Assembly: GCA_026702845.1 (NCBI GenBank) | Contig: JADCLS010000005.1 | Coordinates: 248,001 to 312,000, forward strand | DNA length: 64,000 nt | Origin: Candidatus Heimdallarchaeota archaeon | GTDB lineage: Archaea > Asgardarchaeota > Heimdallarchaeia > Heimdallarchaeales > Kariarchaeaceae | Reading direction: 5' to 3' | Shown here: positions 1 through 64,000 of the stretch, one piece after another | Position numbering within the stretch: position 1 is the first letter of the stretch | Layout: the number at the start of each line of letters is the position of its first letter | The notes under the pieces: model-generated | Seen by the model: only the letters and a program-made list of their open reading frames with translations | Database searches by the model: none | Told to the model about the DNA's origin: nothing | Translations under genes and position numbers: made by a program

Positions 1-944
1 CATAAACCTTGTTTTCTTCTCTTAACCAAAAAGGTGATAGAAATACCTAATACTATGGTAATTGGTAGAAATGCATTGCCAGAGGATGTAAAGATGTCAT
101 CAGCTGATATATTCCAAATATCTATCTTGAGTGACTGTCTATCTATGATTGATATGGTGAGATCTTCTTTATTCATTCTATAATAATATTCTGTATCAAA
201 TAGAAGTATCTCAAACATGCTTGTAGATGAAATTTGATAATCAATGACTGAATCATTATAATGATAGTAATGAGTTTCTCCACATGTATTTCTAGTAGAA
301 ATTCCAATGATATTTAACGCATCATACACCTTTGCATAAGAAATCCCATCAGTATCTAATTTCCAATCAATAGCAATTGAAGAAATGGCATTATCTAGTG
401 TATCATACCTATATGCGTAGGCGAACTGAGTGTCATCTGTTGAATTACCTATGATGATGTATACCGATTGCTCTTGCTCACTATAAAATGACACTGGAGG
501 CAGGATTTCAGAGTTGACTATATTATAAAAAGTCTGCTCATGAACTACGAAATCATCTATACTTATACTCCATACATAATCTGCTCTCCAATGAGAGGGA
601 TTATCATCCAAAATAGTTGGAATAACGGAGACTTGAATATTCTCATAGGAATATTCAACATTCATTGTGTAATATTCGAATAATGTGTATGGATTTACCA
701 CTTTCTCAACATTGTTTACTTTTGAACTAATAGTCTTGGTATTAGTATCCAATACAATATCTTTCCAGTCTGGGTAACTGATATTATCGTATGGATCTTC
801 TACTTTAACAGATGCAAATAATTGCCCATCAGCTTCAGTCAAAAATGCTGAATTGAAGTGAGCTCCAGCAGAAGGAACTGTTGTACAGCCTGATGCTGTT
901 GCTATAACTGATATTACAATAACTCCAATAAATAAAGATCTCAC
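1..944 (-). CDS. Putative lipoprotein with C-terminal membrane anchor, runs to window edge
   Basis: An open frame starts at a GTG (942-944 on the plus strand) and stays open to base 3. The first two bases of the next codon are TG, so the stop may lie exactly at the window edge; about 313 codons are visible. The N-terminus is hydrophobic and ends in a lipobox-like Ala-Ser-Gly-Cys followed by Thr-Thr-Val-Pro. The middle is polar and rich in Asn, Asp and Tyr. The C-terminus has a hydrophobic stretch followed by Lys-Arg-Arg-Lys. I infer a cell-surface protein of unknown function. The same layout recurs in several other secreted proteins here. Confidence 0.7.
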   Translation of the reverse strand, partial: MRSLFIGVIVISVIATASGCTTVPSAGAHFNSAFLTEADGQLFASVKVEDPYDNISYPDWKDIVLDTNTKTISSKVNNVEKVVNPYTLFEYYTMNVEYSYENIQVSVIPTILDDNPSHWRADYVWSISIDDFVVHEQTFYNIVNSEILPPVSFYSEQEQSVYIIIGNSTDDTQFAYAYRYDTLDNAISSIAIDWKLDTDGISYAKVYDALNIIGISTRNTCGETHYYHYNDSVIDYQISSTSMFEILLFDTEYYYRMNKEDLTISIIDRQSLKIDIWNISADDIFTSSGNAFLPITIVLGISITFLVKRRKQGL

Positions 945-994
945 ATGATAATAGTATCTCAAACGTTTATATTAATTGCCCTCATTCATTATTC

Positions 995-1621
995 CTATTT
1001 TTTTCTCTTGGTACAGACAATCAGTACAGGAAATGCCAGCAGAAATACAGGTGATACAGGTATGGTGTCCCTGAATTCCACGTATGGCTGCACTGTGCAT
1101 GATTGTGATTCAATGATATTATCATCGGAATCATAGGTATCATAACCAAAATAATCCAAACTGGCATCTGATTTTCTCCATTTAAGATTAAAATAGGTAT
1201 TATTCGGAGAAGTTTCTGTATAGAACCCAAATTCAATATCGCTATCTATGATGTCTATGCCCCATGATCGTTCCTCCCATGCTCTCAGCTGGCCTGTGTA
1301 GGTTGACCATTCAGGCTTGGTGAAGAAATTATGTGCAAAGAAGGTTTCATCCAGATGCAAGTATAGAGGTATATTCAGCTCAAAATACTCTCCTGATTCC
1401 AGCTCTATCAGCAATTCCGTGGTATTATCCACATTGTTCTGATCAATAAGATTGACAGTGAAAATAGATCCCTCGGATAGTGAATGTCCACCAATAACAT
1501 AGGTGCCATTCTTCACCGTGTATCGTATTGTAGCTTTGGGTTCAGATTGTACATGTATACTTGATGCTAGCAAAAACAATAGAATGAATAGTACTTTTCT
1601 CATTACTCTACTAGGTATCAT
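995..1621 (-). CDS. Secreted protein with C-terminal anchor, function unknown
   Basis: 208 residues. There is a clear signal peptide at about residues 8-26 (hydrophobic Leu/Phe core, Ser-Ile-His-Val-Gln end). A predicted beta-rich extracellular region follows, then a C-terminal hydrophobic segment (about 190-204) closed by Thr-Lys-Arg-Lys-Lys. The body contains repeated Tyr/Asp/Ser patches and no catalytic motif I recognise. It lies just upstream (51 bp) of the lipoprotein-like gene on the same strand and has the same architecture, so the two may be co-expressed. The protein encoded at 23390-24118 has a similar size and layout. Confidence 0.7.
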   Translation of the reverse strand: MIPSRVMRKVLFILLFLLASSIHVQSEPKATIRYTVKNGTYVIGGHSLSEGSIFTVNLIDQNNVDNTTELLIELESGEYFELNIPLYLHLDETFFAHNFFTKPEWSTYTGQLRAWEERSWGIDIIDSDIEFGFYTETSPNNTYFNLKWRKSDASLDYFGYDTYDSDDNIIESQSCTVQPYVEFRDTIPVSPVFLLAFPVLIVCTKRKK

Positions 1622-1752
1622 TGGGGATATAAAGCTTGGCAGATACTGCTGATAAGCTTGATGTTACTAATTATTTTTTATCTTAAAATCATCTCTTAGT
1701 CGATTTTCCAATATCTTAGTTAGGTATACATGACCTTTTTTGTATCATTATA

Positions 1753-3012
1753 GTGAATCTCAACCAACATATTTACTTTCTAATAGGTAAGAGATATTTT
1801 GTGAAAGAAACGATTTCTGATGTGCCCTCATTAGTAGCAGAATTCAATCCAAAAAATGATTTTAAAGCATCGGATATTCCAGTTAATTTTCGAGGAAAAA
1901 TCTGGTGGATCTGTGCTTATGGTCATGAATGGGAAGGATATGTAAAGAATAGGATGAGAGGTTCAGGATGCCCATATTGTAGTGGCAGGTATATTACTCC
2001 CGATAATTCTCTTGCTCAGAAATTTCCAGATAAAGTAAAATTTTGGGATTATACGAAAAATGATACATCTCCTGAAAAAGTTGCACCAAAATCAAATACT
2101 AAATATCATTGGAAATGCCCTAAGGGTCCTGATCATGAATGGCCTGCTACACCAAATAATCAAACAAAGGCTAATTATGGATGTCCCTTTTGTAGTGGTC
2201 ATAGAGTCTCTGTTACTAATTCACTAGCCACTCTCTATCCTGAATTAGTAAAAGAATGGCATCCAAGCTTTAATGACAAATCTCCTGCAGAATATACAGC
2301 GGGATCTAGCAAGAAAGTATGGTGGAAATGTGAAATTCATGAGGAACATGTATGGCCATCAAAAATTGTGCATAGAACCAAAGGGTCAAATTGCCCATAT
2401 TGCGCAAATAAAAAAGTATCTGTGACAAATTCATTGGCTACCATGTATCCGAGTATTGCTGCAGAATGGCATCCAAAAGAAAATGGAAATCTAACACCAC
2501 ATGATGTTATTCCAGGCTCTGACAAGAAATATGTTTTCAGATGTGAATTGAAGCATACCTGGGAAAGCAGATTGATGGATAGAACAAAGAAAAATACGGA
2601 TTGCCCCAAATGCAAAAGGATTATTCGAAAAAAAATTCCTTGGAATGAGCTTAATGGAGAGCAATTTGAGATCTATATCACAAAGTTACTACTTCGTATG
2701 GGCTTCAAAAAAGTGCACAATCGAAAAGTTAGTGGTGATGGTGGGATTGATATTGAGGTAATTGAACAAGGAAAACTGTCAGATGTTAAAATTGGGATAG
2801 AATGTAAGAATTGGCCTAAGAGAAAAATCAAACCATCAACCGTTCAAGTATTAGATTCAGCCATTAGATCAGAAAAATTTGATAAGGGAATAATTATTTC
2901 TACTAACTTTTTTTCATCTGGAGTTATAAAGAAGGCAAATGAACTTAATATCGCACTAATTGATATCTATAGATTGAACGAATTAATAGACAAATATCAA
3001 ATTACAGCATAA
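1753..3012 (+). CDS. Zinc-ribbon repeat protein with C-terminal Mrr-like endonuclease domain
   Basis: 419 residues from a GTG start; a second in-frame GTG at 1801 is also possible. Residues about 25-290 hold four to five treble-clef repeats of the DUF4379 type: Trp-Trp-x-Cys, Gly-His-Glu-Trp or similar, then Cys-Pro-x-Cys, separated by an Asn-Ser-Leu-Ala...Pro...Glu-Trp-His-Pro spacer. The C-terminal ~120 residues look like a PD-(D/E)xK restriction fold of the Mrr/endonuclease type, with Gly-Asp-Gly-Gly-Ile-Asp and Ile-Glu-Cys-Lys-Asn-Trp as probable catalytic Asp and Glu-x-Lys. Related repeat arrays occur fused to nucleases in bacteria and giant viruses. I infer a DNA-binding, DNA-cutting protein for defence or mobile-element use. 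No methylase is adjacent. Confidence 0.8.
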   Translation: MNLNQHIYFLIGKRYFVKETISDVPSLVAEFNPKNDFKASDIPVNFRGKIWWICAYGHEWEGYVKNRMRGSGCPYCSGRYITPDNSLAQKFPDKVKFWDYTKNDTSPEKVAPKSNTKYHWKCPKGPDHEWPATPNNQTKANYGCPFCSGHRVSVTNSLATLYPELVKEWHPSFNDKSPAEYTAGSSKKVWWKCEIHEEHVWPSKIVHRTKGSNCPYCANKKVSVTNSLATMYPSIAAEWHPKENGNLTPHDVIPGSDKKYVFRCELKHTWESRLMDRTKKNTDCPKCKRIIRKKIPWNELNGEQFEIYITKLLLRMGFKKVHNRKVSGDGGIDIEVIEQGKLSDVKIGIECKNWPKRKIKPSTVQVLDSAIRSEKFDKGIIISTNFFSSGVIKKANELNIALIDIYRLNELIDKYQITA

Positions 3013-3116
3013 TTTAATCTCTTGTAATGCTGTATTTTCAAGCCATTGAATGTGATTAGTTGTTAAACAATAATTGAAAAGAACGATATGTTTTGTACTA
3101 TTGGTTACACTAAAAT

Positions 3117-3680
3117 TCATCTGGTTTTGACAGGAAGTTCTATGATGACTTCATTCCAGCGTTTTATTCCCTTGATCGCACCAAATAAAGCAACCGAGAA
3201 GAAGACAAGGCCCATGAGAGCAAAACCCACATGACCAAAGGTGATTCCAGGTTCAAGGCAATTATTATTGGGATCTTCAGCATCATAATACACAGTCACA
3301 GCCTGACCTGCCTGATGTTCCTCTACATATGCATTGGAAGCAATTATTCCACTAGGTCGGATATCTCCTGCATAGATGGTATTTCCGGTGTAATCCCTGC
3401 CATTAACATTAAATGTATAGCTAACTTCTGCATAGTATTTCGTCTCCTTATCACCTCCACTCCCTCTGGTTTCTGAAACCACTTCTGAGCTGGTAATCTC
3501 TCCCTCAACCGATACCCAGCTATTTGAATCAATCGCAACTTGGATACTCGATGACATTGTTATCATAAGGATTAATCCCATGACAACAAAAATGGAAGAG
3601 AATGCGGTAATATGTTTTCCTTTAACAATAAAGACGTCTTGTTTGGGTGAATCAATTGGCATTTCAGTATCTGATTCCAT
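3117..3680 (-). CDS. DUF3592-family membrane protein
   Basis: 187 residues. A hydrophobic helix lies at about 25-47, and a second at about 148-170. Between them is an extracellular beta domain of the DUF3592 kind: a Trp-x-x-Val-Glu-Gly-Glu-Ile strand, a Tyr-x-x-x-Val-x-Tyr-x-Phe-x-Val-Asn-Gly strand and the typical Val-x-Val-Tyr-Tyr-Asp-x-x-x-Pro-x-x-x-x-Leu-x-Pro-Gly ending. The family is widespread and of unknown function. Nothing in its neighbourhood suggests a partner. Confidence 0.75.
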   Translation of the reverse strand: MESDTEMPIDSPKQDVFIVKGKHITAFSSIFVVMGLILMITMSSSIQVAIDSNSWVSVEGEITSSEVVSETRGSGGDKETKYYAEVSYTFNVNGRDYTGNTIYAGDIRPSGIIASNAYVEEHQAGQAVTVYYDAEDPNNNCLEPGITFGHVGFALMGLVFFSVALFGAIKGIKRWNEVIIELPVKTR

Positions 3681-3872
3681 ATTGATGCTTGATAGGCATC
3701 AGTTTTAAAGATATTGGGTAAGAATGATTTTAGAGAAATAAATGTCATCGACCTTCTGAAGACTTCGTGAGAAGAGCATTTATGGAGGTCAAATAGCTAT
3801 TTACGGCAGAGTGATGTATCTCATTTGTGTTCATATTTTGCTATATCATTACCTGGTTTCGAATAACTCGAC

Positions 3873-4214
3873 TCATATTGTTTTTGTATACTGGTAGATA
3901 CGCAATGATGGATATAGTAAAACGAGTATTGGAAATGACATCATCAACCAAAACCACAGACCTTGTGATTCTAGTTGAATGATAAACATTGTAAAACCAA
4001 AGACTATAGTTAGAATAGACCACGGTAATAGATATTGTCCACCTTTGTGATTAATGTTGTACCAATTCTCCTCTGATTCATATGCTTTAGCAAATTTAAA
4101 GCCAACATAATTATTGATACCAACCTTATTTTGATATGTGATAAGCGCAAAACCCAGCAGAAATACTCCAAAAATGACATTCATCCAGCCGATTACGAGA
4201 TTTAATTCATTCAT
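3873..4214 (-). CDS. SdpI-like small membrane protein
   Basis: 113 residues with three predicted membrane helices (about 8-26, 60-80, 84-103). Between helices one and two is a polar stretch, Val-Gly-Phe-Lys-x-Ala-Lys...Ser-Glu-Glu-Asn-Trp-Tyr-x-x-Asn. It matches the signature of the SdpI/YhfL family (Gly-Ile-Arg-Thr...Ser-x-x-Ala-Trp-x-x-x-Asn). SdpI proteins give immunity to a killing factor in Bacillus; most family members have no known role, and I claim only the family. Confidence 0.6.
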   Translation of the reverse strand: MNELNLVIGWMNVIFGVFLLGFALITYQNKVGINNYVGFKFAKAYESEENWYNINHKGGQYLLPWSILTIVFGFTMFIIQLESQGLWFWLMMSFPILVLLYPSLRIYQYTKTI

Positions 4215-4437
4215 TACATATTCAAAAATTTGGACATTATAAAAATTACCAGTAACAATAATAGATCATAAGATAATCTACGTAATATTTTTCAAAACCT
4301 AAGATCACTAATAATAATCAGACAGCTTATTGAAAACGCTATTAACACTTTTATAATGAGAACGAGAAATAATTTGTGTCAAAAATATATAATTAAGCCA
4401 TAATCTTGAAATTTTATGCATATAGGTTCGTCCTAGT

Positions 4438-4671
4438 ATGACTTACGAGTATGATTATGTACTAATACCGGTTAAGAATAGATTGATAGCCAGGAATCAG
4501 AAATTACGACAAGAAAACGGTGGCATAAATCCATCAATTGAAGAGGATATGAGTGAACTGATGAAAATCCTCAACAAACGAGCTGAGGATGATTGCGAGT
4601 TCGATAGATTCCTCAATGGCCCAGCAGGACGTATCGTTAGTATATTATTCAACCGAGAGGTTGAACAATAG
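4438..4671 (+). CDS. Small acidic hypothetical protein
   Basis: 77 residues from ATG, with no signal peptide or membrane helix. Predicted largely helical: a basic N-terminal helix around residues 10-25, then an acidic helix with Glu-Glu-Asp-Met-Ser-Glu-Leu. I do not recognise a family. The region upstream (4380-4395) contains an AT-rich TATA-like run, which supports independent transcription. It sits in front of the FG-GAP regulator at 4750 with an 80-bp gap and could be co-transcribed with it. Confidence 0.5.
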   Translation: MTYEYDYVLIPVKNRLIARNQKLRQENGGINPSIEEDMSELMKILNKRAEDDCEFDRFLNGPAGRIVSILFNREVEQ

Positions 4672-4749
4672 GAATTACGACTTATTTCTATAGAAATGCA
4701 ATATTCACCCATTATTCTCATATAATAATAATATTCTTGAAAGAGAGAA

Positions 4750-6729
4750 TTGCATTATGCTTATATAGAGATAATCTATGTGATGCCTGTGATACTATAT
4801 CTTGTTCTACTCATTTTGTTGGTATCACTAGTAGCAATTCATAGACCTACAAGCTCCATATTAATTAATACTAAAGATGGACATTTGATTCATCTGCAGG
4901 TTGATGAGGATGAGACAAGACAGATTTATGAGAAGAAACTTAACCATTATGCTGCTGATGAGATCATTACTGCTGATGAAGCAACGCTATTAGTGCTGGG
5001 ATATGTCGATGAATATATTTTGGGTCTTGATTTTGATACAGGGATGGAAATCTGGAAGAAAAATCTTGATTCCTTTGACTCACATCCCAAGGCAATGGTA
5101 GCAGGTGATTTGACTGGAGATGGCAACGATGAGATTGTTTTATCACGATCCTTTCAATTGCTTTATCCTGATATATCTATCTTACTATTCAAAAATAATG
5201 GACAGCTCTTACAGATAATTCCATCAATCAGAGATACTACAAGCTATTACGGTGTGGATAATCTCATTATCCATGATATTGATGCTGATGGAAAAAATGA
5301 GTTGATAATGTCTTTTGGTGCAGCTCTCTGGGACCCTATCCAGAAAAATGGACGATACCGAATAGATATCTGGAGATGGGAAGATACTGCCATGAAGATG
5401 CAACATAGCTGGGAAGGCGAGGATTGTGGTGGTAACACCAAGATGATCATATACGAGAAAAAGAATTACATAATTACTGGAGGGTGGTACAACAATCCTA
5501 TTAGAGCATTTGATGCAGCAGGTAACAAGATCTGGGAAACAACTCTGTTCTCCTCAGACCCACACCCCCATGCAGATGTGGAGTTGAAATGGTTTACAGA
5601 TACTGGGGGAACGACCAGATTACTGGCCATATCTAATGATTACTGGAGACAAAAGGTAGATTCAGTGATATTTATCATCAATCCAGACAATGGAGAGATA
5701 CTAGAGCAAATTGATGAGCCTGATGGAGGATTTCTTGGACCTAGCATCGTGGCTGGATCATACTTCTACCGAGAGATTCAATACAAACTGGATAATAATA
5801 ATGTTGCAGTCCGTATGGAGATGATGGATCTGCATGATGGGAGAATACTACGAGAGCTTGAAGTTCCCTTTGAATACTCCAGAGCAGTGCTCAATGGTAG
5901 AACCTTGCAGAATCAGTTGGCCACCATATGCATTGAGCAGGATTTTATATTGGTTCAAGATAGCTCGGGATTTTTGTGGATGATTAATAACAAGCAAATA
6001 AGAAAATTGTATCATGAACCCTTGATCTCTTTATCTACGATATTGGTACTCAATGATGCTAAGGCTCTGGAAGGTGAGGTGGTTATTGATAATCAGAATG
6101 GGATTGGTGAGTATTTAGTGGAGGTTTTGGCAAATTCATTAAATTTATTATCAATTATCGGTAATAAGTGGATCGAACGATACAGGCTGTACAAATTCAA
6201 CCAACCATATAAACAGAACTGGAGAAATCAGTTTTACTATAGAATGAACAAAATTATTCTGAGATTGATCAATACCAATGTCATCCTAGAGAACCAACTG
6301 GAATTAGATGAGATGTTACTTGAAGTGGGTGAGGAAGTGGAAGTTGATCATCAGGAATTTACTGAGATTGGCGATACATTGATGAATATCAGCCATAATC
6401 AGAATTTCCCTACCTTGAAACATTGGCTCTCCTATACGACCCAGAAACTCAATCAGCTAAAAATTGGAGATATTGCAATTCTCCTAGAATTACTGGAGAG
6501 GTTTCCAAGTACTATGATAAAAACTGAATTGGTGGACTTATTCCCTCATGCTAAGAAATCTACTATATATAAGCGAATTAATTTGATGGAGGATTTGGAG
6601 TTGATCGAAAGGAGTAGAAATCTTGCAGATGAAAATATGACTATCAGCAGAATTGTGCTCTCACAGGTGGGTCTTGAACTCATCACCTCTCTTTATCTGA
6701 CTTTGGAAAAATCTTTCACAAGAATTTGA
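4750..6729 (+). CDS. Membrane-anchored FG-GAP-like sensor with C-terminal winged helix
   Basis: 659 residues from a TTG start that overlaps a purine-rich AGAGAG stretch. One N-terminal membrane helix (about 8-32) is followed by a beta-propeller-like region. This region has FG-GAP type Asp-x-x-Gly-Asp-Gly-x-Asp-Glu and Asp-Ile-Asp-Ala-Asp-Gly-x-x-Glu calcium-type loops and the sequence Gly-Gly-Trp-Tyr-Asn-Asn-Pro-Ile-Arg-Ala-Phe-Asp. A helical linker follows, and the last ~90 residues look like a winged-helix domain. The protein at 28130-30151 is a clear paralogue with the same order. A second membrane helix is less clear here than in the paralogue. I infer that a propeller signal is passed to a DNA-binding domain. 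Topology needs testing, because propeller and winged helix must be on opposite membrane sides. Confidence 0.7.
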   Translation: MHYAYIEIIYVMPVILYLVLLILLVSLVAIHRPTSSILINTKDGHLIHLQVDEDETRQIYEKKLNHYAADEIITADEATLLVLGYVDEYILGLDFDTGMEIWKKNLDSFDSHPKAMVAGDLTGDGNDEIVLSRSFQLLYPDISILLFKNNGQLLQIIPSIRDTTSYYGVDNLIIHDIDADGKNELIMSFGAALWDPIQKNGRYRIDIWRWEDTAMKMQHSWEGEDCGGNTKMIIYEKKNYIITGGWYNNPIRAFDAAGNKIWETTLFSSDPHPHADVELKWFTDTGGTTRLLAISNDYWRQKVDSVIFIINPDNGEILEQIDEPDGGFLGPSIVAGSYFYREIQYKLDNNNVAVRMEMMDLHDGRILRELEVPFEYSRAVLNGRTLQNQLATICIEQDFILVQDSSGFLWMINNKQIRKLYHEPLISLSTILVLNDAKALEGEVVIDNQNGIGEYLVEVLANSLNLLSIIGNKWIERYRLYKFNQPYKQNWRNQFYYRMNKIILRLINTNVILENQLELDEMLLEVGEEVEVDHQEFTEIGDTLMNISHNQNFPTLKHWLSYTTQKLNQLKIGDIAILLELLERFPSTMIKTELVDLFPHAKKSTIYKRINLMEDLELIERSRNLADENMTISRIVLSQVGLELITSLYLTLEKSFTRI

Positions 6730-7359
6730 TTATGCACCGGGATTTGAGGCATAATATTGGGCTACATCATCTTGATACTTCCCACAACGATCACATCGAT
6801 CCTCCTGTGTGAGTTTTGCCCTGCATTTGTAACATATACTCTTGGGAGAATATTTTTGTTTGAGCACAATTTGGGGATTGATCTCTGATATTATTGCTGG
6901 TATGCAATCCACTTCCTTCAAGAATTCGTCTTTTTTCTCTTTGAGCCACATACCCCTGTATGGGGTGGTACTCATCCAGTAGTAGCCATATGCAAAAGCA
7001 GCACTGGGAACCAAAAAGACACAAGACATGATAAATATTCCTAAGGGGTAATACTCAATGGTACCAAGGACTATTTGACCAAGAAAGGCAAAATACGATA
7101 TCAGTAGGAGCATAATACTAATGAGTAGAGCTATCCTAGTGACAAATGCTTTGGGTTTTCGTATTTGCTTTTGGGTCTCAAGGTAGGTATAACAGGGAAT
7201 GCAGCATTGAACCAAAATGGCCTCATCCCTGGTCACCTCATGGCTATATGTCCTCCTGTCTGAATAGCAGATATGCAGTTGACAGATATCACACTCAAGT
7301 TTGGCTTCCTTGTCTGGATGATAATCACAGGATACCATTGAGAATGCGTCAATTATCAC
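6730..7359 (-). CDS. Membrane protein with N-terminal B-box-like and C-terminal zinc-ribbon modules
   Basis: 209 residues. The real start may be the inner Met before Val-Ser-Cys-Asp-Tyr-His. Residues 10-60 have B-box-like zinc ligand spacing: Cys-x-x-His...Cys-x-x-Cys...Cys...Cys-x-x-Cys. Two membrane helices follow (about 70-95 and 105-128). The C-terminus has Cys-x-x-Cys...Cys-x-x-Cys of a zinc ribbon (about 177-194). Its 3' end abuts the stop codon of the convergent FG-GAP gene at 6729. Function unknown. B-box/zinc membrane proteins are abundant in Asgard genomes, and a related small one is at 8814-9041. Confidence 0.7.
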   Translation of the reverse strand: MIIDAFSMVSCDYHPDKEAKLECDICQLHICYSDRRTYSHEVTRDEAILVQCCIPCYTYLETQKQIRKPKAFVTRIALLISIMLLLISYFAFLGQIVLGTIEYYPLGIFIMSCVFLVPSAAFAYGYYWMSTTPYRGMWLKEKKDEFLKEVDCIPAIISEINPQIVLKQKYSPKSICYKCRAKLTQEDRCDRCGKYQDDVAQYYASNPGA

Positions 7360-7430
7360 CTACATTAGCTAGTAGTATTGAATAAAGATTTTTGAGAATT
7401 AAGAGGAAAAAATTTACTGGAATTACCTTC

Positions 7431-7817
7431 TCATAGTGATTGATAAAGTTTGGATATCAGAATATCAAGGGTTGAGATCTCATCTGAAGAAAGCCTGGTG
7501 AATAGAGCGATGAGATACTCAGTATGCTGGGTATTGTATTTCTCCCAGTACATACGATTTTTCTCTGTAGTACTGATTCTAAGCACTCGATTATCAGAAA
7601 CATCTCTGTTCAATGCTAAAAATCCCTTCTTCACCAGTTGATTCACCAGCTGTTTGACATTTTGTCTGGAAGTGCTCATAGTTTCACTCAAATCGGTGAT
7701 TGATGGTGATTCATCGAATAATCGCTCAACTGCAATCAAGGTCAATACCTGCATAGTTGTCAATCCATATCCTTTGAGATGTGTATCACTGAGCATACGC
7801 ATCTTATGAGAGAGCAT
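7431..7817 (-). CDS. MarR-family transcription regulator
   Basis: 128 residues with the MarR winged-helix plan. There is a helix-turn-helix at about 40-65 (Ser-Ile-Thr-Asp-Leu-Ser-Glu-Thr-Met...Asn-Val-Lys-Gln-Leu-Val) and a wing with Asp-x-Ser-Asn-Arg-Val-Leu-Arg-Ile-Ser. The terminal dimerisation helices are short, so the protein is at the low end of the family's size. It follows the DUF6544 gene on the same strand with a 39-bp gap. The 26-bp palindrome over that gene's start is the obvious candidate operator, so I infer autoregulation of a two-gene unit. Confidence 0.8.
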   Translation of the reverse strand: MLSHKMRMLSDTHLKGYGLTTMQVLTLIAVERLFDESPSITDLSETMSTSRQNVKQLVNQLVKKGFLALNRDVSDNRVLRISTTEKNRMYWEKYNTQHTEYLIALFTRLSSDEISTLDILISKLYQSL

Positions 7818-7856
7818 GAGGATCTTTACAAATACTTCTGGAGCAGAGATATTAGA

Positions 7857-8714
7857 TCACCACCCTATATTGGTCTCAACAGAATCTATTATGAAATCAG
7901 CATATTCAAGATAGCCATTCTGTTTCTTCCATTGAGCCTTGGCCCGGATGGGGAGATACATGGAATCTCTTTCACCATATTCTAGAATGGGAGTGGACCA
8001 CTCTGACCGTATCCATACGGTGTTGTTATTATCATCTTTCTCATCATAATAACGATTATCTGAGATGAAGTTGGTTAGCCTACCTTCCCCATCAATGATT
8101 AACTGGGCTCTCACCTTCAATCCCTCATATTCCAGATACACATGTACCTTGTCTTCAATAACCTCCCAGGTAATTCGATCCTGAAGGGAGAATATCCCGG
8201 TGGGAGCAATTAGTATGAGATCATTGAGAAAGGTGGTCAAGTCACCCTCATCTATCGCAGGACCTGAGACCGAGAATAACTTTTTGAGCTTAAGCAGAGT
8301 AACCTCAAACAATCCCTTACCATGATGGTGAATGTGCCTGGCAGACATGGTGATTCCCATCATAGCAGCCTTCATCACAAATATCCTAGTAGGATCTGGA
8401 AGATAATTGAATTGTTTGGCAGAGATATTCACCCATGGTTTGGTCTCATCAATCTTGAATGTTCCATGAAAATATGCCTTAAAATTGAACACTTTAGGTT
8501 GACCGACTGCCCTGATATATCTCATATATCTTCCAATCGGCTCTGGTAGAGCCTGTATATCCTCTTCAGTTATTGTCTCAACATTACCGAGAATAAAATC
8601 TGATTCTCTTGCAAGAATCTCAGTCATTAATCGCTTCTCGAGATTGATCCAATTTAGAAAAATAAATAGACCAACCAACATAGGTACCAGTATAAGAAAT
8701 AGTATTGTGTCCAT
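7857..8714 (-). CDS. DUF6544-like membrane-anchored protein
   Basis: 285 residues. One N-terminal membrane helix (about 3-22) precedes a soluble domain. That domain has the DUF6544-type opening Leu-Pro-Glu-Pro-Ile-Gly-Arg-Tyr-Met-Arg-Tyr and later a Trp-x-x-Ile-x-Ala-Lys-Gln-Phe-Asn-Tyr strand. The family is uncharacterised; its large beta fold resembles lipid-carrier proteins, which I mention only as a possibility. It is the first gene of a unit with the MarR regulator, and its ATG lies 3 bases from the palindrome. I infer that this gene is the regulator's main target. Confidence 0.65.
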   Translation of the reverse strand: MDTILFLILVPMLVGLFIFLNWINLEKRLMTEILARESDFILGNVETITEEDIQALPEPIGRYMRYIRAVGQPKVFNFKAYFHGTFKIDETKPWVNISAKQFNYLPDPTRIFVMKAAMMGITMSARHIHHHGKGLFEVTLLKLKKLFSVSGPAIDEGDLTTFLNDLILIAPTGIFSLQDRITWEVIEDKVHVYLEYEGLKVRAQLIIDGEGRLTNFISDNRYYDEKDDNNNTVWIRSEWSTPILEYGERDSMYLPIRAKAQWKKQNGYLEYADFIIDSVETNIGW

Positions 8715-8716
8715 AG

Positions 8717-8742
8717 TAAATAGGTAATATATTACCTATTTA
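8717..8742. promoter_or_regulatory. Perfect 26-bp palindrome, likely MarR operator
   Basis: The two 13-base arms are exact reverse complements around TAT/ATA, with core AATAGGTAATAT. The site ends 3 bases upstream of the DUF6544 start codon, where bound repressor would block initiation. MarR proteins bind palindromes of this length. Confidence 0.7.
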
Positions 8743-8813
8743 AAGTAAATGATCTTGCTAGCTCATTATTTATTAATTTTTAATATTCATTTATATATCA
8801 AAAGGAGAATCAA

Positions 8814-9041
8814 TTAGAAGATTATAAATAAAATCAGAATAATCACAAATATTATAATAGCAGCACTAAATCCCTGCATCTGTTCTGATACTACTCCACC
8901 GTGACATTCTTTGCAATAAATGTATACCTTATTATTCATACTTTTCCCTCTTTCATCCTCCTCACAGATTGGATTTTTACATTTTACACAACTAGTAGTT
9001 GCAGGTACACCTGGATGGTAGGCACAGTAATTATGAGACAT
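8814..9041 (-). CDS. Small B-box-like zinc protein with C-terminal membrane tail
   Basis: 75 residues. The N-terminal half carries Cys-x-x-His...Cys-x-x-Cys...Cys-x-x-Asp...Cys-x-x-Cys zinc ligands, with the typical Pro-x-x-x-Ala-x-x-Ser-Cys-Val-Lys-Cys phrase of B-box-like fingers. The last ~20 residues are a hydrophobic Ile/Leu/Phe tail, so the protein is probably tail-anchored with the finger in the cytoplasm. It resembles the N-terminal part of the protein at 6730-7359. Confidence 0.7.
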   Translation of the reverse strand: MSHNYCAYHPGVPATTSCVKCKNPICEEDERGKSMNNKVYIYCKECHGGVVSEQMQGFSAAIIIFVIILILFIIF

Positions 9042-9102
9042 AGATATTCATAAACCAATGGATGCAAATAATTGTTCCCACCAAAGTAGTAGTTAAAATA
9101 TA

Positions 9103-10017
9103 TTAATTGCTATGAGATTTTACAGAAAAATCAAATATATCGAATCTTGAATAATGACCTGAAATATCAAGATTTTGCCGTTCTTGTATCACAGTATCTT
9201 GATCAAGATCTGCATAGAGGATCCCTTCATCGTCAATCATTGGCCCTGCTATCACAGTTCCTTTTGGATTTACAATCATTGAACCTCCGTTTTGCCAGGT
9301 GCTTCTTTTCATCATCTCCTCTTTCATGGGAAATTCCTCATCTGATAAATGTTCCATATCCTTGGATCGTAATAATCCACTGGCTGAGATCACCCAGCTC
9401 CTCCCTTCGAGTGCGATAAACCTAGAGATGTCTTTGGTGAGTGAATCTGATCCAGGCCAAACAGCAATATGGATCACCTCTCCCAATCTATGCAGAGCAG
9501 CCCGTGCCAATGGTAACCAGTTTTCCCAGCAGTTGAGTGATCCAATCTTACCAATAGGTGTATCATACACCTTGAGACCTTGAGCATCACCATCTGCCCA
9601 AACTAACCGTTCCTCGTAGGTAGGTTTGATCTTCCTGTGTCTTCCAAGTAGCTGCCCTTTAGCTATGGTGATGATGGTTGCATACACAGAGCTAGTGCCT
9701 TGTTCAAGTATTCCCCCGATCAACATCACTCTCTTTTGATCACTGATCTCCCTCATCTCAGATATGATAGGATCATCAAGTGAAACTGCCTCCCTCCAGT
9801 ACAACGCATACATCTTTTTCTGGGTGGCATCATTGAATTTTGCGCCACCACTTGGCGATAGCCATTGAGGATATCCAGGAATCAGGGTTTCTCCCCAGGT
9901 GATGATGTTAGCCTGATTTTCCACAGCTTCAAGTATCTTCTCTTTCAATTTTTGCCAGGTTTTCTGTTTATTCAAAAATACAGGGGCAATCTGTATCGCT
10001 GCAACTTTTACGATCAT
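9103..10017 (-). CDS. Nitrilase-family carbon-nitrogen hydrolase
   Basis: 304 residues, the usual length for the family. The catalytic triad is readable: Glu in Trp-Gly-Glu-Thr (about residue 43), Lys in His-Arg-Lys-Ile-Lys-Pro-Thr (about 128-134) and Cys in Leu-Asn-Cys-Trp-Glu-Asn (about 162). The Cys-Trp-Glu-Asn context is that of aliphatic/aromatic nitrilases and cyanide-processing enzymes, not amidases. It probably converts a nitrile to an acid plus ammonia in the cytoplasm; the substrate is unknown. The upstream gap contains an inverted repeat TACCT-ATA-AGGTA (10063-10075). Confidence 0.88.
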   Translation of the reverse strand: MIVKVAAIQIAPVFLNKQKTWQKLKEKILEAVENQANIITWGETLIPGYPQWLSPSGGAKFNDATQKKMYALYWREAVSLDDPIISEMREISDQKRVMLIGGILEQGTSSVYATIITIAKGQLLGRHRKIKPTYEERLVWADGDAQGLKVYDTPIGKIGSLNCWENWLPLARAALHRLGEVIHIAVWPGSDSLTKDISRFIALEGRSWVISASGLLRSKDMEHLSDEEFPMKEEMMKRSTWQNGGSMIVNPKGTVIAGPMIDDEGILYADLDQDTVIQERQNLDISGHYSRFDIFDFSVKSHSN

Positions 10018-10159
10018 ACGATTAGTATTGAGAGAGAATATATAGCCGATTCTATGATAAAATACCTATAAGGTAATATTTAGAAAAATAAGTCGGGATT
10101 TAATGATCCAGACTGCACATCAAAAGTTTTACAAAAAATGTAATGATTGATATAGGTCA

Positions 10160-13100
10160 GTGGATTTTAATTTCTTCATGAGGAAATACCATTTCATCTT
10201 GCTATTCATATTAATAATCCCATCACCTTTTACAGGGGTTCATGCTAAGCAGGATCAAAACACGAATGATGAACTTTTAACGGAATCATTTACAGAGGGA
10301 GGATTCCTAGCCAGTACTTATACAATAACCTTTGAGGATATGGATTCTGATAATCTAATTGATAATGTTTTACTAGAAGTCGATGTCAGCTCCGAAGGAT
10401 CAACATCAATTGATGTTACACTAGATATCTATGATACAAATTACTCCTCAACAATTTTCTTGAAATTTATGCAATTCTATTTCTCTGGTGGTACAAATAC
10501 TATCACCATTAACATACCTGGATATATCTTTGCTGATTCCACAGATACATCAATCACCTTTGATATACGGGGAACTGGGTGTGACGAAGATGGATGTAAG
10601 ACCTTTGAGTCCATCAGCAAGGATATAGAGAATCCTAAGACATGGGATAGTGAACCAGTAAGTGCATATAATTACTATTATGAATTGGTTGATGAGGATG
10701 ATGATCAACTCTATGATTATCTTATATTGATTGTTGAACTCAATTTCACCCAAGAAGCCAAAATTCGAGGTCAATTCAAGGCATATGTGGAAAATGAAAA
10801 GTTTTACGAAATAAATGAATATTTAGAACAATTACCTGGAAGTCATAATTTCACGGTTTCCATTCCGGGACACGAAATTAGAAAATTGGGTTATACAGGT
10901 GATATTCTTATAAATTCAGATTTCTATCTCAATATGGGTGTTTATCAGATAGCAATCTCCTCTTTAGATTTCACTATACCTGATATAAATTCAGCAGAAT
11001 TCCAGCAATATCCGGTCTACATGGATTTTAATGCTATATTAATAGAATATGAAGATTTGGACGATCCTGCCGATGGCACAGGAGATGTAGTAGTTCTTAC
11101 CCTACCTGTGATATCAAAGCTGAATGACTCCTTCTATATTGATATATCCATTTATGTGAATTTTGAAGATGAGTATGTTTCATCAGACTACGAGACTTTT
11201 CTAATCAATTCCCCAGGTATGTACAATATCACATTCAAATTTCCTTATTTCCAGTTCAAGGAAACGGGAATATACTCTTTTAAAATATCAGGGTACACCT
11301 ACAGTGAATTTTTGGGACAAGAGATTTATGAAGCTGAGATAGATGTGAATAAGTTGGATAGAATACCAATTTCAGTGATTGAGAACAGTTATGAGGTGAA
11401 TTTTGTGGATAGTGATGCCAATGGCTTATATAATTACATAGAGCTGAGTATTGAGGTCAATTATATCCAGATAGAAGAATTTGAGATCCGACTAACAGGT
11501 ATTATGGCAAATGACTATGGCAATATTGAGTACAAAACAACATTTTTTGATGAGTTAGGCGAGGGTAGACATACATTATCCATTATCTTCCCCTTGTATG
11601 CCGTAATTGTGCATGAACTCGATGGAGAGATAACCTATCAATTGGAAATCTCTATCTATACAAGTATGGGTTCAATGTCATTGGATTCATTTGTATTACT
11701 TAAGCAAACCAATTCCTCAGATTTTGATGAGTCTCCATTGACGCTAGTGGAGAACTCGATGACTGTTGAATTGCGTGATACTGATTTTAATAGCAAGTAT
11801 GATGACATTCTTGTCTCAATTGAACTTAGCACCACTGTGGAAGCATTGATCTTGTTGGAATTGACCATCACTGGTCCTTTCTTTTACAGTGGAAAATCCA
11901 AATTATCTTTATTACCGATCGGTACTAGTACAGTTAGTATATCCATACCTGCTAATAAGGTGAGGGCTGATCAGTATAGTGGAGATTTGACTTTTATACT
12001 TGGTATTATGGTGGAGAGTTATGATGACTGGTATCATATAGATTCACAGAACGAGGATTTGTATATCGATTATGAAGATTTCGATGATCCTCAGGTGGTG
12101 TTTGATCCAGACAGAGAAATAATTGCAGAGAGTATGGATCTGAACTCTAACGGATTTTATGATGTACTGACCTTGAGAATTCCTGTCATCATCAATGATT
12201 ATGAACCAGTAAATATCCGTTTATCACTATATCAGGATAGTCTTATACTCTATGTTACATTCACCTACATGCCACGAAGAGGAGATAGTTATGCAGAATA
12301 CAGCATAGGCTCTGGAATAATCAAAAATGGTCTTTCAAGTGATGCTTGTACTGTAAATGTATTGCTTAAGGATCTTGATGGGAATAGGATTGGCACACGT
12401 GAAGAAACCTTAAATTCTATAGATCCAGACGAATATGATGATTATGCTGCCTCGGTTGATGATTTTAGTAGTTCTCATGAGATATGGGATGTTAATGGAG
12501 ATTCAGTGGGTGATTGGCTCAATATTAGCATATCTGTGAATTTTCGTTTAAGTGGAGAGTATAGTATTCTTGCCCTGATAGAACTAGGTGGAGAGGAAAC
12601 TACAGAAGGATTACCCCTGAGCAGTCAAATACGAGTTTCAAGTCCTGGAACTCAAAGAGTTGATCTCATGCTTAATGCTCTTTATATTAATGAGTTCAAG
12701 ATCCAAAATTACACCATACTTGAACTCTACATATCCAGTGGAGAGTATTATGAGAACATCCCAATAATATTTGATGGAGATACTTATACAATTAACAGAA
12801 CTAATCTTGGCGGTACACCAACCATTATTGGTACAACCTTGTCTTCCGGAGATACTCTCACTTACCTCATGGGATCATATGTGTTATTCAATAGTCATGA
12901 AATCATCTACCATGAAACAATTGAGATAAATGTTATCTCAGAAGATGGAAATATTCTGACTATTGATTTAACTGGTGAAGACAATTTCCAGATTTTGGAG
13001 GTGGATAAATCAAGCAGATATTTACGTGATCAAGAAAATTTTCCCTTCCAGCTTGATCCAAGTAAATTATCCCTAGGGGTTTGGTTGGATCCCTATGTAG

Positions 13101-13441
13101 GCAGTTATTTAGATTTATATGCCATGGTGACTGCTGAAACGACCTTTGAGCTTGAAAATGGAGAAATACTGGATTGTTGGTTAATAACTGATGGATTTGA
13201 TAACTATCTATACGAGAAGAGCACAGGCGTGCTAGTAACTATGCATATGTTAGGACAATTATATATACTGAAAGAAACAAATATGGGTATAGCTAACCCT
13301 GTGGTTATCACACCAGTTATTACAAACAGCAATAGTGAAGATGCGGGATTTCTAGCTATTCCTATGCATTTCTATATCATAGGCCTTGTTATTATTGTAG
13401 TAACTAAAAGAAAACATTCGAAGTCATTCAAGCCCTATTAG
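10160..13441 (+). CDS. Large repeat-built surface protein with C-terminal anchor
   Basis: 1093 residues. Signal peptide at about 8-30. The ectodomain contains about seven copies of a ~120-residue beta unit, each opened by an Asp-rich calcium-type loop such as Asp-Ser-Asp-x-Asn-Gly-Leu-Tyr-Asn followed by a Leu-x-Ile-x-Val strand. Copies begin near residues 55, 175, 300, 415, 535, 660 and 775. A distinct ~200-residue C-terminal module precedes a hydrophobic helix and Thr-Lys-Arg-Lys-His. I infer a calcium-stabilised stalk or surface-layer-like protein. The GH97 enzyme follows 85 bp downstream on the same strand, so a role in glycan binding is possible but unproven. Confidence 0.75.
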   Translation: MDFNFFMRKYHFILLFILIIPSPFTGVHAKQDQNTNDELLTESFTEGGFLASTYTITFEDMDSDNLIDNVLLEVDVSSEGSTSIDVTLDIYDTNYSSTIFLKFMQFYFSGGTNTITINIPGYIFADSTDTSITFDIRGTGCDEDGCKTFESISKDIENPKTWDSEPVSAYNYYYELVDEDDDQLYDYLILIVELNFTQEAKIRGQFKAYVENEKFYEINEYLEQLPGSHNFTVSIPGHEIRKLGYTGDILINSDFYLNMGVYQIAISSLDFTIPDINSAEFQQYPVYMDFNAILIEYEDLDDPADGTGDVVVLTLPVISKLNDSFYIDISIYVNFEDEYVSSDYETFLINSPGMYNITFKFPYFQFKETGIYSFKISGYTYSEFLGQEIYEAEIDVNKLDRIPISVIENSYEVNFVDSDANGLYNYIELSIEVNYIQIEEFEIRLTGIMANDYGNIEYKTTFFDELGEGRHTLSIIFPLYAVIVHELDGEITYQLEISIYTSMGSMSLDSFVLLKQTNSSDFDESPLTLVENSMTVELRDTDFNSKYDDILVSIELSTTVEALILLELTITGPFFYSGKSKLSLLPIGTSTVSISIPANKVRADQYSGDLTFILGIMVESYDDWYHIDSQNEDLYIDYEDFDDPQVVFDPDREIIAESMDLNSNGFYDVLTLRIPVIINDYEPVNIRLSLYQDSLILYVTFTYMPRRGDSYAEYSIGSGIIKNGLSSDACTVNVLLKDLDGNRIGTREETLNSIDPDEYDDYAASVDDFSSSHEIWDVNGDSVGDWLNISISVNFRLSGEYSILALIELGGEETTEGLPLSSQIRVSSPGTQRVDLMLNALYINEFKIQNYTILELYISSGEYYENIPIIFDGDTYTINRTNLGGTPTIIGTTLSSGDTLTYLMGSYVLFNSHEIIYHETIEINVISEDGNILTIDLTGEDNFQILEVDKSSRYLRDQENFPFQLDPSKLSLGVWLDPYVGSYLDLYAMVTAETTFELENGEILDCWLITDGFDNYLYEKSTGVLVTMHMLGQLYILKETNMGIANPVVITPVITNSNSEDAGFLAIPMHFYIIGLVIIVVTKRKHSKSFKPY

Positions 13442-13526
13442 CATACATCATCAAGCATTTTCAAAGTCAATTTGACAAGCAATGTATTTAGTACATAAAT
13501 TGTGATATATTCGATTAAGCGACCAA

Positions 13527-15728
13527 ATGCAATTAAATTCATTCCTGCCTACTTCTTGTATGAGACTGTTCCCGCTAGTGGCTCTGATAATTATCTTCTC
13601 GTTGTCAACTGATTATCAAGCAGAAATTTCATTACAAATCAATGATACTTATATTAGCTCTCCTGAGGAAAATATTACCCTCGATTTTAATCTCAATCAA
13701 GGAGTTCCTCAATACAGTGTGGAGTTCAAGGGAGAAACAATTATTGAACTCTCCTCATTGGGATTTGAATTAGAGAATCAAACGGATATGAAAACTGGAT
13801 TCACTCTGCAAAGGACTGAGACCGTGCAAGTAGATGATACCTGGTATCCTGTTTGGGGACAGCATGACACAATTAGAAATGGATATACCGAACTCAAGAT
13901 TGAGCTGATAGACGATTTGAACAGGTTATTGAACATCTATTTCAGAACCTATGATGATGGTATAGCATTCAGGTATGAGTTTCCTAAACAGGAAAATTTA
14001 CATCAATTCAATATCACCAATGAGGTAACTGAATTTGTTGTCAATGAAGATCCTACCTGCTGGTGGATACCAGATGATTTTGATAGTTATGAACATCTGT
14101 ACACTGAGAGTAGCTTATCCAAGGCTCTATCTGAGGGGGTGAACACTCCTTTTACCTGTAGACGTGATGATAATATTCATTTCAGTATCCACGAGGCTGC
14201 ATTAACCAACTACTCCGGAATGACGCTTAAAGGAGAGGGAACAACAGCTATCAGCTCATTAGTACCATACTATGGATCCAACATAAAGGTGATTGCATCC
14301 ACTCCTTTTGTTACCCCCTGGAGAACTATTCAGCTGGGTGATGATCCCTCAGACCTACTAGAATCCAATCTCATTCTCAACCTCAATGAGCCTAATACGA
14401 TTAAAGATACCAGCTGGATCACACCAAGCACCTACATGGGGGTGTGGTGGTCCATGCATCTCAAACTGGAGACCTGGGAGGAGGGATTCAGACACGGTGC
14501 AACTACTGCAAATGTAAAAACCTATGTGGATACTTGTGTCCGATTAAGTTGTGGTGCTGTGTTGGTTGAGGGGTGGAATACAGGATGGGATAATTGGGCT
14601 CAGCAGAACCTCACCGAGCCAACTAGTGATTATGATATTGATGCAGTTGTGCAATATGCTCATGAGCGTGATATTGAAATCATCGGGCATCTTGAAACAG
14701 GTGGAAATCTCACGAATTATTTGAAACAGGGGATAAGGGAGGTTTTTGAGTACTTCAAATCCAAGGGAATACATATGGTGAAAACTGGATATGCAGGTGT
14801 GCAGCCAACTAATCGCATTCTTACCCCAGATATGGGGATACAACATCATCATGGCCAGTATATGGTTAATCATTATCGCGAGGTGGTGCAACAAGCTGCT
14901 GAATTGGGGATCATGATCAATGTCCATGAGCCTATAAAACCGACAGGAATTGAACGAACCTATCCAAACATGATGACCCGGGAGGGCGTGAGAGGTATGG
15001 AATATAATGCATGGGGCAATCCGGGCAATAATCCAACTCATACCACTCTCCTCCCCTTCACCCGATTATTGGCTGGTTCTGCAGATTATACACCTGGGAT
15101 CTTCAATTTTGATTTTGTGACCAGAAACAGACACTCCACTCTTGCACATCAACTTGCCTTGTATGTCACCTTACACAGCCCCTGGCAGATGATGGCAGAT
15201 CTAGCACAGAGCTATTATGTGGATCGATCAATAGATAATGCATTACGTGAAGAAACCCGTTTCCTCAAACAGATTCCGACCAGCTGGGATAATACTATAG
15301 GATTGGACTCAATTGTCGGAGAGTATGTAAGTATAGCTAGGAATAAAGGTACACAATGGTATGTAGGGGCAACTTCCAATGAAGAGTCAAGAATGATTCA
15401 AATTGAACTTGATTTTCTTGGGGATCAGGAGTACTATGCAATCATATACCAAGATGCCTCGAATGCAGATTACCAAACCAACCCTGATGCAGTGGATATG
15501 TATGCAACAAAGGTCTCAAAAGGCGATGTTTTGGATATAACTATGCAACGTGGTGGAGGAGTGGCTCTGCATATCCTACCAGCGTCTGAGGTAGATATGG
15601 AGTACATTCTGGGTATACTAAGACCGAGTAGTAGTGAAATTGCAGATACACCATTTGTATTGTCTCTACATCTATTGTTGATGGGGATGCTTGGCAAGAG
15701 AAAGAATATTGTCAAATTTCAGACTTAA
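13527..15728 (+). CDS. Secreted glycoside hydrolase family 97 enzyme
   Basis: 733 residues, close to characterised GH97 proteins (about 640-740). Signal peptide at 12-32. The N-terminal beta domain shows the GH97-like phrase Trp-Tyr-Pro-Val-Trp-Gly and Phe-Arg-Thr-Tyr-Asp-Asp-Gly-Ile-Ala-Phe-Arg. The barrel starts around Tyr-Met-Gly-Val-Trp-Trp-Ser-Met-His and has Glu-Gly-Trp-Asn-Thr-Gly-Trp-Asp, Val-Lys-Thr-Gly-Tyr and Asn-Val-His-Glu. It ends with a short hydrophobic segment and Lys-Arg-Lys, suggesting surface anchoring. GH97 members cleave alpha-glucosides or alpha-galactosides; the exact substrate cannot be read from sequence. It overlaps the convergent gene at 15712 by 17 bp. Confidence 0.88.
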   Translation: MQLNSFLPTSCMRLFPLVALIIIFSLSTDYQAEISLQINDTYISSPEENITLDFNLNQGVPQYSVEFKGETIIELSSLGFELENQTDMKTGFTLQRTETVQVDDTWYPVWGQHDTIRNGYTELKIELIDDLNRLLNIYFRTYDDGIAFRYEFPKQENLHQFNITNEVTEFVVNEDPTCWWIPDDFDSYEHLYTESSLSKALSEGVNTPFTCRRDDNIHFSIHEAALTNYSGMTLKGEGTTAISSLVPYYGSNIKVIASTPFVTPWRTIQLGDDPSDLLESNLILNLNEPNTIKDTSWITPSTYMGVWWSMHLKLETWEEGFRHGATTANVKTYVDTCVRLSCGAVLVEGWNTGWDNWAQQNLTEPTSDYDIDAVVQYAHERDIEIIGHLETGGNLTNYLKQGIREVFEYFKSKGIHMVKTGYAGVQPTNRILTPDMGIQHHHGQYMVNHYREVVQQAAELGIMINVHEPIKPTGIERTYPNMMTREGVRGMEYNAWGNPGNNPTHTTLLPFTRLLAGSADYTPGIFNFDFVTRNRHSTLAHQLALYVTLHSPWQMMADLAQSYYVDRSIDNALREETRFLKQIPTSWDNTIGLDSIVGEYVSIARNKGTQWYVGATSNEESRMIQIELDFLGDQEYYAIIYQDASNADYQTNPDAVDMYATKVSKGDVLDITMQRGGGVALHILPASEVDMEYILGILRPSSSEIADTPFVLSLHLLLMGMLGKRKNIVKFQT

Positions 15729-16371
15729 AATCAATTCTACGACTACTCGTTCCTGTAATCTCATTATAGCTCTTTAAATTATACGTGATGGGCTCCTGCT
15801 CCCAACCCAGATACAACAGAGCTGTAATAGCATGTAATCGTTGTGTGAGAATTTTCTTAATACCTTCAATATTTCCTTCCTTCCATAATTGACATTCTTT
15901 TTCCTGTGGTTCAACTTCCTCTGAAAAATTGAGTTGTATCAGCTCTTTCAGGCTCTGTCGCTCATAAGTTTTATCCTCTACAAGTTTGGAAAGGTCAATG
16001 ATTTTGTGCTTGAGATCATGAAATTCCTTGTATGAGAGATAGGGTGATAGAACGGCAAATTTTTCCAGTAAATCAAAACCGATAATTACATCATAATTAT
16101 CTATCGTATTTTCGAAATCTCCAGTATCATCCTCATTGAAAAATTGTATCTTAGGGCCTTTGGAGAAGGTAAGTAGTGCTAACTGTGCTATTTTTCTTTT
16201 CTCATTTATGGAATCTCTTTTCAGGTCTCTATCGAGTGTTTTCATGGAAGCCCAAGCTGGATTGACATCAGTATAATCCAACTGGGTGGCTAATTCAAGA
16301 AAAACTAATTTCTTCTTCTTTCGACCTAGTGTTTTCTCCATCCCGGAGATAATCTGCTCAATCTTGCTCAT
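15712..16371 (-). CDS. RNase H-fold exonuclease-like protein, catalytic residues doubtful
   Basis: 219 residues. The pattern Val-Phe-Leu-Glu-Leu-Ala-Thr-Gln near the start, Tyr-Asp-Val-Ile-Ile-Gly-Phe-Asp-Leu-Leu-Glu-Lys-Phe in the middle, Ile-Ile-Asp-Leu-Ser, and Leu-Trp-Lys-Glu-Gly later follows the YprB-type DEDD exonuclease fold (normally Phe-Asp-Leu-Glu-Thr and Gly-Phe-Asn-x-x-x-Phe-Asp). The first Asp and the Phe-Asp Asp seem replaced, so it may be inactive or bind nucleic acid only. The fold assignment is inference. Its 3' end overlaps the GH97 gene tail-to-tail. Confidence 0.55.
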   Translation of the reverse strand: MSKIEQIISGMEKTLGRKKKKLVFLELATQLDYTDVNPAWASMKTLDRDLKRDSINEKRKIAQLALLTFSKGPKIQFFNEDDTGDFENTIDNYDVIIGFDLLEKFAVLSPYLSYKEFHDLKHKIIDLSKLVEDKTYERQSLKELIQLNFSEEVEPQEKECQLWKEGNIEGIKKILTQRLHAITALLYLGWEQEPITYNLKSYNEITGTSSRRIDFKSEI

Positions 16372-16527
16372 AATAAGGTAATACCTCTATAATTATTAGG
16401 TTCATTAAGTCATCTACATCGAATTGGAGGAGATTGCAAGTAATTATAAAAAACCTTCAATTAGCAGTATGTGTGATAACCTCCAGTATGACGTAAACTA
16501 ATCAGATCTGAGATGTTGGATCGTTAT

Positions 16528-16722
16528 TCAAATTCTTTGCTTTGGGTAACATTCATCACACACCATGAGCACCTTGTTAGTTACTCCATACAAGGTATGA
16601 TATGGTATTGCAATGTAGTGACTGTGACGTGTGCAGATCAGATTATTGCAGAAGTGACAGGTACTAAGGTGTGCTGTTTCATTACACTGGCAGCAATGAA
16701 GTAATTCCTTAAGGATACTCAT
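16528..16722 (-). CDS. Small zinc-finger protein
   Basis: 64 residues with four ordered ligand pairs: Cys-x-x-Cys, Cys-x-x-Cys, Cys-x-x-His and Cys-x-x-Cys. This is the cross-brace spacing of B-box/FYVE-like fingers. The regular ligands favour the minus strand over the overlapping plus-strand frame. No membrane helix. Probably a protein- or lipid-interaction module; no known partner. Confidence 0.55.
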   Translation of the reverse strand: MSILKELLHCCQCNETAHLSTCHFCNNLICTRHSHYIAIPYHTLYGVTNKVLMVCDECYPKQRI

Positions 16723-16899
16723 GCGATCACCACGTAATATAGCGCATTCTAAAGATATAAGGATAGTGCCGACAAAACCGCGCTTTGATTCCGAAATAGC
16801 AGAATTTGGATAAATTACGATTGATTATCCTAAAATAGAGATTGGATTATAGATATCCAAAGCTATAACTACATAAATCAGCATATTTACTATAAGTAT

Positions 16900-18228
16900 A
16901 TGGATAGTCCTCAGAATAAATCCTCAGTATCAGAAATATTGAGAAACCGTGATTTCTCAAAAATGTTTATTGGTGGAGCGATATCAGATATAGGATCATA
17001 TTTCACCTTTATTGCCATGATGTTTCTGGCACTTGAAATCACCGAACCTTTGGGTGAGGAGCTATCAACACAGAAAGTGTCATTAATTATCGTAGTAATG
17101 GCCATCCCCTCAATTGTTCTGGGTCCATTTGCAGGTGCAATAGTAGATAGGTTTGACAGAAAGAAAATGATGTACAGTATGGATATTATTGGAGCATTAG
17201 CTTCTGCTGGACTTGTTTATGTCGCTTTATTTTCTCAAAATATTAATCACATCTATGCATTTGCCATATTCTCATCAGTAGTAAGACTGTTTTTCTATCC
17301 GGCTAGAGGAGCATCCATACCAAAGGTAATTAATAACCCCCAGGATCTGGTTTCAGCTAATGGGTTTATACAGATTTTTGCACAGGCATCAAGAGTAATT
17401 GGCCCTGCAATTGCAGGATTTGTGATTAACTGGTTGGGGTTGGCGAGTGCATTTATCATTGATGGTATCTCATTTTTCATCTCAGCATTGCTTATTTTCA
17501 GTATCAAAACTGATCTCCGCCCTGAAGTACAGGGCATCATGAGTGTAAAACAGGTGATGGTAGATATGAAGTATGGATTTGAGATAGTTATCAAAGATAG
17601 AACATTGATGTTTATAGTTAGTTTCTTCTCCCTGATAATTCTAGTTGTTGGAGCGATTGATCCACTATTTACACCTTATCTAAATTTTGAATTTGGTATG
17701 GGTGAAAAGGAATTTGGAACAATTATGAGTGTTTCAGCCATTTCTGGATTACTTGCATCACTAATCATCACTGCGAGGGGTGACATAAAGAACAAATTGC
17801 CCTTCATAGTCAGTGCTGCATTCATTATTGGCTCTTCATTGATAATCCTTGGATTGGCACCATTTCTACCACTTCCCATGCTTTGGCTCTATGTCGGAAT
17901 GGCAGTTGTTGGAGTGATAAATGTGATATTTTCCATCCCACTGTCTGCATTACTGCAAACGATTGTTCCAAGCAAGGATCTGGGAAAGGTGAATGGGTTG
18001 ATGGGGATGGCTATATCGATGTTTCAGATGGTGGGAGCTGGGATTGCCGCAGTGATTGCCGGATACATTACTATCAGCGTTATTTACTCTGGAATAGGAA
18101 TCATCACCATGATAATAGGTGTTTTCTTCTTAGTTTACATGGTACAAACTAAATTAAATCAGGAGACTATTGCTAGGGAGCATAAAATTATCAGCCAATC
18201 TGGTTATTATGAACAAAAACTAGGATAA
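16900..18228 (+). CDS. Major facilitator superfamily transporter
   Basis: 442 residues with 11-12 membrane helices. The MFS loop signature appears as Gly-x-x-x-Asp-Arg-Phe-Asp-Arg-Lys-Lys (about residue 83-93) after helix two. Overall layout resembles the enterobactin-exporter/MFS_3 group (N-terminal Phe-Ser-Lys-Met-Phe-Ile-Gly...Ser-Asp-Ile-Gly-Ser-Tyr). A drug or small-molecule exporter is likely; the substrate is unknown. Fragments of a second copy survive downstream at 18304-18358 and 20239-20306, showing that this gene was once duplicated. Confidence 0.85.
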   Translation: MDSPQNKSSVSEILRNRDFSKMFIGGAISDIGSYFTFIAMMFLALEITEPLGEELSTQKVSLIIVVMAIPSIVLGPFAGAIVDRFDRKKMMYSMDIIGALASAGLVYVALFSQNINHIYAFAIFSSVVRLFFYPARGASIPKVINNPQDLVSANGFIQIFAQASRVIGPAIAGFVINWLGLASAFIIDGISFFISALLIFSIKTDLRPEVQGIMSVKQVMVDMKYGFEIVIKDRTLMFIVSFFSLIILVVGAIDPLFTPYLNFEFGMGEKEFGTIMSVSAISGLLASLIITARGDIKNKLPFIVSAAFIIGSSLIILGLAPFLPLPMLWLYVGMAVVGVINVIFSIPLSALLQTIVPSKDLGKVNGLMGMAISMFQMVGAGIAAVIAGYITISVIYSGIGIITMIIGVFFLVYMVQTKLNQETIAREHKIISQSGYYEQKLG

Positions 18229-18303
18229 GTTAGTTTTGATATTCACAGCGAGGACATTGCAATCCTTCATTTATAGCATCTAGATATTCATGGAAACAGG
18301 TTG
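18162..18303. repeat. Direct repeat copy A (142 bp)
   Basis: This stretch, from GGAGACTATTGC to AAACAGGTTG, matches 20239-20380 over its length with scattered changes. Copy A spans the intact 3' end of the MFS gene plus a decayed 3' end of the gene now found whole at 20307-21047. Confidence 0.85.
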
Positions 18304-18358
18304 TCTATACAGAAGGTTTCATTGATTATGGTAGTGATGATTGTATTGGGTCCATGAT
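18304..18358 (+). pseudogene. Internal fragment of a second MFS transporter copy
   Basis: The bases from CTATACAGAA to GGGTCCATGAT align with 17062-17128 inside the intact MFS gene, with a short deletion and several substitutions. No open frame remains. It follows repeat copy A directly. Confidence 0.65.
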
Positions 18359-18374
18359 CTATTTTTTGACAAAA

Positions 18375-18670
18375 TATTTTGTTTTGCCTGTTAGTTCATT
18401 CTAACCAGTTGTCGCCAACACTCAATCGAGTTGATCAGAAAGTTGTACAAAAGTACGGTTCCTATGTCCCACTACTCGAGATGGGGTTTCCAGGCTTTCT
18501 GGCAGATCATCCGCTAACTTACGTTGCATTTACCAGTCGTTCTTTCGAACTTATAGACTTCTCTTGCGAGCTTTTGGAAGCTTAATCGCTTTTCCGTACT
18601 CTAGGAGTGACAGGGAAGAAGTTTCCTAGTCCATTATCCTCCAATCATACGATTTTGAGGATAAGATAAC
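18375..18670 (-). ncRNA. rnpB: RNase P RNA-like gene (3' end uncertain)
   Basis: The minus strand has a run of structured-RNA signals and higher GC than the surroundings. Reading 5' to 3': a perfect 8-bp stem (18664-18657 with 18641-18634) in the P3 position, then GGAAACUUC like CR-I. GNRA hairpins follow with GCAA (18570-18561) and GAAA (18550-18539) loops, then a GACUGGUAA segment. A stretch at 18492-18457 (GGAAACCCC...GAGUAGUGGGACAUAGG) matches the bacterial/archaeal P RNA core after P9. Finally CUGGUUAGAAUGAACUAACAGG at 18409-18387 is CR-V-like. The expected P4 pairing of CR-I with CR-V is not evident, and the 3' side borders decayed repeats, so the gene may be damaged or diverged. Confidence 0.65.
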
Positions 18671-18793
18671 TATTATTTTTAGTATTTAAACCCTTGAAGT
18701 TAATTTACTTTCTTCAATATTCTATCAGCGTGAGAATGTGATCTTAATATTTTGTCAAAATTATAACCATGTAAATGAGTAATTGGAGTTGTT

Positions 18794-19960
18794 TTACTTT
18801 TGAAGGAAAGTAAACATGCTATCTCTTGAATGTTTAACCTGAGTTACCAACTTTGATGATACATCTGCTAATTCCGCAATACTTGCGATCATTTCTTCTG
18901 CTGCTGCTGCAACTTCTTCTGATGATGCTGCAGTTTCTTCAGATACTGAGGCTACTTGCTCTATACCTCCCTGAATATTGTCAAATAGGCTCTGTAAGGT
19001 GATAGTGATTGTATTCACAACCTCCTCTATATTTTCAGCTGATTTCTTTGATTCATCTGAAAGCTTACGTACATTATCTGCTACTACATTAAATCCTCTT
19101 CCGTAATCCCCAGCTCTTGAAGCCTCTATACCTGCATTTAATGCGAGAATATTAGTCTGTAATGAAATTGAGGATACTGTATCTGTATTTTTTCTAATCT
19201 GAGAGACAATATCTTGAATTACTATATTTGTCTCATTCATTTGTGATGCGATCTTGCTGATCATTTCTGCCTGTTGAGAGGCACCGTGTGCCATCGATGA
19301 TGATGTACCAGATACTTCAGATGCTGATGCGCTGATTTCCTCACTAGAAGATGCAAGATTCTGAGAAGTGTTAACTATTAGATCATTCATTTCTGTAAAT
19401 CCTTTGAAGGCCTCCACTAAACTGTCCATAATTGAATTAAAAAATGTTCCAATTGGACCGAAAACACTATCGGTTAGAACAGCATCATTAGTAATCCTAT
19501 GATTAACATTTCCACCGATTACATTTTCTGTATATTCCTCAAATTCTTTGATGAAAGGCTTATTGACCTCGAGCATGCTAATAAAAGTCACCAGTACAAG
19601 GACAACTATGGGTAAGCTAAGGATAAGAAAATTATGAGTTGAAGTGGGGGGAATGCCATTATTTGAGATATAGCTTTCTAAAAAGATTAGAATTACCAAA
19701 TAAAGTAAATGGACTAGCATTTTAAACCGATAATCATTTTTCCCCATTCTCATCCTTATAGGGATCATTATAGGTAATATTAAAGGAAATCTAGTGTAAA
19801 GGCCTCTGATAAAACTATCTCCAACTCCAGAAAGATCATATCCGATTTTTTCTCCCCAGGATGGGAAAAATACTATATGAGCTCCAATTAATATTTGAAG
19901 CCAGTGATGCCATTTTAAATTCTTAAAAAATGAAATGGTATTATCAATATATATACTCAT
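18794..19960 (-). CDS. Membrane chemoreceptor-like (MCP) signalling protein
   Basis: 388 residues. The N-terminal part has four to five membrane helices (about residues 20-145) and no large ligand domain. A HAMP-like linker follows, then a long coiled-coil MCP signalling domain. The hairpin tip is readable as [20 protein letters not shown], followed by Phe-x-Val-Val-Ala-Asp-x-Val-Arg-Lys-Leu-Ser. It would normally engage CheA/CheW; no such genes are in the window. It lies between fragments of a duplicated transporter, so it may have arrived with a rearrangement. Confidence 0.85.
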
Positions 19961-20238
19961 AATTATTACCTTAACAATATTGTATTAAAATTATATGATC
20001 CTCGTTCAAATGTATTTTGCCAACATGAATAGTAGAATTTAATGAGACTCCCCCATGATCTTTCAAATTACCCTAATTTGGGATATATATTCTTTTAGCC
20101 GATCTGGTTGATACGTATAATCCAAACTCTTAGATATACTAGCTGCCATTTCCCACCACGCTACCAATTTGGATGCCATATTCAGTTAATTTTACTCCTA
20201 TAGTTTGTATTAACCAGTCAATAATTTGGATCTGAATT
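19961..20238. other. Intergenic segment without a supported gene
   Basis: No frame of useful length is open. On the minus strand a short stretch near 20178-20060 reads like a protein fragment (Ala-Trp-Trp-Glu-Met-Ala...Asp-Arg-Leu-Lys-Glu-Tyr-Ile) before a stop; it could be a gene remnant. It leads into repeat copy B. Confidence 0.4.
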
Positions 20239-20380
20239 GGAGACTATTGCCAGGGAGCAAGAAAATATCAGCCAGTTTTACATTGTTGAACTAAAATTCG
20301 GATAAGTTAGCTTTGATAGTCACAGCGAGGACATTGCAGTCCTTTGTCAATTGCATCTAGATATTCATGAAAACAGGTTG
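20239..20380. repeat. Direct repeat copy B (142 bp)
   Basis: Counterpart of 18162-18303. Its first ~68 bases are a decayed 3' end of the MFS gene, and the rest is the intact 3' end of the minus-strand zinc-ribbon gene. Together the two copies show an ancestral convergent MFS/zinc-ribbon gene pair that was duplicated. Confidence 0.85.
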
Positions 20381-21047
20381 ATTTAGATACTTGATATACC
20401 TTTAATCTTCTGTTAATCTTCTCTGTTGATTTAAACTCATCACATGAGGGGCAACTAATCTCATCTGATCTATCTCTTCCCAGATCAGCTAGATAGTAAT
20501 GCATCTCATCAGTGCATTCAATGAGTAATTCCTCATGCTCTTCATCTTCTTCCGCCTCTTCTTCTATCTCAGCTTTCTCCTCCTCTGTTTTCTTCTTTTC
20601 CTCTGCCTTCTTGGCTGCTTCTGCTTTCTTCTTTTCCTCTGCTATCTTGGCTGCTTCTGCTTTCTTCTTTTCCTCTGCTATCTTGGCTGCCGCTGCTTTC
20701 TTCTTTTCCTCTGCGATCTTGAGAACCTCAGATTCTTCCTCCGTTTCTTGCTCCTCTAATTCTTCAGAAACCTCCACCTCATCATCTTGAACTTCAAAAT
20801 CTCGATCCTCCAAGCCATATTCCTCTACGAGGTGCGGCCAAAGGTCTTTGTAGAGGTTGAGTACACCCTCGTTACCATAGAATTCATGGATATCATCAAT
20901 AATTGCGTGAAAATGCCTGCGTTGTTTGTCAGTTATGCGATTATAAAAGTCCTCATCCAAATATTCTGTCGCAACAATTTTCATATGTTCTGCACTATAC
21001 TTCACAATCATTCTCTCAACACGGTTGGTAATCTCATCGAGCTTCAT
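20307..21047 (-). CDS. Low-complexity coiled-coil protein with C-terminal zinc-binding domain
   Basis: 246 residues. Residues 1-85 form a helical domain of unknown family. Residues about 95-165 are highly charged, with nearly identical 12-residue units (Glu-Glu-Lys-Lys-Lys-Ala-Glu-Ala-Ala-Lys-x-Ala), probably a single long alpha helix. The C-terminal ~75 residues have Cys...Cys-x-x-Cys...Cys...Cys-x-x-Cys and end in Cys-Pro-Arg-Cys-Asp-Tyr-Gln-Ser. Function unknown; a spacer helix joining two binding modules is plausible. Part of its 3' end is duplicated at 18235-18303. Confidence 0.7.
   Translation of the reverse strand: MKLDEITNRVERMIVKYSAEHMKIVATEYLDEDFYNRITDKQRRHFHAIIDDIHEFYGNEGVLNLYKDLWPHLVEEYGLEDRDFEVQDDEVEVSEELEEQETEEESEVLKIAEEKKKAAAAKIAEEKKKAEAAKIAEEKKKAEAAKKAEEKKKTEEEKAEIEEEAEEDEEHEELLIECTDEMHYYLADLGRDRSDEISCPSCDEFKSTEKINRRLKVYQVSKSTCFHEYLDAIDKGLQCPRCDYQS
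20590..20715 (-). repeat. 36-bp tandem repeat inside a coding region
   Basis: About three and a half copies of a 36-bp unit (plus-strand TTCTTCTTTTCCTCTG...) encode the Glu-Glu-Lys-Lys-Lys-Ala-rich helix of the surrounding gene. The unit length keeps the frame, so copy number can change without breaking the protein. Confidence 0.9.
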
Positions 21048-21313
21048 TTTTCCATTCCTTCTCTCTTGAAATAGTACTATTCACTTCTTAAAAAAACTTT
21101 ACCCCTACTCAGCTCTATTCTCTTGAGTTTATGCACGAAGAATAATCAGTTCTTCAGAAAAATCGATTTTCAGAATAAAAATAGGTGAGAAAGAGGAAAG
21201 TAAATGTTTTTGATATAATAAATTCCACTCCTGACGGGTGAGACTTATATTATTTCTAAATAGGATTCAAGTGGGGATCTGGTATTAAAATCGTTACACA
21301 TTACCCTCAAGGT

Positions 21314-22459
21314 ATGGAAAAAACTCTATCCAATGTAATAACTGAGATAGAGCTCACTACTATGCTTGAAAGTGGAGAATTCGAACGAGAAACAGTAAAA
21401 TCGCCGTATGAGCTTATTCGACTTCGAGAGAGAAATGGGATCCTTCATATCATCTATCAGGATAATAAGAAACTTCGTAGTAAAAATGAATGGATAGAAC
21501 GCAGAGCAATTTTCTTGTTAAAACAGAAGCTTGATATACCGGTTGTGCGATTGAACTGTAAATATCAGATGAATGGGGTAGAGACAGAGGTAGATGGGGT
21601 ATTTAACACTACAGCTATAGAAGTGAAAAAGGCAAAAATTACTCAGAAATGGATTGATTTCTATGCGATGAAATGCATAAAACTGCAATTCAGATCCTTG
21701 ATTGTTATTGCTACTGCATTTTCAAATGATTTATGTATACCGGAAACTATAATTTGTTATCAGTATTCACCTGATATTTCAAGCCTGAGAAATTTCTATT
21801 CATCATACTCAATTCCTGAACTATTCGTGAGATTAGTTGGAAAACGTCATGTTAGATATCTTTTAGATAATGGTAGCTGGATGCCACAAGGCAGACGTTA
21901 CAACCAAACTGCCAAATCAACTGTTTCAGAAAAAATACGCAAAGATATTAAAAGAGTCTTCAGAAGAGCAATTCCAGTTAAGATTTACTGGTCATTGAGT
22001 ATGATGACAGGCCCTTTAGATGAATTCAAAGGCAGAGGTTATCCTATCGATCGGTTAATTCTTGCATTTGATATTGATGGTAACCATGAAGGATATCATG
22101 AGTTACGAGAGGAACCCTACTGTCACTTATGCAGGAAATCAGCAGATATCAAACTAAAAAAGGTCAAGGAGTTGCTTGATTCGAAATCAATCGAATACGA
22201 GGTTTATCAGAGTGGATCCAAGGGATATCATCTCTATCTCCTAGAGGAAGGAAAAGTAAAGGAGGATGGTGTAGAAATGATGGAACAGATGACCACCTAT
22301 CTCCTTCCCTATGTTGATTCCTTTCTATCTAAAACCACAGAGGAATTTGATATGCATCGGATATTCAAATTACCAGGTACAGTAGATGCTAGCACAGGAA
22401 TTGTGGTAGCAAAAGAGAAACAGCAAATCAGACTCAAAGATTCAATTGTGAAATTATGA
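21314..22459 (+). CDS. Fusion of PD-(D/E)xK nuclease-like and archaeo-eukaryotic primase-like domains
   Basis: 381 residues from ATG. The N-terminal half (about 45-150) has a nuclease-like core: Glu-Val-Asp-Gly-Val-Phe, then Ala-Ile-Glu-Val-Lys-Lys, the Asp...Glu-x-Lys pattern. The C-terminal half has primase hallmarks: Leu-Ala-Phe-Asp-Ile-Asp-Gly (metal Asp-x-Asp), a Cys-x-x-Cys pair, Ser-Gly-Ser-Lys-Gly-Tyr-His-Leu-Tyr-Leu, and Asp-Met-His-Arg...Leu-Pro-Gly-Thr-Val-Asp-Ala-Ser-Thr-Gly. The last motif is typical of PriS-like small primases. I infer a DNA repair or element-related primase-nuclease; whether it replaces or supplements the cellular primase is unknown. Confidence 0.72.
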   Translation: MEKTLSNVITEIELTTMLESGEFERETVKSPYELIRLRERNGILHIIYQDNKKLRSKNEWIERRAIFLLKQKLDIPVVRLNCKYQMNGVETEVDGVFNTTAIEVKKAKITQKWIDFYAMKCIKLQFRSLIVIATAFSNDLCIPETIICYQYSPDISSLRNFYSSYSIPELFVRLVGKRHVRYLLDNGSWMPQGRRYNQTAKSTVSEKIRKDIKRVFRRAIPVKIYWSLSMMTGPLDEFKGRGYPIDRLILAFDIDGNHEGYHELREEPYCHLCRKSADIKLKKVKELLDSKSIEYEVYQSGSKGYHLYLLEEGKVKEDGVEMMEQMTTYLLPYVDSFLSKTTEEFDMHRIFKLPGTVDASTGIVVAKEKQQIRLKDSIVKL

Positions 22460-22529
22460 CTCATGAACATATATCAGGTTAAAGTAGAGAAATTGTATCA
22501 TATGCTTAATAAAATTCTATATAATATTC

Positions 22530-23363
22530 CTACACTGTGAATTTCTCACCGATCAACTTCTCAGATAAGGTCCACAACCTATCCTGATCTTCCTCAATAT
22601 AAGATGCAGAACTTGATTTGACTATCTCTCCAAGTTCATTAACATACTTCCCACTTACTGCAGCTAGTGAAGGATCAGTAACAAGTCTCATCAAACTGAT
22701 AATTCCCTTTTCAACTGGGAGGGCTCGGGCCACTATTTCTGGGGATCGACTGGGATTAAGATTAGTATCCACTAGACCAGGATGCAGGCAATTTACCGTT
22801 ATCCCCTTGAAATCAAGCATTCTGGCTAACTTGTACCCGAATAATAAGTTGGCCAGCTTAGAATGTGCATAATTGGTATATAATGAATACCCCTCCTCTC
22901 GAAAGAGGAGATCGAAATCAAGCCGGTCAACCCGATAATGCATTCCAGAGCTGACAATCACTATGCGTTTGTACTCTGATTTCATTACTAGATCCAGAAG
23001 CAGATGTGTAGTCAGGAAATAACCCAGATGATTGATAGCAAACGTAGATTCGTATCCATCCGCAGATAATTCATAGTTATGTTGTTGCACTCCTGCATTA
23101 TTAACAAGCACATCAATATGATCAAAACGAGAGTGTAGCTGCTTTGACATCTCCTTGATAGAATCAAATGAAGCCATATCTGCCAGTACTGAATCTATAT
23201 GCCCAATCCCAGTTTCTTGTTGAAGCCAGCTAATAGTAGTGGTGAGTTTCTCAGGATTCCTCCCATGAAGTATTAACTTTGCTCCTTGTTTGGCCAATTC
23301 AAGAGCAGCTCGCTTACCAATACCATCTGTAGAACCGGAGATGAATACAATTTTATCTTTCAT
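22530..23363 (-). CDS. Short-chain dehydrogenase/reductase, retinol-dehydrogenase-like
   Basis: 277 residues. N-terminal Ser-Gly-Ser-Thr-Asp-Gly-Ile-Gly-Lys nucleotide loop with a following His-Gly-Arg-Asn that suggests NADP. Asn-Asn-Ala-Gly is at about 90, and the catalytic Ser plus Tyr-x-x-x-Lys (Tyr-Ala-His-Ser-Lys) at about 165. The Ile-x-Val-x-Cys-Leu-His-Pro-Gly phrase is that of the RDH11-14/WWOX-like group acting on lipid or retinoid aldehydes. The substrate here is unknown. It is followed closely on its 5' side by a secreted-protein gene, with no obvious functional link. Confidence 0.88.
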   Translation of the reverse strand: MKDKIVFISGSTDGIGKRAALELAKQGAKLILHGRNPEKLTTTISWLQQETGIGHIDSVLADMASFDSIKEMSKQLHSRFDHIDVLVNNAGVQQHNYELSADGYESTFAINHLGYFLTTHLLLDLVMKSEYKRIVIVSSGMHYRVDRLDFDLLFREEGYSLYTNYAHSKLANLLFGYKLARMLDFKGITVNCLHPGLVDTNLNPSRSPEIVARALPVEKGIISLMRLVTDPSLAAVSGKYVNELGEIVKSSSASYIEEDQDRLWTLSEKLIGEKFTV

Positions 23364-23389
23364 TTTGTCTCATTTCTGATTGAAATTTA

Positions 23390-24118
23390 TTAAGGTTGTA
23401 TATTTTTGTAGTACTTCTTGGATTTCCAAAACACAATGATGAGCAAACTGGAATATACTGTTGGTGAAGACAAATTATCCTCATACAGGATTTGTGGTAC
23501 GATTTCTTCAGGATCGATGCTTATGAAAGTCATTATAGAGGCATCATCTTCCTTCCTGGTTTCTCTAAAGTAGTAAGAAATTAGCCATCCAGTAGACGTA
23601 TCAAAAACTTGCCTGTATTCCAAATAGAAATGATCTCTATCCCAATTTCCCTCAACAATTATTGTCTCATCCAGAGACTCAATTTTGCCATCTGTTTCAA
23701 TCTCTAAATGTGTGGTTTGAGGATTGATAAAAAATTTGATATCATACCCAATAGAATTGGGATTGCAATTATCTGTCATCTCAAATGTTTCGGTAGAGAT
23801 AGTATAATTCACACGAAGTAGGTTATTTATGTCATAGTAATCGTTATTGAAAGTAACATTGAAGGAATCCCCCACATACAAGGTGTGATCTTGGTAATTG
23901 ACTAAATCTTCTAGTATGTAGGTGCCTTGAGGCGTATCCTTGGCCACTAGGTAATATGTTCTGGTTGAGCCTGAATCTATGATATATGAATCTGCTCCTA
24001 CTGCAACCATGGAGAGTAGGAACAACCCGATTAAAATTCTGCAACGCATGAAATGCAATGAAAACACGTACATATAAGAGGATTCAGTACTAGTGTAACT
24101 AATGTTTGATATCGTCAT
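23390..24118 (-). CDS. Secreted protein with C-terminal anchor, function unknown
   Basis: 242 residues; the first ~25 may be untranslated, since the signal-peptide-like stretch begins near residue 24 (Met-Arg-Cys-Arg-Ile-Leu-Ile-Gly-Leu-Phe). The ectodomain is beta-rich with many Tyr, Asp and Thr residues. The C-terminus has a short hydrophobic stretch and Lys-Ser-Lys-Lys-Tyr-Tyr-Lys. The overall plan matches 995-1621, though without obvious identity by eye. Confidence 0.65.
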   Translation of the reverse strand: MTISNISYTSTESSYMYVFSLHFMRCRILIGLFLLSMVAVGADSYIIDSGSTRTYYLVAKDTPQGTYILEDLVNYQDHTLYVGDSFNVTFNNDYYDINNLLRVNYTISTETFEMTDNCNPNSIGYDIKFFINPQTTHLEIETDGKIESLDETIIVEGNWDRDHFYLEYRQVFDTSTGWLISYYFRETRKEDDASIMTFISIDPEEIVPQILYEDNLSSPTVYSSLLIIVFWKSKKYYKNIQP

Positions 24119-24355
24119 AGTAATTCATCATCAGAAACTATTGAGTAGTGGGATATCATCTCTTAAGAGCGAGTGAAATTGGTAAATACAAATCAGTATA
24201 TATGATATTTGTAGGATATTATGAAATCAAGTTTAAATTCAAAATTCATCATCATGAACCGTTGTATAGTAATAATTTGATTTGTTACCACACCCAAGGG
24301 AACAAAGGTGAATCTTTAAATATTTATGTCACCAAGTATTGTATGAGTGATTGAT

Positions 24356-24745
24356 ATGAGTTACAAACATCCCCTCTCCACCATTGGAACTATTATTTTC
24401 TTTATGGGTATTTTCACAAGACTGGATTTCTTCCTGTGTTTTGTTGCAGCAATTGTCTGTTGGTCCATCGGATCCAATTTAGAGAAGGAGTACCGGTGGC
24501 AACAAAATCAAAACCCTATTATTCAAACAGAACCCCAACCCGTGGCACAGACTTACTATGAACCCCAGAAAACCTATACAAGCAGTGCACCAGTTTTTTC
24601 AGAACCCAAATACACTGAGCCCACCTACACCCAAAAAGCACCTGAAAAACAGTATTGTGTGGCTTGTGGTCTAGAGTATCCATTTTCAGCGAATTACTGT
24701 TCTGGATGTGGTAAAAGAAGCGAGCACAAACTGAAACATATGTAA
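24356..24745 (+). CDS. Two-helix membrane protein with C-terminal zinc ribbon
   Basis: About 129 residues from ATG 24356; an in-frame GTG at 24347 is an alternative. Two closely spaced membrane helices (about 8-45) are followed by a Pro/Gln/Tyr/Thr-rich linker of ~60 residues. A cytoplasmic zinc ribbon, Cys-x-x-Cys...Cys-x-x-Cys (about 99-117), comes last. Function unknown. The low-complexity linker resembles those of protein-interaction adaptors. Confidence 0.65.
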   Translation: MSYKHPLSTIGTIIFFMGIFTRLDFFLCFVAAIVCWSIGSNLEKEYRWQQNQNPIIQTEPQPVAQTYYEPQKTYTSSAPVFSEPKYTEPTYTQKAPEKQYCVACGLEYPFSANYCSGCGKRSEHKLKHM

Positions 24746-24799
24746 TAGATGAATGTAGATAAAGGATTTATTTTTATATTTTATAACTTAAAGTGACTT

Positions 24800-25624
24800 T
24801 TGAGCGACTGTATCCTTGGAATCGACCTTGAGATAGGGAGTTCTCCCAATGCAATACGTGAGGCCAGATATGCAGCACATGTGTATTCAAATAATACAGA
24901 TATCATTCTAAGAAACATCACCCTAGCAAATATTCCTGAAGTGATTGCTGAATACGACATAAAAATTATTGCGTGTGACAATATATTTGAGATAGCCCCG
25001 AACATTGATAAGATTCAATTAGATCTATTGAATCATATACCATTAGAAACTCAACTGCTCCAAGTAACAAGAAATCAGCAAAAGTATTACAGCCTTAAAT
25101 TTCTACTTGGACTTGAAAATATTCAATATAGAGGAAAATTACGATCAGAAATCACTGCTCGATACTGTGCAATTCTTGCTAGTAGAGGCTATGGAGATAA
25201 ATTTCATAATGGAGAATGGATCTCTGCTCAGAAAATTATTCCGGTTCGAATGGTATCGGAAACTAACATCTCACTCACTCAAATACTCCCAATTGCATCA
25301 GAGGTGATCTCATCCATTGGTGAAGGCAAGGAGGCAAACATATTTCTGCTGCATAATAAAGAGGGTCAAGCTTATATCATAAAGAAATTCAAGATATATT
25401 CACCTGTAGCTAAAAAACTACACAAGGAAACCTATCGAAGCACACCGAGTACAATTGCAACCTTTATGGCGAAGCAAGAATTTAAGATATTAGGCTATCT
25501 CTACTCCAAGGGTCTGCCAGTACCCAAACCGATGTTTCAACAAGGTTCTATGGTGGCCATGGAGGTAATAGTGCAGGATGATGATGTTGCACCACGGCTA
25601 TCTCAATTGAAAATCCAAGATTAA
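24800..25624 (+). CDS. COG2433-like RNase H-fold domain fused to N-lobe of a RIO-type kinase (5' part)
   Basis: 274 residues from a TTG start (Ser-Asp-Cys-Ile-Leu-Gly-Ile-Asp). The first ~150 residues follow the N-terminal domain of archaeal COG2433/DUF460: Gly-Ile-Asp-Leu-Glu, Ile-Ile-Ala-Cys-Asp-Asn-Ile-Phe-Glu-Ile-Ala-Pro and a Leu-Leu-Gln-Val-Thr strand. From about residue 173 the RIO kinase N-lobe begins with Ile-Gly-Glu-Gly-Lys-Glu-Ala-Asn-Ile-Phe and Tyr-Ile-Ile-Lys-Lys (ATP Lys). Translation stops at TAA 25622-25624. The kinase continues in the same frame in the next entry, so this is one gene with an internal stop. Confidence 0.72.
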   Translation: MSDCILGIDLEIGSSPNAIREARYAAHVYSNNTDIILRNITLANIPEVIAEYDIKIIACDNIFEIAPNIDKIQLDLLNHIPLETQLLQVTRNQQKYYSLKFLLGLENIQYRGKLRSEITARYCAILASRGYGDKFHNGEWISAQKIIPVRMVSETNISLTQILPIASEVISSIGEGKEANIFLLHNKEGQAYIIKKFKIYSPVAKKLHKETYRSTPSTIATFMAKQEFKILGYLYSKGLPVPKPMFQQGSMVAMEVIVQDDDVAPRLSQLKIQD

Positions 25625-25651
25625 TTAGTAGAGGAACTATTAGTTCAGGGA

Positions 25652-25975
25652 TTGGATCTGTTATTCGAGTTATTCACCAAGGTAGAACTCATTCATGGAG
25701 ATTTCAGCTGTCAGAATCTACTATTACGAGATGGAAAGCTAGTAATTATAGATGTGAGACAGGCACAATTGGTGAATTTCAAAACGTATATTGATACCCC
25801 TGTTAGAATTCGGCTGGATAAATCAATCAAATTACTTAAATCTGATATTGAATCATTTATCAGCTTCTTCGAAAGAAAGTATCGCATAAATGTTGATCGG
25901 GAGTGTATTCTAAACAGATTTTTGGAAAAAGTACCGGGACACTTAACAAAGAATTTCAGCACTGCTCACTGGTAA
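25652..25975 (+). CDS. RIO-type kinase C-lobe (3' part of the same gene)
   Basis: 107 residues from TTG, but in frame with the gene ending at 25624; the nine codons between them also read like kinase (Leu-Val-Glu-Glu-Leu-Leu-Val-Gln-Gly). The catalytic loop Ile-His-Gly-Asp-Phe-Ser-x-x-Asn and metal site Ile-Ile-Asp-Val-Arg-Gln match RIO1-like kinases. A RIO kinase acts in small-subunit ribosome maturation; fusion to a COG2433-like domain points to RNA-related work. As sequenced, active kinase could be made only by readthrough or from two chains. It overlaps the convergent gene at 25956 by 20 bp. Confidence 0.7.
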   Translation: MDLLFELFTKVELIHGDFSCQNLLLRDGKLVIIDVRQAQLVNFKTYIDTPVRIRLDKSIKLLKSDIESFISFFERKYRINVDRECILNRFLEKVPGHLTKNFSTAHW

Positions 25976-26600
25976 ATCTTATGACATTAATCGAGAAGGA
26001 GACTGGGTTTGAAATGGGTCCTTTTATTTGACGGTTCTTACGATATTTATGAATTAACTTTGTGATATCATTGAAAAACTCAGAATCATCTTCCAGATCA
26101 AGCACACCAAAGCTCATCACCTTCGATGGTTTCATTGCACTCTTTGAATGATCCTGATCAGCTACCTTCATCAATTTAATTTCTGCTCCCCGGTTGAGTT
26201 GTAAGTGAAGATTTGTCATGGTATCTGCGAAAATTGAAGAGAGATTTGGGAGTAGAGAGACCCATTCTATGAGAATGTTTTCTTTTGCATATCTCTCAGC
26301 AAAATCATGAAGATCTTTGCTTAACTCTATAGTGTACAAATCATCCAAAGCTAATTTGATGTCATATTCAGCAGTAAACCTTTTGTCATCAATTCTGTCA
26401 CAATCAAATTTCGCAATGAGGTCCCCACGAATGAGGAGATCAAGATTTCTAAATAATGTGGCATGACTTAGATGTAACTTAGAACCAATATATGAGGGAG
26501 CAGAACGTCCATATATATGCAGAAACTGGTAGATGAGCATACTATTAGGCGTACGAAAGATTTTCAACAGTACTCCCATCTGATCAAGTTGATCCATCAA
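25956..26600 (-). CDS. Winged-helix regulator
   Basis: 214 residues. An N-terminal ArsR/TrmB-like winged helix (about 15-85) has a helix-turn-helix Ala-Pro-Ser-Tyr-Ile-Gly-Ser-Lys-Leu-His-Leu-Ser-His-Ala-Thr-Leu-Phe-Arg. A helical C-terminal region of unknown type follows. The start overlaps the stop of the aspartyl protease gene by 4 bp (26597-26600), so the two are translationally coupled. It may control the protease or be processed by it; this is inference from context only. Confidence 0.7.
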   Translation of the reverse strand: MMDQLDQMGVLLKIFRTPNSMLIYQFLHIYGRSAPSYIGSKLHLSHATLFRNLDLLIRGDLIAKFDCDRIDDKRFTAEYDIKLALDDLYTIELSKDLHDFAERYAKENILIEWVSLLPNLSSIFADTMTNLHLQLNRGAEIKLMKVADQDHSKSAMKPSKVMSFGVLDLEDDSEFFNDITKLIHKYRKNRQIKGPISNPVSFSINVIRFTSEQC

Positions 26601-27391
26601 GATTCATCAACTAGAGCAAATTTGGTATTTGGATAATCAATTATCAGCTTTTTATCTCGCAAATAATTGAATCCAATAATTCCACCTAGATTTTTCTCCC
26701 CCTCAGCCAGATGACTAAGAGGCATGAGTAGAAATGATTGATCTTCAAATGTTCCAAAGGAAGTAGAGAATGAGGATACTGTTGTTTCTTTTGCTCGGGT
26801 AGTACCAGAAGGGCTTCTAATCATAACTGGAGAATCTCTAATTTCGAGATTCATATCCATAGCCACATCTTGATTGATGAGGCTGCCCCCTGCACCAGTA
26901 TCAATGATGAATGGATACTCATGATCTCCATTTATTGCTGCATTCACAACCAGGAGATAATTAGCCTTTGCCTTATCAGGGAAAAATGGATGCAATTCAT
27001 CCGTGCCCCGAGATTGCCCGAGATAAATTTCCTTGGCTTTGTAATCTACTTCAAGGTAGTAATTTCTCAAGAAATTCACGCCTATTGCGCCGATTTCATC
27101 ACCTGTGACCTTTATTCCTTCAGTGATCACAACATCATGATTTTTCACAATTAGGTCCCCTAACTTGAATTCGTCAAGTACAGCTGCCTTGCTATGAACA
27201 ATTGCCCCATGGGCAGTTGCTCCTTGGTTTTCTTCTTCTTTTATCTCTAGACCAAGTTTCTCTGCAATATCAGGATGTAAAACAGTTCTTCTAGCTCCTA
27301 TGTCTACAACCATGTAATAAGGTCCTTGATTGTTAATATATACCTCAACCCGAACTAGGTTAAATGAGGAAAGTGAAAATTGTTGTTTCAT
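26597..27391 (-). CDS. Single-chain retropepsin-like aspartyl protease with two half-domains
   Basis: 264 residues built from two similar halves of ~130 residues. Half one has Val-Val-Asp-Ile-Gly-Ala-Arg-Arg-Thr (about 28), and half two Ile-Ile-Asp-Thr-Gly-Ala-Gly-Gly-Ser (about 160). Each half is followed by a Leu-Gly-Leu/Asn-Leu-Glu helix and ends in a Gly-x-Asn-Phe/Tyr-Leu-Arg helix plus Asp-Tyr strand, as in retroviral-type proteases. The first motif has Ile in place of Thr/Ser after Asp, so one half may be catalytically weaker. No signal peptide, so it is cytoplasmic. It forms an operon with the winged-helix gene downstream. Confidence 0.8.
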   Translation of the reverse strand: MKQQFSLSSFNLVRVEVYINNQGPYYMVVDIGARRTVLHPDIAEKLGLEIKEEENQGATAHGAIVHSKAAVLDEFKLGDLIVKNHDVVITEGIKVTGDEIGAIGVNFLRNYYLEVDYKAKEIYLGQSRGTDELHPFFPDKAKANYLLVVNAAINGDHEYPFIIDTGAGGSLINQDVAMDMNLEIRDSPVMIRSPSGTTRAKETTVSSFSTSFGTFEDQSFLLMPLSHLAEGEKNLGGIIGFNYLRDKKLIIDYPNTKFALVDES

Positions 27392-27519
27392 ATTCGTTCT
27401 AAATATATATCATCTATGAGACATATTAAAATGTTGAGTAAGGGATGAAATAAATTTGAGTTGATCAAAATTTTCAGCAATACAAATGATAAAATATGGT
27501 CAGTACTATGGCATATTGA

Positions 27520-27996
27520 ATGGATATTGTTGAATAATTATCATACAATGAATGGGCAGAAGAGCATTACTTCAAGCTGATATCAACTCTAGATAGAGAA
27601 GCCTGTAATAAAATTATCATTGGAAAAAGCATCCAGAAACTGTTATTCCATCTATATGAAGTCTACTGGTCATGGTTACACGTCATGACAGATCAAGATT
27701 TTGCGGATATGCCTGATGATGACTGGAGCTGTGAGAAATATTTGGAGTTGATTAGATCAGTCAGAAAGGAGATCTATACCTTTGCTGAATCAGATAGTAT
27801 CTCTAAGAGCACAATTTTACAATGGGAGAAGAATGACATTCCCTTTGAGAGCCCTAACCTCACAATCGTTATGAATTTCATCACTCATTCTGCCTATCAC
27901 AGAGGACAATTGGCCATATTGATGCATGAATGTGGTGTTGATACCATCGGGGAGACTGATATCAATCCCTATTATTATAGTAAAGCTCAACAATAA
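27520..27996 (+). pseudogene. DinB-like four-helix metal protein, interrupted by an in-frame TAA
   Basis: From ATG 27520 the frame reads Met-Asp-Ile-Val-Glu, then TAA at 27535-27537. It continues Leu-Ser-Tyr-Asn-Glu-Trp-Ala-Glu-Glu-His-Tyr-Phe, exactly the N-terminal phrase of DinB/YfiT-like proteins. The rest is intact: a probable metal His in Leu-Phe-His-Leu-Tyr and the His-Arg-Gly-Gln helix (Ala-Tyr-His-Arg-Gly-Gln-Leu-Ala) near the end. A shorter product from ATG 27685 would lack helix one and a metal ligand. Recent nonsense mutation, readthrough or a base-call error are all possible. DinB proteins are thiol-dependent transferases or stress proteins. Confidence 0.7.
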
Positions 27997-28129
27997 GAAA
28001 TAAGGTTATGGATTATATTTAGCTAAACAGAATTTATTTACTATGTTGGGTGATAAACTTAAATGATATGATTCAAAGTTTAAAAATAAAATCGAATAAT
28101 ATTAATACGCATCAATTATAACCAAACTT

Positions 28130-30151
28130 ATGTCTAATTCGAGGAGGATACTATCATTCATCATTTTAAACCTAATTTTGAGTTTGATAGCAATTCAGGT
28201 TTCATCAAATTATCCCACTGCAAACCTAGATTCTATGTCCATGGTGTTTACGGATAGCAATAACAATATAGTTCACCTTCAAGTGAATTCAGAAGGGGTA
28301 AAAAGAATATGGCAGAAACCTGTCTCTGTTGGATACCATTCAATCAAAATTACAGATCTTGATCTAGATGGCAAAAAGGAAGTACTTGCGGTAAATAATG
28401 ATTACACTATTGTTTGCTACGATTATGAAACGGGGGATATTGAATGGGAGTATTTATTTCCTACACAGGGAACACTTAATGCACAGATCAATATTGGGTA
28501 TATTACAGGTGATGGATATAATGAGATTATATTCAATAGGGCAGTTGGCTCATACTTAGATATCAGTAACAGGACCCTCCTAATTGTCACTCATGAAGGC
28601 GAGACATTAGGGCGGATTAATGCGCTTCTTCTGGGTGGTTCCACAGGATTTGATAATGTGAATCTCATCGATCTTGATGGGGATAATGATATGGAGATTA
28701 TTACATCACAAGGCTCTACTCTATGGCAACCGGGAGTTGGTGGAACTTATAATATCTCGGCATATGATTGGGATGTGAGTTTAAACATGACCAAGAAGTT
28801 ATGGAGTATTCAAGATGATGATATCGGTGGTAATACTCAATTAATCAGTACCATATATGAAGATGAGCCATATATCATCACTGCAGGCTGGTACAACAAT
28901 CCTATAAGAGCATTTGACAAAAACGGGCAGTCAATATGGAATAGAACATTGATTGAGAGTGATTATCTTCTTTGGTTTGCCGAACCACACTTAAACGTTA
29001 ATAATAATCATCTTTTTGTGGCACAACAGCAGTATTACTACAAAAATGATAGTTACAAATATTCTAATGATTCAAAACTTATCTGGAACTACACACCAGC
29101 TTTATTTGACATTGATATCAAAACTGGTGAAGATCTATCTGAACCTATAAATTTCCCTAATTCAAGAATGCTGATAACAAAAAACATTGATAGTAACAAA
29201 ATCGCAATTGCTAGTATAGATAGGAAGGTTGTTAGTGAGGAAGATGAAGAAGTAATAATAGACTATAATATGGGAATTTATTCCATCTCAAATAACGAAT
29301 TAATCGCCCAGTATCTCACTGATGATAACATTGGATGGAGTAGAATCTTTAACTTCTTAGAGAAATCAATTCCCTTGCTAGACTTAGGTGAGGAATATCC
29401 AGGAATAATCGTTCTTGATAATTATGATAGAATGTGGATATCTACACCTTCAAAAAATATTCAGCTTACCAAGTATGTAGTTGGGATCACCAATGCCTTT
29501 GTGGCAAATCAAGAAGAGAAATTAGATGGAACATTTATTGCAAATTATCCCAATATCCAGTTTGTTTCAATCATTATAATAATTCTTGTGAATATCTTAC
29601 TCTTTATCTCAATGATATTGGCCTATACTTACATCGATAATAAATTCCATGAAAGTTTTGGTAGGGATTGGAAGTTTCAGGCCTTCAAAAGAATGAAATC
29701 AATTTTCAAATCACTCGAAACCCAGGAAGGGATAAATAAGCAACTTTTTGCGTTAAATGCTGTTACTGAGGACGAGATAACTGATCTCAATAGTGAGCAG
29801 CTTACAGCTCTTGCCCCAGTACAAAGTGAAGAGTTCAGGAATTTTGTCAATATCTGGCTTAAGGAACATGAGAAGGAGATGAGTAAAATAAAGGCAGGAG
29901 ATGTGGCCATATTAGTTGAACTATTAGGTCTTTATCCAGGAGTAATCAATGCCAAGGAATTATCTCAATCTTTTGATGTTGCTAAATCCACTCTTTATCG
30001 AAGAGTAGATTTTTTGATGAACATAGGACTGATAGAGAGTGCCAAGGTTACTGACAAAACAGATCTTCGATCAAATGACATTGAAATAAGTGTTAATGGA
30101 ATTGAATTCTTGAAATCAATATTCTCTTCAATAAGTTTCTATTTCAGCTAA
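28130..30151 (+). CDS. Membrane FG-GAP-like sensor with cytoplasmic winged helix (paralogue of 4750)
   Basis: 673 residues. Signal/anchor helix at 7-27, propeller-like ectodomain to about 480, membrane helix at about 482-505, linker, and a C-terminal winged helix at about 590-665 (helix-turn-helix with Val-Ala-Lys-Ser-Thr-Leu-Tyr-Arg-Arg-Val). Ectodomain loops include Asp-Leu-Asp-Leu-Asp-Gly-x-x-Glu and Ala-Gly-Trp-Tyr-Asn-Asn-Pro-Ile-Arg-Ala-Phe-Asp, shared with the 4750 gene. With both membrane segments the propeller is outside and the winged helix inside, which makes a one-piece transmembrane transcription regulator plausible. The ligand is unknown. Confidence 0.75.
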   Translation: MSNSRRILSFIILNLILSLIAIQVSSNYPTANLDSMSMVFTDSNNNIVHLQVNSEGVKRIWQKPVSVGYHSIKITDLDLDGKKEVLAVNNDYTIVCYDYETGDIEWEYLFPTQGTLNAQINIGYITGDGYNEIIFNRAVGSYLDISNRTLLIVTHEGETLGRINALLLGGSTGFDNVNLIDLDGDNDMEIITSQGSTLWQPGVGGTYNISAYDWDVSLNMTKKLWSIQDDDIGGNTQLISTIYEDEPYIITAGWYNNPIRAFDKNGQSIWNRTLIESDYLLWFAEPHLNVNNNHLFVAQQQYYYKNDSYKYSNDSKLIWNYTPALFDIDIKTGEDLSEPINFPNSRMLITKNIDSNKIAIASIDRKVVSEEDEEVIIDYNMGIYSISNNELIAQYLTDDNIGWSRIFNFLEKSIPLLDLGEEYPGIIVLDNYDRMWISTPSKNIQLTKYVVGITNAFVANQEEKLDGTFIANYPNIQFVSIIIIILVNILLFISMILAYTYIDNKFHESFGRDWKFQAFKRMKSIFKSLETQEGINKQLFALNAVTEDEITDLNSEQLTALAPVQSEEFRNFVNIWLKEHEKEMSKIKAGDVAILVELLGLYPGVINAKELSQSFDVAKSTLYRRVDFLMNIGLIESAKVTDKTDLRSNDIEISVNGIEFLKSIFSSISFYFS

Positions 30152-30226
30152 TTTTTTGAAATATAATTCTCATACACACATCAATTTGACACAACGATTA
30201 TCTAAGGCTTACGACCTAGATGATTT

Positions 30227-31018
30227 GTGAAACTTGTGGATCTATCAGGAAAACGGGCACTCGTTGGAGGGAGCACTGACGGTATTGGCAAGGGTATTGC
30301 ATTACTCTTTGCTGAACTTGGTGCAGAAGTAGTTCTATTTGCTCGTAACGAGGAAAAGCTCAAGGAGACAATAAAAGAAATGAAAACACCGGATAAGCAG
30401 AAACATACTTATTTGGTGGCAGATTTTGTTAATTCAGAACTAGTCAAAGAAAGGGTTTTAGAATATATATCTAAACATGGTAGTTTTGATATTGTGGTGA
30501 ATAATACTGGAGGACCACCAGGTGGGCTTATTTCTGAAGCAGAGGAGGATGCATTTATTCTAGCATTTACCATGCATCTTGTAAATAATCAAAATATTGC
30601 AAAATTAGTCTTCCCTCACATGAAAGAAAAGAAGTGGGGACGATTTATCAACATCATCAGCAGCTCAGTGAGAGAACCCATCAACGGTTTAGGAGTATCT
30701 AATACTACAAGAGGTGCAGTAGCTTCTTGGGCGAAAACATTATCAAATGAACTTGCGCCTTATAATATAACTGTTAATAACTTGTTACCGGGATTCATAA
30801 AAACTGGTCGGTTGTACTCTATTGTCAACAGTAGAGCTGAAAAATCTGGTCGGGATCCCAAGGAGATCGAGCAAGAGATGGTAAATATGGTCCCCATGGG
30901 TCGTTTTGCTGAGACAAGGGAGATTGCCAATGCAGCTGCATTTCTTGCATCTCCAGCTGCCAGTTATATCACTGGAGTATCCCTGCAGGTGGATGGTGGC
31001 AGGTTAAAGAGTATTTGA
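30227..31018 (+). CDS. SDR-family protein lacking the usual catalytic Tyr/Lys
   Basis: 263 residues. Rossmann N-terminus Gly-Gly-Ser-Thr-Asp-Gly-Ile-Gly-Lys and Asn-Asn-Thr-Gly-Gly-Pro-Pro in place of Asn-Asn-Ala-Gly. After the Ser-Ser motif, the expected Tyr-x-x-x-Lys is replaced by Val-Ser-Asn-Thr-Thr-Arg-Gly. The C-terminus, Gly-Val-Ser-Leu-Gln-Val-Asp-Gly-Gly, is FabG-like. A known SDR subgroup has this Ser-Asn-x-x-Arg substitution, but its chemistry is unclear to me. It is followed 6 bp later by the GNAT gene, so the two are co-transcribed. Confidence 0.85.
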   Translation: MKLVDLSGKRALVGGSTDGIGKGIALLFAELGAEVVLFARNEEKLKETIKEMKTPDKQKHTYLVADFVNSELVKERVLEYISKHGSFDIVVNNTGGPPGGLISEAEEDAFILAFTMHLVNNQNIAKLVFPHMKEKKWGRFINIISSSVREPINGLGVSNTTRGAVASWAKTLSNELAPYNITVNNLLPGFIKTGRLYSIVNSRAEKSGRDPKEIEQEMVNMVPMGRFAETREIANAAAFLASPAASYITGVSLQVDGGRLKSI

Positions 31019-31024
31019 TGTGTT

Positions 31025-31564
31025 ATGGATATACGTAGTGAACGATTGAGAATTAGATACTTCAAAACTTCTGATTTGGAGAGTTTTGAGAATTACCGAT
31101 CAGATCCAGAAGTGGCTCGTTACCAGGCATGGACTAAAATGGATATGGCAGAATATCGAAAATTCATTATCCAGATGAGCTCCATGAAAATGGAGACCTT
31201 GCCGGATAATACCTGGATACAACTTGCTTTTGAGGAACTAGAAACAGGAGATCATATTGGGGATTGTGCCGTTAAACTCTTCGATAAGAAAAGACAGGCA
31301 GAGATAGGAATCACGTTGGCCCAAAAATACCAACAAAAGGGATATGCTACAGAGGGATTATCATTGCTCTATAACTACCTATTCACCAAAATGCGGCTAC
31401 ATCGTATTATTGCCATAGTAGATGTGGATAATGATCCCAGTATCAATATGATGGAGAAATTGGGAATGAGGCGTGAGGGGCATTTTATCAGTAATTTCAA
31501 CCTTTTTGGAGAATGGCGTTCTGAGTTTCAGTATGCCATACTAGCTGATGAATTTGCTAAATAA
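31025..31564 (+). CDS. GNAT-family acetyltransferase (RimJ/RimL type)
   Basis: 179 residues with the RimJ/RimL layout: an N-terminal Glu-Arg-Leu-Arg-Ile-Arg strand, acetyl-CoA loop Lys-Tyr-Gln-Gln-Lys-Gly-Tyr-Ala-Thr-Glu-Gly (about 98-108), and Met-Glu-Lys-Leu-Gly-Met-Arg-Arg-Glu-Gly-His-Phe near the C-terminus. It probably acetylates a protein N-terminus or a small amine. It lies immediately downstream of the SDR, and its stop touches the convergent gene at 31565. Confidence 0.85.
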   Translation: MDIRSERLRIRYFKTSDLESFENYRSDPEVARYQAWTKMDMAEYRKFIIQMSSMKMETLPDNTWIQLAFEELETGDHIGDCAVKLFDKKRQAEIGITLAQKYQQKGYATEGLSLLYNYLFTKMRLHRIIAIVDVDNDPSINMMEKLGMRREGHFISNFNLFGEWRSEFQYAILADEFAK

Positions 31565-32305
31565 TTACTTATTCTTTTTCTCATTCAATCCAGCTAAACT
31601 CTGAGCAATTCTACTAATACCACCAAGAAATATCGATATAGCGATTAACATAATCAAATCGGAATTCTCAATCGTTATGGAGGCAATTGTAATTGAACTG
31701 AATGCAGTCAAACCTAGTAGAATTGATGTTGCACCAATTAGGATCATGCTTATTTTCAACCAGAATGGGTAAGTGGGGTGAGATAAGCCAAGGAAAACTC
31801 GTCCGATTCCTTGAATAATGATTATTATAGCTAAAATAATTAAGATACTACTCTCTGCAAGGTCTGGGAAGATAATCACTATTGAAGCCATGATTAATAT
31901 AACTAATCCAATAAAAAGGCGAATTAGGCGTTTTGTTCCACCAATATTCTTGGAGTAAAAAGCATTAATCATTCGACCTAAACCTGATAACGCAAGCATA
32001 ATCGCAAAAATCACTATTATAGTATCAATTACAAGATCCTCATTGAGTAGCACATAGCTGGGTAAGATAAGAAATGACAATCCTAATATAAAATTAAAAA
32101 TTCTCATGGGTTTAGATGTTTTGTATGGTCGTGCTTTCTCAGTTTTTTTAATCTCCTTTTCTTTTCTTTCAACACCATCATAATAATCTTTTTTCACCTT
32201 CTTCCTTTCCTCTTTATGGTCTGCTTCTCTTTTTTCTCTATCTTTTTGTGCTTGTTCTCGTTCGTTCTTGACTCGTTCTTCCCGACTCATGTTGATCGAG
32301 TTCAT
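31565..32305 (-). CDS. HdeD/DUF308-like membrane protein with charged N-terminal tail
   Basis: 246 residues. The first ~65 residues are strongly charged (Glu-Arg-Glu-Gln-Ala-Gln-Lys-Asp-Arg-Glu-Lys type), probably a coiled coil on the inner face. Six membrane helices follow in three pairs, with Gly-Leu-Gly-Arg-Met, Gly-Ile-Gly-Arg-Val and Gly-Gly-Ile-Ser-Arg-Ile ends. This three-fold repeat is characteristic of DUF308/HdeD proteins. Role unknown; bacterial HdeD is linked to acid stress. Confidence 0.65.
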   Translation of the reverse strand: MNSINMSREERVKNEREQAQKDREKREADHKEERKKVKKDYYDGVERKEKEIKKTEKARPYKTSKPMRIFNFILGLSFLILPSYVLLNEDLVIDTIIVIFAIMLALSGLGRMINAFYSKNIGGTKRLIRLFIGLVILIMASIVIIFPDLAESSILIILAIIIIIQGIGRVFLGLSHPTYPFWLKISMILIGATSILLGLTAFSSITIASITIENSDLIMLIAISIFLGGISRIAQSLAGLNEKKNK

Positions 32306-32481
32306 ATTTGCATAATATTTATAAATTTCGAAATTTCATTTTGAACTCTTGATAAAAAAAAAAAGAAATAAAAACAAAATTAGACGTGTAATGTATTTCG
32401 ATGTGATATTCTTCATCCTCACCAAATCCTGTAAAATATTATGGATAAAATTTTTATTCTCTATTTCCTAACTCAACTCAA

Positions 32482-33546
32482 ATGAGTATTTTTCAATCGA
32501 AATATGGATCACCACCTGGTACTGCAAAATATACTGGAGAAAAGAAGGGTGAAATTGTAAAAGTAAATTTTCACCTGTTTAGCAAAAACAAGAAAAAAGG
32601 TTCTTTACAATCACATCAAGATATCGATATTGCTGAGACTGTAAATCTCATTGATAATAAGAATGTCAATTGGATTGAGATTGAAGGTTGTCATGACGTA
32701 GACATAATAATCCAATTAAAGTCACTTTTTAATATCCATGATTTATTGATTGAGGATATCCTGAACCCGAATCAGAGGCCTAAGGTTGATGATTTCAATA
32801 ATCAAATTGCGATATTCATTCGAAAACCATATGGAATGCCTGATTCTCATGAACTTTTTTCTGAGCAAGTTGGTATTATACTATTAGAAAATCTAGTTAT
32901 TAGTATAACTGAATCACCGGACAATTTTTTTGAGCCAATCAAACGTTCAATCAACAGAGCTTTTCCATTATTTTCATCTATGAGTGAAGATTTCTTAGCT
33001 TATAGTATGATAGATTTACTTATTGATAAATCATTAATGATCAATGAGGAATTAGAAAATAAAATTGCAGATCTAGAAGAGAAAATCAATGAACGTAAAC
33101 TAACAGGGATTAAAACTGATATATATTCCTTGCGTAGGGCTAATATCGCTTTCAGAAAAATGATACTACCTTTAAGGGAAATAGGTATCATTTTAAGAAG
33201 ACTGGATACAATTTTGATGAGTGAAAAGGTGAGAAGTTATCTAAAAGATGTGAATGATCACATCCTGAGTTTGATTGATTCAGTTGAGTTAAACAGAGAA
33301 TTAATCAGCTCACTTAGAGAGAGCTATTCTAATGAAATTAGCAATCAAATGAATGAAATAATGTTTACTTTGACTATCATTTCAACTATACTACTCCCAT
33401 TAACATTTCTAACAAGTCTCTATGGAATGAATTTTAGTTATATGCCAGAATTATCCTGGAGATATAGTTATTTCGTGCTTTGGGGAGTAATGTTAGCGAT
33501 TATCTCTGGTTTAATTTATTATTTTAAGAATAGAAGATGGCTCTAG
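32482..33546 (+). CDS. corA: CorA-type magnesium/divalent cation channel
   Basis: 354 residues. A soluble N-terminal funnel and long helices lead to two C-terminal membrane helices. The family signature Tyr-Gly-Met-Asn-Phe sits at the end of the first, preceded by Leu-Pro-Leu-Thr-Phe-Leu-Thr-Ser-Leu. Length and layout are normal for pentameric CorA channels. Expected to import Mg2+ (or Co2+/Zn2+) through the inner membrane. It stands alone between convergent genes. Confidence 0.92.
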   Translation: MSIFQSKYGSPPGTAKYTGEKKGEIVKVNFHLFSKNKKKGSLQSHQDIDIAETVNLIDNKNVNWIEIEGCHDVDIIIQLKSLFNIHDLLIEDILNPNQRPKVDDFNNQIAIFIRKPYGMPDSHELFSEQVGIILLENLVISITESPDNFFEPIKRSINRAFPLFSSMSEDFLAYSMIDLLIDKSLMINEELENKIADLEEKINERKLTGIKTDIYSLRRANIAFRKMILPLREIGIILRRLDTILMSEKVRSYLKDVNDHILSLIDSVELNRELISSLRESYSNEISNQMNEIMFTLTIISTILLPLTFLTSLYGMNFSYMPELSWRYSYFVLWGVMLAIISGLIYYFKNRRWL

Positions 33547-33580
33547 TTTTGCCCACTGGTGCGAAATTTATTTGTGAAGA

Positions 33581-33913
33581 TCATTTGAGAATGGAATCTA
33601 AAACAATAAGTAATCCTCCCAGAACTGCTAACCAACCTCCTCCTACAAAGCCTAGTATTAAGATCAACAATCCAAGAATAAAGCCTTCATTAATTGAAAT
33701 TTTATTCATCACTATAGCGATGAGCACTAGCCCTACTACTATTTGTGCTACATAACCTAACGTGTTATCTCCTATCATATTCATTCCTGATAAACCTAGA
33801 ATATCGATACTCATATTGAGCAATGAAAATACTCCTTTAATTAAGGCAACAATTCCTCCAAACAGGGTGAGGAGTATCCCAATCTTGTGTAAAGTACCAG
33901 TTTTTTTTGCCAT
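33581..33913 (-). CDS. Small membrane protein, three helices
   Basis: 110 residues with three predicted helices (about 10-30, 52-68, 76-106) and many Gly and Ile residues. It starts Met-Ala-Lys-Lys-Thr-Gly. The strong hydrophobic pattern favours this strand over the overlapping plus-strand frame. No family recognised. Confidence 0.5.
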   Translation of the reverse strand: MAKKTGTLHKIGILLTLFGGIVALIKGVFSLLNMSIDILGLSGMNMIGDNTLGYVAQIVVGLVLIAIVMNKISINEGFILGLLILILGFVGGGWLAVLGGLLIVLDSILK

Positions 33914-34018
33914 GAGTTGGTTTTTCTTTGGATTTATTTAAGGATATGTTGAGCAAAATAAACAAAATCCTAGCTGGAAAAGGTATATTTTTTTGGGAAC
34001 ATTTGATTTAATGTAGCT

Positions 34019-34219
34019 GTGCAAATCACCTTTTTGATAATTGTCTGTGTTGTTCTATTTATCATACTCATCTATTACTTCAAACGCCCACCACCACTTG
34101 ATTTGGAAGAATTGTTTGATGAAATTATCAGAAATAGCACATGTCAGCACTGTGAAGCGGATTTAGAGGATGAAGCGATGTTCTGTGAAGATTGTGGTCA
34201 ACGAGCATATCGAGACTGA
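34019..34219 (+). CDS. Small membrane-anchored zinc-ribbon protein
   Basis: 66 residues from GTG. One N-terminal membrane helix (about 3-22) is followed by a zinc ribbon, Cys-x-x-Cys...Cys-x-x-Cys (42-60). The ribbon (Phe-Cys-Glu-Asp-Cys-Gly) closely resembles the C-terminal ribbon of the next gene (Phe-Cys-Glu-Asn-Cys-Gly). The two are on the same strand and may be related parts of one system. Confidence 0.65.
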   Translation: MQITFLIIVCVVLFIILIYYFKRPPPLDLEELFDEIIRNSTCQHCEADLEDEAMFCEDCGQRAYRD

Positions 34220-34314
34220 GGTTTACGTAAAGAAAATCATAAAAAAGAGCATTTATTACTTTGCTTTGCAAAAGACTTCATAATCCTTTATCAACAGATC
34301 GTAGTGATCTGTTT

Positions 34315-35895
34315 ATGAGAATGGCTTGGATGCTGGTTTTGTTGCTTATGATTCAAGTTGCTTCAGCTGAACTTGGAGATGATTCAGATCCCGAGGAGAT
34401 AATTCCAGGTTTTCATCTAGGTTCACTAGAGGAGTATGGTACATACTGGTATAAGATTAACTTAACTGGAAATTACGAGATCATACTAGAAGCCAATGAA
34501 ACCACTGATTTTGATCTCTATATCTACGATTCATTTAATACAAGTATCGATAAATCCATCCATAATTATTATCCTGATTCCGTGACTGCCTACAACTATG
34601 ATGGTTTGTATCTGATTGCTATCTATGCCTATTCAGGCTCTGGAGCATATAGTTTGAATATCACTTCTTTCCCCCAAATTCCTGGAGATCATGAGAGCAA
34701 TCCCATGGATATTGCAGAGGGAGAGTATAGTCACTACCTTGATATTCGTGAAAGTATGTGGTATAATTGCAGTATGCTAGGTAATGTTGAGATTGAGCTA
34801 CAAGGTCCATCTGGATCTGATTTTGATCTCTATCTGTACTCACAATCTCTTGAGCTGATTAGTTATGATAGTGGTAGTTACTATCCAAAATCAATCACCA
34901 TCTACACTGTTAATGCCACATACTTGATCAAGGTATATGCTAGATCTGGAGCTGGAGAATTCTTACTCACAATACATAATTTTCCCCAAATTCAGGGAGA
35001 TAGTCCGGATAATCCCATTCCTCTGGAGATAGAAGATTCCAAAGCTGGATATTTGCCAGGATCTTCTGAAGACAACTCCATATGGTACTCAATATCGATT
35101 AGTGGTTATCAAAGATTTATCCTATTATCACCACTAGATGTCGATTTTGAGATGATTTTGTATGATGATGCATTAAGCCAAGTGGATTCTGCCACAGGTT
35201 CATATAGAAATGAGATGATGACAACTGAGGAATTGGATGGTGATTACCTGCTTGAGGTATACAGTTATTCAGGTTTGGGTAACTACACCCTGATCACTCA
35301 GGTAGTGGGGATAGGACCTGGAAGCAGTTATAATGATGCTGTGCTACTTGAGAATAACTATACAGGAATTATCCCCGGCCCAGCACTGGATCGATCATTT
35401 TGGTTCAGGATAGAGGTTACAGGAGATTATAGCATCAGCCTAACAGCTGAATTCTATAATGATTTTGATTTACGAGTCTATACATCTAATCTGTATTTAC
35501 TTGATTCAAGCACAGGTACTGATTATCCAGAACAAGTAGATTTAATTGATGTACAAGGAACGTATTTTGTGAATATAATACCATATTCTGACGATTATGG
35601 ATGGTTCATCCTGGAAATACATGAAATCAAGGATGATCCAGTATTATCATCATTTGAAGACTATACACAAGAAGAAGATGAATCTACAAATTATTTTCCT
35701 TTCATTACCTTCTTCGTTGTAATGATTGTGATCATGGGGTATAGCATTCGTAAAGTATTATTATCCAGACCGGCAAAGCCAAACAAGGTAATGGACAGAT
35801 TCCCCGTATCTGGACCAAGAATTTGTAGAGCTTGTAGCAATATTAATGAACCTGAAGCGATATTCTGTGAGAATTGTGGTACAAACCTATTATGA
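34315..35895 (+). CDS. Membrane protein with four PPC-like ectodomain repeats and a cytoplasmic zinc ribbon
   Basis: About 526 residues from ATG 34315, chosen because the signal peptide (Met-Arg-Met-Ala-Trp...Ala-Ser-Ala) begins there. Four ~100-residue beta repeats follow. Each has Asp-Phe-Asp-Leu-Tyr or a similar strand and a Gly-x-Tyr-Leu-x-x-Val-Tyr-Ala-x-Ser-Gly-x-Gly-x-Tyr pattern, as in bacterial pre-peptidase C-terminal (PPC) domains. A membrane helix lies near the C-terminus, then a Cys-x-x-Cys...Cys-x-x-Cys ribbon. PPC domains often bind glycans or polymers; linking one to a cytosolic zinc module suggests signalling or tethering. Confidence 0.75.
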   Translation: MRMAWMLVLLLMIQVASAELGDDSDPEEIIPGFHLGSLEEYGTYWYKINLTGNYEIILEANETTDFDLYIYDSFNTSIDKSIHNYYPDSVTAYNYDGLYLIAIYAYSGSGAYSLNITSFPQIPGDHESNPMDIAEGEYSHYLDIRESMWYNCSMLGNVEIELQGPSGSDFDLYLYSQSLELISYDSGSYYPKSITIYTVNATYLIKVYARSGAGEFLLTIHNFPQIQGDSPDNPIPLEIEDSKAGYLPGSSEDNSIWYSISISGYQRFILLSPLDVDFEMILYDDALSQVDSATGSYRNEMMTTEELDGDYLLEVYSYSGLGNYTLITQVVGIGPGSSYNDAVLLENNYTGIIPGPALDRSFWFRIEVTGDYSISLTAEFYNDFDLRVYTSNLYLLDSSTGTDYPEQVDLIDVQGTYFVNIIPYSDDYGWFILEIHEIKDDPVLSSFEDYTQEEDESTNYFPFITFFVVMIVIMGYSIRKVLLSRPAKPNKVMDRFPVSGPRICRACSNINEPEAIFCENCGTNLL

Positions 35896-35897
35896 GA

Positions 35898-37919
35898 TTA
35901 TGATTGATTCAATGCATATGGTTGTTTTTGTTTCATATAATCACATAGTACCTCCACTAGGCGATCGATTTCTTCATAGGTATTGTAAAATGCAAGGGAT
36001 GGTCTTACTACAGCCTCATATCCAAATTTTCTGAGAATAGGTTGAGCGCAGTGATGTCCCACCCGAACAGCGATACCCTCTGAATCCAATTTTTTACCAA
36101 TTTCATCTGGAGAAACATCATCAATGACAAATGATAGAACTCCGATTTTGTGTTTGGGAGATCCAATCAAATGCAAACCTGGAACCGCTTGAAGCTTCTT
36201 AGTTGCATACATGAGGAGTGAATGCTCATATTTGGCGATTTGCTCCATGCCAATATTTGATAGGTAATCTATTGCCACACCCAATCCAATTGGACCTACC
36301 ACATTAGGTGTTCCAGCCTCAAATTTTTCTGGTATATCATTGAATTCTGTTTTATCAAATTCGACATCTTTGATCATTGAACCCCCACCTTGCCATGGGG
36401 GCATGGATCGCAATATCTCTGCTTTTCCATAGAGTACTCCAACACCCATGGGGGCAAACATTTTGTGTCCAGAAAAAACATAGAAATCAACATCTAGTTG
36501 CGCTACATTGACCCTTAAATGTGGAATAGACTGAGCACCATCAACAAGGACTGGAACATCATGCTTGTGTGCTATATCCACTATCTCCTTGATTGGTGGT
36601 ACTGTACCAATGGCATTAGAAGCATGTGTGACACAAACCAATCTAGTTCTGCTATTAAACAACTGCTCAAAATCACCCATATCCAAATCTCCATTCTTAT
36701 CAGTTCTTGCAATTCTAAGAAATGCTCCCTTCTCCTTGGCTAATAGTTGCCAAGGAACGATATTAGAGTGATGTTCCAACTCAGAGACAATGATCTCATC
36801 ACCTTTTTCAATATTCTGTCTGCCATAGGTCTGAGCAACTAGATTGATTGCCTCTGTTGTACCTCTAACAAAGATGATCTCCTTCTTATCCTCAGCACCA
36901 ATAAATCTCTGAACCTTTTCTCTAGCTTCTTCATAGGCATCAGTAGCCTCTGCAGCCAGAGTATGTGCTCCACGATGAATGTTGGAATTGTATTCAGCAT
37001 AGTATTGTTTGACAGCATCAATTACTTGTTGTGGTTTCTGGGTGGTTGCTCCATTATCCATCCAGATCAACTGTTTACCATTGACGGTTCGGTGTAAAAC
37101 AGGAAAATCCTTACGATAAATATGAGCATCAAAATACACAGATTTGACACTTTGATCAAGTTCTGGTTCCTCACGTTCTTCAGAACCAAATAATACAGGT
37201 ATACCAGATAAATGGAGACCACTGGAGAGATTTTTTGTGTAAGAATTGATTTCTTCTTGATTAGCATCTGTCGATAATTTAGGAATTTTATCAATACCAT
37301 CAATATCTGTAATGGGTTGAAATTGAGTGGATTGGATCCCCATTCGTTTTCCATGAACTGCATGACTTTCAGGAGCACGCGGTTCAGGTATCTGTTCATC
37401 TACAATAGAGGCATTTTGATGTATGATTGGATGCTCATCACGATTTATCATAGATGCAAAGGATTCAGCGTCTGAATCCATGTGGATCCCACTTGAGAGG
37501 CTTTGAATAGTCTCTAAAGAGATTTCTGTTGGAATGGTAAATTTACCAGCTGTTGAAAGCATATCAGGTAACAAATCATTCTTCATTGGATTCATCTGAT
37601 CAGGATTCATCACAGCTTGATTATCATTGCCATCATCAAGTACTTTAGAGATAGAACCAGATGAGGATCCGGTATTGATACTTGTTGCAATATCCTGAGC
37701 CATCTTCATAACCAGCTCAGTGGATATGGGGTTAATATGCTGTATCTCTGTATCCAATGGAATACTGTTTTCTGGCGTATGCGCACCTAAATCACTGAGA
37801 ATTTGATTGGCAAGATTTTCAATATCAATCTCAGGATATGTTGGTCTTGTCGGTTCAAGTGGGACAGATTTCCTGCCCGTGGTCTCACTTGAGCTTGGGT
37901 TTTCTGGCAGTGTAGTCAT
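35898..37919 (-). CDS. Cysteine desulfurase with long N-terminal cargo-loading region
   Basis: 673 residues. Residues about 265-673 are a group II (SufS/CsdA-type) PLP cysteine desulfurase: PLP-binding Lys486 in Ser-Gly-His-Lys, Asp460 in Val-Leu-Val-Asp-Gly-Ala-Gln, and catalytic-loop Cys624 in Gly-His-His-Cys-Ala-Gln-Pro. The first ~260 residues are low-complexity and disordered-looking, with four short related helix motifs near 32-45, 66-84, 131-148 and 222-238; two share Leu-Ser-Ser-Gly-Ile/Leu-His. Desulfurase cargo of family 2 encapsulins carries such an N-terminal targeting region. The start lies inside the encapsulin gene (35-bp overlap), so the two are co-translated. It releases sulfur from cysteine inside the shell. 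Confidence 0.9.
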   Translation of the reverse strand: MTTLPENPSSSETTGRKSVPLEPTRPTYPEIDIENLANQILSDLGAHTPENSIPLDTEIQHINPISTELVMKMAQDIATSINTGSSSGSISKVLDDGNDNQAVMNPDQMNPMKNDLLPDMLSTAGKFTIPTEISLETIQSLSSGIHMDSDAESFASMINRDEHPIIHQNASIVDEQIPEPRAPESHAVHGKRMGIQSTQFQPITDIDGIDKIPKLSTDANQEEINSYTKNLSSGLHLSGIPVLFGSEEREEPELDQSVKSVYFDAHIYRKDFPVLHRTVNGKQLIWMDNGATTQKPQQVIDAVKQYYAEYNSNIHRGAHTLAAEATDAYEEAREKVQRFIGAEDKKEIIFVRGTTEAINLVAQTYGRQNIEKGDEIIVSELEHHSNIVPWQLLAKEKGAFLRIARTDKNGDLDMGDFEQLFNSRTRLVCVTHASNAIGTVPPIKEIVDIAHKHDVPVLVDGAQSIPHLRVNVAQLDVDFYVFSGHKMFAPMGVGVLYGKAEILRSMPPWQGGGSMIKDVEFDKTEFNDIPEKFEAGTPNVVGPIGLGVAIDYLSNIGMEQIAKYEHSLLMYATKKLQAVPGLHLIGSPKHKIGVLSFVIDDVSPDEIGKKLDSEGIAVRVGHHCAQPILRKFGYEAVVRPSLAFYNTYEEIDRLVEVLCDYMKQKQPYALNQS

Positions 37920-39336
37920 GGTAATATCCTACTTCCACATTCTCCAGAACAGCCACCGCATCCTCGGTTAAGATGGCGAGACTGAAATACAAGGTCATTA
38001 AGTAACTTGCAATTGCCTTGTTATCAATACTCATCATACGTACTGAAAATCCAGGAGCAACCTCTCCTGGGATTCCCACCTGGTACAGACCAGTAACACC
38101 CTGAATATCCTCATCACCTGCACGAATAAGGATAATACTTGATTTACCTGGTCCATGTCTGCTTACTGTTTGTCCATTGACCTCAACCTTATCGCTGGGG
38201 ATAAGGGGGATACCTCTCCATGTGATCACTGTTTGACCCATGATTGTTACATGTGGTGGTGGTGTACCTCTCCAAGTACACTCTCTTTCGAATGCAGCAA
38301 TGGTTCTGGGATGTGCAAGGAAGAAACTAGGTTGTTTCCAAGCAAGAGAGAGTAAAGCATCCAAATCATCAGGAGTAGGGGAACCATATCTTGGCTGGAT
38401 CCTCATGGAGGGATGACAATTGGCTAGAAGTCCAAAATGAGGATCATTTATCAACATCCATTCCTGTTTCTCATACATATATTGCATGGTGGTTTGTAAT
38501 TGCATTTGGAGTTGGTTGATGGGATTATTATAGAGATCACTGACCCGAGTGTGAACCTTGAGTACAGTTTGAATGACATTCATTGGAATCTCAACTGGTT
38601 CCTCAATATAATCAATATAGGTTAATGGTAACTCTTCCACACCCATATGGCCTGCCTTTAGTTCAACTCTATGTTCTCCGAAATCATCGGTTAGCTCTTT
38701 GATTCTCATTGCCTCTTCAATTGCAGTATCAAAATCTGCTTTTAGCTTTTTACTCGAGGATAGAATTGATTTTAGGTCTGTTACAGATAATGTAAGGAAG
38801 GTTGTCTCAGTTAACGTTGTAATGGTAAAATCTGCTTCTTTATCAGCAACTAATTCATCTTCACCAAAGAATTCACCTGGGCCAATTACCTTTAAGCGCA
38901 ACATTTCCTCATGTTTCCCAATCTTTGTCATTTCTGCCTTTCCACTGGCAAGGATATACATCTTATCCCTATCCTCACCTTCAGCAATTAATTCGGTATC
39001 AATTGCAAATTGCTCAATCTTAAGGTTCTCAACCATTTTGCTTATGATTTTTCCATCTAGATTGTAGAAAAGGGGAACCTGTTTAAGGGCATCAGGTGTT
39101 ACCACGGGAACTCCTCCATCTCCAAATTCAATTGGTATTAATCCAGTACCTTTGAATATTAGTTTAGTTCTGTTTATTCTTAAGGTTCCTCCAGGTACTT
39201 CCTTCCATGACAACAATTTTGTGAGAAGTTTAGGACTCTGTGCAACCATCATAGGTCTTGTTTTAGCAGTATGAGTAAGATTTCTCGCTGCTTTGATGCT
39301 AATAGTCTCGATGCTATCTTCTTTCATATTTTTCAC
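37885..39336 (-). CDS. Family 2 encapsulin shell protein with internal cyclic-nucleotide-binding-like domain
   Basis: 483 residues from GTG 39336 (ATG 39327 is an alternative). The HK97-type shell parts flank an inserted CNB-like domain at about 84-212. Shell features match SrpI-like family 2B proteins: a Pro-Gly-Gly-Thr-Leu-Arg-Ile-Asn-Arg N-terminal strand, then Pro-Met-Asn-Val-Ile-Gln-Thr-Val-Leu-Lys-Val-His-Thr-Arg. Later come Gln-Pro-Arg-Tyr-Gly-Ser-Pro-Thr-Pro-Asp-Asp-Leu-Asp and Phe-Leu-Ala-His-Pro. The phosphate-binding cassette (Gly-Glu-Phe-Phe-Gly-Glu-Asp, 154-172) lacks the usual Arg, so nucleotide binding is doubtful. It should self-assemble into a compartment holding the desulfurase encoded next. 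Confidence 0.9.
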   Translation of the reverse strand: MKNMKEDSIETISIKAARNLTHTAKTRPMMVAQSPKLLTKLLSWKEVPGGTLRINRTKLIFKGTGLIPIEFGDGGVPVVTPDALKQVPLFYNLDGKIISKMVENLKIEQFAIDTELIAEGEDRDKMYILASGKAEMTKIGKHEEMLRLKVIGPGEFFGEDELVADKEADFTITTLTETTFLTLSVTDLKSILSSSKKLKADFDTAIEEAMRIKELTDDFGEHRVELKAGHMGVEELPLTYIDYIEEPVEIPMNVIQTVLKVHTRVSDLYNNPINQLQMQLQTTMQYMYEKQEWMLINDPHFGLLANCHPSMRIQPRYGSPTPDDLDALLSLAWKQPSFFLAHPRTIAAFERECTWRGTPPPHVTIMGQTVITWRGIPLIPSDKVEVNGQTVSRHGPGKSSIILIRAGDEDIQGVTGLYQVGIPGEVAPGFSVRMMSIDNKAIASYLMTLYFSLAILTEDAVAVLENVEVGYYHDYTARKPKLK

Positions 39337-39551
39337 GTTGTTGAGCTTTCAACAATCCAGCTATACTTAAATGCAAATGGAAAAATGTAAATAAAAGATT
39401 ACATTCGTAACTAAAAATTAATTTTATTTACAAAAATATACTATTTTCAGCTTTTGTCAAATTTATTATTAGTTTATTTCGATAATTAATCAATCTTGTG
39501 GAGTACATCAAATTCTGCTGTGAATCCTATCTAATCAGTTAGTTTACAATT

Positions 39552-40631
39552 CTAGTTTAATCTGAATCTGGCAGGTACCTCTATAGTTTGATAACATACA
39601 GGGCAGATCATCATTCCATGTTCATCTTGTTTTGAGAAATCTAGCTCTGCTGCGTCACAATTGGGACAATTCTTGTTAACTATTCTTGCAGAGGTTCTTA
39701 CATTGATTGCAAGTTTACGGATGCTCTCGGTTACGTCTTTATTGACACTACTTATGTTATTCTCAGCATAGATGGTCATCTCGATTTTACCCTCCTGATT
39801 CCGACTTGAGACAAAGAAATCAACAAGACAGATTGGCATGTTACCTGGACCCATCTTCACCATATCTATTCCTCCAGTGAAATCAGTACCAGCATCATTC
39901 ATTCTCTCGTTCAATATTTTCCAATCATTGAGAATCGATTTAATTCCATTGAAAATAGTACTTGCGACAGCAGTGAACGTAAATGATGATTGCAAACCCT
40001 CAATAGATCCATCTTTGAGTTTTGCAACGAAATCCATTGAGGAGTGCTCCATTTGCTTCTCAAACTTCTCCACTCGTTTAATTTTCTTCTCATTTGCCTT
40101 TTGGATACGATCCATGATCTCCATGTCATCCATCTTTTTCGTGAATACTTGTGTGGATGGGAGAACTCTAACAGGTGCCATGGGTAGAGATTGATCTAAC
40201 ACAGAATCTAATATAAAAGGGCTTGATGAGGGATAGGTAAAGGTGAATTGAGAACCAATATCTATTATGCGACCATCCATCTGGTCTCCCAGCATAGACC
40301 CCCAATCTCCATCAATGGCTGATGAGCGATCAGAGATGAGTATAGTGATCCTCTCAGCTACAGGAGCATTAAATGGAGTAAGGGATACCCAATCTCCTTC
40401 TGCCAGCATACTGACTAGTTCCTTATCCACATAGAGTTTAGGCTGAGGTAGATCCCCAAAACTCACGCTGTCTATTTTTACACAGAATGAGTACTCCTTA
40501 CCCAGAGCAGTGGATAAACACAAGACAACCTCAAAAGGGTCAAGATTCATTGTCTCATAAGATTGAGGTAATTGTAACACGGCATTATCCATGAGCATAG
40601 GTCTGATTACTGCTTGTATTGTAGTCGCCAT
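39552..40631 (-). CDS. Cdc48-N-domain-like protein with C-terminal zinc ribbon, no ATPase
   Basis: About 359 residues from ATG 40631; an upstream start at 40676 adds 15. Residues ~1-170 resemble the double-psi barrel plus clam domain of Cdc48/VAT/Ufd1: Val-Ser-Leu-Thr-Pro-Phe-Asn-Ala-Pro-Val-Ala-Glu-Arg-Ile-Thr-Ile, then Leu-Gly-Asp-Gln-Met-Asp-Gly-Arg-Ile-Ile-Asp-Ile-Gly. A charged helical stretch and a mixed domain follow. The protein ends with Cys-x-x-Cys...Cys-x-x-Cys. No AAA ATPase motif is present. It lies 216 bp upstream of the encapsulin on the same strand. It might serve the shell or, given the nearby ubiquitin-fold system, unfolding machinery; both are speculation. Confidence 0.6.
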   Translation of the reverse strand: MATTIQAVIRPMLMDNAVLQLPQSYETMNLDPFEVVLCLSTALGKEYSFCVKIDSVSFGDLPQPKLYVDKELVSMLAEGDWVSLTPFNAPVAERITILISDRSSAIDGDWGSMLGDQMDGRIIDIGSQFTFTYPSSSPFILDSVLDQSLPMAPVRVLPSTQVFTKKMDDMEIMDRIQKANEKKIKRVEKFEKQMEHSSMDFVAKLKDGSIEGLQSSFTFTAVASTIFNGIKSILNDWKILNERMNDAGTDFTGGIDMVKMGPGNMPICLVDFFVSSRNQEGKIEMTIYAENNISSVNKDVTESIRKLAINVRTSARIVNKNCPNCDAAELDFSKQDEHGMMICPVCYQTIEVPARFRLN

Positions 40632-40925
40632 TATCCTTGTGGAGGTATAATACGCCATTACAAAAATATTTTTCAATACAGTCAGTCATTCCATTGTATT
40701 TTCTATCAATTTACACTAGATAATAGCTAGATTAAATGCTAAGTATTTTTAAATTACGACAGGGATGATTAATCTGTAATCATTTTCAAATTGGGTAAAA
40801 TTGAACTCTTGTCATCGAATTGGAATGAATAAGATTTTTTTGCTAATAATTCTATATTTAATAACAATGCGCAATTTTATCTAGGATTATACTTATGTAT
40901 CAAAAAATAACACATTACTTATTCA

Positions 40926-42938
40926 ATGGCTGAACCTTTTCCTCGTCGAAACAGTAAGATCATCATCTCATTAATCTTGGGATGGCTATCATTTGCTATT
41001 TCCTTGTTTCCAATAGAATATACTGTAGGAACTGGAAAAACTTCATTGAATCTTGGATTATTTATCCCTTTATTGATCAGTATGGCATGGGGCTGGAAAT
41101 ATGGATTAATTACTGCAATACCAGGATTGGGTACAATGTATGGTATCTTTGTTTGGCAATTTGCTGGTTGGGGTGCATTGATTGGCACTATATCTCATAC
41201 AGTTTGGATAGCTATTCATGGATATTTTGAGAGTAAAAATAAGCTACGAGGAGAGAGAACTTTATTCAGGTATTATGTGGAACTAGGTACTAGAGCAGTA
41301 TTTGTAATTATCTACTTCCTAGTGTTTCCATGGGCAGTTGCCCATAATCCACCACCATGGGGGATAATTCCTCCTTGGCAACCAATTATCATGACTGAGG
41401 CTAATACACAGTTTATGATTGCAATTATGTTCAAACAATCTATGGAAGGATTGATTACGTTAACTCTTGTTGATGTTCTCCTAAATACGTATAGAGTAAG
41501 AAAATTAATGGGATTGAGCTTCGAAAAGAAAGAAGTCTATACCACTTCTTCGATCGCTTTGTATTCCTTTCTTGGTATTGTGATTGTGAGTATTGATATT
41601 CTTATTGAAATACTATTTGGGAGTACTGAAACGTACTTAGAAGAATTATTATTCAATCAGGATAGGACAGAAAATCGTTACCGTATTCTAATTATTATAA
41701 CTATGGCAATTGCAGGAGTTATTCATTCAAATTACATGAAAACAAATCGACTTCTGCAATCTAAATTAAGATTATCTCAGAAAAGAGATGCCATTGGAAC
41801 ACTCGTAGGTGGAGTTGCTCATGATTTCAACAATATTCTCTCTCCGATTCAAGGTCACGCAGAGCTGATTGATCTGATACTTTCATCATCTGATGACATT
41901 AATCGAGAAGAAATCCAGGAACAGATTCAAACTATCAAAGAATCCTCTGATAGAGCGAAAAAATTAATTAAGAAATTACTATCATACTCCCAGCCTTTTG
42001 AGGCAGATTACCATCCCATTGATATGACAAAACCAGTAATCGAAGTAGTTGAATTACTTAAATCAACCATCCCTAAATCAATTTCTATGGAGATAGATAT
42101 ACCAGAACATGAAATCATCATAACTGCTGATAGTGATCAGATTTATCTCATCGTATTGAATCTGATGACTAATGCCTATCAAGCAATAGGAGAAGTAAAT
42201 CAAGGAAAAATCCATCTTAGATTAAATACAATAATGCTAGATTATGAACATAAATCCCTACCACAAGGTGAATATGCTCATCTCAATATTCAGGATACAG
42301 GGTGTGGAATTCATAATTCCATCATGGATAAAATCTTTGACCCATATTTCAGCACTAAGGATCTAGAATCAAATTCTGCAGGATCTGGTACTGGACTTGG
42401 CCTCAGTACTGTTAAAGGGATACTGGATGAGTTAGGTGGATATCTGGAAGTTTCTTCAATTGTTGATGTTGGAACAATGTTTAGTTTATTTTTTCCAATC
42501 ACACAGAGAGGAGATGAAGATCAAAAGGAAGATCAAATAGATCCCAATGTGATCAAGGGGTCTACAGAGAAAATACTGGTAGTTGATGATGAGTTGCCTA
42601 TCATTAATTATTTAGGAAAAATGCTTACAAGATTGAATTATTCTCCAGTGGTATTTTCAAGCAGTAAAGATGCACTCCATTGGGTAAAATCAGGTAATAA
42701 ACCAGATCTACTCTTAACAGACCTCTCTATGCCTGAAATGAATGGGATAGAGCTAAGCAAGGAACTACTTCAGCTTTTACCCGGTCTACCAATAATATTA
42801 TGCACAGGAAGATCTACAGTACACAGCTATGAAAAAAGTATTGCTTTGGGAATAAAGAAATATCTTCTAAAACCTGTATCTACAGAAGAGATCACATCAA
42901 CTATTCATGCCTTACTACATCCCAAAACTAGTGACTAA
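40926..42938 (+). CDS. Membrane hybrid histidine kinase with receiver domain
   Basis: 670 residues. Six or so membrane helices form the sensor (about 10-275). The dimerisation helix has the phospho-His in Gly-Gly-Val-Ala-His-Asp-Phe-Asn-Asn-Ile-Leu-Ser-Pro (about 300). The ATPase domain has an N box, Asp-Thr-Gly-Cys-Gly-Ile and Gly-Thr-Gly-Leu-Gly-Leu-Ser. A C-terminal receiver holds the phospho-acceptor in Leu-Leu-Leu-Thr-Asp-Leu-Ser-Met-Pro and the conserved Lys in Leu-Leu-Lys-Pro-Val. No sensor ligand domain is seen, so the stimulus may lie in the membrane. It is the gene just upstream of the UFM1-like operon, same strand, 99 bp apart. Confidence 0.9.
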   Translation: MAEPFPRRNSKIIISLILGWLSFAISLFPIEYTVGTGKTSLNLGLFIPLLISMAWGWKYGLITAIPGLGTMYGIFVWQFAGWGALIGTISHTVWIAIHGYFESKNKLRGERTLFRYYVELGTRAVFVIIYFLVFPWAVAHNPPPWGIIPPWQPIIMTEANTQFMIAIMFKQSMEGLITLTLVDVLLNTYRVRKLMGLSFEKKEVYTTSSIALYSFLGIVIVSIDILIEILFGSTETYLEELLFNQDRTENRYRILIIITMAIAGVIHSNYMKTNRLLQSKLRLSQKRDAIGTLVGGVAHDFNNILSPIQGHAELIDLILSSSDDINREEIQEQIQTIKESSDRAKKLIKKLLSYSQPFEADYHPIDMTKPVIEVVELLKSTIPKSISMEIDIPEHEIIITADSDQIYLIVLNLMTNAYQAIGEVNQGKIHLRLNTIMLDYEHKSLPQGEYAHLNIQDTGCGIHNSIMDKIFDPYFSTKDLESNSAGSGTGLGLSTVKGILDELGGYLEVSSIVDVGTMFSLFFPITQRGDEDQKEDQIDPNVIKGSTEKILVVDDELPIINYLGKMLTRLNYSPVVFSSSKDALHWVKSGNKPDLLLTDLSMPEMNGIELSKELLQLLPGLPIILCTGRSTVHSYEKSIALGIKKYLLKPVSTEEITSTIHALLHPKTSD

Positions 42939-42997
42939 ATTTTGTTCAATTTTTTGATGGTCATTGATTCAGCAAAGAACCAATTTAGACAATAAAA

Positions 42998-43008
42998 TTT
43001 TATATTTT
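42998..43008 (+). promoter_or_regulatory. TATA-like element before the UFM1-like operon
   Basis: TTTATATTTTA lies about 35-40 bases upstream of the modifier gene's first codon in the 99-bp gap after the kinase gene, consistent with an archaeal TATA box and a short leader. Confidence 0.4.
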
Positions 43009-43037
43009 ACAAAATACAGTAAGGATTAGACCAGAAC

Positions 43038-43295
43038 ATGATGAAAATTTTAAAATTTCAAAGCACTGTGGGATCTAATCGCAATGAATTCCCAATTGAG
43101 GTTATGGCAACTGTAAAATTCCAGAAAATAGTGGGAGAAGTAGGTAAAAAACTGAATTTGCCCAATGAATCTATCACCATCCATCCCCCTGGAGGAGCTG
43201 CACTTACTTTCACCGATTATAATAAAACGGTTGAAGAAATTATCGAGGCCTATGGTGATCGGTTTAGAATCATCAATCGTGGTGTAGTAGGATGA
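43038..43295 (+). CDS. UFM1-like ubiquitin-fold modifier
   Basis: 85 residues, the same length as human UFM1. The C-terminal half parallels UFM1: a helix Val-x-Phe-x-x-Ile-Val-x-Glu-Val-Gly-Lys-Lys-Leu-Asn-Leu-Pro, a Gly-Gly loop, a Thr-Val-Glu-Glu-Ile-Ile helix and the end Phe-Arg-Ile-Ile-Asn-Arg-Gly-Val-Val-Gly. Mature UFM1 ends Leu-Arg-Ile-Ile-Pro-Arg-Asp-Arg-Val-Gly. Like UFM1 it has a single terminal Gly after Val; unlike UFM1 nothing follows it, so no maturation is needed. The stop overlaps the E1 start (ATGA, 43292-43295), the E1 is UBA5-like, and a UFC1-like E2 is nearby. The identification rests on this combination; the fold alone would not decide the family. Confidence 0.82.
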   Translation: MMKILKFQSTVGSNRNEFPIEVMATVKFQKIVGEVGKKLNLPNESITIHPPGGAALTFTDYNKTVEEIIEAYGDRFRIINRGVVG

Positions 43296-44059
43296 GTGGA
43301 GACGAGAGCAGATACTCTCGTCTAAAAGCCCTTGAGGAATATGGGATCGAGGTAAACTGGAATGATCTTCGAGATCGTACTATTGCAATTGCAGGGGTAG
43401 GTGGAGTAGGATCTATCGTTGCAGAATTACTCGCGAGGCTGGGAGTACATAAAATACATATATTTGATTTGGATATTATTGAGGATGTAAATCTAAATAG
43501 GATGATCTATACAGAAAATCAAGTTGGACAAAACAAGGTCGATGCATTGAAAGCGTATTTACAACAAGTTAATCCTTCAGTCGAGGTGATAGCACATCAT
43601 GGAGATATAATGAGGATGGATTTTGAGGACGAGTTCGAGGATATAATTAGTATATGTGATATGGGAGCATTATGTTTAGATAATCTACCCGCACGACAGT
43701 ATTTTAACGTCAAGTGTGTCAAACACAATGTGCCATACATGGATTCTGGATTACTTAGAAGTGGGCTTGGAGGATATATCCACTTGGTGATACCTGGTAA
43801 AACTGCTTGTTATCAATGTACTGGTGCGGTTGAGATTGTGAATACCAATGATGCAACTGGTGAGCCCTGTACGGCATCAATCCCAACTACTGTGAATATT
43901 GTCTCCTCGTTACTGGTGCAACATATGATCAAGTATTTTCTTAAGCTTGGTGAGATTCAGGATTATATCTCCTATGATCTCATCACCGATGAGAATTTAT
44001 TACTAAAATTAGCAAGAGACCCCAATTGCTTTGTTTGTGGGGATAAACAGGTGAAATGA
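43292..44059 (+). CDS. UBA5-like E1 activating enzyme
   Basis: 255 residues, a ThiF/E1 adenylation domain. Gly-x-Gly-Gly-x-Gly is at 35-40, an acidic Asp-x-Asp at 59-61, and Asn-x-Asn-Arg at 67-70. The catalytic Cys193 lies in Gly-Glu-Pro-Cys-Thr-Ala-Ser-Ile-Pro-Thr-Thr, parallel to UBA5 Val-Cys-Ala-Ala-Ser-Leu-Pro-Thr-Thr. Zinc ligands are Cys173/Cys176 and Cys246/Cys249. The segment Asp-Ser-Gly-Leu...Gly-Gly-Tyr-Ile-His-Leu-Val-Ile-Pro-Gly-Lys-Thr-Ala-Cys also matches UBA5. It ends right after the zinc site, so UBA5's C-terminal modifier- and E2-binding tail is absent. Expected to adenylate and thioester-link the modifier encoded just upstream. MoeB/ThiF or bacterial E1 alternatives fit less well. 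Confidence 0.88.
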   Translation: MSGDESRYSRLKALEEYGIEVNWNDLRDRTIAIAGVGGVGSIVAELLARLGVHKIHIFDLDIIEDVNLNRMIYTENQVGQNKVDALKAYLQQVNPSVEVIAHHGDIMRMDFEDEFEDIISICDMGALCLDNLPARQYFNVKCVKHNVPYMDSGLLRSGLGGYIHLVIPGKTACYQCTGAVEIVNTNDATGEPCTASIPTTVNIVSSLLVQHMIKYFLKLGEIQDYISYDLITDENLLLKLARDPNCFVCGDKQVK

Positions 44060-44911
44060 ATGAAAATTGTGATACATGAGAATGTTAAACTGTACCTAGA
44101 GTACCATGCCATTAAAAATAAGGGTCAAGAGATCTACGGATGGCTGATAGGATATGAAAAAGTAGGAAAAAAGCGTGAATTACACGTTGTTGCTGCATAT
44201 TCGGCACATGATTATCTACGACAGACCCTGATTAATGCTGAACCCAATCCCAATGAGATTGCAGCAATAGAGGAATATCTCCCTATTGGATTGAGCAATC
44301 TAGGTCAGTACCACTCACATCCAGAGAAGGTGTACCACTCAGCAACTGATGATAAAACCCTACTAGAAATGGCTCAAGTATATCCCAATGTCATCTCCTT
44401 GGTGACTAATGGAGATGTGACAAAAGTATACTGTGTGGAAAATGATAAAGTTATTGAGGCGGATCTTAAAACCACAGATAAACTCCTTGATATGCATCTT
44501 CTCGAAGTGGAAATTCCTATGCAGCTGGATAGTACAATTTCTAGGCCTAAAAATGCCATGGAGGTCGAGAGCCAACTAAAAGAACAACTAAAGAATTTCA
44601 AACCTGGGGATGGGTTTAAACCAATTTCAGTTGGTAAAGGAGGAATGTCTGTTCCATTTATCTGTACAGTTCCCTATGTAGTGGATAGTATGGATATGAT
44701 CAAGAATTACATTACCAATATTGCATATAATAGCTTGATTAGTAAGACCGAGGGGGATATATCCCCTGATCTGGTCTATTATCAGGATTTACCTCTGAAT
44801 ATTACTGCAAGTTCCTTTGCACGATCAACTGCTAAACAACGAGCTGCATTGCTGGAAGAAACTGGATATGCAAGAGAAGCAGATAGATGGAGGAGAATAG
44901 CTACTTCCTAA
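44060..44911 (+). CDS. JAMM/MPN+ metalloprotease, candidate modifier deconjugase
   Basis: 283 residues. Zinc-protease motif: Glu24 in Gln-Glu-Ile-Tyr-Gly-Trp-Leu-Ile-Gly, then His85-x-His87 (Tyr-His-Ser-His-Pro), Ser94 and Asp97; the spacing His-x-His-x6-Ser-x-x-Asp is one residue shorter than usual. A ~140-residue C-terminal domain of unknown fold follows. The gene starts immediately after the E1 stop (TGA then ATG), so both are made together. Eukaryotic UFM1 is removed by UFSP cysteine proteases; here a JAMM enzyme may do this job. Activity on the modifier is inferred from the operon. Confidence 0.85.
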   Translation: MKIVIHENVKLYLEYHAIKNKGQEIYGWLIGYEKVGKKRELHVVAAYSAHDYLRQTLINAEPNPNEIAAIEEYLPIGLSNLGQYHSHPEKVYHSATDDKTLLEMAQVYPNVISLVTNGDVTKVYCVENDKVIEADLKTTDKLLDMHLLEVEIPMQLDSTISRPKNAMEVESQLKEQLKNFKPGDGFKPISVGKGGMSVPFICTVPYVVDSMDMIKNYITNIAYNSLISKTEGDISPDLVYYQDLPLNITASSFARSTAKQRAALLEETGYAREADRWRRIATS

Positions 44912-45048
44912 TAGATAGCAATTAGTTAAAACCCTAAAATTAACAAGAATGAACAGGGGAAAAAATAGATATGTCTCCTTTAAAAAGTACAAATTGATCT
45001 GCAAAGGTTTTTTTAATAGATGATATAAATTCAGAACAGAATAGAAAA

Positions 45049-46122
45049 ATGGTATTCAGCACTGTACTTCTAGATGCAAGTTCTTCAATTATCGGGAACT
45101 TGGGTAAGAAAGCCATAGATGGTTTCTTAAATGTAATCACCGATTGGCCAAGAGATCCCGAGGAAGGGATTAATAGAGCTAAAGGAGCAAAAACATCAAC
45201 TGAGGCAAGTCTTAAGCGTTTAGAGGACGATATGACTGAAGTGGTGAAATTCCTCACCAAAGAAGGACAAATGCAACCACTACGTAAAATAAGCAGTCTC
45301 AAGGAAAAATTGACATCTGTCCGTCATGAGATTGAATCCAAGAGTGGTAGCTATACTATGGATAACAGTCTCAAGGATGAAGATATGCTAAAAGCTTACA
45401 CCACCGTTTACTTCACTGTTCTCTATGACTCGATGATCTGTGATACCGTAGTTGATCAGATGCAGGATAGAATCTATGATGATGATTTTGAGATGGATGA
45501 TCTGGTCAAGAAGATGAGAACTGGGATCAATAATCTTGAGAACTCCTGGGCCATGTATATGAGAGTTATCGCAGATCCAAAGATCGCCAAATCTGCTTAT
45601 CAGGAACTGAAAAGCACTCGAAAAGATCTAATCGAGTTCATGGAAGAAGTTGATAAGCACACCAGAGGTGAGATGGATATGCTGGTCTCAGGTGTGATTC
45701 TGAATAAACCAAAGATTTTTGGTAAGAAAAAGTATATTGAGAGTCTGGCTGCACTTATGCATGAAACTGCCAAACACATGGGAGAGATCAAGATCTCAAT
45801 TCCTCAGATCTTCGACAAGATCAGACAAAGTAATCCCAATGCACAATTCTCAGATGAGGACATTGAGAAAGCAGCAGATCTTTTGATTGAACACAACCGT
45901 GCATTTGCCTTGACTTTGGAAGATAATATCAAGTGGATAGAGTTCAGAAAAGGGGATGAATCCCTGGTTTGCGGTAACTGTTCCATTTCTGGAGGAATAT
46001 ACAGAGAATTCAAGAGATGCGAAATAACAGGAAAACAAGTCTGTGAGGATTGTATTACCTTCTTTGGTAAATGCAAGATTTGTGGACAGAAGGTGAAACA
46101 CGGTAAACACCCTAATATTTAA
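45049..46122 (+). CDS. Helical protein with C-terminal zinc module, linked to SPFH gene
   Basis: 357 residues. Residues 1-300 are almost entirely alpha-helical, with charged coiled-coil-like stretches. The last ~55 residues have Cys-x-x-Cys...Cys...Cys-x-x-Cys...Cys-x-x-Cys, probably two zinc sites. No family recognised. The stop codon overlaps a strong Shine-Dalgarno of the SPFH gene 15 bp downstream, so the two gene products probably work together. It follows the JAMM gene by 137 bp. A substrate adaptor role in the modifier pathway is possible but unsupported by motif. Confidence 0.75.
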   Translation: MVFSTVLLDASSSIIGNLGKKAIDGFLNVITDWPRDPEEGINRAKGAKTSTEASLKRLEDDMTEVVKFLTKEGQMQPLRKISSLKEKLTSVRHEIESKSGSYTMDNSLKDEDMLKAYTTVYFTVLYDSMICDTVVDQMQDRIYDDDFEMDDLVKKMRTGINNLENSWAMYMRVIADPKIAKSAYQELKSTRKDLIEFMEEVDKHTRGEMDMLVSGVILNKPKIFGKKKYIESLAALMHETAKHMGEIKISIPQIFDKIRQSNPNAQFSDEDIEKAADLLIEHNRAFALTLEDNIKWIEFRKGDESLVCGNCSISGGIYREFKRCEITGKQVCEDCITFFGKCKICGQKVKHGKHPNI

Positions 46123-46130
46123 GGAGGAAG
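46121..46130 (+). promoter_or_regulatory. Strong Shine-Dalgarno for the SPFH gene
   Basis: AAGGAGGAAG is unusually complete for this window, sits about 9 bases before ATG 46137 and overlaps the preceding stop codon, implying translational coupling. Confidence 0.75.
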
Positions 46131-46136
46131 ATTGAG

Positions 46137-47054
46137 ATGTTTAAGAAATTAAAAGAAGTATTTAGTAAAGATGATGACAAGAAAACAATAATCTGGGATA
46201 AGATGAACGAAGATCCCAGTGATCCCAACCGAGAACTGATATTTAGATTCCCAAATCCCGAAAGATCTAATTTCAAAGATGTGGAGAAAGTAGGAGTTCG
46301 AAGCTATGAACAAGCTATGATTTTCAAGAATGGTGCTCATGCTGGAGCAATTTCTGGTGGTTTATATGAGATTGAGAAGGATTTCCGTAATCCATCAACT
46401 GAAATCATCTGGTTTGATACAGGCGAGTTGCTTCTCAAATTCGGCGTGGGCCATGCTGGTGGAATGCCTCCTCTTACTGCTGATGAATTCAAGGTTGGAG
46501 GAAACGGTGAGATGGGAATAAAGGTACAAAACGCAGAAATGTTTTGTAGTAAACTAGTTGTAGGTAATCCTAAGTTCAATGATTTGGAGCTTAGAAAGTA
46601 CATCAATGGTGAAGTTACCGCTGCATTTAGAAATCTGGTCAATAAATACACCCTGAAAAATCTTGTAACCTCGGATAAGGATGATATTTCAGCCATGTTC
46701 AAAGCCATGACCAATGATCGACTTAAATCGATAGGTCTTGAAATGACAACAATGACCTTACAGGGCCTCGCACATCCTGAGGAAAATAAATCACTTGTAG
46801 ATGATATGTTGCAGGCAGGTGCTGGAAATATCAAAGCACTTATGGAAGAGATCGATGCTCTCAAGGATAGGATGAAAAAGGTAAAACAAAGGCTCAATGA
46901 CACAGATGATAAGTATCTAGATGGTGAGATTGGTGATGAAGAGTACAATGAGACCATGAACAGATTCAAGACGATGATGAGCAGATACGAGAATGATCTT
47001 AAAGAAAAGGAAACAGAGCTGAATAATGCCACCAAAAACAAAGGCGTAAGGTAA
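46137..47054 (+). CDS. SPFH-domain protein of the virion-core-like (YdjI) type
   Basis: 305 residues. N-terminal Glu-Leu-Ile-Phe-Arg-Phe-Pro, then Val-Arg-Ser-Tyr-Glu-Gln-Ala-Met-Ile-Phe-Lys-Asn-Gly and Ser-Gly-Gly-Leu-Tyr-Glu-Ile, the usual opening of soluble SPFH proteins. The SPFH domain spans about 25-225 and a C-terminal coiled coil about 235-300. There is no membrane helix and no zinc ribbon of its own; the adjacent 45049 protein supplies one. SPFH proteins form large rings at membranes. In eukaryotes they mark ER sites of ubiquitin-dependent degradation, which fits its position after the conjugation genes, though that is analogy. Confidence 0.8.
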   Translation: MFKKLKEVFSKDDDKKTIIWDKMNEDPSDPNRELIFRFPNPERSNFKDVEKVGVRSYEQAMIFKNGAHAGAISGGLYEIEKDFRNPSTEIIWFDTGELLLKFGVGHAGGMPPLTADEFKVGGNGEMGIKVQNAEMFCSKLVVGNPKFNDLELRKYINGEVTAAFRNLVNKYTLKNLVTSDKDDISAMFKAMTNDRLKSIGLEMTTMTLQGLAHPEENKSLVDDMLQAGAGNIKALMEEIDALKDRMKKVKQRLNDTDDKYLDGEIGDEEYNETMNRFKTMMSRYENDLKEKETELNNATKNKGVR

Positions 47055-47145
47055 TTCAATTAAAGTTATAATTTATAATACTAAAAGATGATTATTTTCT
47101 TTATCATACATTCATAACCGATTCGTATGGATCGATGAATTATAC

Positions 47146-47511
47146 TTATTTGTTATTCCAGTAATAAGCAACCCTCAGTGTGAGTATATTGATTACAAAG
47201 TAAATCAAAATTAACTCAATCTCCCAATAATGTCCAAGACTAATGACTTCGAAAAGGAATGAGATATTGATCAATAAATAGAGAGCACCGAAAATCATGT
47301 TCAATAATTTAACTTTAGATTGTTGAAGAAAGATGCTGATCAATATCATCATAATTTGTAATCCAGCTAGAGCACCTGCAATATAGGAGAATATTGGATC
47401 ATCAATCTCTTCATGAGGGCCAGGTTGTATGATTCTTAACATATCTCCAAAGGTCCAAATAAGAAAGTGACTTATCCAGAGTATTGATAACTTGATTTTT
47501 TCATCATCCAT
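47146..47511 (-). CDS. Four-helix membrane protein, unknown
   Basis: 121 residues with four membrane helices (about 8-25, 38-60, 68-88, 92-115) and very short loops. No conserved motif recognised. It is the last of a run of minus-strand genes that begins at 55698. Confidence 0.6.
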   Translation of the reverse strand: MDDEKIKLSILWISHFLIWTFGDMLRIIQPGPHEEIDDPIFSYIAGALAGLQIMMILISIFLQQSKVKLLNMIFGALYLLINISFLFEVISLGHYWEIELILIYFVINILTLRVAYYWNNK

Positions 47512-47646
47512 CTTTATTCACTTTCTCCTGTTTCTATTGATTTTTAAGTTAAGTGTGGTGAAATGATATAAACGTTGAATTCTAGTGAAAACAAGTAATC
47601 TAAGATAATTAGTACGAGCAATACTCATCTACTCAGTAATCTTTTA

Positions 47647-48576
47647 TCATTCTTGAGATTGATTATCTGGAATTTCTGGTGGTTGCTCAGCCGGGTCAGC
47701 TTGCTCGTTTTCTGCTTTTTCTGTATTCTCTTGCTTCATAACTCGTCTTTTCTCAAGCCAGAGCAAAAATCTTTTGATGATTTGTGATGAGATCAATACG
47801 TAAAGGACTCCCGCAATCAAATCAACAATATAATGATGCTGCAAATATACTGCACTAAACCAGATTGATAGGGGATAGATATAACCCAGATAAACCCACT
47901 TTGATTTATCCTTGTATTTCATTGAGAAGAAATACGCGGATATGAATGAAAAAGCACTATGTAATGAGGGAACTGCTGCATAGGGATTGGAATTAAATGT
48001 CTCATAAAATGAACCATAGAAATTATTGAAAAATCTATCAACATTCACCAGACCTGCTGCAGATTCTCTGACATTGGTGAGAATTTCTGGTTGAGCAAAT
48101 CCGTGCGAGGCAACGTACCATGGCGGTGCTACCGGTAATAGAGCAAACGTCACTAGGGCCGAATACGTAGTCAGGATAAATGTATAGGAATAGTACTTGA
48201 ACATTTCTTTATCCTTGGATACATAGAAAATGAGAATACCCACTGTTAAGGGGATGGCAAAGTGTACGGTATACAATAATGCTGTTGAGAGATCAAGCCA
48301 TAGAGTACTGATATGATCCTTCATCCAGAACGAGGGAATTTGACCATCAAACATCCAACCAAATAATAATAATTCAAGATCATATACATCCTTGACATGG
48401 ATGAATTTGTGATCATCAGCTATGCCACGCATCATATCATACAGTATCCAGAGCACCAGGAATGGTCCCCAGTTGATGATGAATTCCTTAGCACGACGAA
48501 AGAGTGCAGTGACAAAGATACCTGCAATAAGAAAGTGATCTAATCTCAATGCTTGCAGAAATATTGGCAATTCCAC
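47647..48576 (-). CDS. PAP2/Aur1-like membrane lipid phosphotransferase
   Basis: 309 residues with about seven membrane helices. Phosphatase motif two is Ala-Val-Pro-Ser-Leu-His-Ser-Ala-Phe, and motif three is His-His-Tyr-Ile-Val-Asp. The arrangement, with Val-Ala-Pro-Pro-Trp-Tyr before it, resembles the PAP2_3 group that includes fungal Aur1 and inositol-phosphotransferases. It probably handles polar-lipid headgroups on the outer membrane face. The C-terminal tail is long, Glu/Pro/Gln-rich and cytoplasmic. A tandem paralogue follows upstream at 48622. Confidence 0.85.
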   Translation of the reverse strand: MELPIFLQALRLDHFLIAGIFVTALFRRAKEFIINWGPFLVLWILYDMMRGIADDHKFIHVKDVYDLELLLFGWMFDGQIPSFWMKDHISTLWLDLSTALLYTVHFAIPLTVGILIFYVSKDKEMFKYYSYTFILTTYSALVTFALLPVAPPWYVASHGFAQPEILTNVRESAAGLVNVDRFFNNFYGSFYETFNSNPYAAVPSLHSAFSFISAYFFSMKYKDKSKWVYLGYIYPLSIWFSAVYLQHHYIVDLIAGVLYVLISSQIIKRFLLWLEKRRVMKQENTEKAENEQADPAEQPPEIPDNQSQE

Positions 48577-48621
48577 GTTTAATACCTAATGGATGACTTT
48601 TTAGTATGTATTTAACTACAA

Positions 48622-49509
48622 TTATTTACTAGTATCTTGAATGTCAATTTCATCCACTTGTTGCACATTTCCCTCGTCACCGATCAATAATACTGAGCGT
48701 TTTATGAGTATAAATTTGGCTATTCTAGATGCAATGAATACATAAATGGCACCAATTATCAGATCAACTATGTAGTGATGGATCATATACACAGCTGAAA
48801 ACCATATCATTGCAGGATAGATCAAAGCAAGATAAGCAAGTTTACTCTTCTCCTTGTATTTGTAGATGAAGAATGAAGCCGCTGTGATGGAATATCCTGA
48901 ATGGAGTGAGGGGACTGCTGCAAAAGGATTACCATCAAATGTAGAATAGAACGATCCATAGATATTTTTGCCAAAATATCTACTCCAGTTAATAAGAGGA
49001 GCATAGTAATTATTGCCATAGGGTTGGGCAAATCCACGCCTCGCCACCCACCAAGGGGGGGCCACCGGATACAGGTAAAAAGTGAGCAGGCCCAAGTAGG
49101 TAGTGATCAGAAATGTAAGAGTGTAGTATCTAAATGTCGGTTTATCTTTGGATACATAAAATATCATTACTCCCACGTAGATGGGTATGGCAAAATGAAA
49201 GCTATAGATCTGATCTGTTGCTGCATCGAGAAAATCCGTTTTGATATGATCTCGCATCCAAAAGGAGGGGATTTGTCCATCGAAGGCCCAACCAAAAAGA
49301 ATCAGTTCCGCATTGTAGATAGCTTCAATGTTGATGAAATTTCCATTATCAGCTTTGCCACGAAACATATCATATGCTATCCAAAGACTCAACCAAGGTA
49401 CCCAGTACTTCATGAAATCCTTGAATCGTTTGAAAAATGGAGTAATTAGCATCCCAAACCAGATGACATGATCTATCCTGAGATCATCAATAAATGGTCC
49501 TAATGACAC
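48622..49509 (-). CDS. PAP2/Aur1-like membrane protein, tandem paralogue
   Basis: 295 residues, colinear with the 47647 protein: Ala-Val-Pro-Ser-Leu-His-Ser-Gly-Tyr and His-His-Tyr-Ile-Val-Asp motifs, Val-Ala-Pro-Pro-Trp-Trp, and the same early Phe-Gly-Trp-x-Phe-Asp-Gly-Gln-Ile-Pro-Ser-Phe-Trp-Met. The two genes clearly arose by duplication and lie 45 bp apart. The tail is shorter and different, so the two products may differ in partners or substrate. Confidence 0.85.
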   Translation of the reverse strand: MSLGPFIDDLRIDHVIWFGMLITPFFKRFKDFMKYWVPWLSLWIAYDMFRGKADNGNFINIEAIYNAELILFGWAFDGQIPSFWMRDHIKTDFLDAATDQIYSFHFAIPIYVGVMIFYVSKDKPTFRYYTLTFLITTYLGLLTFYLYPVAPPWWVARRGFAQPYGNNYYAPLINWSRYFGKNIYGSFYSTFDGNPFAAVPSLHSGYSITAASFFIYKYKEKSKLAYLALIYPAMIWFSAVYMIHHYIVDLIIGAIYVFIASRIAKFILIKRSVLLIGDEGNVQQVDEIDIQDTSK

Positions 49510-49635
49510 AAACGACCGATCGTTGATCTATTTATAGCTATGTTTGTCATTAATCTTAGGATTACCTAGTATTCTGTACTGAATTGAACGTTCATTAGGA
49601 TTGCTTTCTATAATAATCTCAAATTTACAGGTAAT

Positions 49636-50175
49636 TTATCCTAGAATGCCATCCCACATCTTGAGGACGACATTCATCTTGGAATTCCACCATACCAATA
49701 TTTCTTGGAGTAAAAAGTGTGCAATACTGAGATTAGGTGACCATACGTTCAAATCCTTCATATGATCATGGCATAACATTACATAGGTTTTGCCATTCAT
49801 TTGCCATTTATTCTCTATATATAGGTTTCCAGCTGCGTAATCTATGATTTTTTCTTCTACAAAGCAACGAGGGAATACTTTAGGATAATCTGAGGTTAAA
49901 ACAATAGCCATATCAAATCTGATATCATCTCGTCCTGGAATTTTGAGAAAGCCCTCCCAAACGCGGTAATTATATTTCTTGTCTCTTGAAGGGGCTAATC
50001 TGAACCACAAAGCATTTTTTTGATCCTGCAGATAATTAATATAAACCGATACATTTTTCATCTCCAGCTTTACTCGATCCGTCCAGTTACGCGATTTAGG
50101 CCCAATTTGCAGTCGTTCATCATCAAATTTCACGAATAATTTCTCTGCTTCACTCTCGAAATACTCATCACTCAT
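49636..50175 (-). CDS. UFC1-like E2 conjugating enzyme
   Basis: 179 residues (UFC1 is 167). It shares UFC1's distinct features: a Gly-Pro-x-x-Arg...Trp N-terminal helix, Lys-Asn-Ala-x-Trp-Phe-Arg-Leu (UFC1 Asp-Trp-Phe-Arg-Leu), a strand Ile-Arg-Phe-Asp-Met-Ala-Ile-Val-Leu-Thr-x-x-Tyr-Pro, a Gly-Lys-Thr motif, and catalytic Cys135 in Met-Leu-Cys-His-Asp-His (UFC1 Ile-Cys-Leu-Thr-Asp-His). A later helix has Leu-Ser-Ile-Ala-His-Phe-Leu. No canonical His-Pro-Asn of ubiquitin E2s is present, as in UFC1. It should take the modifier from the UBA5-like E1. It is last in a minus-strand unit with the UFL1-like gene and a methyltransferase. Confidence 0.85.
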   Translation of the reverse strand: MSDEYFESEAEKLFVKFDDERLQIGPKSRNWTDRVKLEMKNVSVYINYLQDQKNALWFRLAPSRDKKYNYRVWEGFLKIPGRDDIRFDMAIVLTSDYPKVFPRCFVEEKIIDYAAGNLYIENKWQMNGKTYVMLCHDHMKDLNVWSPNLSIAHFLLQEILVWWNSKMNVVLKMWDGILG

Positions 50176-50267
50176 ATGTATTACATAAGGTAGTAATACT
50201 TTCCTTTATAAAAAATTGTTGAGTTTGACTGGGAATTTATCATTAAAACAGTATTTCTGTAAACTTT

Positions 50268-50918
50268 TCAATTTTTCTCTGGTTTTTGTACAATAAGAGT
50301 GACATATCCTCTCTCATCACCCGGTTTCATCAATCTACGTTCTTCTGATATGGAATGGATAGTCCATCCTGCAAAAATATCAAGTAATTCATCTTTGGTG
50401 ACAAAACGAATCGGAGGATCTGTGGGAAAATGGGGTAGAATATTACCTGAATACACAAAAAATCCACCATCCTTGAGCTTGTCTCGAATCTCCTCTAGCT
50501 TGGGGATCACATCATCAAAAATGTACTGCAATGATTGAATGGAGATAATAGCATCAAATATCTCATCCTGAACCTTATAAGAGGCCATATCTGCCACTTC
50601 AAAGTGCAATTTATCCTCTATATCGAATTGCTCAGCCCTCTTTTTCGCAACTAATATACCTTTGGCTAATGCATCCATCCCAGTGATTTCATGACCTTGT
50701 TTTGCTAGAAAACATGCCTCTCTACCTGAGCCACAACCAAATTCTAGGATCTTCTGATTTTTTCTATCCATCATGGCCATCATGACTGCATACTGCTGAA
50801 CACGAGGATTCACCATGTAATCAGGATAGGATAGATCTTGCTGGTCATTTTCTCGGTTATAAAAATTATCCCAGCCATTTAACCACTGATTAGGTGTAGC
50901 CACATCTGCATTTTTCAT
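50268..50918 (-). CDS. Class I SAM-dependent methyltransferase
   Basis: 216 residues. Motif I is Ile-Leu-Glu-Phe-Gly-Cys-Gly-Ser-Gly-Arg-Glu (about 58-68), followed by Gly-Met-Asp and a motif-IV-like Phe-Asp-Ala-Ile-Ile-Ser-Ile-Gln-Ser-Leu-Gln-Tyr. Fold and length are typical of small-molecule or protein methyltransferases of the TehB/UbiE sort. It lies between the UFL1-like and UFC1-like genes with short gaps (57 and 92 bp), so it is probably co-transcribed. A link to modifier chemistry is not known in eukaryotes. Confidence 0.85.
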   Translation of the reverse strand: MKNADVATPNQWLNGWDNFYNRENDQQDLSYPDYMVNPRVQQYAVMMAMMDRKNQKILEFGCGSGREACFLAKQGHEITGMDALAKGILVAKKRAEQFDIEDKLHFEVADMASYKVQDEIFDAIISIQSLQYIFDDVIPKLEEIRDKLKDGGFFVYSGNILPHFPTDPPIRFVTKDELLDIFAGWTIHSISEERRLMKPGDERGYVTLIVQKPEKN

Positions 50919-50975
50919 ACAGTAAAGTAGATTTTTTTGATTAATAAAGTTTAGAGAAGGGATAATTATTTTTTG

Positions 50976-53900
50976 TTAGTCTAATTTTCCATAGCCTGTT
51001 TTCTCAGCTTCTTCAAATGCGGAGAAGAGCTCATCTATATGTTCTCCAATCAGATCCTGATTGATTTCCAGGACATCCAGATCAATAGTAAACCCATAGC
51101 TTTCAGGAAGATCCAGTAACCACAGTTGAAGTGCAGTCTCATCCACATTGAGCATTCTAGCCATCTGCTTGATTTCAATACGCGTATACCTGGAAATGAT
51201 CTTCTCAAACCTCTCCCTGTTGATATTCTTAATCTCTGTTGATGGAGCTGCTGCTGCTGGTTTAGCAGTTACTGCCCCCATTACTAAAAGATTATCGAAT
51301 TTGGTGGAAGTTCCTTGTCTATCAATTTTTGCATCGAGAACTTTATTTTCTATAAGTGAATCTAATTTATCATGGACAGCATTGAGATCCATATCAAATT
51401 TCGATGCTATATCAGATACCAAGACTGGTTTGGTCTTTGCATTCAATTCATCAAGGATTTTTTGCAATACCCTGTCAAATACTAATTCCTGCATCTCTTG
51501 ATCATTCACTGATCCCATAATCATTTTGACCTTCTCAGGATCCTCACGCAGTGCAATATTGTACTGATAGCTGAATAAAATCGATGGATGATTGGATATT
51601 ACCTCTCTGACAATACGTTCAGCCACATCCTCAGGTCCAGCTACATCATGAGTTACTGCCTTGAACATATCTGGAAAGAATTCTAGTGCTCTCCCCACTA
51701 TAATGTAATCCTTGGGGAATTTTAGATAGAAGTCCCTGGATATCCTGACATTGTACTGATATATCACTCTATACTCTGCAGTTGGATCGTTATCAGCAAA
51801 ATTATTGTGTACATCATACATATGATCCTGATCAACATCAAAATCGATGCACATGTCATTGATATCATATGCTCCAAAATCAATGGCAGATAGGAAATTC
51901 TGCACATATTGCTCAAGTAGACTATACTTGAAAATGGTGTTATCATCACCAATTATACAGCTCTTCCCAGCATTGATTTCATGTTTCAAGGCCTCAATAT
52001 CATGTTCCTGAAGGTTTAATCGTAAGCTGCTGAGGATCGTACTGAAATCCTTCCTCTCCTCAGTTACCTGCTGAGCGATTATATCAGGTAAGCTATTCCA
52101 GAACCAAGTCGAGGAGATAATCTGTTTCTGATCTTTGGAAATGATGAAATTACCATGTTCCTCAGCATAGGTAAGGGTGAAATCTTTAATGAGATACTGA
52201 ACATTATCTGGCACATTCAGGGCTGTAATGATGGATTGAACATCCATCTTTGTGGTCACGAGCTTGAGTTGATCATCAATTATTAGGCTAAGGTTGTTAG
52301 AGCAGAACACATGCATATCACTTAGGAATTTAAAACCAGCACCTTCTGGAATAGAGTAATTCTCCAAGTACTCCTCAATTTGTGATTCTGAATACTCGGA
52401 ATTGTTAGCCAGATCCTCGATTGTGGCTATTTTCATCAGATCGATGACTTTATTCAGCTCCTGTGTAAAGGTGCTGATATAAGTTTCAGATACATAGGAG
52501 TTTCCAAATCGTTTGTTTGCACCAATTCCCTTTTTATCAATGATAAAATTGATTTCGTAGGGGCTGATACCAAGAGATTCTGATAGTTTATGCAGTCCAA
52601 TACGCTTATCCTGCTGGATACGAGTGGTGATCAATTCATGTGATCTTGAGATCCTTCGCTGATTAGTATAATAAATAGTCCCATCATCATCACTGAACCT
52701 TAACAATTCAGTTCCTTCTAGAGTTTCAATAATCGCACTGGTGATTTTATCTGAGAGCTGAGTATCAATGAATTCCTTTACTACAGAATAGGTAATAGTA
52801 TCTGAAGAACTAATAAAATCCTCAATTGCATCGAGTACTGCATCATAAGCTTTGTGAGACACCATACAGTCCTTTACTCGCTTGATAGCATCATTATTAA
52901 GGATCTTGGGAATGATCTCTTCCTCAAAGTAAGAGGAACTAATATTATATTCCCGACAACTCTCATCATCACAGGCTACTCTATTCCTCTCGATGACTTT
53001 GGCAGTGATATTCTTGATTATCCTATCTCGATATTGTTCAGAAATATAAATGACTTGGTCCTCATAATTATTGGTTTTGACAATAGAACCATGAGAGAGT
53101 TCATCTGAAAATGCATCACTCATAAAGGATTCATTCTTACCATCATAGGATGATCCTGCAAGAAATGTAGTTAATTCTGAGTAATCTAGGTGCCCATCAA
53201 CATTTAATTCCTTCTTGACCTTTCCTCGCAATGATCCGGTCTTAATGAATGCTTTGATTTTAGATATTACCGGTAAGATTAATGCAAACACTGTACTTAG
53301 TAAGAACACTGCATAAACCAATGGGAGAATAGAATCATCTATTAGGTAATAACCCACATAGAAGAATACTGTTAGGGTAGCATAATTTCTCCAGATGATA
53401 CCACTGAAAATGACTATCCAAATGATAAGAAAACTTTGTAAGGTAAGGTCAACTGATTGATACTCATCTTTTACGGTGATTAAAAAGAAGGTGAAACTGA
53501 CAAGTATCGTGTACAGAGCATGAGGGCTATTGAAATAGTATTTTGTTATCGGTGTTCTAGATTGTACATATATATAACTTGTCCAGAATGGAGTTCGGAC
53601 GAGATCATACAGGTGGGCAAGAAATGGTAGTAATATCAACAAACCCCAGAAGCCTGCCTCATCTAACCAATCCATTGTGGAGGAGAAGTGCATCAAAAAC
53701 ACTACCAAAACTGCTGCTGCAGGTCCAGCGAATATCAGTCCCCATTTGGTTGAACTAAATCTCATAATTCTTTTGACCCGTCTAATCCTCCTATTCTTCT
53801 GAAATGTGTAGAAGGTGAAATAGATCAGAAAAATTACAAGAGGAATACTCACAAACGAGGGTAGAAACACAAATGGAAAGGACAAGAAATCCCAGAGTAT

Positions 53901-54209
53901 CCACTCACCAGTAAAAATAGAAAATACTAGCATACTGGAGATGAGCTGTAAGAATCTATTTGTTATGAGAAATCCTGCGAATTTGCTAAAACTAATCACC
54001 CGTAATAACATATGGGAAATGTTCACCATGGCATAATAGATGAGTATCAGAGCAAAAAGTTGAGAGAATCCCGAATTCTCCATAGATCGAATTATGGACC
54101 GAGTAGAGACATCAAATAATCCCCAATTATCTAATTCTGCAGAGATAATGAATCCCAATGTAACAATAAAGAGTGATTTTGCATACAATTCAATAGTAAC
54201 CAGTTTCAT
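50976..54209 (-). CDS. Membrane-anchored UFL1-like E3 scaffold with DDRGK1-like C-terminus
   Basis: 1077 residues. About eight to nine membrane helices fill 1-320, then a chain of small helical winged-helix-like domains. Residues ~540-740 follow human UFL1: Leu-Gly-Ile-Ser-Pro-Tyr-Glu-Ile, Tyr-Val-Ser-Glu-Thr-Tyr-Ile, Leu-Asn-Val-Pro-Asp-Asn-Val-Gln-Tyr-Leu (UFL1 Leu-Gly-Ile-Pro-Asp-Ala-Val-Ser-Tyr-Ile), then Ser-Ser-Thr-Trp (UFL1 Ser-Gly-Thr-Trp). Residues ~905-975 parallel the DDRGK1/UFBP1 winged helix (Val-Leu-Val-Ser-Asp-Ile-Ala-Ser-Lys-Phe...Lys-Ile-Asp-Arg-Gln-Gly). In eukaryotes UFL1 and membrane-bound DDRGK1 act together; here both seem joined in one chain. Generic winged-helix repeats are the main alternative. 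Being in one unit with the E2 supports an E3 role. Confidence 0.72.
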   Translation of the reverse strand: MKLVTIELYAKSLFIVTLGFIISAELDNWGLFDVSTRSIIRSMENSGFSQLFALILIYYAMVNISHMLLRVISFSKFAGFLITNRFLQLISSMLVFSIFTGEWILWDFLSFPFVFLPSFVSIPLVIFLIYFTFYTFQKNRRIRRVKRIMRFSSTKWGLIFAGPAAAVLVVFLMHFSSTMDWLDEAGFWGLLILLPFLAHLYDLVRTPFWTSYIYVQSRTPITKYYFNSPHALYTILVSFTFFLITVKDEYQSVDLTLQSFLIIWIVIFSGIIWRNYATLTVFFYVGYYLIDDSILPLVYAVFLLSTVFALILPVISKIKAFIKTGSLRGKVKKELNVDGHLDYSELTTFLAGSSYDGKNESFMSDAFSDELSHGSIVKTNNYEDQVIYISEQYRDRIIKNITAKVIERNRVACDDESCREYNISSSYFEEEIIPKILNNDAIKRVKDCMVSHKAYDAVLDAIEDFISSSDTITYSVVKEFIDTQLSDKITSAIIETLEGTELLRFSDDDGTIYYTNQRRISRSHELITTRIQQDKRIGLHKLSESLGISPYEINFIIDKKGIGANKRFGNSYVSETYISTFTQELNKVIDLMKIATIEDLANNSEYSESQIEEYLENYSIPEGAGFKFLSDMHVFCSNNLSLIIDDQLKLVTTKMDVQSIITALNVPDNVQYLIKDFTLTYAEEHGNFIISKDQKQIISSTWFWNSLPDIIAQQVTEERKDFSTILSSLRLNLQEHDIEALKHEINAGKSCIIGDDNTIFKYSLLEQYVQNFLSAIDFGAYDINDMCIDFDVDQDHMYDVHNNFADNDPTAEYRVIYQYNVRISRDFYLKFPKDYIIVGRALEFFPDMFKAVTHDVAGPEDVAERIVREVISNHPSILFSYQYNIALREDPEKVKMIMGSVNDQEMQELVFDRVLQKILDELNAKTKPVLVSDIASKFDMDLNAVHDKLDSLIENKVLDAKIDRQGTSTKFDNLLVMGAVTAKPAAAAPSTEIKNINRERFEKIISRYTRIEIKQMARMLNVDETALQLWLLDLPESYGFTIDLDVLEINQDLIGEHIDELFSAFEEAEKTGYGKLD

Positions 54210-54274
54210 TAATAACGCATCAATGATGAAGATATTATAAATCTCCTTCTCAGCGTTGATAAAGAAAAGAGAAA

Positions 54275-54985
54275 TTAGAAAATCTCATCGATTAATTTTT
54301 TGGTACTTTCATCTTTACTTATGTCTCTCATCATTTTGAATGAAGATAAGGGGATTTTGGTGGCTCGTTCCAGTTCATCACAGAATTTTGATAGAGCTTT
54401 CTGTAATCCTGGAGATGTTTGCTCCGCAAATAGTACGTAGTTCACACGCTCATGAGTATGAATGATCAATACTCCTTTATCAAAATTAATGGCTTGAATA
54501 GGTCTTTCAATTGCCTCAAGCATTAGAGAGTTTATTGCAGTAATTGCACCAGAGAATAACACCTCGTTTATTTTGTGCTCCGTTGCGCCATCCATATCCT
54601 CGAAGTTGTGAGCAATCAGAGGAACACCTCCTTCCTTGATGACAAAGAGAGAATAGATATCCGGTCTTTTCCTAATGATTAAACCCTGATTTTTTGAAGG
54701 TACATTGCTTTTTGTCTCAAATGGTTTCTCTGTAGGCACTGCAGGTAATGCTGCAATTTTAATTGCTTCATGACAAGCCTTAGCTTCATCTACTAACACA
54801 GAAGCTAGATTTTCAAAACTCAACTTGTCTACTTTACTGGTTGCAGCTTTGGCAATACTTAGTGCTATCTGAGCAGCATCAAGATAGAGATTCTTGGCCT
54901 TAATTAACTCGTTATTGTCCCAATGCTCTCGGGCTGCAGTAACGAGCTTATTGATTTCCTCAGTAGACACGATAGTCAGAAGCAC
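54275..54985 (-). CDS. MIT-like helical hairpin fused to a longin/roadblock-like domain
   Basis: 236 residues. Residues 1-75 form a three-helix bundle with the Ala/Leu spacing of MIT domains (Ala-Lys-Asn-Leu-Tyr-Leu-Asp-Ala-Ala-Gln). After a polar linker, residues ~108-220 show the profilin-like pattern of Asgard longin/roadblock proteins: Tyr-Ser-Leu-Phe-Val-Ile-Lys-Glu-Gly-Gly-Val-Pro-Leu-Ile, a Leu-Phe-Ser-Gly-Ala-Ile-Thr-Ala-Ile helix and Gly-Val-Leu-Ile-Ile-His-Thr. Such domains act with small GTPases and membrane remodelling in eukaryotes. It is 65 bp upstream of the UFL1-like gene, same strand. Confidence 0.6.
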   Translation of the reverse strand: MLLTIVSTEEINKLVTAAREHWDNNELIKAKNLYLDAAQIALSIAKAATSKVDKLSFENLASVLVDEAKACHEAIKIAALPAVPTEKPFETKSNVPSKNQGLIIRKRPDIYSLFVIKEGGVPLIAHNFEDMDGATEHKINEVLFSGAITAINSLMLEAIERPIQAINFDKGVLIIHTHERVNYVLFAEQTSPGLQKALSKFCDELERATKIPLSSFKMMRDISKDESTKKLIDEIF

Positions 54986-55032
54986 TTTAATGTATAAATA
55001 TTATATTATAAACTAGGTGGTAGTTCGACAAA

Positions 55033-55698
55033 TTATCTGTCACTCACCATTGATAATAGTATTCGAAGAATGAACTTGAAGATAAGCAATATATCCCAGT
55101 ACAGAGACCATGCCATTCGAGCAGGAGAACTAAGATGCCCCCGCATCAGCCGGTTAAGATCATAGTAGAGGTAGAAAGAGAAGAGAATTGCTCCAAAAAT
55201 GGATAGTAGGAAATAGGTAAATCCACCAAAGTTGATAAAGATACCAATTATCATAATGAGAATGAAAAGGAGCCCGAATTTGAATAGATTGGAACCAAGT
55301 CGATTGAGATCTGGTCGAGTGGTCTGAGCCTTATAATTGGTGAAACCAACAATGAGTGCTGTAGCTCCGAAGGCATAGGTAATAACCAGCATCCCATTGG
55401 GAACAACTGCAAGTATACTTTCAAGGGTGAAACCTAGTAAAGTTGCAGATGATCCTACAAATATATAGTATAGGGTCTCTATTGTGGCCTCATTTCTAGC
55501 AAAATAGTAACCAATGATTGCAATTACCTCGAGCACTATGGCTAGAAGGGCAAAGACATAGGAAAGATCAGTGATAACTACAAATGCTGAAATTGCAGCT
55601 GCTGCAATCAATCCAAAGGTTAACTTCTCTATTACCTGATTTTGAATTGACTTGTTAAGTTGCTCTTGATATTGTGGTTGATAATAGTAGTAACTCAT
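55033..55698 (-). CDS. Bax inhibitor-1/YccA-like membrane protein
   Basis: 221 residues, seven membrane helices. The C-terminal half has Leu-Tyr-Tyr-Asp-Leu-Asn-Arg-Leu and a final Tyr-Trp-Asp-Ile-Leu-Leu-Ile-Phe-Lys-Phe-Ile-Leu-Arg-Ile-Leu, which fits the BI-1/TMBIM family (calcium leak channels). The N-terminus is Tyr/Gln-rich and cytoplasmic. It is the first gene of the minus-strand unit with the UFL1- and UFC1-like genes; in eukaryotes both BI-1 proteins and UFMylation act at the ER membrane, which may be coincidence. Confidence 0.75.
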   Translation of the reverse strand: MSYYYYQPQYQEQLNKSIQNQVIEKLTFGLIAAAAISAFVVITDLSYVFALLAIVLEVIAIIGYYFARNEATIETLYYIFVGSSATLLGFTLESILAVVPNGMLVITYAFGATALIVGFTNYKAQTTRPDLNRLGSNLFKFGLLFILIMIIGIFINFGGFTYFLLSIFGAILFSFYLYYDLNRLMRGHLSSPARMAWSLYWDILLIFKFILRILLSMVSDR

Positions 55699-55823
55699 AT
55701 GAATAAAAAAAGGCCTACTTCTTAATAAAATTAATGATAAAGTCGGATTATCAAACTATGATTCTTGTCAAATCACTTTATCTGCTGCGCAACTGATATT
55801 ATTTGGATGTGATTTTGGATTGT

Positions 55824-57575
55824 ATGAGAGCAGCACTCTTGAGCCACAAAGGGATGTGGAGAATTACCTATGCAGGAACAATTTGCATACCCCTTTTCTC
55901 ATACTTGATGAATATCACACGTGAGATGTTCTTCCTTGGTTTAATCCTAATAATATTTTTAATGGGTAGAGAGATGATTCAATTCATCAAGAATAATCCT
56001 TTTGGTAATGATGCTGTAGGATTCAGCATATTCTATCCCTTCTTCATAATTATAGGATTTGGTTTATTCTATATCTTACGAGGATATAGAATTGAGATTG
56101 GAAACGGAATTAATCCCCTTTGGCTAGGTATCTTGATCTACATCATACTCTCTATTTATTTCGGTAGATGGCAGGATAGGCTCTACGGATCTCAAGATTT
56201 AATATACCGACGGTCTTTGACTAGGTTGAAGGAATCCAATTTCTTCATAACTCAAGAAAATTTTGTTAAACCACTGCTTTATAGTCTTTCCATATTGCTC
56301 ATATTTGGTACACACAGTGCATTTACATTTAATAGGAATCCATTTATTAATTATTTTCGTTCAATATATATCATCATCCCTGTGATGATCATAATACTGA
56401 TCTTCAATAGTTATCTCCTAGGAGAGGTGTTTTGGAAATGTCCTGAGAGTAGATTAGAGTTAACTCAGGTTGATTCCAAGTTACTAGATACTAAAGATTT
56501 TGGTGCTCTTACTGAGTATTTCAATCAACTCAAACTTTACCCCGAGCCACCTGAGGATTTTGTTACATATATTCGTGAGTATTACTCTACTTTAGCTCAA
56601 TCCATTACTCAAGTGAATCATATCGGCATATTGGCTTATTTCGTTCAAGCAATGGATGCTTGGGGAATACAAGCAAGATCAATACTATCCTATTATAAAA
56701 TTATCATCCTTTCTGCTTTGAAAGAACATATAATGTTCGGATTAATTAAGATTAACTTGAGAAATCTATTTGCTCATTACTTGTTCACACTGCAAAAGAT
56801 AGGAGATTTTGATTTAACCTGGGAGGAGTTGATCAATTATGAAATCTCAAAAAAGAATAGACATTTCATCAAGTATTTTGTGGAATTGAATAAATCGACA
56901 AAATATCTTCATCAAGGGTATATTTACTGTGAAGGATTCGGTGATTTACTTCATTCAGATGGAATTGTTAATATTCAGGATGATTGGTTCAGAGATCTAA
57001 AAATTATTGAGCGAGAGTTAATTCCATTATTAATTGGACCTGACTCTAGGATTCTGTTCTCAGACAAGATTAAACTATATCACAAGATCGAACATCTTGC
57101 AGGGGGTAAGTTGCTCGATAGCTATGTTCCTCTTACAGATAGACAGTTTGTACATAAAGAAATTGAGGGAGGACAGACAGAACGAAAATTTACAGAGGAG
57201 GAGGCCAAGATAAAGATGTTAGAACAACTGGGTCTGCGTGAACCAGTTATTATCAAAGAAAAAAGAATAATCGAACTACCTATCAAGCAATTACTTAGCA
57301 TTGTACTACTTCTTACCATTAATTTGGTTTTCCTCTATATATTAGACATTTATAATGAAACTGCAGCCATGATGGTTTTTGGTATAGAGTTCATGCTATT
57401 GACCATGTTCTCAGGCTTGGGAAGAGAAGATAAGGATAATACTGTGTTTCAACGAAAGGATGAATTATCAAGTAATCATTATCAGGGGATTAATATTGAT
57501 TATCGAAACAGTTTCAACGGGTTTCTATATCTTATCCTGCTCATTTTAGGATTTGCATTCATTTTTTTCTCTTAG
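55824..57575 (+). CDS. Large membrane protein with cytoplasmic helical domain, unknown
   Basis: About 583 residues from ATG 55824; an in-frame TTG at 55803 is an alternative. Five to six membrane helices lie in the first ~205 residues. A ~290-residue soluble, mostly helical region follows, then two to three more helices, the last at the very C-terminus (Phe-Leu-Tyr-Leu-Ile-Leu-Leu-Ile-Leu-Gly). No family recognised. It diverges from the BI-1-like gene, so the two may share a promoter region of ~125 bp. Confidence 0.7.
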   Translation: MRAALLSHKGMWRITYAGTICIPLFSYLMNITREMFFLGLILIIFLMGREMIQFIKNNPFGNDAVGFSIFYPFFIIIGFGLFYILRGYRIEIGNGINPLWLGILIYIILSIYFGRWQDRLYGSQDLIYRRSLTRLKESNFFITQENFVKPLLYSLSILLIFGTHSAFTFNRNPFINYFRSIYIIIPVMIIILIFNSYLLGEVFWKCPESRLELTQVDSKLLDTKDFGALTEYFNQLKLYPEPPEDFVTYIREYYSTLAQSITQVNHIGILAYFVQAMDAWGIQARSILSYYKIIILSALKEHIMFGLIKINLRNLFAHYLFTLQKIGDFDLTWEELINYEISKKNRHFIKYFVELNKSTKYLHQGYIYCEGFGDLLHSDGIVNIQDDWFRDLKIIERELIPLLIGPDSRILFSDKIKLYHKIEHLAGGKLLDSYVPLTDRQFVHKEIEGGQTERKFTEEEAKIKMLEQLGLREPVIIKEKRIIELPIKQLLSIVLLLTINLVFLYILDIYNETAAMMVFGIEFMLLTMFSGLGREDKDNTVFQRKDELSSNHYQGINIDYRNSFNGFLYLILLILGFAFIFFS

Positions 57576-57625
57576 GATCATTGTAGGATTGAAGGATTAA
57601 TAATCAAGGCAAAGAGGATCAAATT

Positions 57626-57997
57626 ATGGCTGAAATCACACAAGCCATGAGAGGTCCCAAAATCAAGATAAAGAGATCAATCTTCTTTGCCTCTATCTAT
57701 CCCATTCATTCAGAGAAGGAATTAGAGAATAATGTTAAGAACCTTCGAGCAGAGTTCCCCAAGGCATCACATCATGCATACGCGTATATTCTTGAAGGTA
57801 GAGCAGATTATTTTGATGATGGTGAGGTGAAAGGAACAGCAGGTAGAGTGATCCTACAGAATCTTGAAAATCAATTATTGAATAACGTATTGCTGGTTGT
57901 TACTAGAATTTATGGTGGAGTAAATCTAGGGAAGGGAGGATTAATCAAGGCCTACTCACAAACAGCAAAGGACCTACTTGATTTCATTATTAAATAA
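57626..57997 (+). CDS. YigZ/IMPACT-like protein, N-terminal domain only
   Basis: 123 residues covering the UPF0029 N-terminal domain. Ser-His-His-Ala-Tyr-Ala-Tyr, Phe-Asp-Asp-Gly-Glu-Val-Lys-Gly-Thr-Ala-Gly and Val-Thr-Arg-Ile-Tyr-Gly-Gly-Val-Asn-Leu-Gly-Lys-Gly-Gly-Leu are all present. Full-length YigZ is ~200 residues; the second, EF-G-like domain is absent, and the frame ends cleanly. The fold is ribosomal-protein-like, and eukaryotic IMPACT modulates Gcn2. Role in archaea unknown. Confidence 0.9.
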   Translation: MAEITQAMRGPKIKIKRSIFFASIYPIHSEKELENNVKNLRAEFPKASHHAYAYILEGRADYFDDGEVKGTAGRVILQNLENQLLNNVLLVVTRIYGGVNLGKGGLIKAYSQTAKDLLDFIIK

Positions 57998-58086
57998 TTG
58001 TGGAATCATTTCTGTTCTTTGCTAATTAAATGAAAGACCTACGATTTATTTTTATGCGTACTCTCATAGCTCTGATTAGGTTTAAT

Positions 58087-58662
58087 ATGTCAAATAGGAT
58101 CATGCTAAGGATGCATTTGATTGGTGATGGTGCTGTAGGAAAGACCTCACTGCGTAATCGGTATATGGGAAAGGGATTCACTACCTCTCATAACATGACG
58201 ATTGGTGCAGATTTTGCAGCAAAAGATATGCATGTCATCGTGAACGGCAAACAGTACGATATAACAGCTCAGATTTGGGATATGGCTGGACAACAGCGAT
58301 TCACTGAAATTAGATCTCGCTTCTATGGAGGCTCACAAGGTGGACTTTGTGTATTTGACCTTACCCGGGCGGACAGCTTTCAGAATATCAATAACTGGAT
58401 TACTGAACTGTGGAAACATAATGGTAAAGGAGTAGTTCCCCTGATGTTACTTGGTAATAAAAGTGACCTTAAACAGCAAAGAGAAGTTCCTGAGAAGAGA
58501 ATATTGGATTATTGTAATGCACTCTCAGCGAAAACCAAGGATTATGGATTCGAGGTTAAGTACTTGGAAACTTCAGCGGCAAATGGTGAGAATATTGATC
58601 TAGCTTTCCAGTTGATTGGAGAAATTATCATCTCAGATTTGCTCTCAAAAGGAAGACTTTGA
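58087..58662 (+). CDS. Rab/Ras-like small GTPase
   Basis: About 191 residues from ATG 58087, chosen because the P-loop follows within ~12 residues; an in-frame ATG at 58030 adds 19. Motifs: G1 Gly-Asp-Gly-Ala-Val-Gly-Lys-Thr-Ser, G2 Thr in Met-Thr-Ile-Gly-Ala-Asp-Phe, G3 Trp-Asp-Met-Ala-Gly-Gln-Gln-Arg-Phe, G4 Gly-Asn-Lys-Ser-Asp, G5 Glu-Thr-Ser-Ala. Gln at the catalytic site is kept, so it should hydrolyse GTP. No C-terminal Cys for prenylation. The Trp-Asp-x-Ala-Gly-Gln pattern groups it with eukaryotic-like Ras-superfamily GTPases that are abundant in Asgard archaea. Confidence 0.93.
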   Translation: MSNRIMLRMHLIGDGAVGKTSLRNRYMGKGFTTSHNMTIGADFAAKDMHVIVNGKQYDITAQIWDMAGQQRFTEIRSRFYGGSQGGLCVFDLTRADSFQNINNWITELWKHNGKGVVPLMLLGNKSDLKQQREVPEKRILDYCNALSAKTKDYGFEVKYLETSAANGENIDLAFQLIGEIIISDLLSKGRL

Positions 58663-58788
58663 GGAGAATTACATAAGAGTATAGTAAAATCATCACTAAA
58701 AGTCATGATAATAAATTTTGAGTAAATTAATATTCATGTACAGATTTTGCAAAACTATTTTTAATATCGAATTTAAAGAGAAATTCAG

Positions 58789-60123
58789 ATGAAGAAAATT
58801 GCTTTATTCTTCCTACTTGGACTTCTCCTCGTGGCTACACAGCCAATCCAAGCAGAGGAGAGAAGTACTGATAATCTAGTTGCCGTTGAGGCAGTAGGTT
58901 TAGATCAGTATCCTACACCGTTGAATCCAGGAGATGCAGCTGTAGATTTTAATCTCACTGATTTCTTTGATGATAGTATCAAGTACTCCCTATCAGACTT
59001 TGAAGGGAAAATAATTCTCTTGGACATGATGGCCTCCTGGTGTGGTCCCTGCCAATCAGCCATGCCAGAGATGGTCCGTTTGTACAATATGTTTGCATCA
59101 ACCAATAAATTGGAGTTTATTTCAATTGGTATCGATCAAACCGAAGATGATTCAGATCTTGAAGGTTTCCACACCCAATTCGGCATCGATTGGCCCTTTG
59201 CAAGAGATGTTGATGGAGCTATTGGTTCAGGTTCAGTCTGGGATGTGTATGGATCTGGATATATCCCCACCTATTACCTAATTCATGAAAATGGAACAGT
59301 TATTAGAGCAGAAGTAGGTTGGTATGGTATTGAGGAATATTATCCCCAAATCGCAGGAGTCCTTGATTTCACTGATAATGTTGATCCTGAATACGTTGGA
59401 TATACTGCAGATGGGGAATTATCTATAAATAATCCATCTGTGGAGATCAGTGTTGAGGCTACTGATAATGTCGATGTAATGTCGGTTGTTGGAACTGCAA
59501 CCTACAAGGATAAGGTGATTGAACAAGAAATGTACTTCAATTATGCCACAGGAAAATTTGAGGCAAAGTTCTTATTCACCAAAGAGGAACTATACCCTGC
59601 AGATGCCGATGTTGACTTCAGCTTTGAGATAACTGATTGGTCAGGAAACAGTATCACTGTGGATGGGAATTCACTGAGTGTGATCAAAATAGTTGATGAC
59701 ACACCACCAGAATTTGTCTTTTCGAGAGGTATTGAGTATGTTACTGATACTCATTTCGTTGAGATTGATGTCTCTATTGTAGATGTTTTCCTTAATAATG
59801 CCACACTCACGGTTACCAAGGATGATGGAAGCTCGGAAATATTTGAGCACACCAAACGATCGGGTTCTGGAACTGTAAAATTCAAATTTGAAGTAACATT
59901 TGAGTTGGATGAGGATATCACCTGTTACATATTCACTGTGAAGGTGGATGATATTGCGGGGAATGTTGGTGAGGAGGTAGTTGATGTTCAATTACTTGAA
60001 GAACCTGAAGAGGGATTCTGCGTGACAGAAGAACCTGCAGCAGCTGATTCACCATATCCATTCTTTGCCATATTCCCAGCATTACTAGTAGGGTATGTAA
60101 TTTCTAGAAGACGAAAATTGTAA
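58789..60123 (+). CDS. Secreted TlpA-like thioredoxin with beta ectodomains and C-terminal anchor
   Basis: 444 residues. Signal peptide at 1-22. A thioredoxin-fold domain (about 45-195) has the redox motif Trp84-Cys85-Gly-Pro-Cys88 and cis-Pro in Tyr-Ile-Pro-Thr-Tyr. Two Ig/cadherin-like beta domains follow (about 200-300, 300-405) with Asp-Asn-Val-Asp and Asp-Ile-Ala-Gly-Asn-Val-Gly motifs. The C-terminus is hydrophobic and ends Ser-Arg-Arg-Arg-Lys-Leu. It probably reduces or rearranges disulfides of surface proteins. Confidence 0.88.
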   Translation: MKKIALFFLLGLLLVATQPIQAEERSTDNLVAVEAVGLDQYPTPLNPGDAAVDFNLTDFFDDSIKYSLSDFEGKIILLDMMASWCGPCQSAMPEMVRLYNMFASTNKLEFISIGIDQTEDDSDLEGFHTQFGIDWPFARDVDGAIGSGSVWDVYGSGYIPTYYLIHENGTVIRAEVGWYGIEEYYPQIAGVLDFTDNVDPEYVGYTADGELSINNPSVEISVEATDNVDVMSVVGTATYKDKVIEQEMYFNYATGKFEAKFLFTKEELYPADADVDFSFEITDWSGNSITVDGNSLSVIKIVDDTPPEFVFSRGIEYVTDTHFVEIDVSIVDVFLNNATLTVTKDDGSSEIFEHTKRSGSGTVKFKFEVTFELDEDITCYIFTVKVDDIAGNVGEEVVDVQLLEEPEEGFCVTEEPAAADSPYPFFAIFPALLVGYVISRRRKL

Positions 60124-60160
60124 TTTTTACTGAATAAATCTGAATTAGAAATGAAATAAA

Positions 60161-60715
60161 TTAGAAATACTCATCTAATCTAAGTAACAAGGGATTTTGA
60201 TATTCCACAGGAGTATGAAAACGAACCATTTGTGTATATAAGCTATAAAAAAACGAAATATCTGATAAATCTACACTTACTTCTTTATACCACTTTCCTG
60301 CAAAGAATTCCAGATTCATTTTTACCCTTCTTTCAAGTGTAATTAATTCCTCATCTGTGGCAATAATTGAGGTGTTTACTTTACCTTTTAGACTACAATT
60401 AGGAAATTGCATAACCAATGAGGTTAGAATCTCATAAAAATCAAATAATCGATTGACTGGAACATAGAATACCTTAATGGGATCTTCAAATTCAAGACCC
60501 ATTTTAATTGGGATATTGTGTTTACTTAGCTGTAAACGGAATCTAGCATAATCATTACTCATCTTCTTTAGGATTCTTAGAGGTAATCTATGATTGGGTA
60601 GTAAACGTTTGTATGCTTTTAGATCAGGTAAGATCTGAGGATACAAAGTCTGCATACCTACGTGATAGGCAAGGGGTCCATCCAAGGGTAGGATGACCTT
60701 CACCTTCATAACCAT
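60161..60715 (-). CDS. Hypothetical protein
   Basis: 184 residues, Leu-rich with alternating strands and helices and no Cys-pair motif. The N-terminus Val-Lys-Val-Ile-Leu-Pro-Leu-Asp-Gly-Pro-Leu-Ala-Tyr-His looks like a buried beta strand leading into a loop, so it is cytoplasmic. I do not recognise the family. It stands alone between plus-strand genes. Confidence 0.6.
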   Translation of the reverse strand: MVMKVKVILPLDGPLAYHVGMQTLYPQILPDLKAYKRLLPNHRLPLRILKKMSNDYARFRLQLSKHNIPIKMGLEFEDPIKVFYVPVNRLFDFYEILTSLVMQFPNCSLKGKVNTSIIATDEELITLERRVKMNLEFFAGKWYKEVSVDLSDISFFYSLYTQMVRFHTPVEYQNPLLLRLDEYF

Positions 60716-60861
60716 ATTACAATTTTATTTTAGCTGCTTTAAAATCCTACAGCATAGCTAAGGTATTAATGAGCAATTTGTCTAAAGATGACGAATAAAA
60801 GAGAAGATCTGAACATTCGAAATACCGAAATGTTTTATACGTCTCGATTGCCGAAGATCTA

Positions 60862-61695
60862 ATGAAGATCGGAGCCATCTCTGATATTCACATTGACATC
60901 ATCCAAAATTATGACGATAATGCATTTGATAAGTTAGTGGAACATTTCTATGATCTCGATATGTTAATCATAGCAGGGGATATTGCAGGTAGAAAACAAT
61001 ACATAAGGGATTTTTTTAAGGGAACGAAGGATTTGGAGATGCATAAGATATATGTACCAGGAAATCATGATCTCTGGGCAAGCAATGGTAAATCCTCTTG
61101 GGAGTTATTTATAAAAGATCTTCCGGATATAGCCAGAAGTAATGATTGGCATTACCTACCGCGATCACCTCTGAAGATAAATAACACCTTAATTATTGGT
61201 TCTCCTGGTTGGTATGATTATAGTACAAGAAACCGTGATCTTGACAAATTTGTTAATTATAATGATTATCAGAATAAGGAGTATCAAGGTATGGTTTGGG
61301 CAGACAGAGACCATGCAAGGTTCTCCATGTCTGATGAAAAAGTATCGAATTTGTTTTTGGATCAACTGCAGAAGGATTTTGAATCTCTCTATACTGATGA
61401 AACACAAGTGATAGTTGTCACACATATAGTGCCATATATGGATAAAGTAATCTCAAGAGGAAAAGAATCCTGGAATTTTTTCTCAGCATATATGGGAAAT
61501 AGAAATTATGGAAAATTTATTGATTCATTGCCTGTAAGAGAAAAAATCAGCATTTTTGGGCATAGTCATTTGCCATTTCAGGAGATTCGTGATAATGGTG
61601 TGAAAATGTATTGCACTCCATTGGGTTATCCTCATGAATGGAATACTACACTAGAAAAACGAATTTCAAAGAGTATGGCTTTCTTTGAAATCTGA
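60862..61695 (+). CDS. Calcineurin-like metallophosphoesterase
   Basis: 277 residues with all metal motifs: Ser-Asp-Ile-His (residues 7-10), Gly-Asp-Ile-Ala-Gly-Arg (about 39-44), Gly-Asn-His-Asp (about 66-69), Val-Thr-His (about 189) and Gly-His-Ser-His (about 233-236). The cytoplasmic enzyme hydrolyses a phosphomono- or diester; substrate unknown. The large internal part with Tyr-Asp-Tyr-Ser-Thr-Arg-Asn-Arg resembles YkuE-like/uncharacterised archaeal members. Confidence 0.9.
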   Translation: MKIGAISDIHIDIIQNYDDNAFDKLVEHFYDLDMLIIAGDIAGRKQYIRDFFKGTKDLEMHKIYVPGNHDLWASNGKSSWELFIKDLPDIARSNDWHYLPRSPLKINNTLIIGSPGWYDYSTRNRDLDKFVNYNDYQNKEYQGMVWADRDHARFSMSDEKVSNLFLDQLQKDFESLYTDETQVIVVTHIVPYMDKVISRGKESWNFFSAYMGNRNYGKFIDSLPVREKISIFGHSHLPFQEIRDNGVKMYCTPLGYPHEWNTTLEKRISKSMAFFEI

Positions 61696-62148
61696 TATGA
61701 TAAAATGTATAAATTTATCCTTAAATATATTAAAAAGAATAAATTGGGAAAAAAATCTCATTGTATTTTTTTTTTTGTGCATTGGAAACTATCGGGAGGT
61801 ATTTTCTCTAAACTGAGAAAATATTGTTCGAATCTTTAGATAAGTATTTATTATTTGGCATATTTCCTGTGGAACATTTTCGAAATTTACGATTAACTGC
61901 TTTTTTACATACGATTTTCAACCCTAAACCTTAATCTGTTGTACTTGATTGTCCTAAAAAAAGCTAGTAAAGTACGAATATTATTCGAGAGATCGAAAAT
62001 ATGCAATTGACTATTATTTTATCATATAATTAACAGCAATCCAAATACAGATATATAAAAATAGTATAATCAATAATATTTACGAAAAAAAATGTCATAT
62101 TCTTGATTGATACATATTAATTTAAATATTTGAACCACCATCAGTATA
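61696..62148. other. 453-bp intergenic region, very AT-rich
   Basis: No supported gene. It holds a T-run terminator candidate (61766-61776), a perfect 8-bp inverted repeat (61801-61808 with 61815-61822, loop TAAACT), and TATA-like AT stretches before the SLC13 gene. The rest shows no structure that I can support. Confidence 0.6.
61766..61776 (+). terminator. Oligo-T terminator candidate after the phosphoesterase gene
   Basis: An 11-base T-run about 70 bp after the stop codon, matching archaeal T-stretch termination without a required hairpin; the downstream inverted repeat may help. Confidence 0.5.
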
Positions 62149-63876
62149 TTGAGGAATAAGAGCTTGATGGTCGGTAAATTTCGAAAATTGATTCTTTTTG
62201 CACTATGCTGTAGTTTATTTATACTTGGATATAATTTGGCCCCAGACCCCTTACCTGATGGTAATTACACAGTTTCCATAAGATATGAATCAAATCAGAT
62301 CCAATTTAACATCAATATTGATTCAGATATCGATTCCTACAGTATAGAAAGAGAGATCAATGTAACTCATGAGGTTACCACATTATCAGTTACCTACTAT
62401 GAACTCTACTCAGGCAAAGTATCAAAGGAAATAATATTCAATGCCCAAATCTATCAGAATGATACAAAACTCACCAATCCTCAAATAGGTAATTTCTTAG
62501 CCCAGATTATTGGACAGGGACAAATAATCGATTTTCCACCTTCAGATATTACCAATGGAGTTGTGGAATTCAAATTTCGCATACTCAAGCACTCTAATAT
62601 AGCACTAGGTCTACTTTTTGCCATTTCATTCCTTTGGTTAACAGAGTTAATTCCCATGGCCGCAACTTCCTTGCTGATTCCCATTGCCATCGTACTAACT
62701 GGCATTGACAGTAGTACTGGTGCCTTAAGTGAATTTTCCAATCCCACTGTTTTCTTATTTCTTGGTGGATTTCTCCTGGCCATAGCATTTCACAGATCGG
62801 GTCTTGATGAGAAAATTGCGATCCATATGATATCAATAGTTCCTGCGGATTCTCGAGTCATATTAGCAACATTCATGGGTCTAGCAGCAGTATTCTCCAT
62901 GTTTATCAGCAATACTGCGGCATGTGCTCTCCTCATACCACTTGCACTTCAACTACTCAATAATGCTGGAATTCGAGATGAGAAATACAAGAAAACAGTG
63001 ATTTTAGGTATAGCCTATGCAGCAACTGTTGGTGGAATTGGTACTCTCATCGGTACACCTCCAAATATTATTGCGGCCTCATTGATTGAGAGTTACAATC
63101 CGGATATAGAAATAAATTTTCTAACCTGGTCAAAATTTGGCATGCCTATTGTTATTCTACTACTCCCAATCATTTTTATGAATCTATGGTGGAGGTTTAA
63201 ACCAGATCTCAATGAAGAGCTGTTACAACTTGCCAAACAAACCTGCAAGGAGAAGATAGCACAAGAGGGAATGTATACTAAGAACCAGATTACTGTTGCT
63301 ATAATATTCCTTTCTACTCTAACCCTCTGGTTGACTTCAACCTTCCATAATATTCCCACATCAATTGTTGCCCTCATGTCAGCTGTTTCATTGTATGTAA
63401 CAGGCCAACTCAAACAAGATGATATGAATGAAATCAATTGGAACACACTCATCACTTTTGGTGGTGGATTAACACTAGGTACAGTAATCATTCGGACAGG
63501 TTTAGCAGATTGGCTGGCACTTGAATTTGGTCAGCTAAGAGGGCTTCCTGAAATACTAATCTATTTAATCATCGGTACTTTTGCTATTTTGCTTACCCAG
63601 ATTGCATCTAATACTGCATCAGCTAGTATACTAGTTCCAATCGTCATGCCACTTTCCATCATATTGGGTATCAACCCACTCATCTCTGCAATTATGGTTG
63701 CAATTATCTGCTCAATGGATTTTGCCATAGTTATTGGATCACCACCTGTGCTTCTGGCTTATTCCACTGGATACTTCAAGGTGAAGGAGATTTTTAAGAT
63801 AGGAATATTGATTGATCTTATTGGATTGCTAACGACGGTATTCCTTACATATTTTGTCTTTGGGCTATTAATTTAA
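62149..63876 (+). CDS. SLC13/DASS-type sodium:anion symporter with extra N-terminal ectodomain
   Basis: 575 residues from TTG 62149; ATG 62167 with an upstream GAGG is another start. After one N-terminal helix comes a ~115-residue extracytoplasmic beta domain not usual for the family, then about 11 helices. Two Ser-Asn-Thr-Ala substrate/sodium motifs (Ile-Ser-Asn-Thr-Ala-Ala and Ala-Ser-Asn-Thr-Ala-Ser-Ala) lie in the repeat halves, plus Gly-Gly-Ile-Gly-Thr-Leu-Ile-Gly-Thr-Pro-Pro-Asn. It probably imports di- or tricarboxylates or sulfate with sodium. Confidence 0.88.
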   Translation: MRNKSLMVGKFRKLILFALCCSLFILGYNLAPDPLPDGNYTVSIRYESNQIQFNINIDSDIDSYSIEREINVTHEVTTLSVTYYELYSGKVSKEIIFNAQIYQNDTKLTNPQIGNFLAQIIGQGQIIDFPPSDITNGVVEFKFRILKHSNIALGLLFAISFLWLTELIPMAATSLLIPIAIVLTGIDSSTGALSEFSNPTVFLFLGGFLLAIAFHRSGLDEKIAIHMISIVPADSRVILATFMGLAAVFSMFISNTAACALLIPLALQLLNNAGIRDEKYKKTVILGIAYAATVGGIGTLIGTPPNIIAASLIESYNPDIEINFLTWSKFGMPIVILLLPIIFMNLWWRFKPDLNEELLQLAKQTCKEKIAQEGMYTKNQITVAIIFLSTLTLWLTSTFHNIPTSIVALMSAVSLYVTGQLKQDDMNEINWNTLITFGGGLTLGTVIIRTGLADWLALEFGQLRGLPEILIYLIIGTFAILLTQIASNTASASILVPIVMPLSIILGINPLISAIMVAIICSMDFAIVIGSPPVLLAYSTGYFKVKEIFKIGILIDLIGLLTTVFLTYFVFGLLI

Positions 63877-64000
63877 AGCCAGATCAATCTATTACCAATG
63901 CAATTAAAACACCGACCATTCCAGATTTGCATCTAATCCTTAATTTTAACCCAGATTAAGAATCAAAAGCATTTTATTTTTCATTACCAATGGTATATTA

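Follow-up and report, generated by a model that had tools for sequence, protein, structure and literature searches.

Gene Content of the Locus

The window, i.e., the whole stretch of 64,000 nucleotides analyzed from a Candidatus Heimdallarchaeota archaeon, holds a gene cluster whose products are predicted to form a modifier cascade of the UFM1 type together with several companion proteins:

39552..40676, minus strand, zinc-ribbon protein (ribbon C-terminal), 374 aa
43038..43295, plus strand, predicted UFM1-type modifier, 85 aa
43292..44059, plus strand, predicted UBA5-type E1, 255 aa
44060..44911, plus strand, JAB/JAMM-type protease, 283 aa
45049..46122, plus strand, helical protein, winged-helix-like segment included, with a Cys-rich (zinc-type) module at the C-terminus
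46137..47054, plus strand, SPFH/Band 7 protein, predicted membrane scaffold, 305 aa
49636..50175, minus strand, predicted UFC1-type E2, 179 aa
50976..54209, minus strand, winged-helix/PCI-type protein, membrane-anchored, 1077 aa, lying two genes from the E2

The reading frames of modifier and E1 overlap by four bases, and the E2 is located 2.6 kb off on the opposite strand with two PAP2 genes intervening. Modifier, E1, protease and E2 were found grouped in 17 of the 24 loci examined. A profile of the E2 matched 19 of 227 Asgard-phylum genomes, three of the 19 featuring only a copy that is fragmentary, degenerate or changed from Cys to Ser.

The initial annotation did not include the protease, the winged-helix/zinc protein, the SPFH protein and the zinc-ribbon protein, all of which recur in related loci. 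The latter is a recurrent companion of the operon; its best match in a PDB profile search was just a LysW-type zinc ribbon (0.013), and beyond zinc ribbons no family match of note was obtained in family and PDB profile searches. A function as Cdc48-N/UFD1-like reader was dropped, CDC48_2 being matched at only 0.17 in one of five relatives.

Modifier, Activating Enzyme and Conjugating Enzyme

The E1 is a ThiF-family protein. In a phmmer search of the PDB it matched UBA5 at 1.1e-44 and MoeB at 4.9e-19, a gap of 25 orders of magnitude. Alignment with human UBA5 bore out the features claimed by the initial annotation, namely C193 in the context of the catalytic Cys of UBA5 and two Cys pairs (173/176 and 246/249), the second being followed by six residues only. 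Across 12 operon E1s aligned with human UBA5 (13 rows), C173, C176 and C246 were invariant and C249 nearly so. Human UBA5 scored 13 of the 17 operon E1s at 147-185 bits vs. at most 94 bits for a first set of 29 other Asgard ThiF proteins (from the 30 best-ranked loci, one of which had no central frame and was left out) and at most 72 bits for the rest, i.e., the remaining ThiF matches of the same 14 genomes. In two trees, human UBA5 and the operon E1s formed a group with a support of 100/100 (13 E1s) or 98/90 (all 17); in the latter tree, from which one 107-aa fragment was excluded, the 47 other Asgard ThiF proteins fell outside of it. Thus, the placement with MoeB/ThiF that had been named in advance as speaking against the pathway did not occur. 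These comparisons support a UBA5-type E1 with its presumed catalytic Cys in the adenylation domain.

In UBA5, the C-terminal tail is the region bearing the UIS and the UBS. Such a tail is missing in the window E1. A spacing resembling that of the UBS residues, given as L394/L397/M398/M401 in PMC8481289, was present in 8 of the 17 operon E1 tails, the window copy not among them, and sets of C-terminal tails from random ORFs reached this count in 16 of 2000 draws.

The window copy of the E2 matched the Pfam model UFC1 at 3.9e-4 with 20.6 bits, which is below the cut-off of 25, and all of 17 relatives matched it at E ≤ 10 (best 1.6e-6); a fused copy reached 6.3e-10 across positions 7-150 of 155. 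A five-row E2 profile retrieved 26 PDB matches, every one a UFC1 chain, and a single hhalign comparison of the E2 alignment with human UFC1 gave 2.3e-6. Human UFC1 as phmmer query ranked 18 operon E2s (9.1-29.5 bits) above all ubiquitin-type E2s from 33 UQ_con matches in 12 Asgard genomes: the 24 scored first remained at or below 7.9 bits, two of them being unreported by phmmer, and the ORFs of the other nine loci at or below 2.1 bits. Accordingly, the E2 did not side with ubiquitin E2s, the second result named beforehand as contrary. UFC1-like motifs without His-Pro-Asn had been claimed for this protein and were likewise found: it lacks His-Pro-Asn, and C135 lies in a C-H-D-H motif with C135, H136 and H138 invariant in 17 of 17 rows. 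UFC1 is identical at 13 of the 27 invariant E2 columns. The C-x-D-H is shorter by one residue than the C-x-x-D-H of UFC1, and the catalytic Cys residues of both were paired by hhalign and left unpaired by MAFFT and phmmer. At the level of the family, a UFC1-type E2 with conserved Cys is supported, the window copy alone being under the Pfam cut-off.

The 85-residue modifier was detected as described initially, its C-terminus reading RGVVG with the stop codon directly after the single terminal Gly. The Val-Gly end is kept in all 21 aligned modifiers, four of which are fused copies cut at Val-Gly or just after. Among 24 modifiers, six form an in-frame fusion with the E2 and seven feature a tail beyond Val-Gly. 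The suggested Foldseek check of the predicted structure placed UFM1 at ranks 1-7, and in VIA rows 1-11 were all UFM1; the model together with the Val-Gly end thus corresponds to a UFM1-type fold with a single terminal Gly. The sequence signal by itself is weak and not decisive. Pfam Ufm1 was matched by one of 21 modifiers (E 0.037), UFM1 was not among the PDB sequence matches of the single modifier or of a six-row profile, and human UFM1 searched against 980 ORFs from the loci returned modifiers as its top three, yet at E-values of 0.03, 1, and 1.3. In the tree, the modifiers joined human UFM1 with a support of 95/89, the UFM1 branch being long and flagged as such. A UFM1-type modifier is therefore supported mainly by its predicted structure, which is nearest to UFM1.

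Predicted Protease and Membrane-Related Companions

The protease matched Prok-JAB (Pfam) at 1.2e-8 and contains the JAMM signature E ... H-x-H ... S-x-x-D, whose residues E24, H85, H87, S94 and D97 did not vary in any of 11 aligned rows. It is predicted to free the C-terminal Gly of the modifier and/or to strip the modifier off its targets. UFSP (Peptidase_C78) was matched in none of 19 related genomes, the control also matching nowhere, and in none of 20 window proteins scanned. CDK5RAP3/C53 gave weak matches in two of the 19 genomes, the control also matching Thermotoga below the cut-off.

The SPFH protein was recognized by Band_7_1 (8.6e-9) and Band_7 (1.2e-6). An SPFH gene is present in 13 of 24 loci and is directly adjoined by a winged-helix gene in all 13. 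In the window, this neighbor is the winged-helix/zinc protein, which gave no Pfam EAP30 match and resembles a sequence of locus L009 over 62 aa (tblastn, 3.8e-4). Its relatives in other operons matched EAP30 in five of eight cases at E ≤ 1, two of them above the cut-off (best 1.7e-9). For the model of an operon winged-helix protein, ESCRT-II occupied Foldseek ranks 1-5 at low TM-scores (0.24/0.44) and an rmsd of 16.6, and was not among the best 50 VIA rows, which comprised single winged helices (MarR-type and similar). By its position, the window protein corresponds to the EAP30-like protein found elsewhere, to which it is weakly related, and it is a candidate E3 or adaptor.

The 1077-aa Protein and UFL1

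A winged-helix array parallel to UFL1 had been proposed for the 1077-aa protein. Frame and winged-helix matches were recovered; the identity as UFL1 could not be confirmed because the match is short (54 of 272 profile positions), lies just under the cut-off (23.1 vs. 23.2 bits) and is outscored at the same place by PCI (6.1e-7 vs. 7e-5 for E3_UFM1_ligase). DDRGK was matched at 0.014, and a simple hydropathy count gave six hydrophobic segments. Among the matches listed from 7989 candidates scored, a search with this protein recovered itself alone; of 225 genomes, three matched, each to the last ~90 aa only; and the PDB yielded one chance match (1.8). Other Asgard proteins (loci L005, L007, L069, and L071) share its C-terminal winged helix. 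The Pfam model of UFL1 was matched by 81 of 225 Asgard genomes, 13 of which belong to the 19 with a UFC1-type E2, and the best of these matches represent another family with frames of 649-807 aa in 15 fetched loci. Since the 1077-aa gene is nearly without relatives and the best Asgard UFL1 matches are another family, the assignment is uncertain. Of the homologous UFM1-like cascade initially suggested, modifier, E1 and E2 thus hold, and the fourth component stays putative.

Alternative Explanations

A mobile, defense-type ubiquitin-like operon (Bil/Bub-like) with a likeness to UFM1 acquired by convergence would suit the patchy distribution over genomes and the one relative in which the E2, its Cys read as Ser, is joined to SIR2 and TPR parts. 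This is unlikely, as Citrobacter BubCD was matched by the E1 at only 3.5e-6 in the PDB and the SPFH gene with its winged-helix neighbor recurs across Loki- and Heimdall-labeled loci.

Archaeal systems of the Caldiarchaeum kind consist of ubiquitin, a canonical E1, a UBC-type E2, a RING protein and Rpn11. That the operon is such a system, distantly seen, could be argued from the shared JAMM protease, from Caldiarchaeum ubiquitin at Foldseek rank 8 for the modifier model, and from an HMM of 13 Asgard ubiquitins (of 15 ubiquitin-family proteins extracted, those above 8 bits to human ubiquitin) that scores human UFM1 at 10.1 bits vs. 9.3 bits with the modifier HMM. Nevertheless, it is very unlikely: by the E1 tree and the UFC1 scoring neither operon enzyme is of the ubiquitin type, the modifier has just one terminal Gly, preceded by Val, the operon proteins scanned gave no RING match, and all 12 sampled Asgard genomes carry ubiquitin-family and UQ_con matches besides.

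A sulfur-transfer pathway with a MoaD/ThiS/Urm1-like carrier, a MoeB-like E1 and the E2-like protein as non-catalytic partner, to which a small beta-grasp protein with a Gly end and an E1 without separate Cys domain would fit, is highly improbable given the E2 Cys in every row, the JAMM protease in company and the lead of UBA5 over MoeB and ThiF.

A Predicted UFM1-Like Conjugation System and Its Implications

With a probability of roughly 80%, modifier, E1 and E2 of this cluster are of the UFM1, UBA5 and UFC1 types and, with the JAMM protease, the winged-helix and the SPFH protein, constitute a predicted membrane-linked UFM1-like conjugation system. The analysis shows the family assignments of these three, the conservation of catalytic residues and of the operon, and the natural fusions of modifier and E2, the eukaryotic side of the comparison being one human sequence per family. 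Because modifier, E1 and E2 match UFM1, UBA5 and UFC1 beside predicted protease and scaffold genes, tagging of endogenous proteins with a UFM1-like label is predicted for this archaeon. As to chemistry, E3 role and membrane site, we infer the following course. Where the modifier is tailed or E2-fused, the JAMM protease would cleave it behind Val-Gly, the Gly of the window copy being already terminal. The E1 would adenylate this Gly, take the modifier on C193 and hand it to C135 of the E2. The winged-helix protein beside SPFH, ESCRT-II/EAP30-like in related operons, might act as E3 or scaffold by which the charged E2 is directed to targets on an SPFH-organized membrane, and the protease may also remove the tag.

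The likeness to the eukaryotic UFM1 system comprises the fold and single-Gly end of the modifier, the embedded Cys of the E1, the E2 without HPN and, in some archaeal modifiers, a short tail past VG as in human UFM1. Unlike in eukaryotes, the archaeal genes form one operon, in some genomes with modifier and E2 fused; a JAMM metalloprotease is present and UFSP was not found in the 19 genomes, where its control was blank too; the partners are EAP30-like winged-helix and SPFH proteins, with a putative UFL1 counterpart; and the E1 is shorter than UBA5, the window copy being without the tail for the UBS. The ubiquitin operon of Caldiarchaeum subterraneum likewise combines an archaeal modifier cascade, only predicted in the present case, with a JAMM protease, the Rpn11 homologue reported to process the modifier precursor (PMC6043591); its E1 and E2 are of the ubiquitin type (cf. 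PMC11354881), whereas the modifier described here is predicted to be structurally nearer to UFM1. The winged helices of the operon companion gave matches to ESCRT-II Vps22/Vps36 (EAP30) in Pfam and, at low TM, in Foldseek. Unlike ESCRT-II, the companion lies next to SPFH within a UFM1-type operon and includes additional helical and winged-helix parts; in the window copy, the place of the last winged helix is taken by the zinc-type module.

Picchianti et al. (2023; PMC10183829) reported UFM1 and UFC1 from eukaryotes only and suggested that UFL1 and DDRGK1, with homologues in Asgard archaea, predate UFM1. The Asgard matches to the UFL1 model agree with this set, which differs from the window in that the latter holds UFM1-type and UFC1-type genes together, with UFL1 only putative. 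'Asgard archaeal UFM1' is named as outgroup for Vps22/36 in PMC9192718. Among the matches listed from the open-access literature (without preprints), no paper reporting archaeal UFM1 or UFC1 was present.

The eukaryotic UFM1 pathway likely has archaeal relatives. It is a tentative extension, and one that could well prove wrong, that the pathway originated as a membrane-associated operon of Asgard archaea with an ESCRT-II-type winged-helix E3 scaffold, a JAMM protease maturing the tag (often a tag-E2 fusion) and an SPFH membrane site, and that tag, E1 and E2 passed from there to eukaryotes, where the E3 (the winged helices of UFL1/UFBP1) and the protease were rebuilt. If the assignments are true, an archaeal operon of modifier, UBA5-type E1 and UFC1-type E2 would overturn the order of UFL1/DDRGK1 before UFM1, and it would represent a minimal prokaryotic UFM1-type system which could be rebuilt in the test tube. 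Moreover, the ESCRT-II-like and SPFH partners suggest that the link of UFM1 to membranes and the use of winged-helix scaffolds in UFM1 transfer may predate the ER.

Gene Content of the Window

The window, part of a contig of about 360 kb and with about 89% ORF coverage and a GC content of 37%, holds the operon genes and their neighbors as follows.

39552-40676: zinc-ribbon protein
43038-43295, plus strand: modifier
43292-44059, plus strand: E1, overlapping the modifier gene by 4 bases
44060-44911, plus strand: JAB protease, directly abutting the E1 gene
45049-46122, plus strand: helical/winged-helix/zinc protein
46137-47054, plus strand: SPFH protein
49636-50175, minus strand: E2
Minus strand, between E2 and the following gene: methyltransferase
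50976-54209, minus strand: 1077-aa membrane/winged-helix protein

Two tandem genes for PAP2-like membrane phosphatases (47647-49509) separate the SPFH gene from E2; one was scanned (PAP2_3, 3.9e-23) and the other is its close relative. Elsewhere in the window, 35898-39336 encodes an SrpI-like shell protein of the Type 2A encapsulin kind (1.3e-99), which includes a cNMP-binding domain, adjoined by a 673-aa, cysteine desulfurase-like class-V aminotransferase, and a Ras-family small GTPase gene is located at 58030-58662 (1.9e-41).

Distribution and Operon Make-Up

A scan of genome contigs with a five-row E2 alignment yielded 18 loci, 17 of them in Asgard-labelled MAGs and one, partial, in a Patescibacteria-labelled MAG. 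The latter E2 (L017) shares 47% identity with the window E2 and carries the motifs of the Loki copies; its contig is perhaps misbinned. The one named relative of the window E2, from a Candidatus Heimdallarchaeota MAG, stands at 52%, on which ground the window is taken to be Asgard and probably Heimdall-like. A 17-row E2 profile matched 19 of 227 Asgard-phylum genomes, including a fragment with stops (G015), a degenerate copy (G065) and a Ser copy (G110).

Altogether 24 loci were compared (the window, L001-L018 and L041-L045), which are not all separate genomes, as L005 and L012 share one and L014-L016 another. Genes for all four of modifier, E1, JAB and E2 are present in 17 of these 24 (the window, L002-L014, L041, L043 and L044). 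Of the others, L001 (E2 and JAB) and L015 (modifier, E2 and partial E1) are on short contigs, L016 has a modifier-E2 fusion and nothing else of the core, L017 and L018 are E2 fragments, and L045 has a degenerate E2 lacking the Cys-His motif. Modifier and E2 form a single reading frame in L002, L006, L007, L016, L043 and L044, the junction of the Val-Gly end with E2 being internal to the protein. In L042, SIR2-like, TPR, UFC1-like and modifier-like parts share one frame (16831-19524), with Ser read in place of the catalytic E2 Cys; this fusion is possibly a defence or sensor offshoot of the operon.

E1 of the UBA5 Type

In a phmmer search of the PDB, the window E1 matched UBA5 at 1.1e-44 versus 4.9e-19 for Escherichia coli MoeB. 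Human UBA5 in turn scored 147-185 bits against 13 operon E1s, 94 bits against the top scorer among 29 further ThiF-family proteins from Asgard archaea and at most 72 bits against the remaining ThiF matches from the 14 genomes concerned. UBA5 grouped with the 13 operon E1s in a 43-row tree (support 100/100) and with all 17 in a 66-row tree (98/90), where the other 48 rows, representing 47 different Asgard ThiF-family proteins, fell outside; the tree placement thus bears out the UBA5-like E1 of the initial annotation as well. Inside the group that UBA5 forms with them, the 17 operon E1s cluster without UBA5 (84/90). C193, in a VCAASLPTT context, aligns with a UBA5 Cys that, by construct numbering, would be C250, named as the catalytic Cys in PMC8481289.

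That source also describes a C-terminal UBA5 helix binding UFC1 through L394, L397, M398 and M401. A pattern with this spacing is present in 8 of the 17 operon E1 C-tails; these tails are not independent of each other. Shuffled E1 tails gave a mean of 0.44 and never 8 in 5000 trials, and C-tails of random ORFs a mean of 3.3, with a count of at least 8 in 16 of 2000 draws. The window E1 has no C-tail.

In two genomes (L148, L149), another ThiF protein of about 290 aa adjoins an E2 of the ubiquitin type (UQ_con); this is a further E1-E2 pair, neither UBA5- nor UFC1-like.

E2 of the UFC1 Type

Pfam UFC1 matched the window E2 at 3.9e-4 (20.6 bits, below the cut-off of 25), and all 17 rows of the operon E2 alignment. 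The fused E2 of L044 scored 39.4 bits in a match spanning almost the entire model; of the five odd frames tested, two (L043 and L045) had no match at the 0.01 level. Of the 15 genomes holding compared loci, 13 matched, nine over cut-off. With the five-row profile, every PDB chain at E≤1 was UFC1 (26/26). Human UFC1 ranked the operon E2s (18, at 9.1-29.5 bits) over the ubiquitin-type Asgard E2s (best of 24 at 7.9 bits, two not reported) and over ORFs of the other nine UQ_con loci (at most 2.1 bits), in agreement with the UFC1-like E2 originally proposed. Human UFC1 carries the same residue at 13 of 27 invariant operon-E2 columns; the likeness is weak around the Cys, with C-x-D-H in Asgard versus C-x-x-D-H in UFC1.

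Winged-Helix Companion and Candidate E3

SPFH genes occur in 13 of the 24 loci, each time directly adjoined by a winged-helix gene (13/13); the additional SPFH frame in L004 lacks such a neighbor. Pfam EAP30 (Vps22/Vps36) matched five of eight tested winged-helix proteins at E≤1, two over cut-off. For the Loki protein (AF2 model, pLDDT 83), ESCRT-II subunits took Foldseek ranks 1-5 (best 2.1e-5); given TM values of 0.24/0.44 and an rmsd of 16.6, parts of the model match ESCRT-II better than the whole. The window protein (45049-46122) is a weak relative of the L009 copy (tblastn 3.8e-4) and showed no EAP30 match.

UFL1 and UFBP1 work through winged helices. Due to this and its position, the SPFH-neighboring gene is proposed as a likelier E3 or adaptor than the 1077-aa gene, which the initial annotation had considered UFL1-like. 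A separate Asgard family (L046-L060; 649-807 aa), with N-terminal Cys motifs and repeated winged helices in the members that were read, matches the UFL1 model at up to 7.7e-20; this model matches 81 of 225 Asgard genomes, 13 of which also have a UFC1-type E2.

An Apparent Second Modifier System

The assignments of modifier, E1 and E2 are supported, and in these three parts so is the UFM1-type cascade that had been claimed for the window. The cluster is regarded as an Asgard operon for UFM1-type conjugation, whose E3 and function are inferred. As ubiquitin-family and ubiquitin-E2-family matches were also found in 12 of 12 sampled Asgard genomes, the UFM1-type operon looks like a second modifier system in the same cells.
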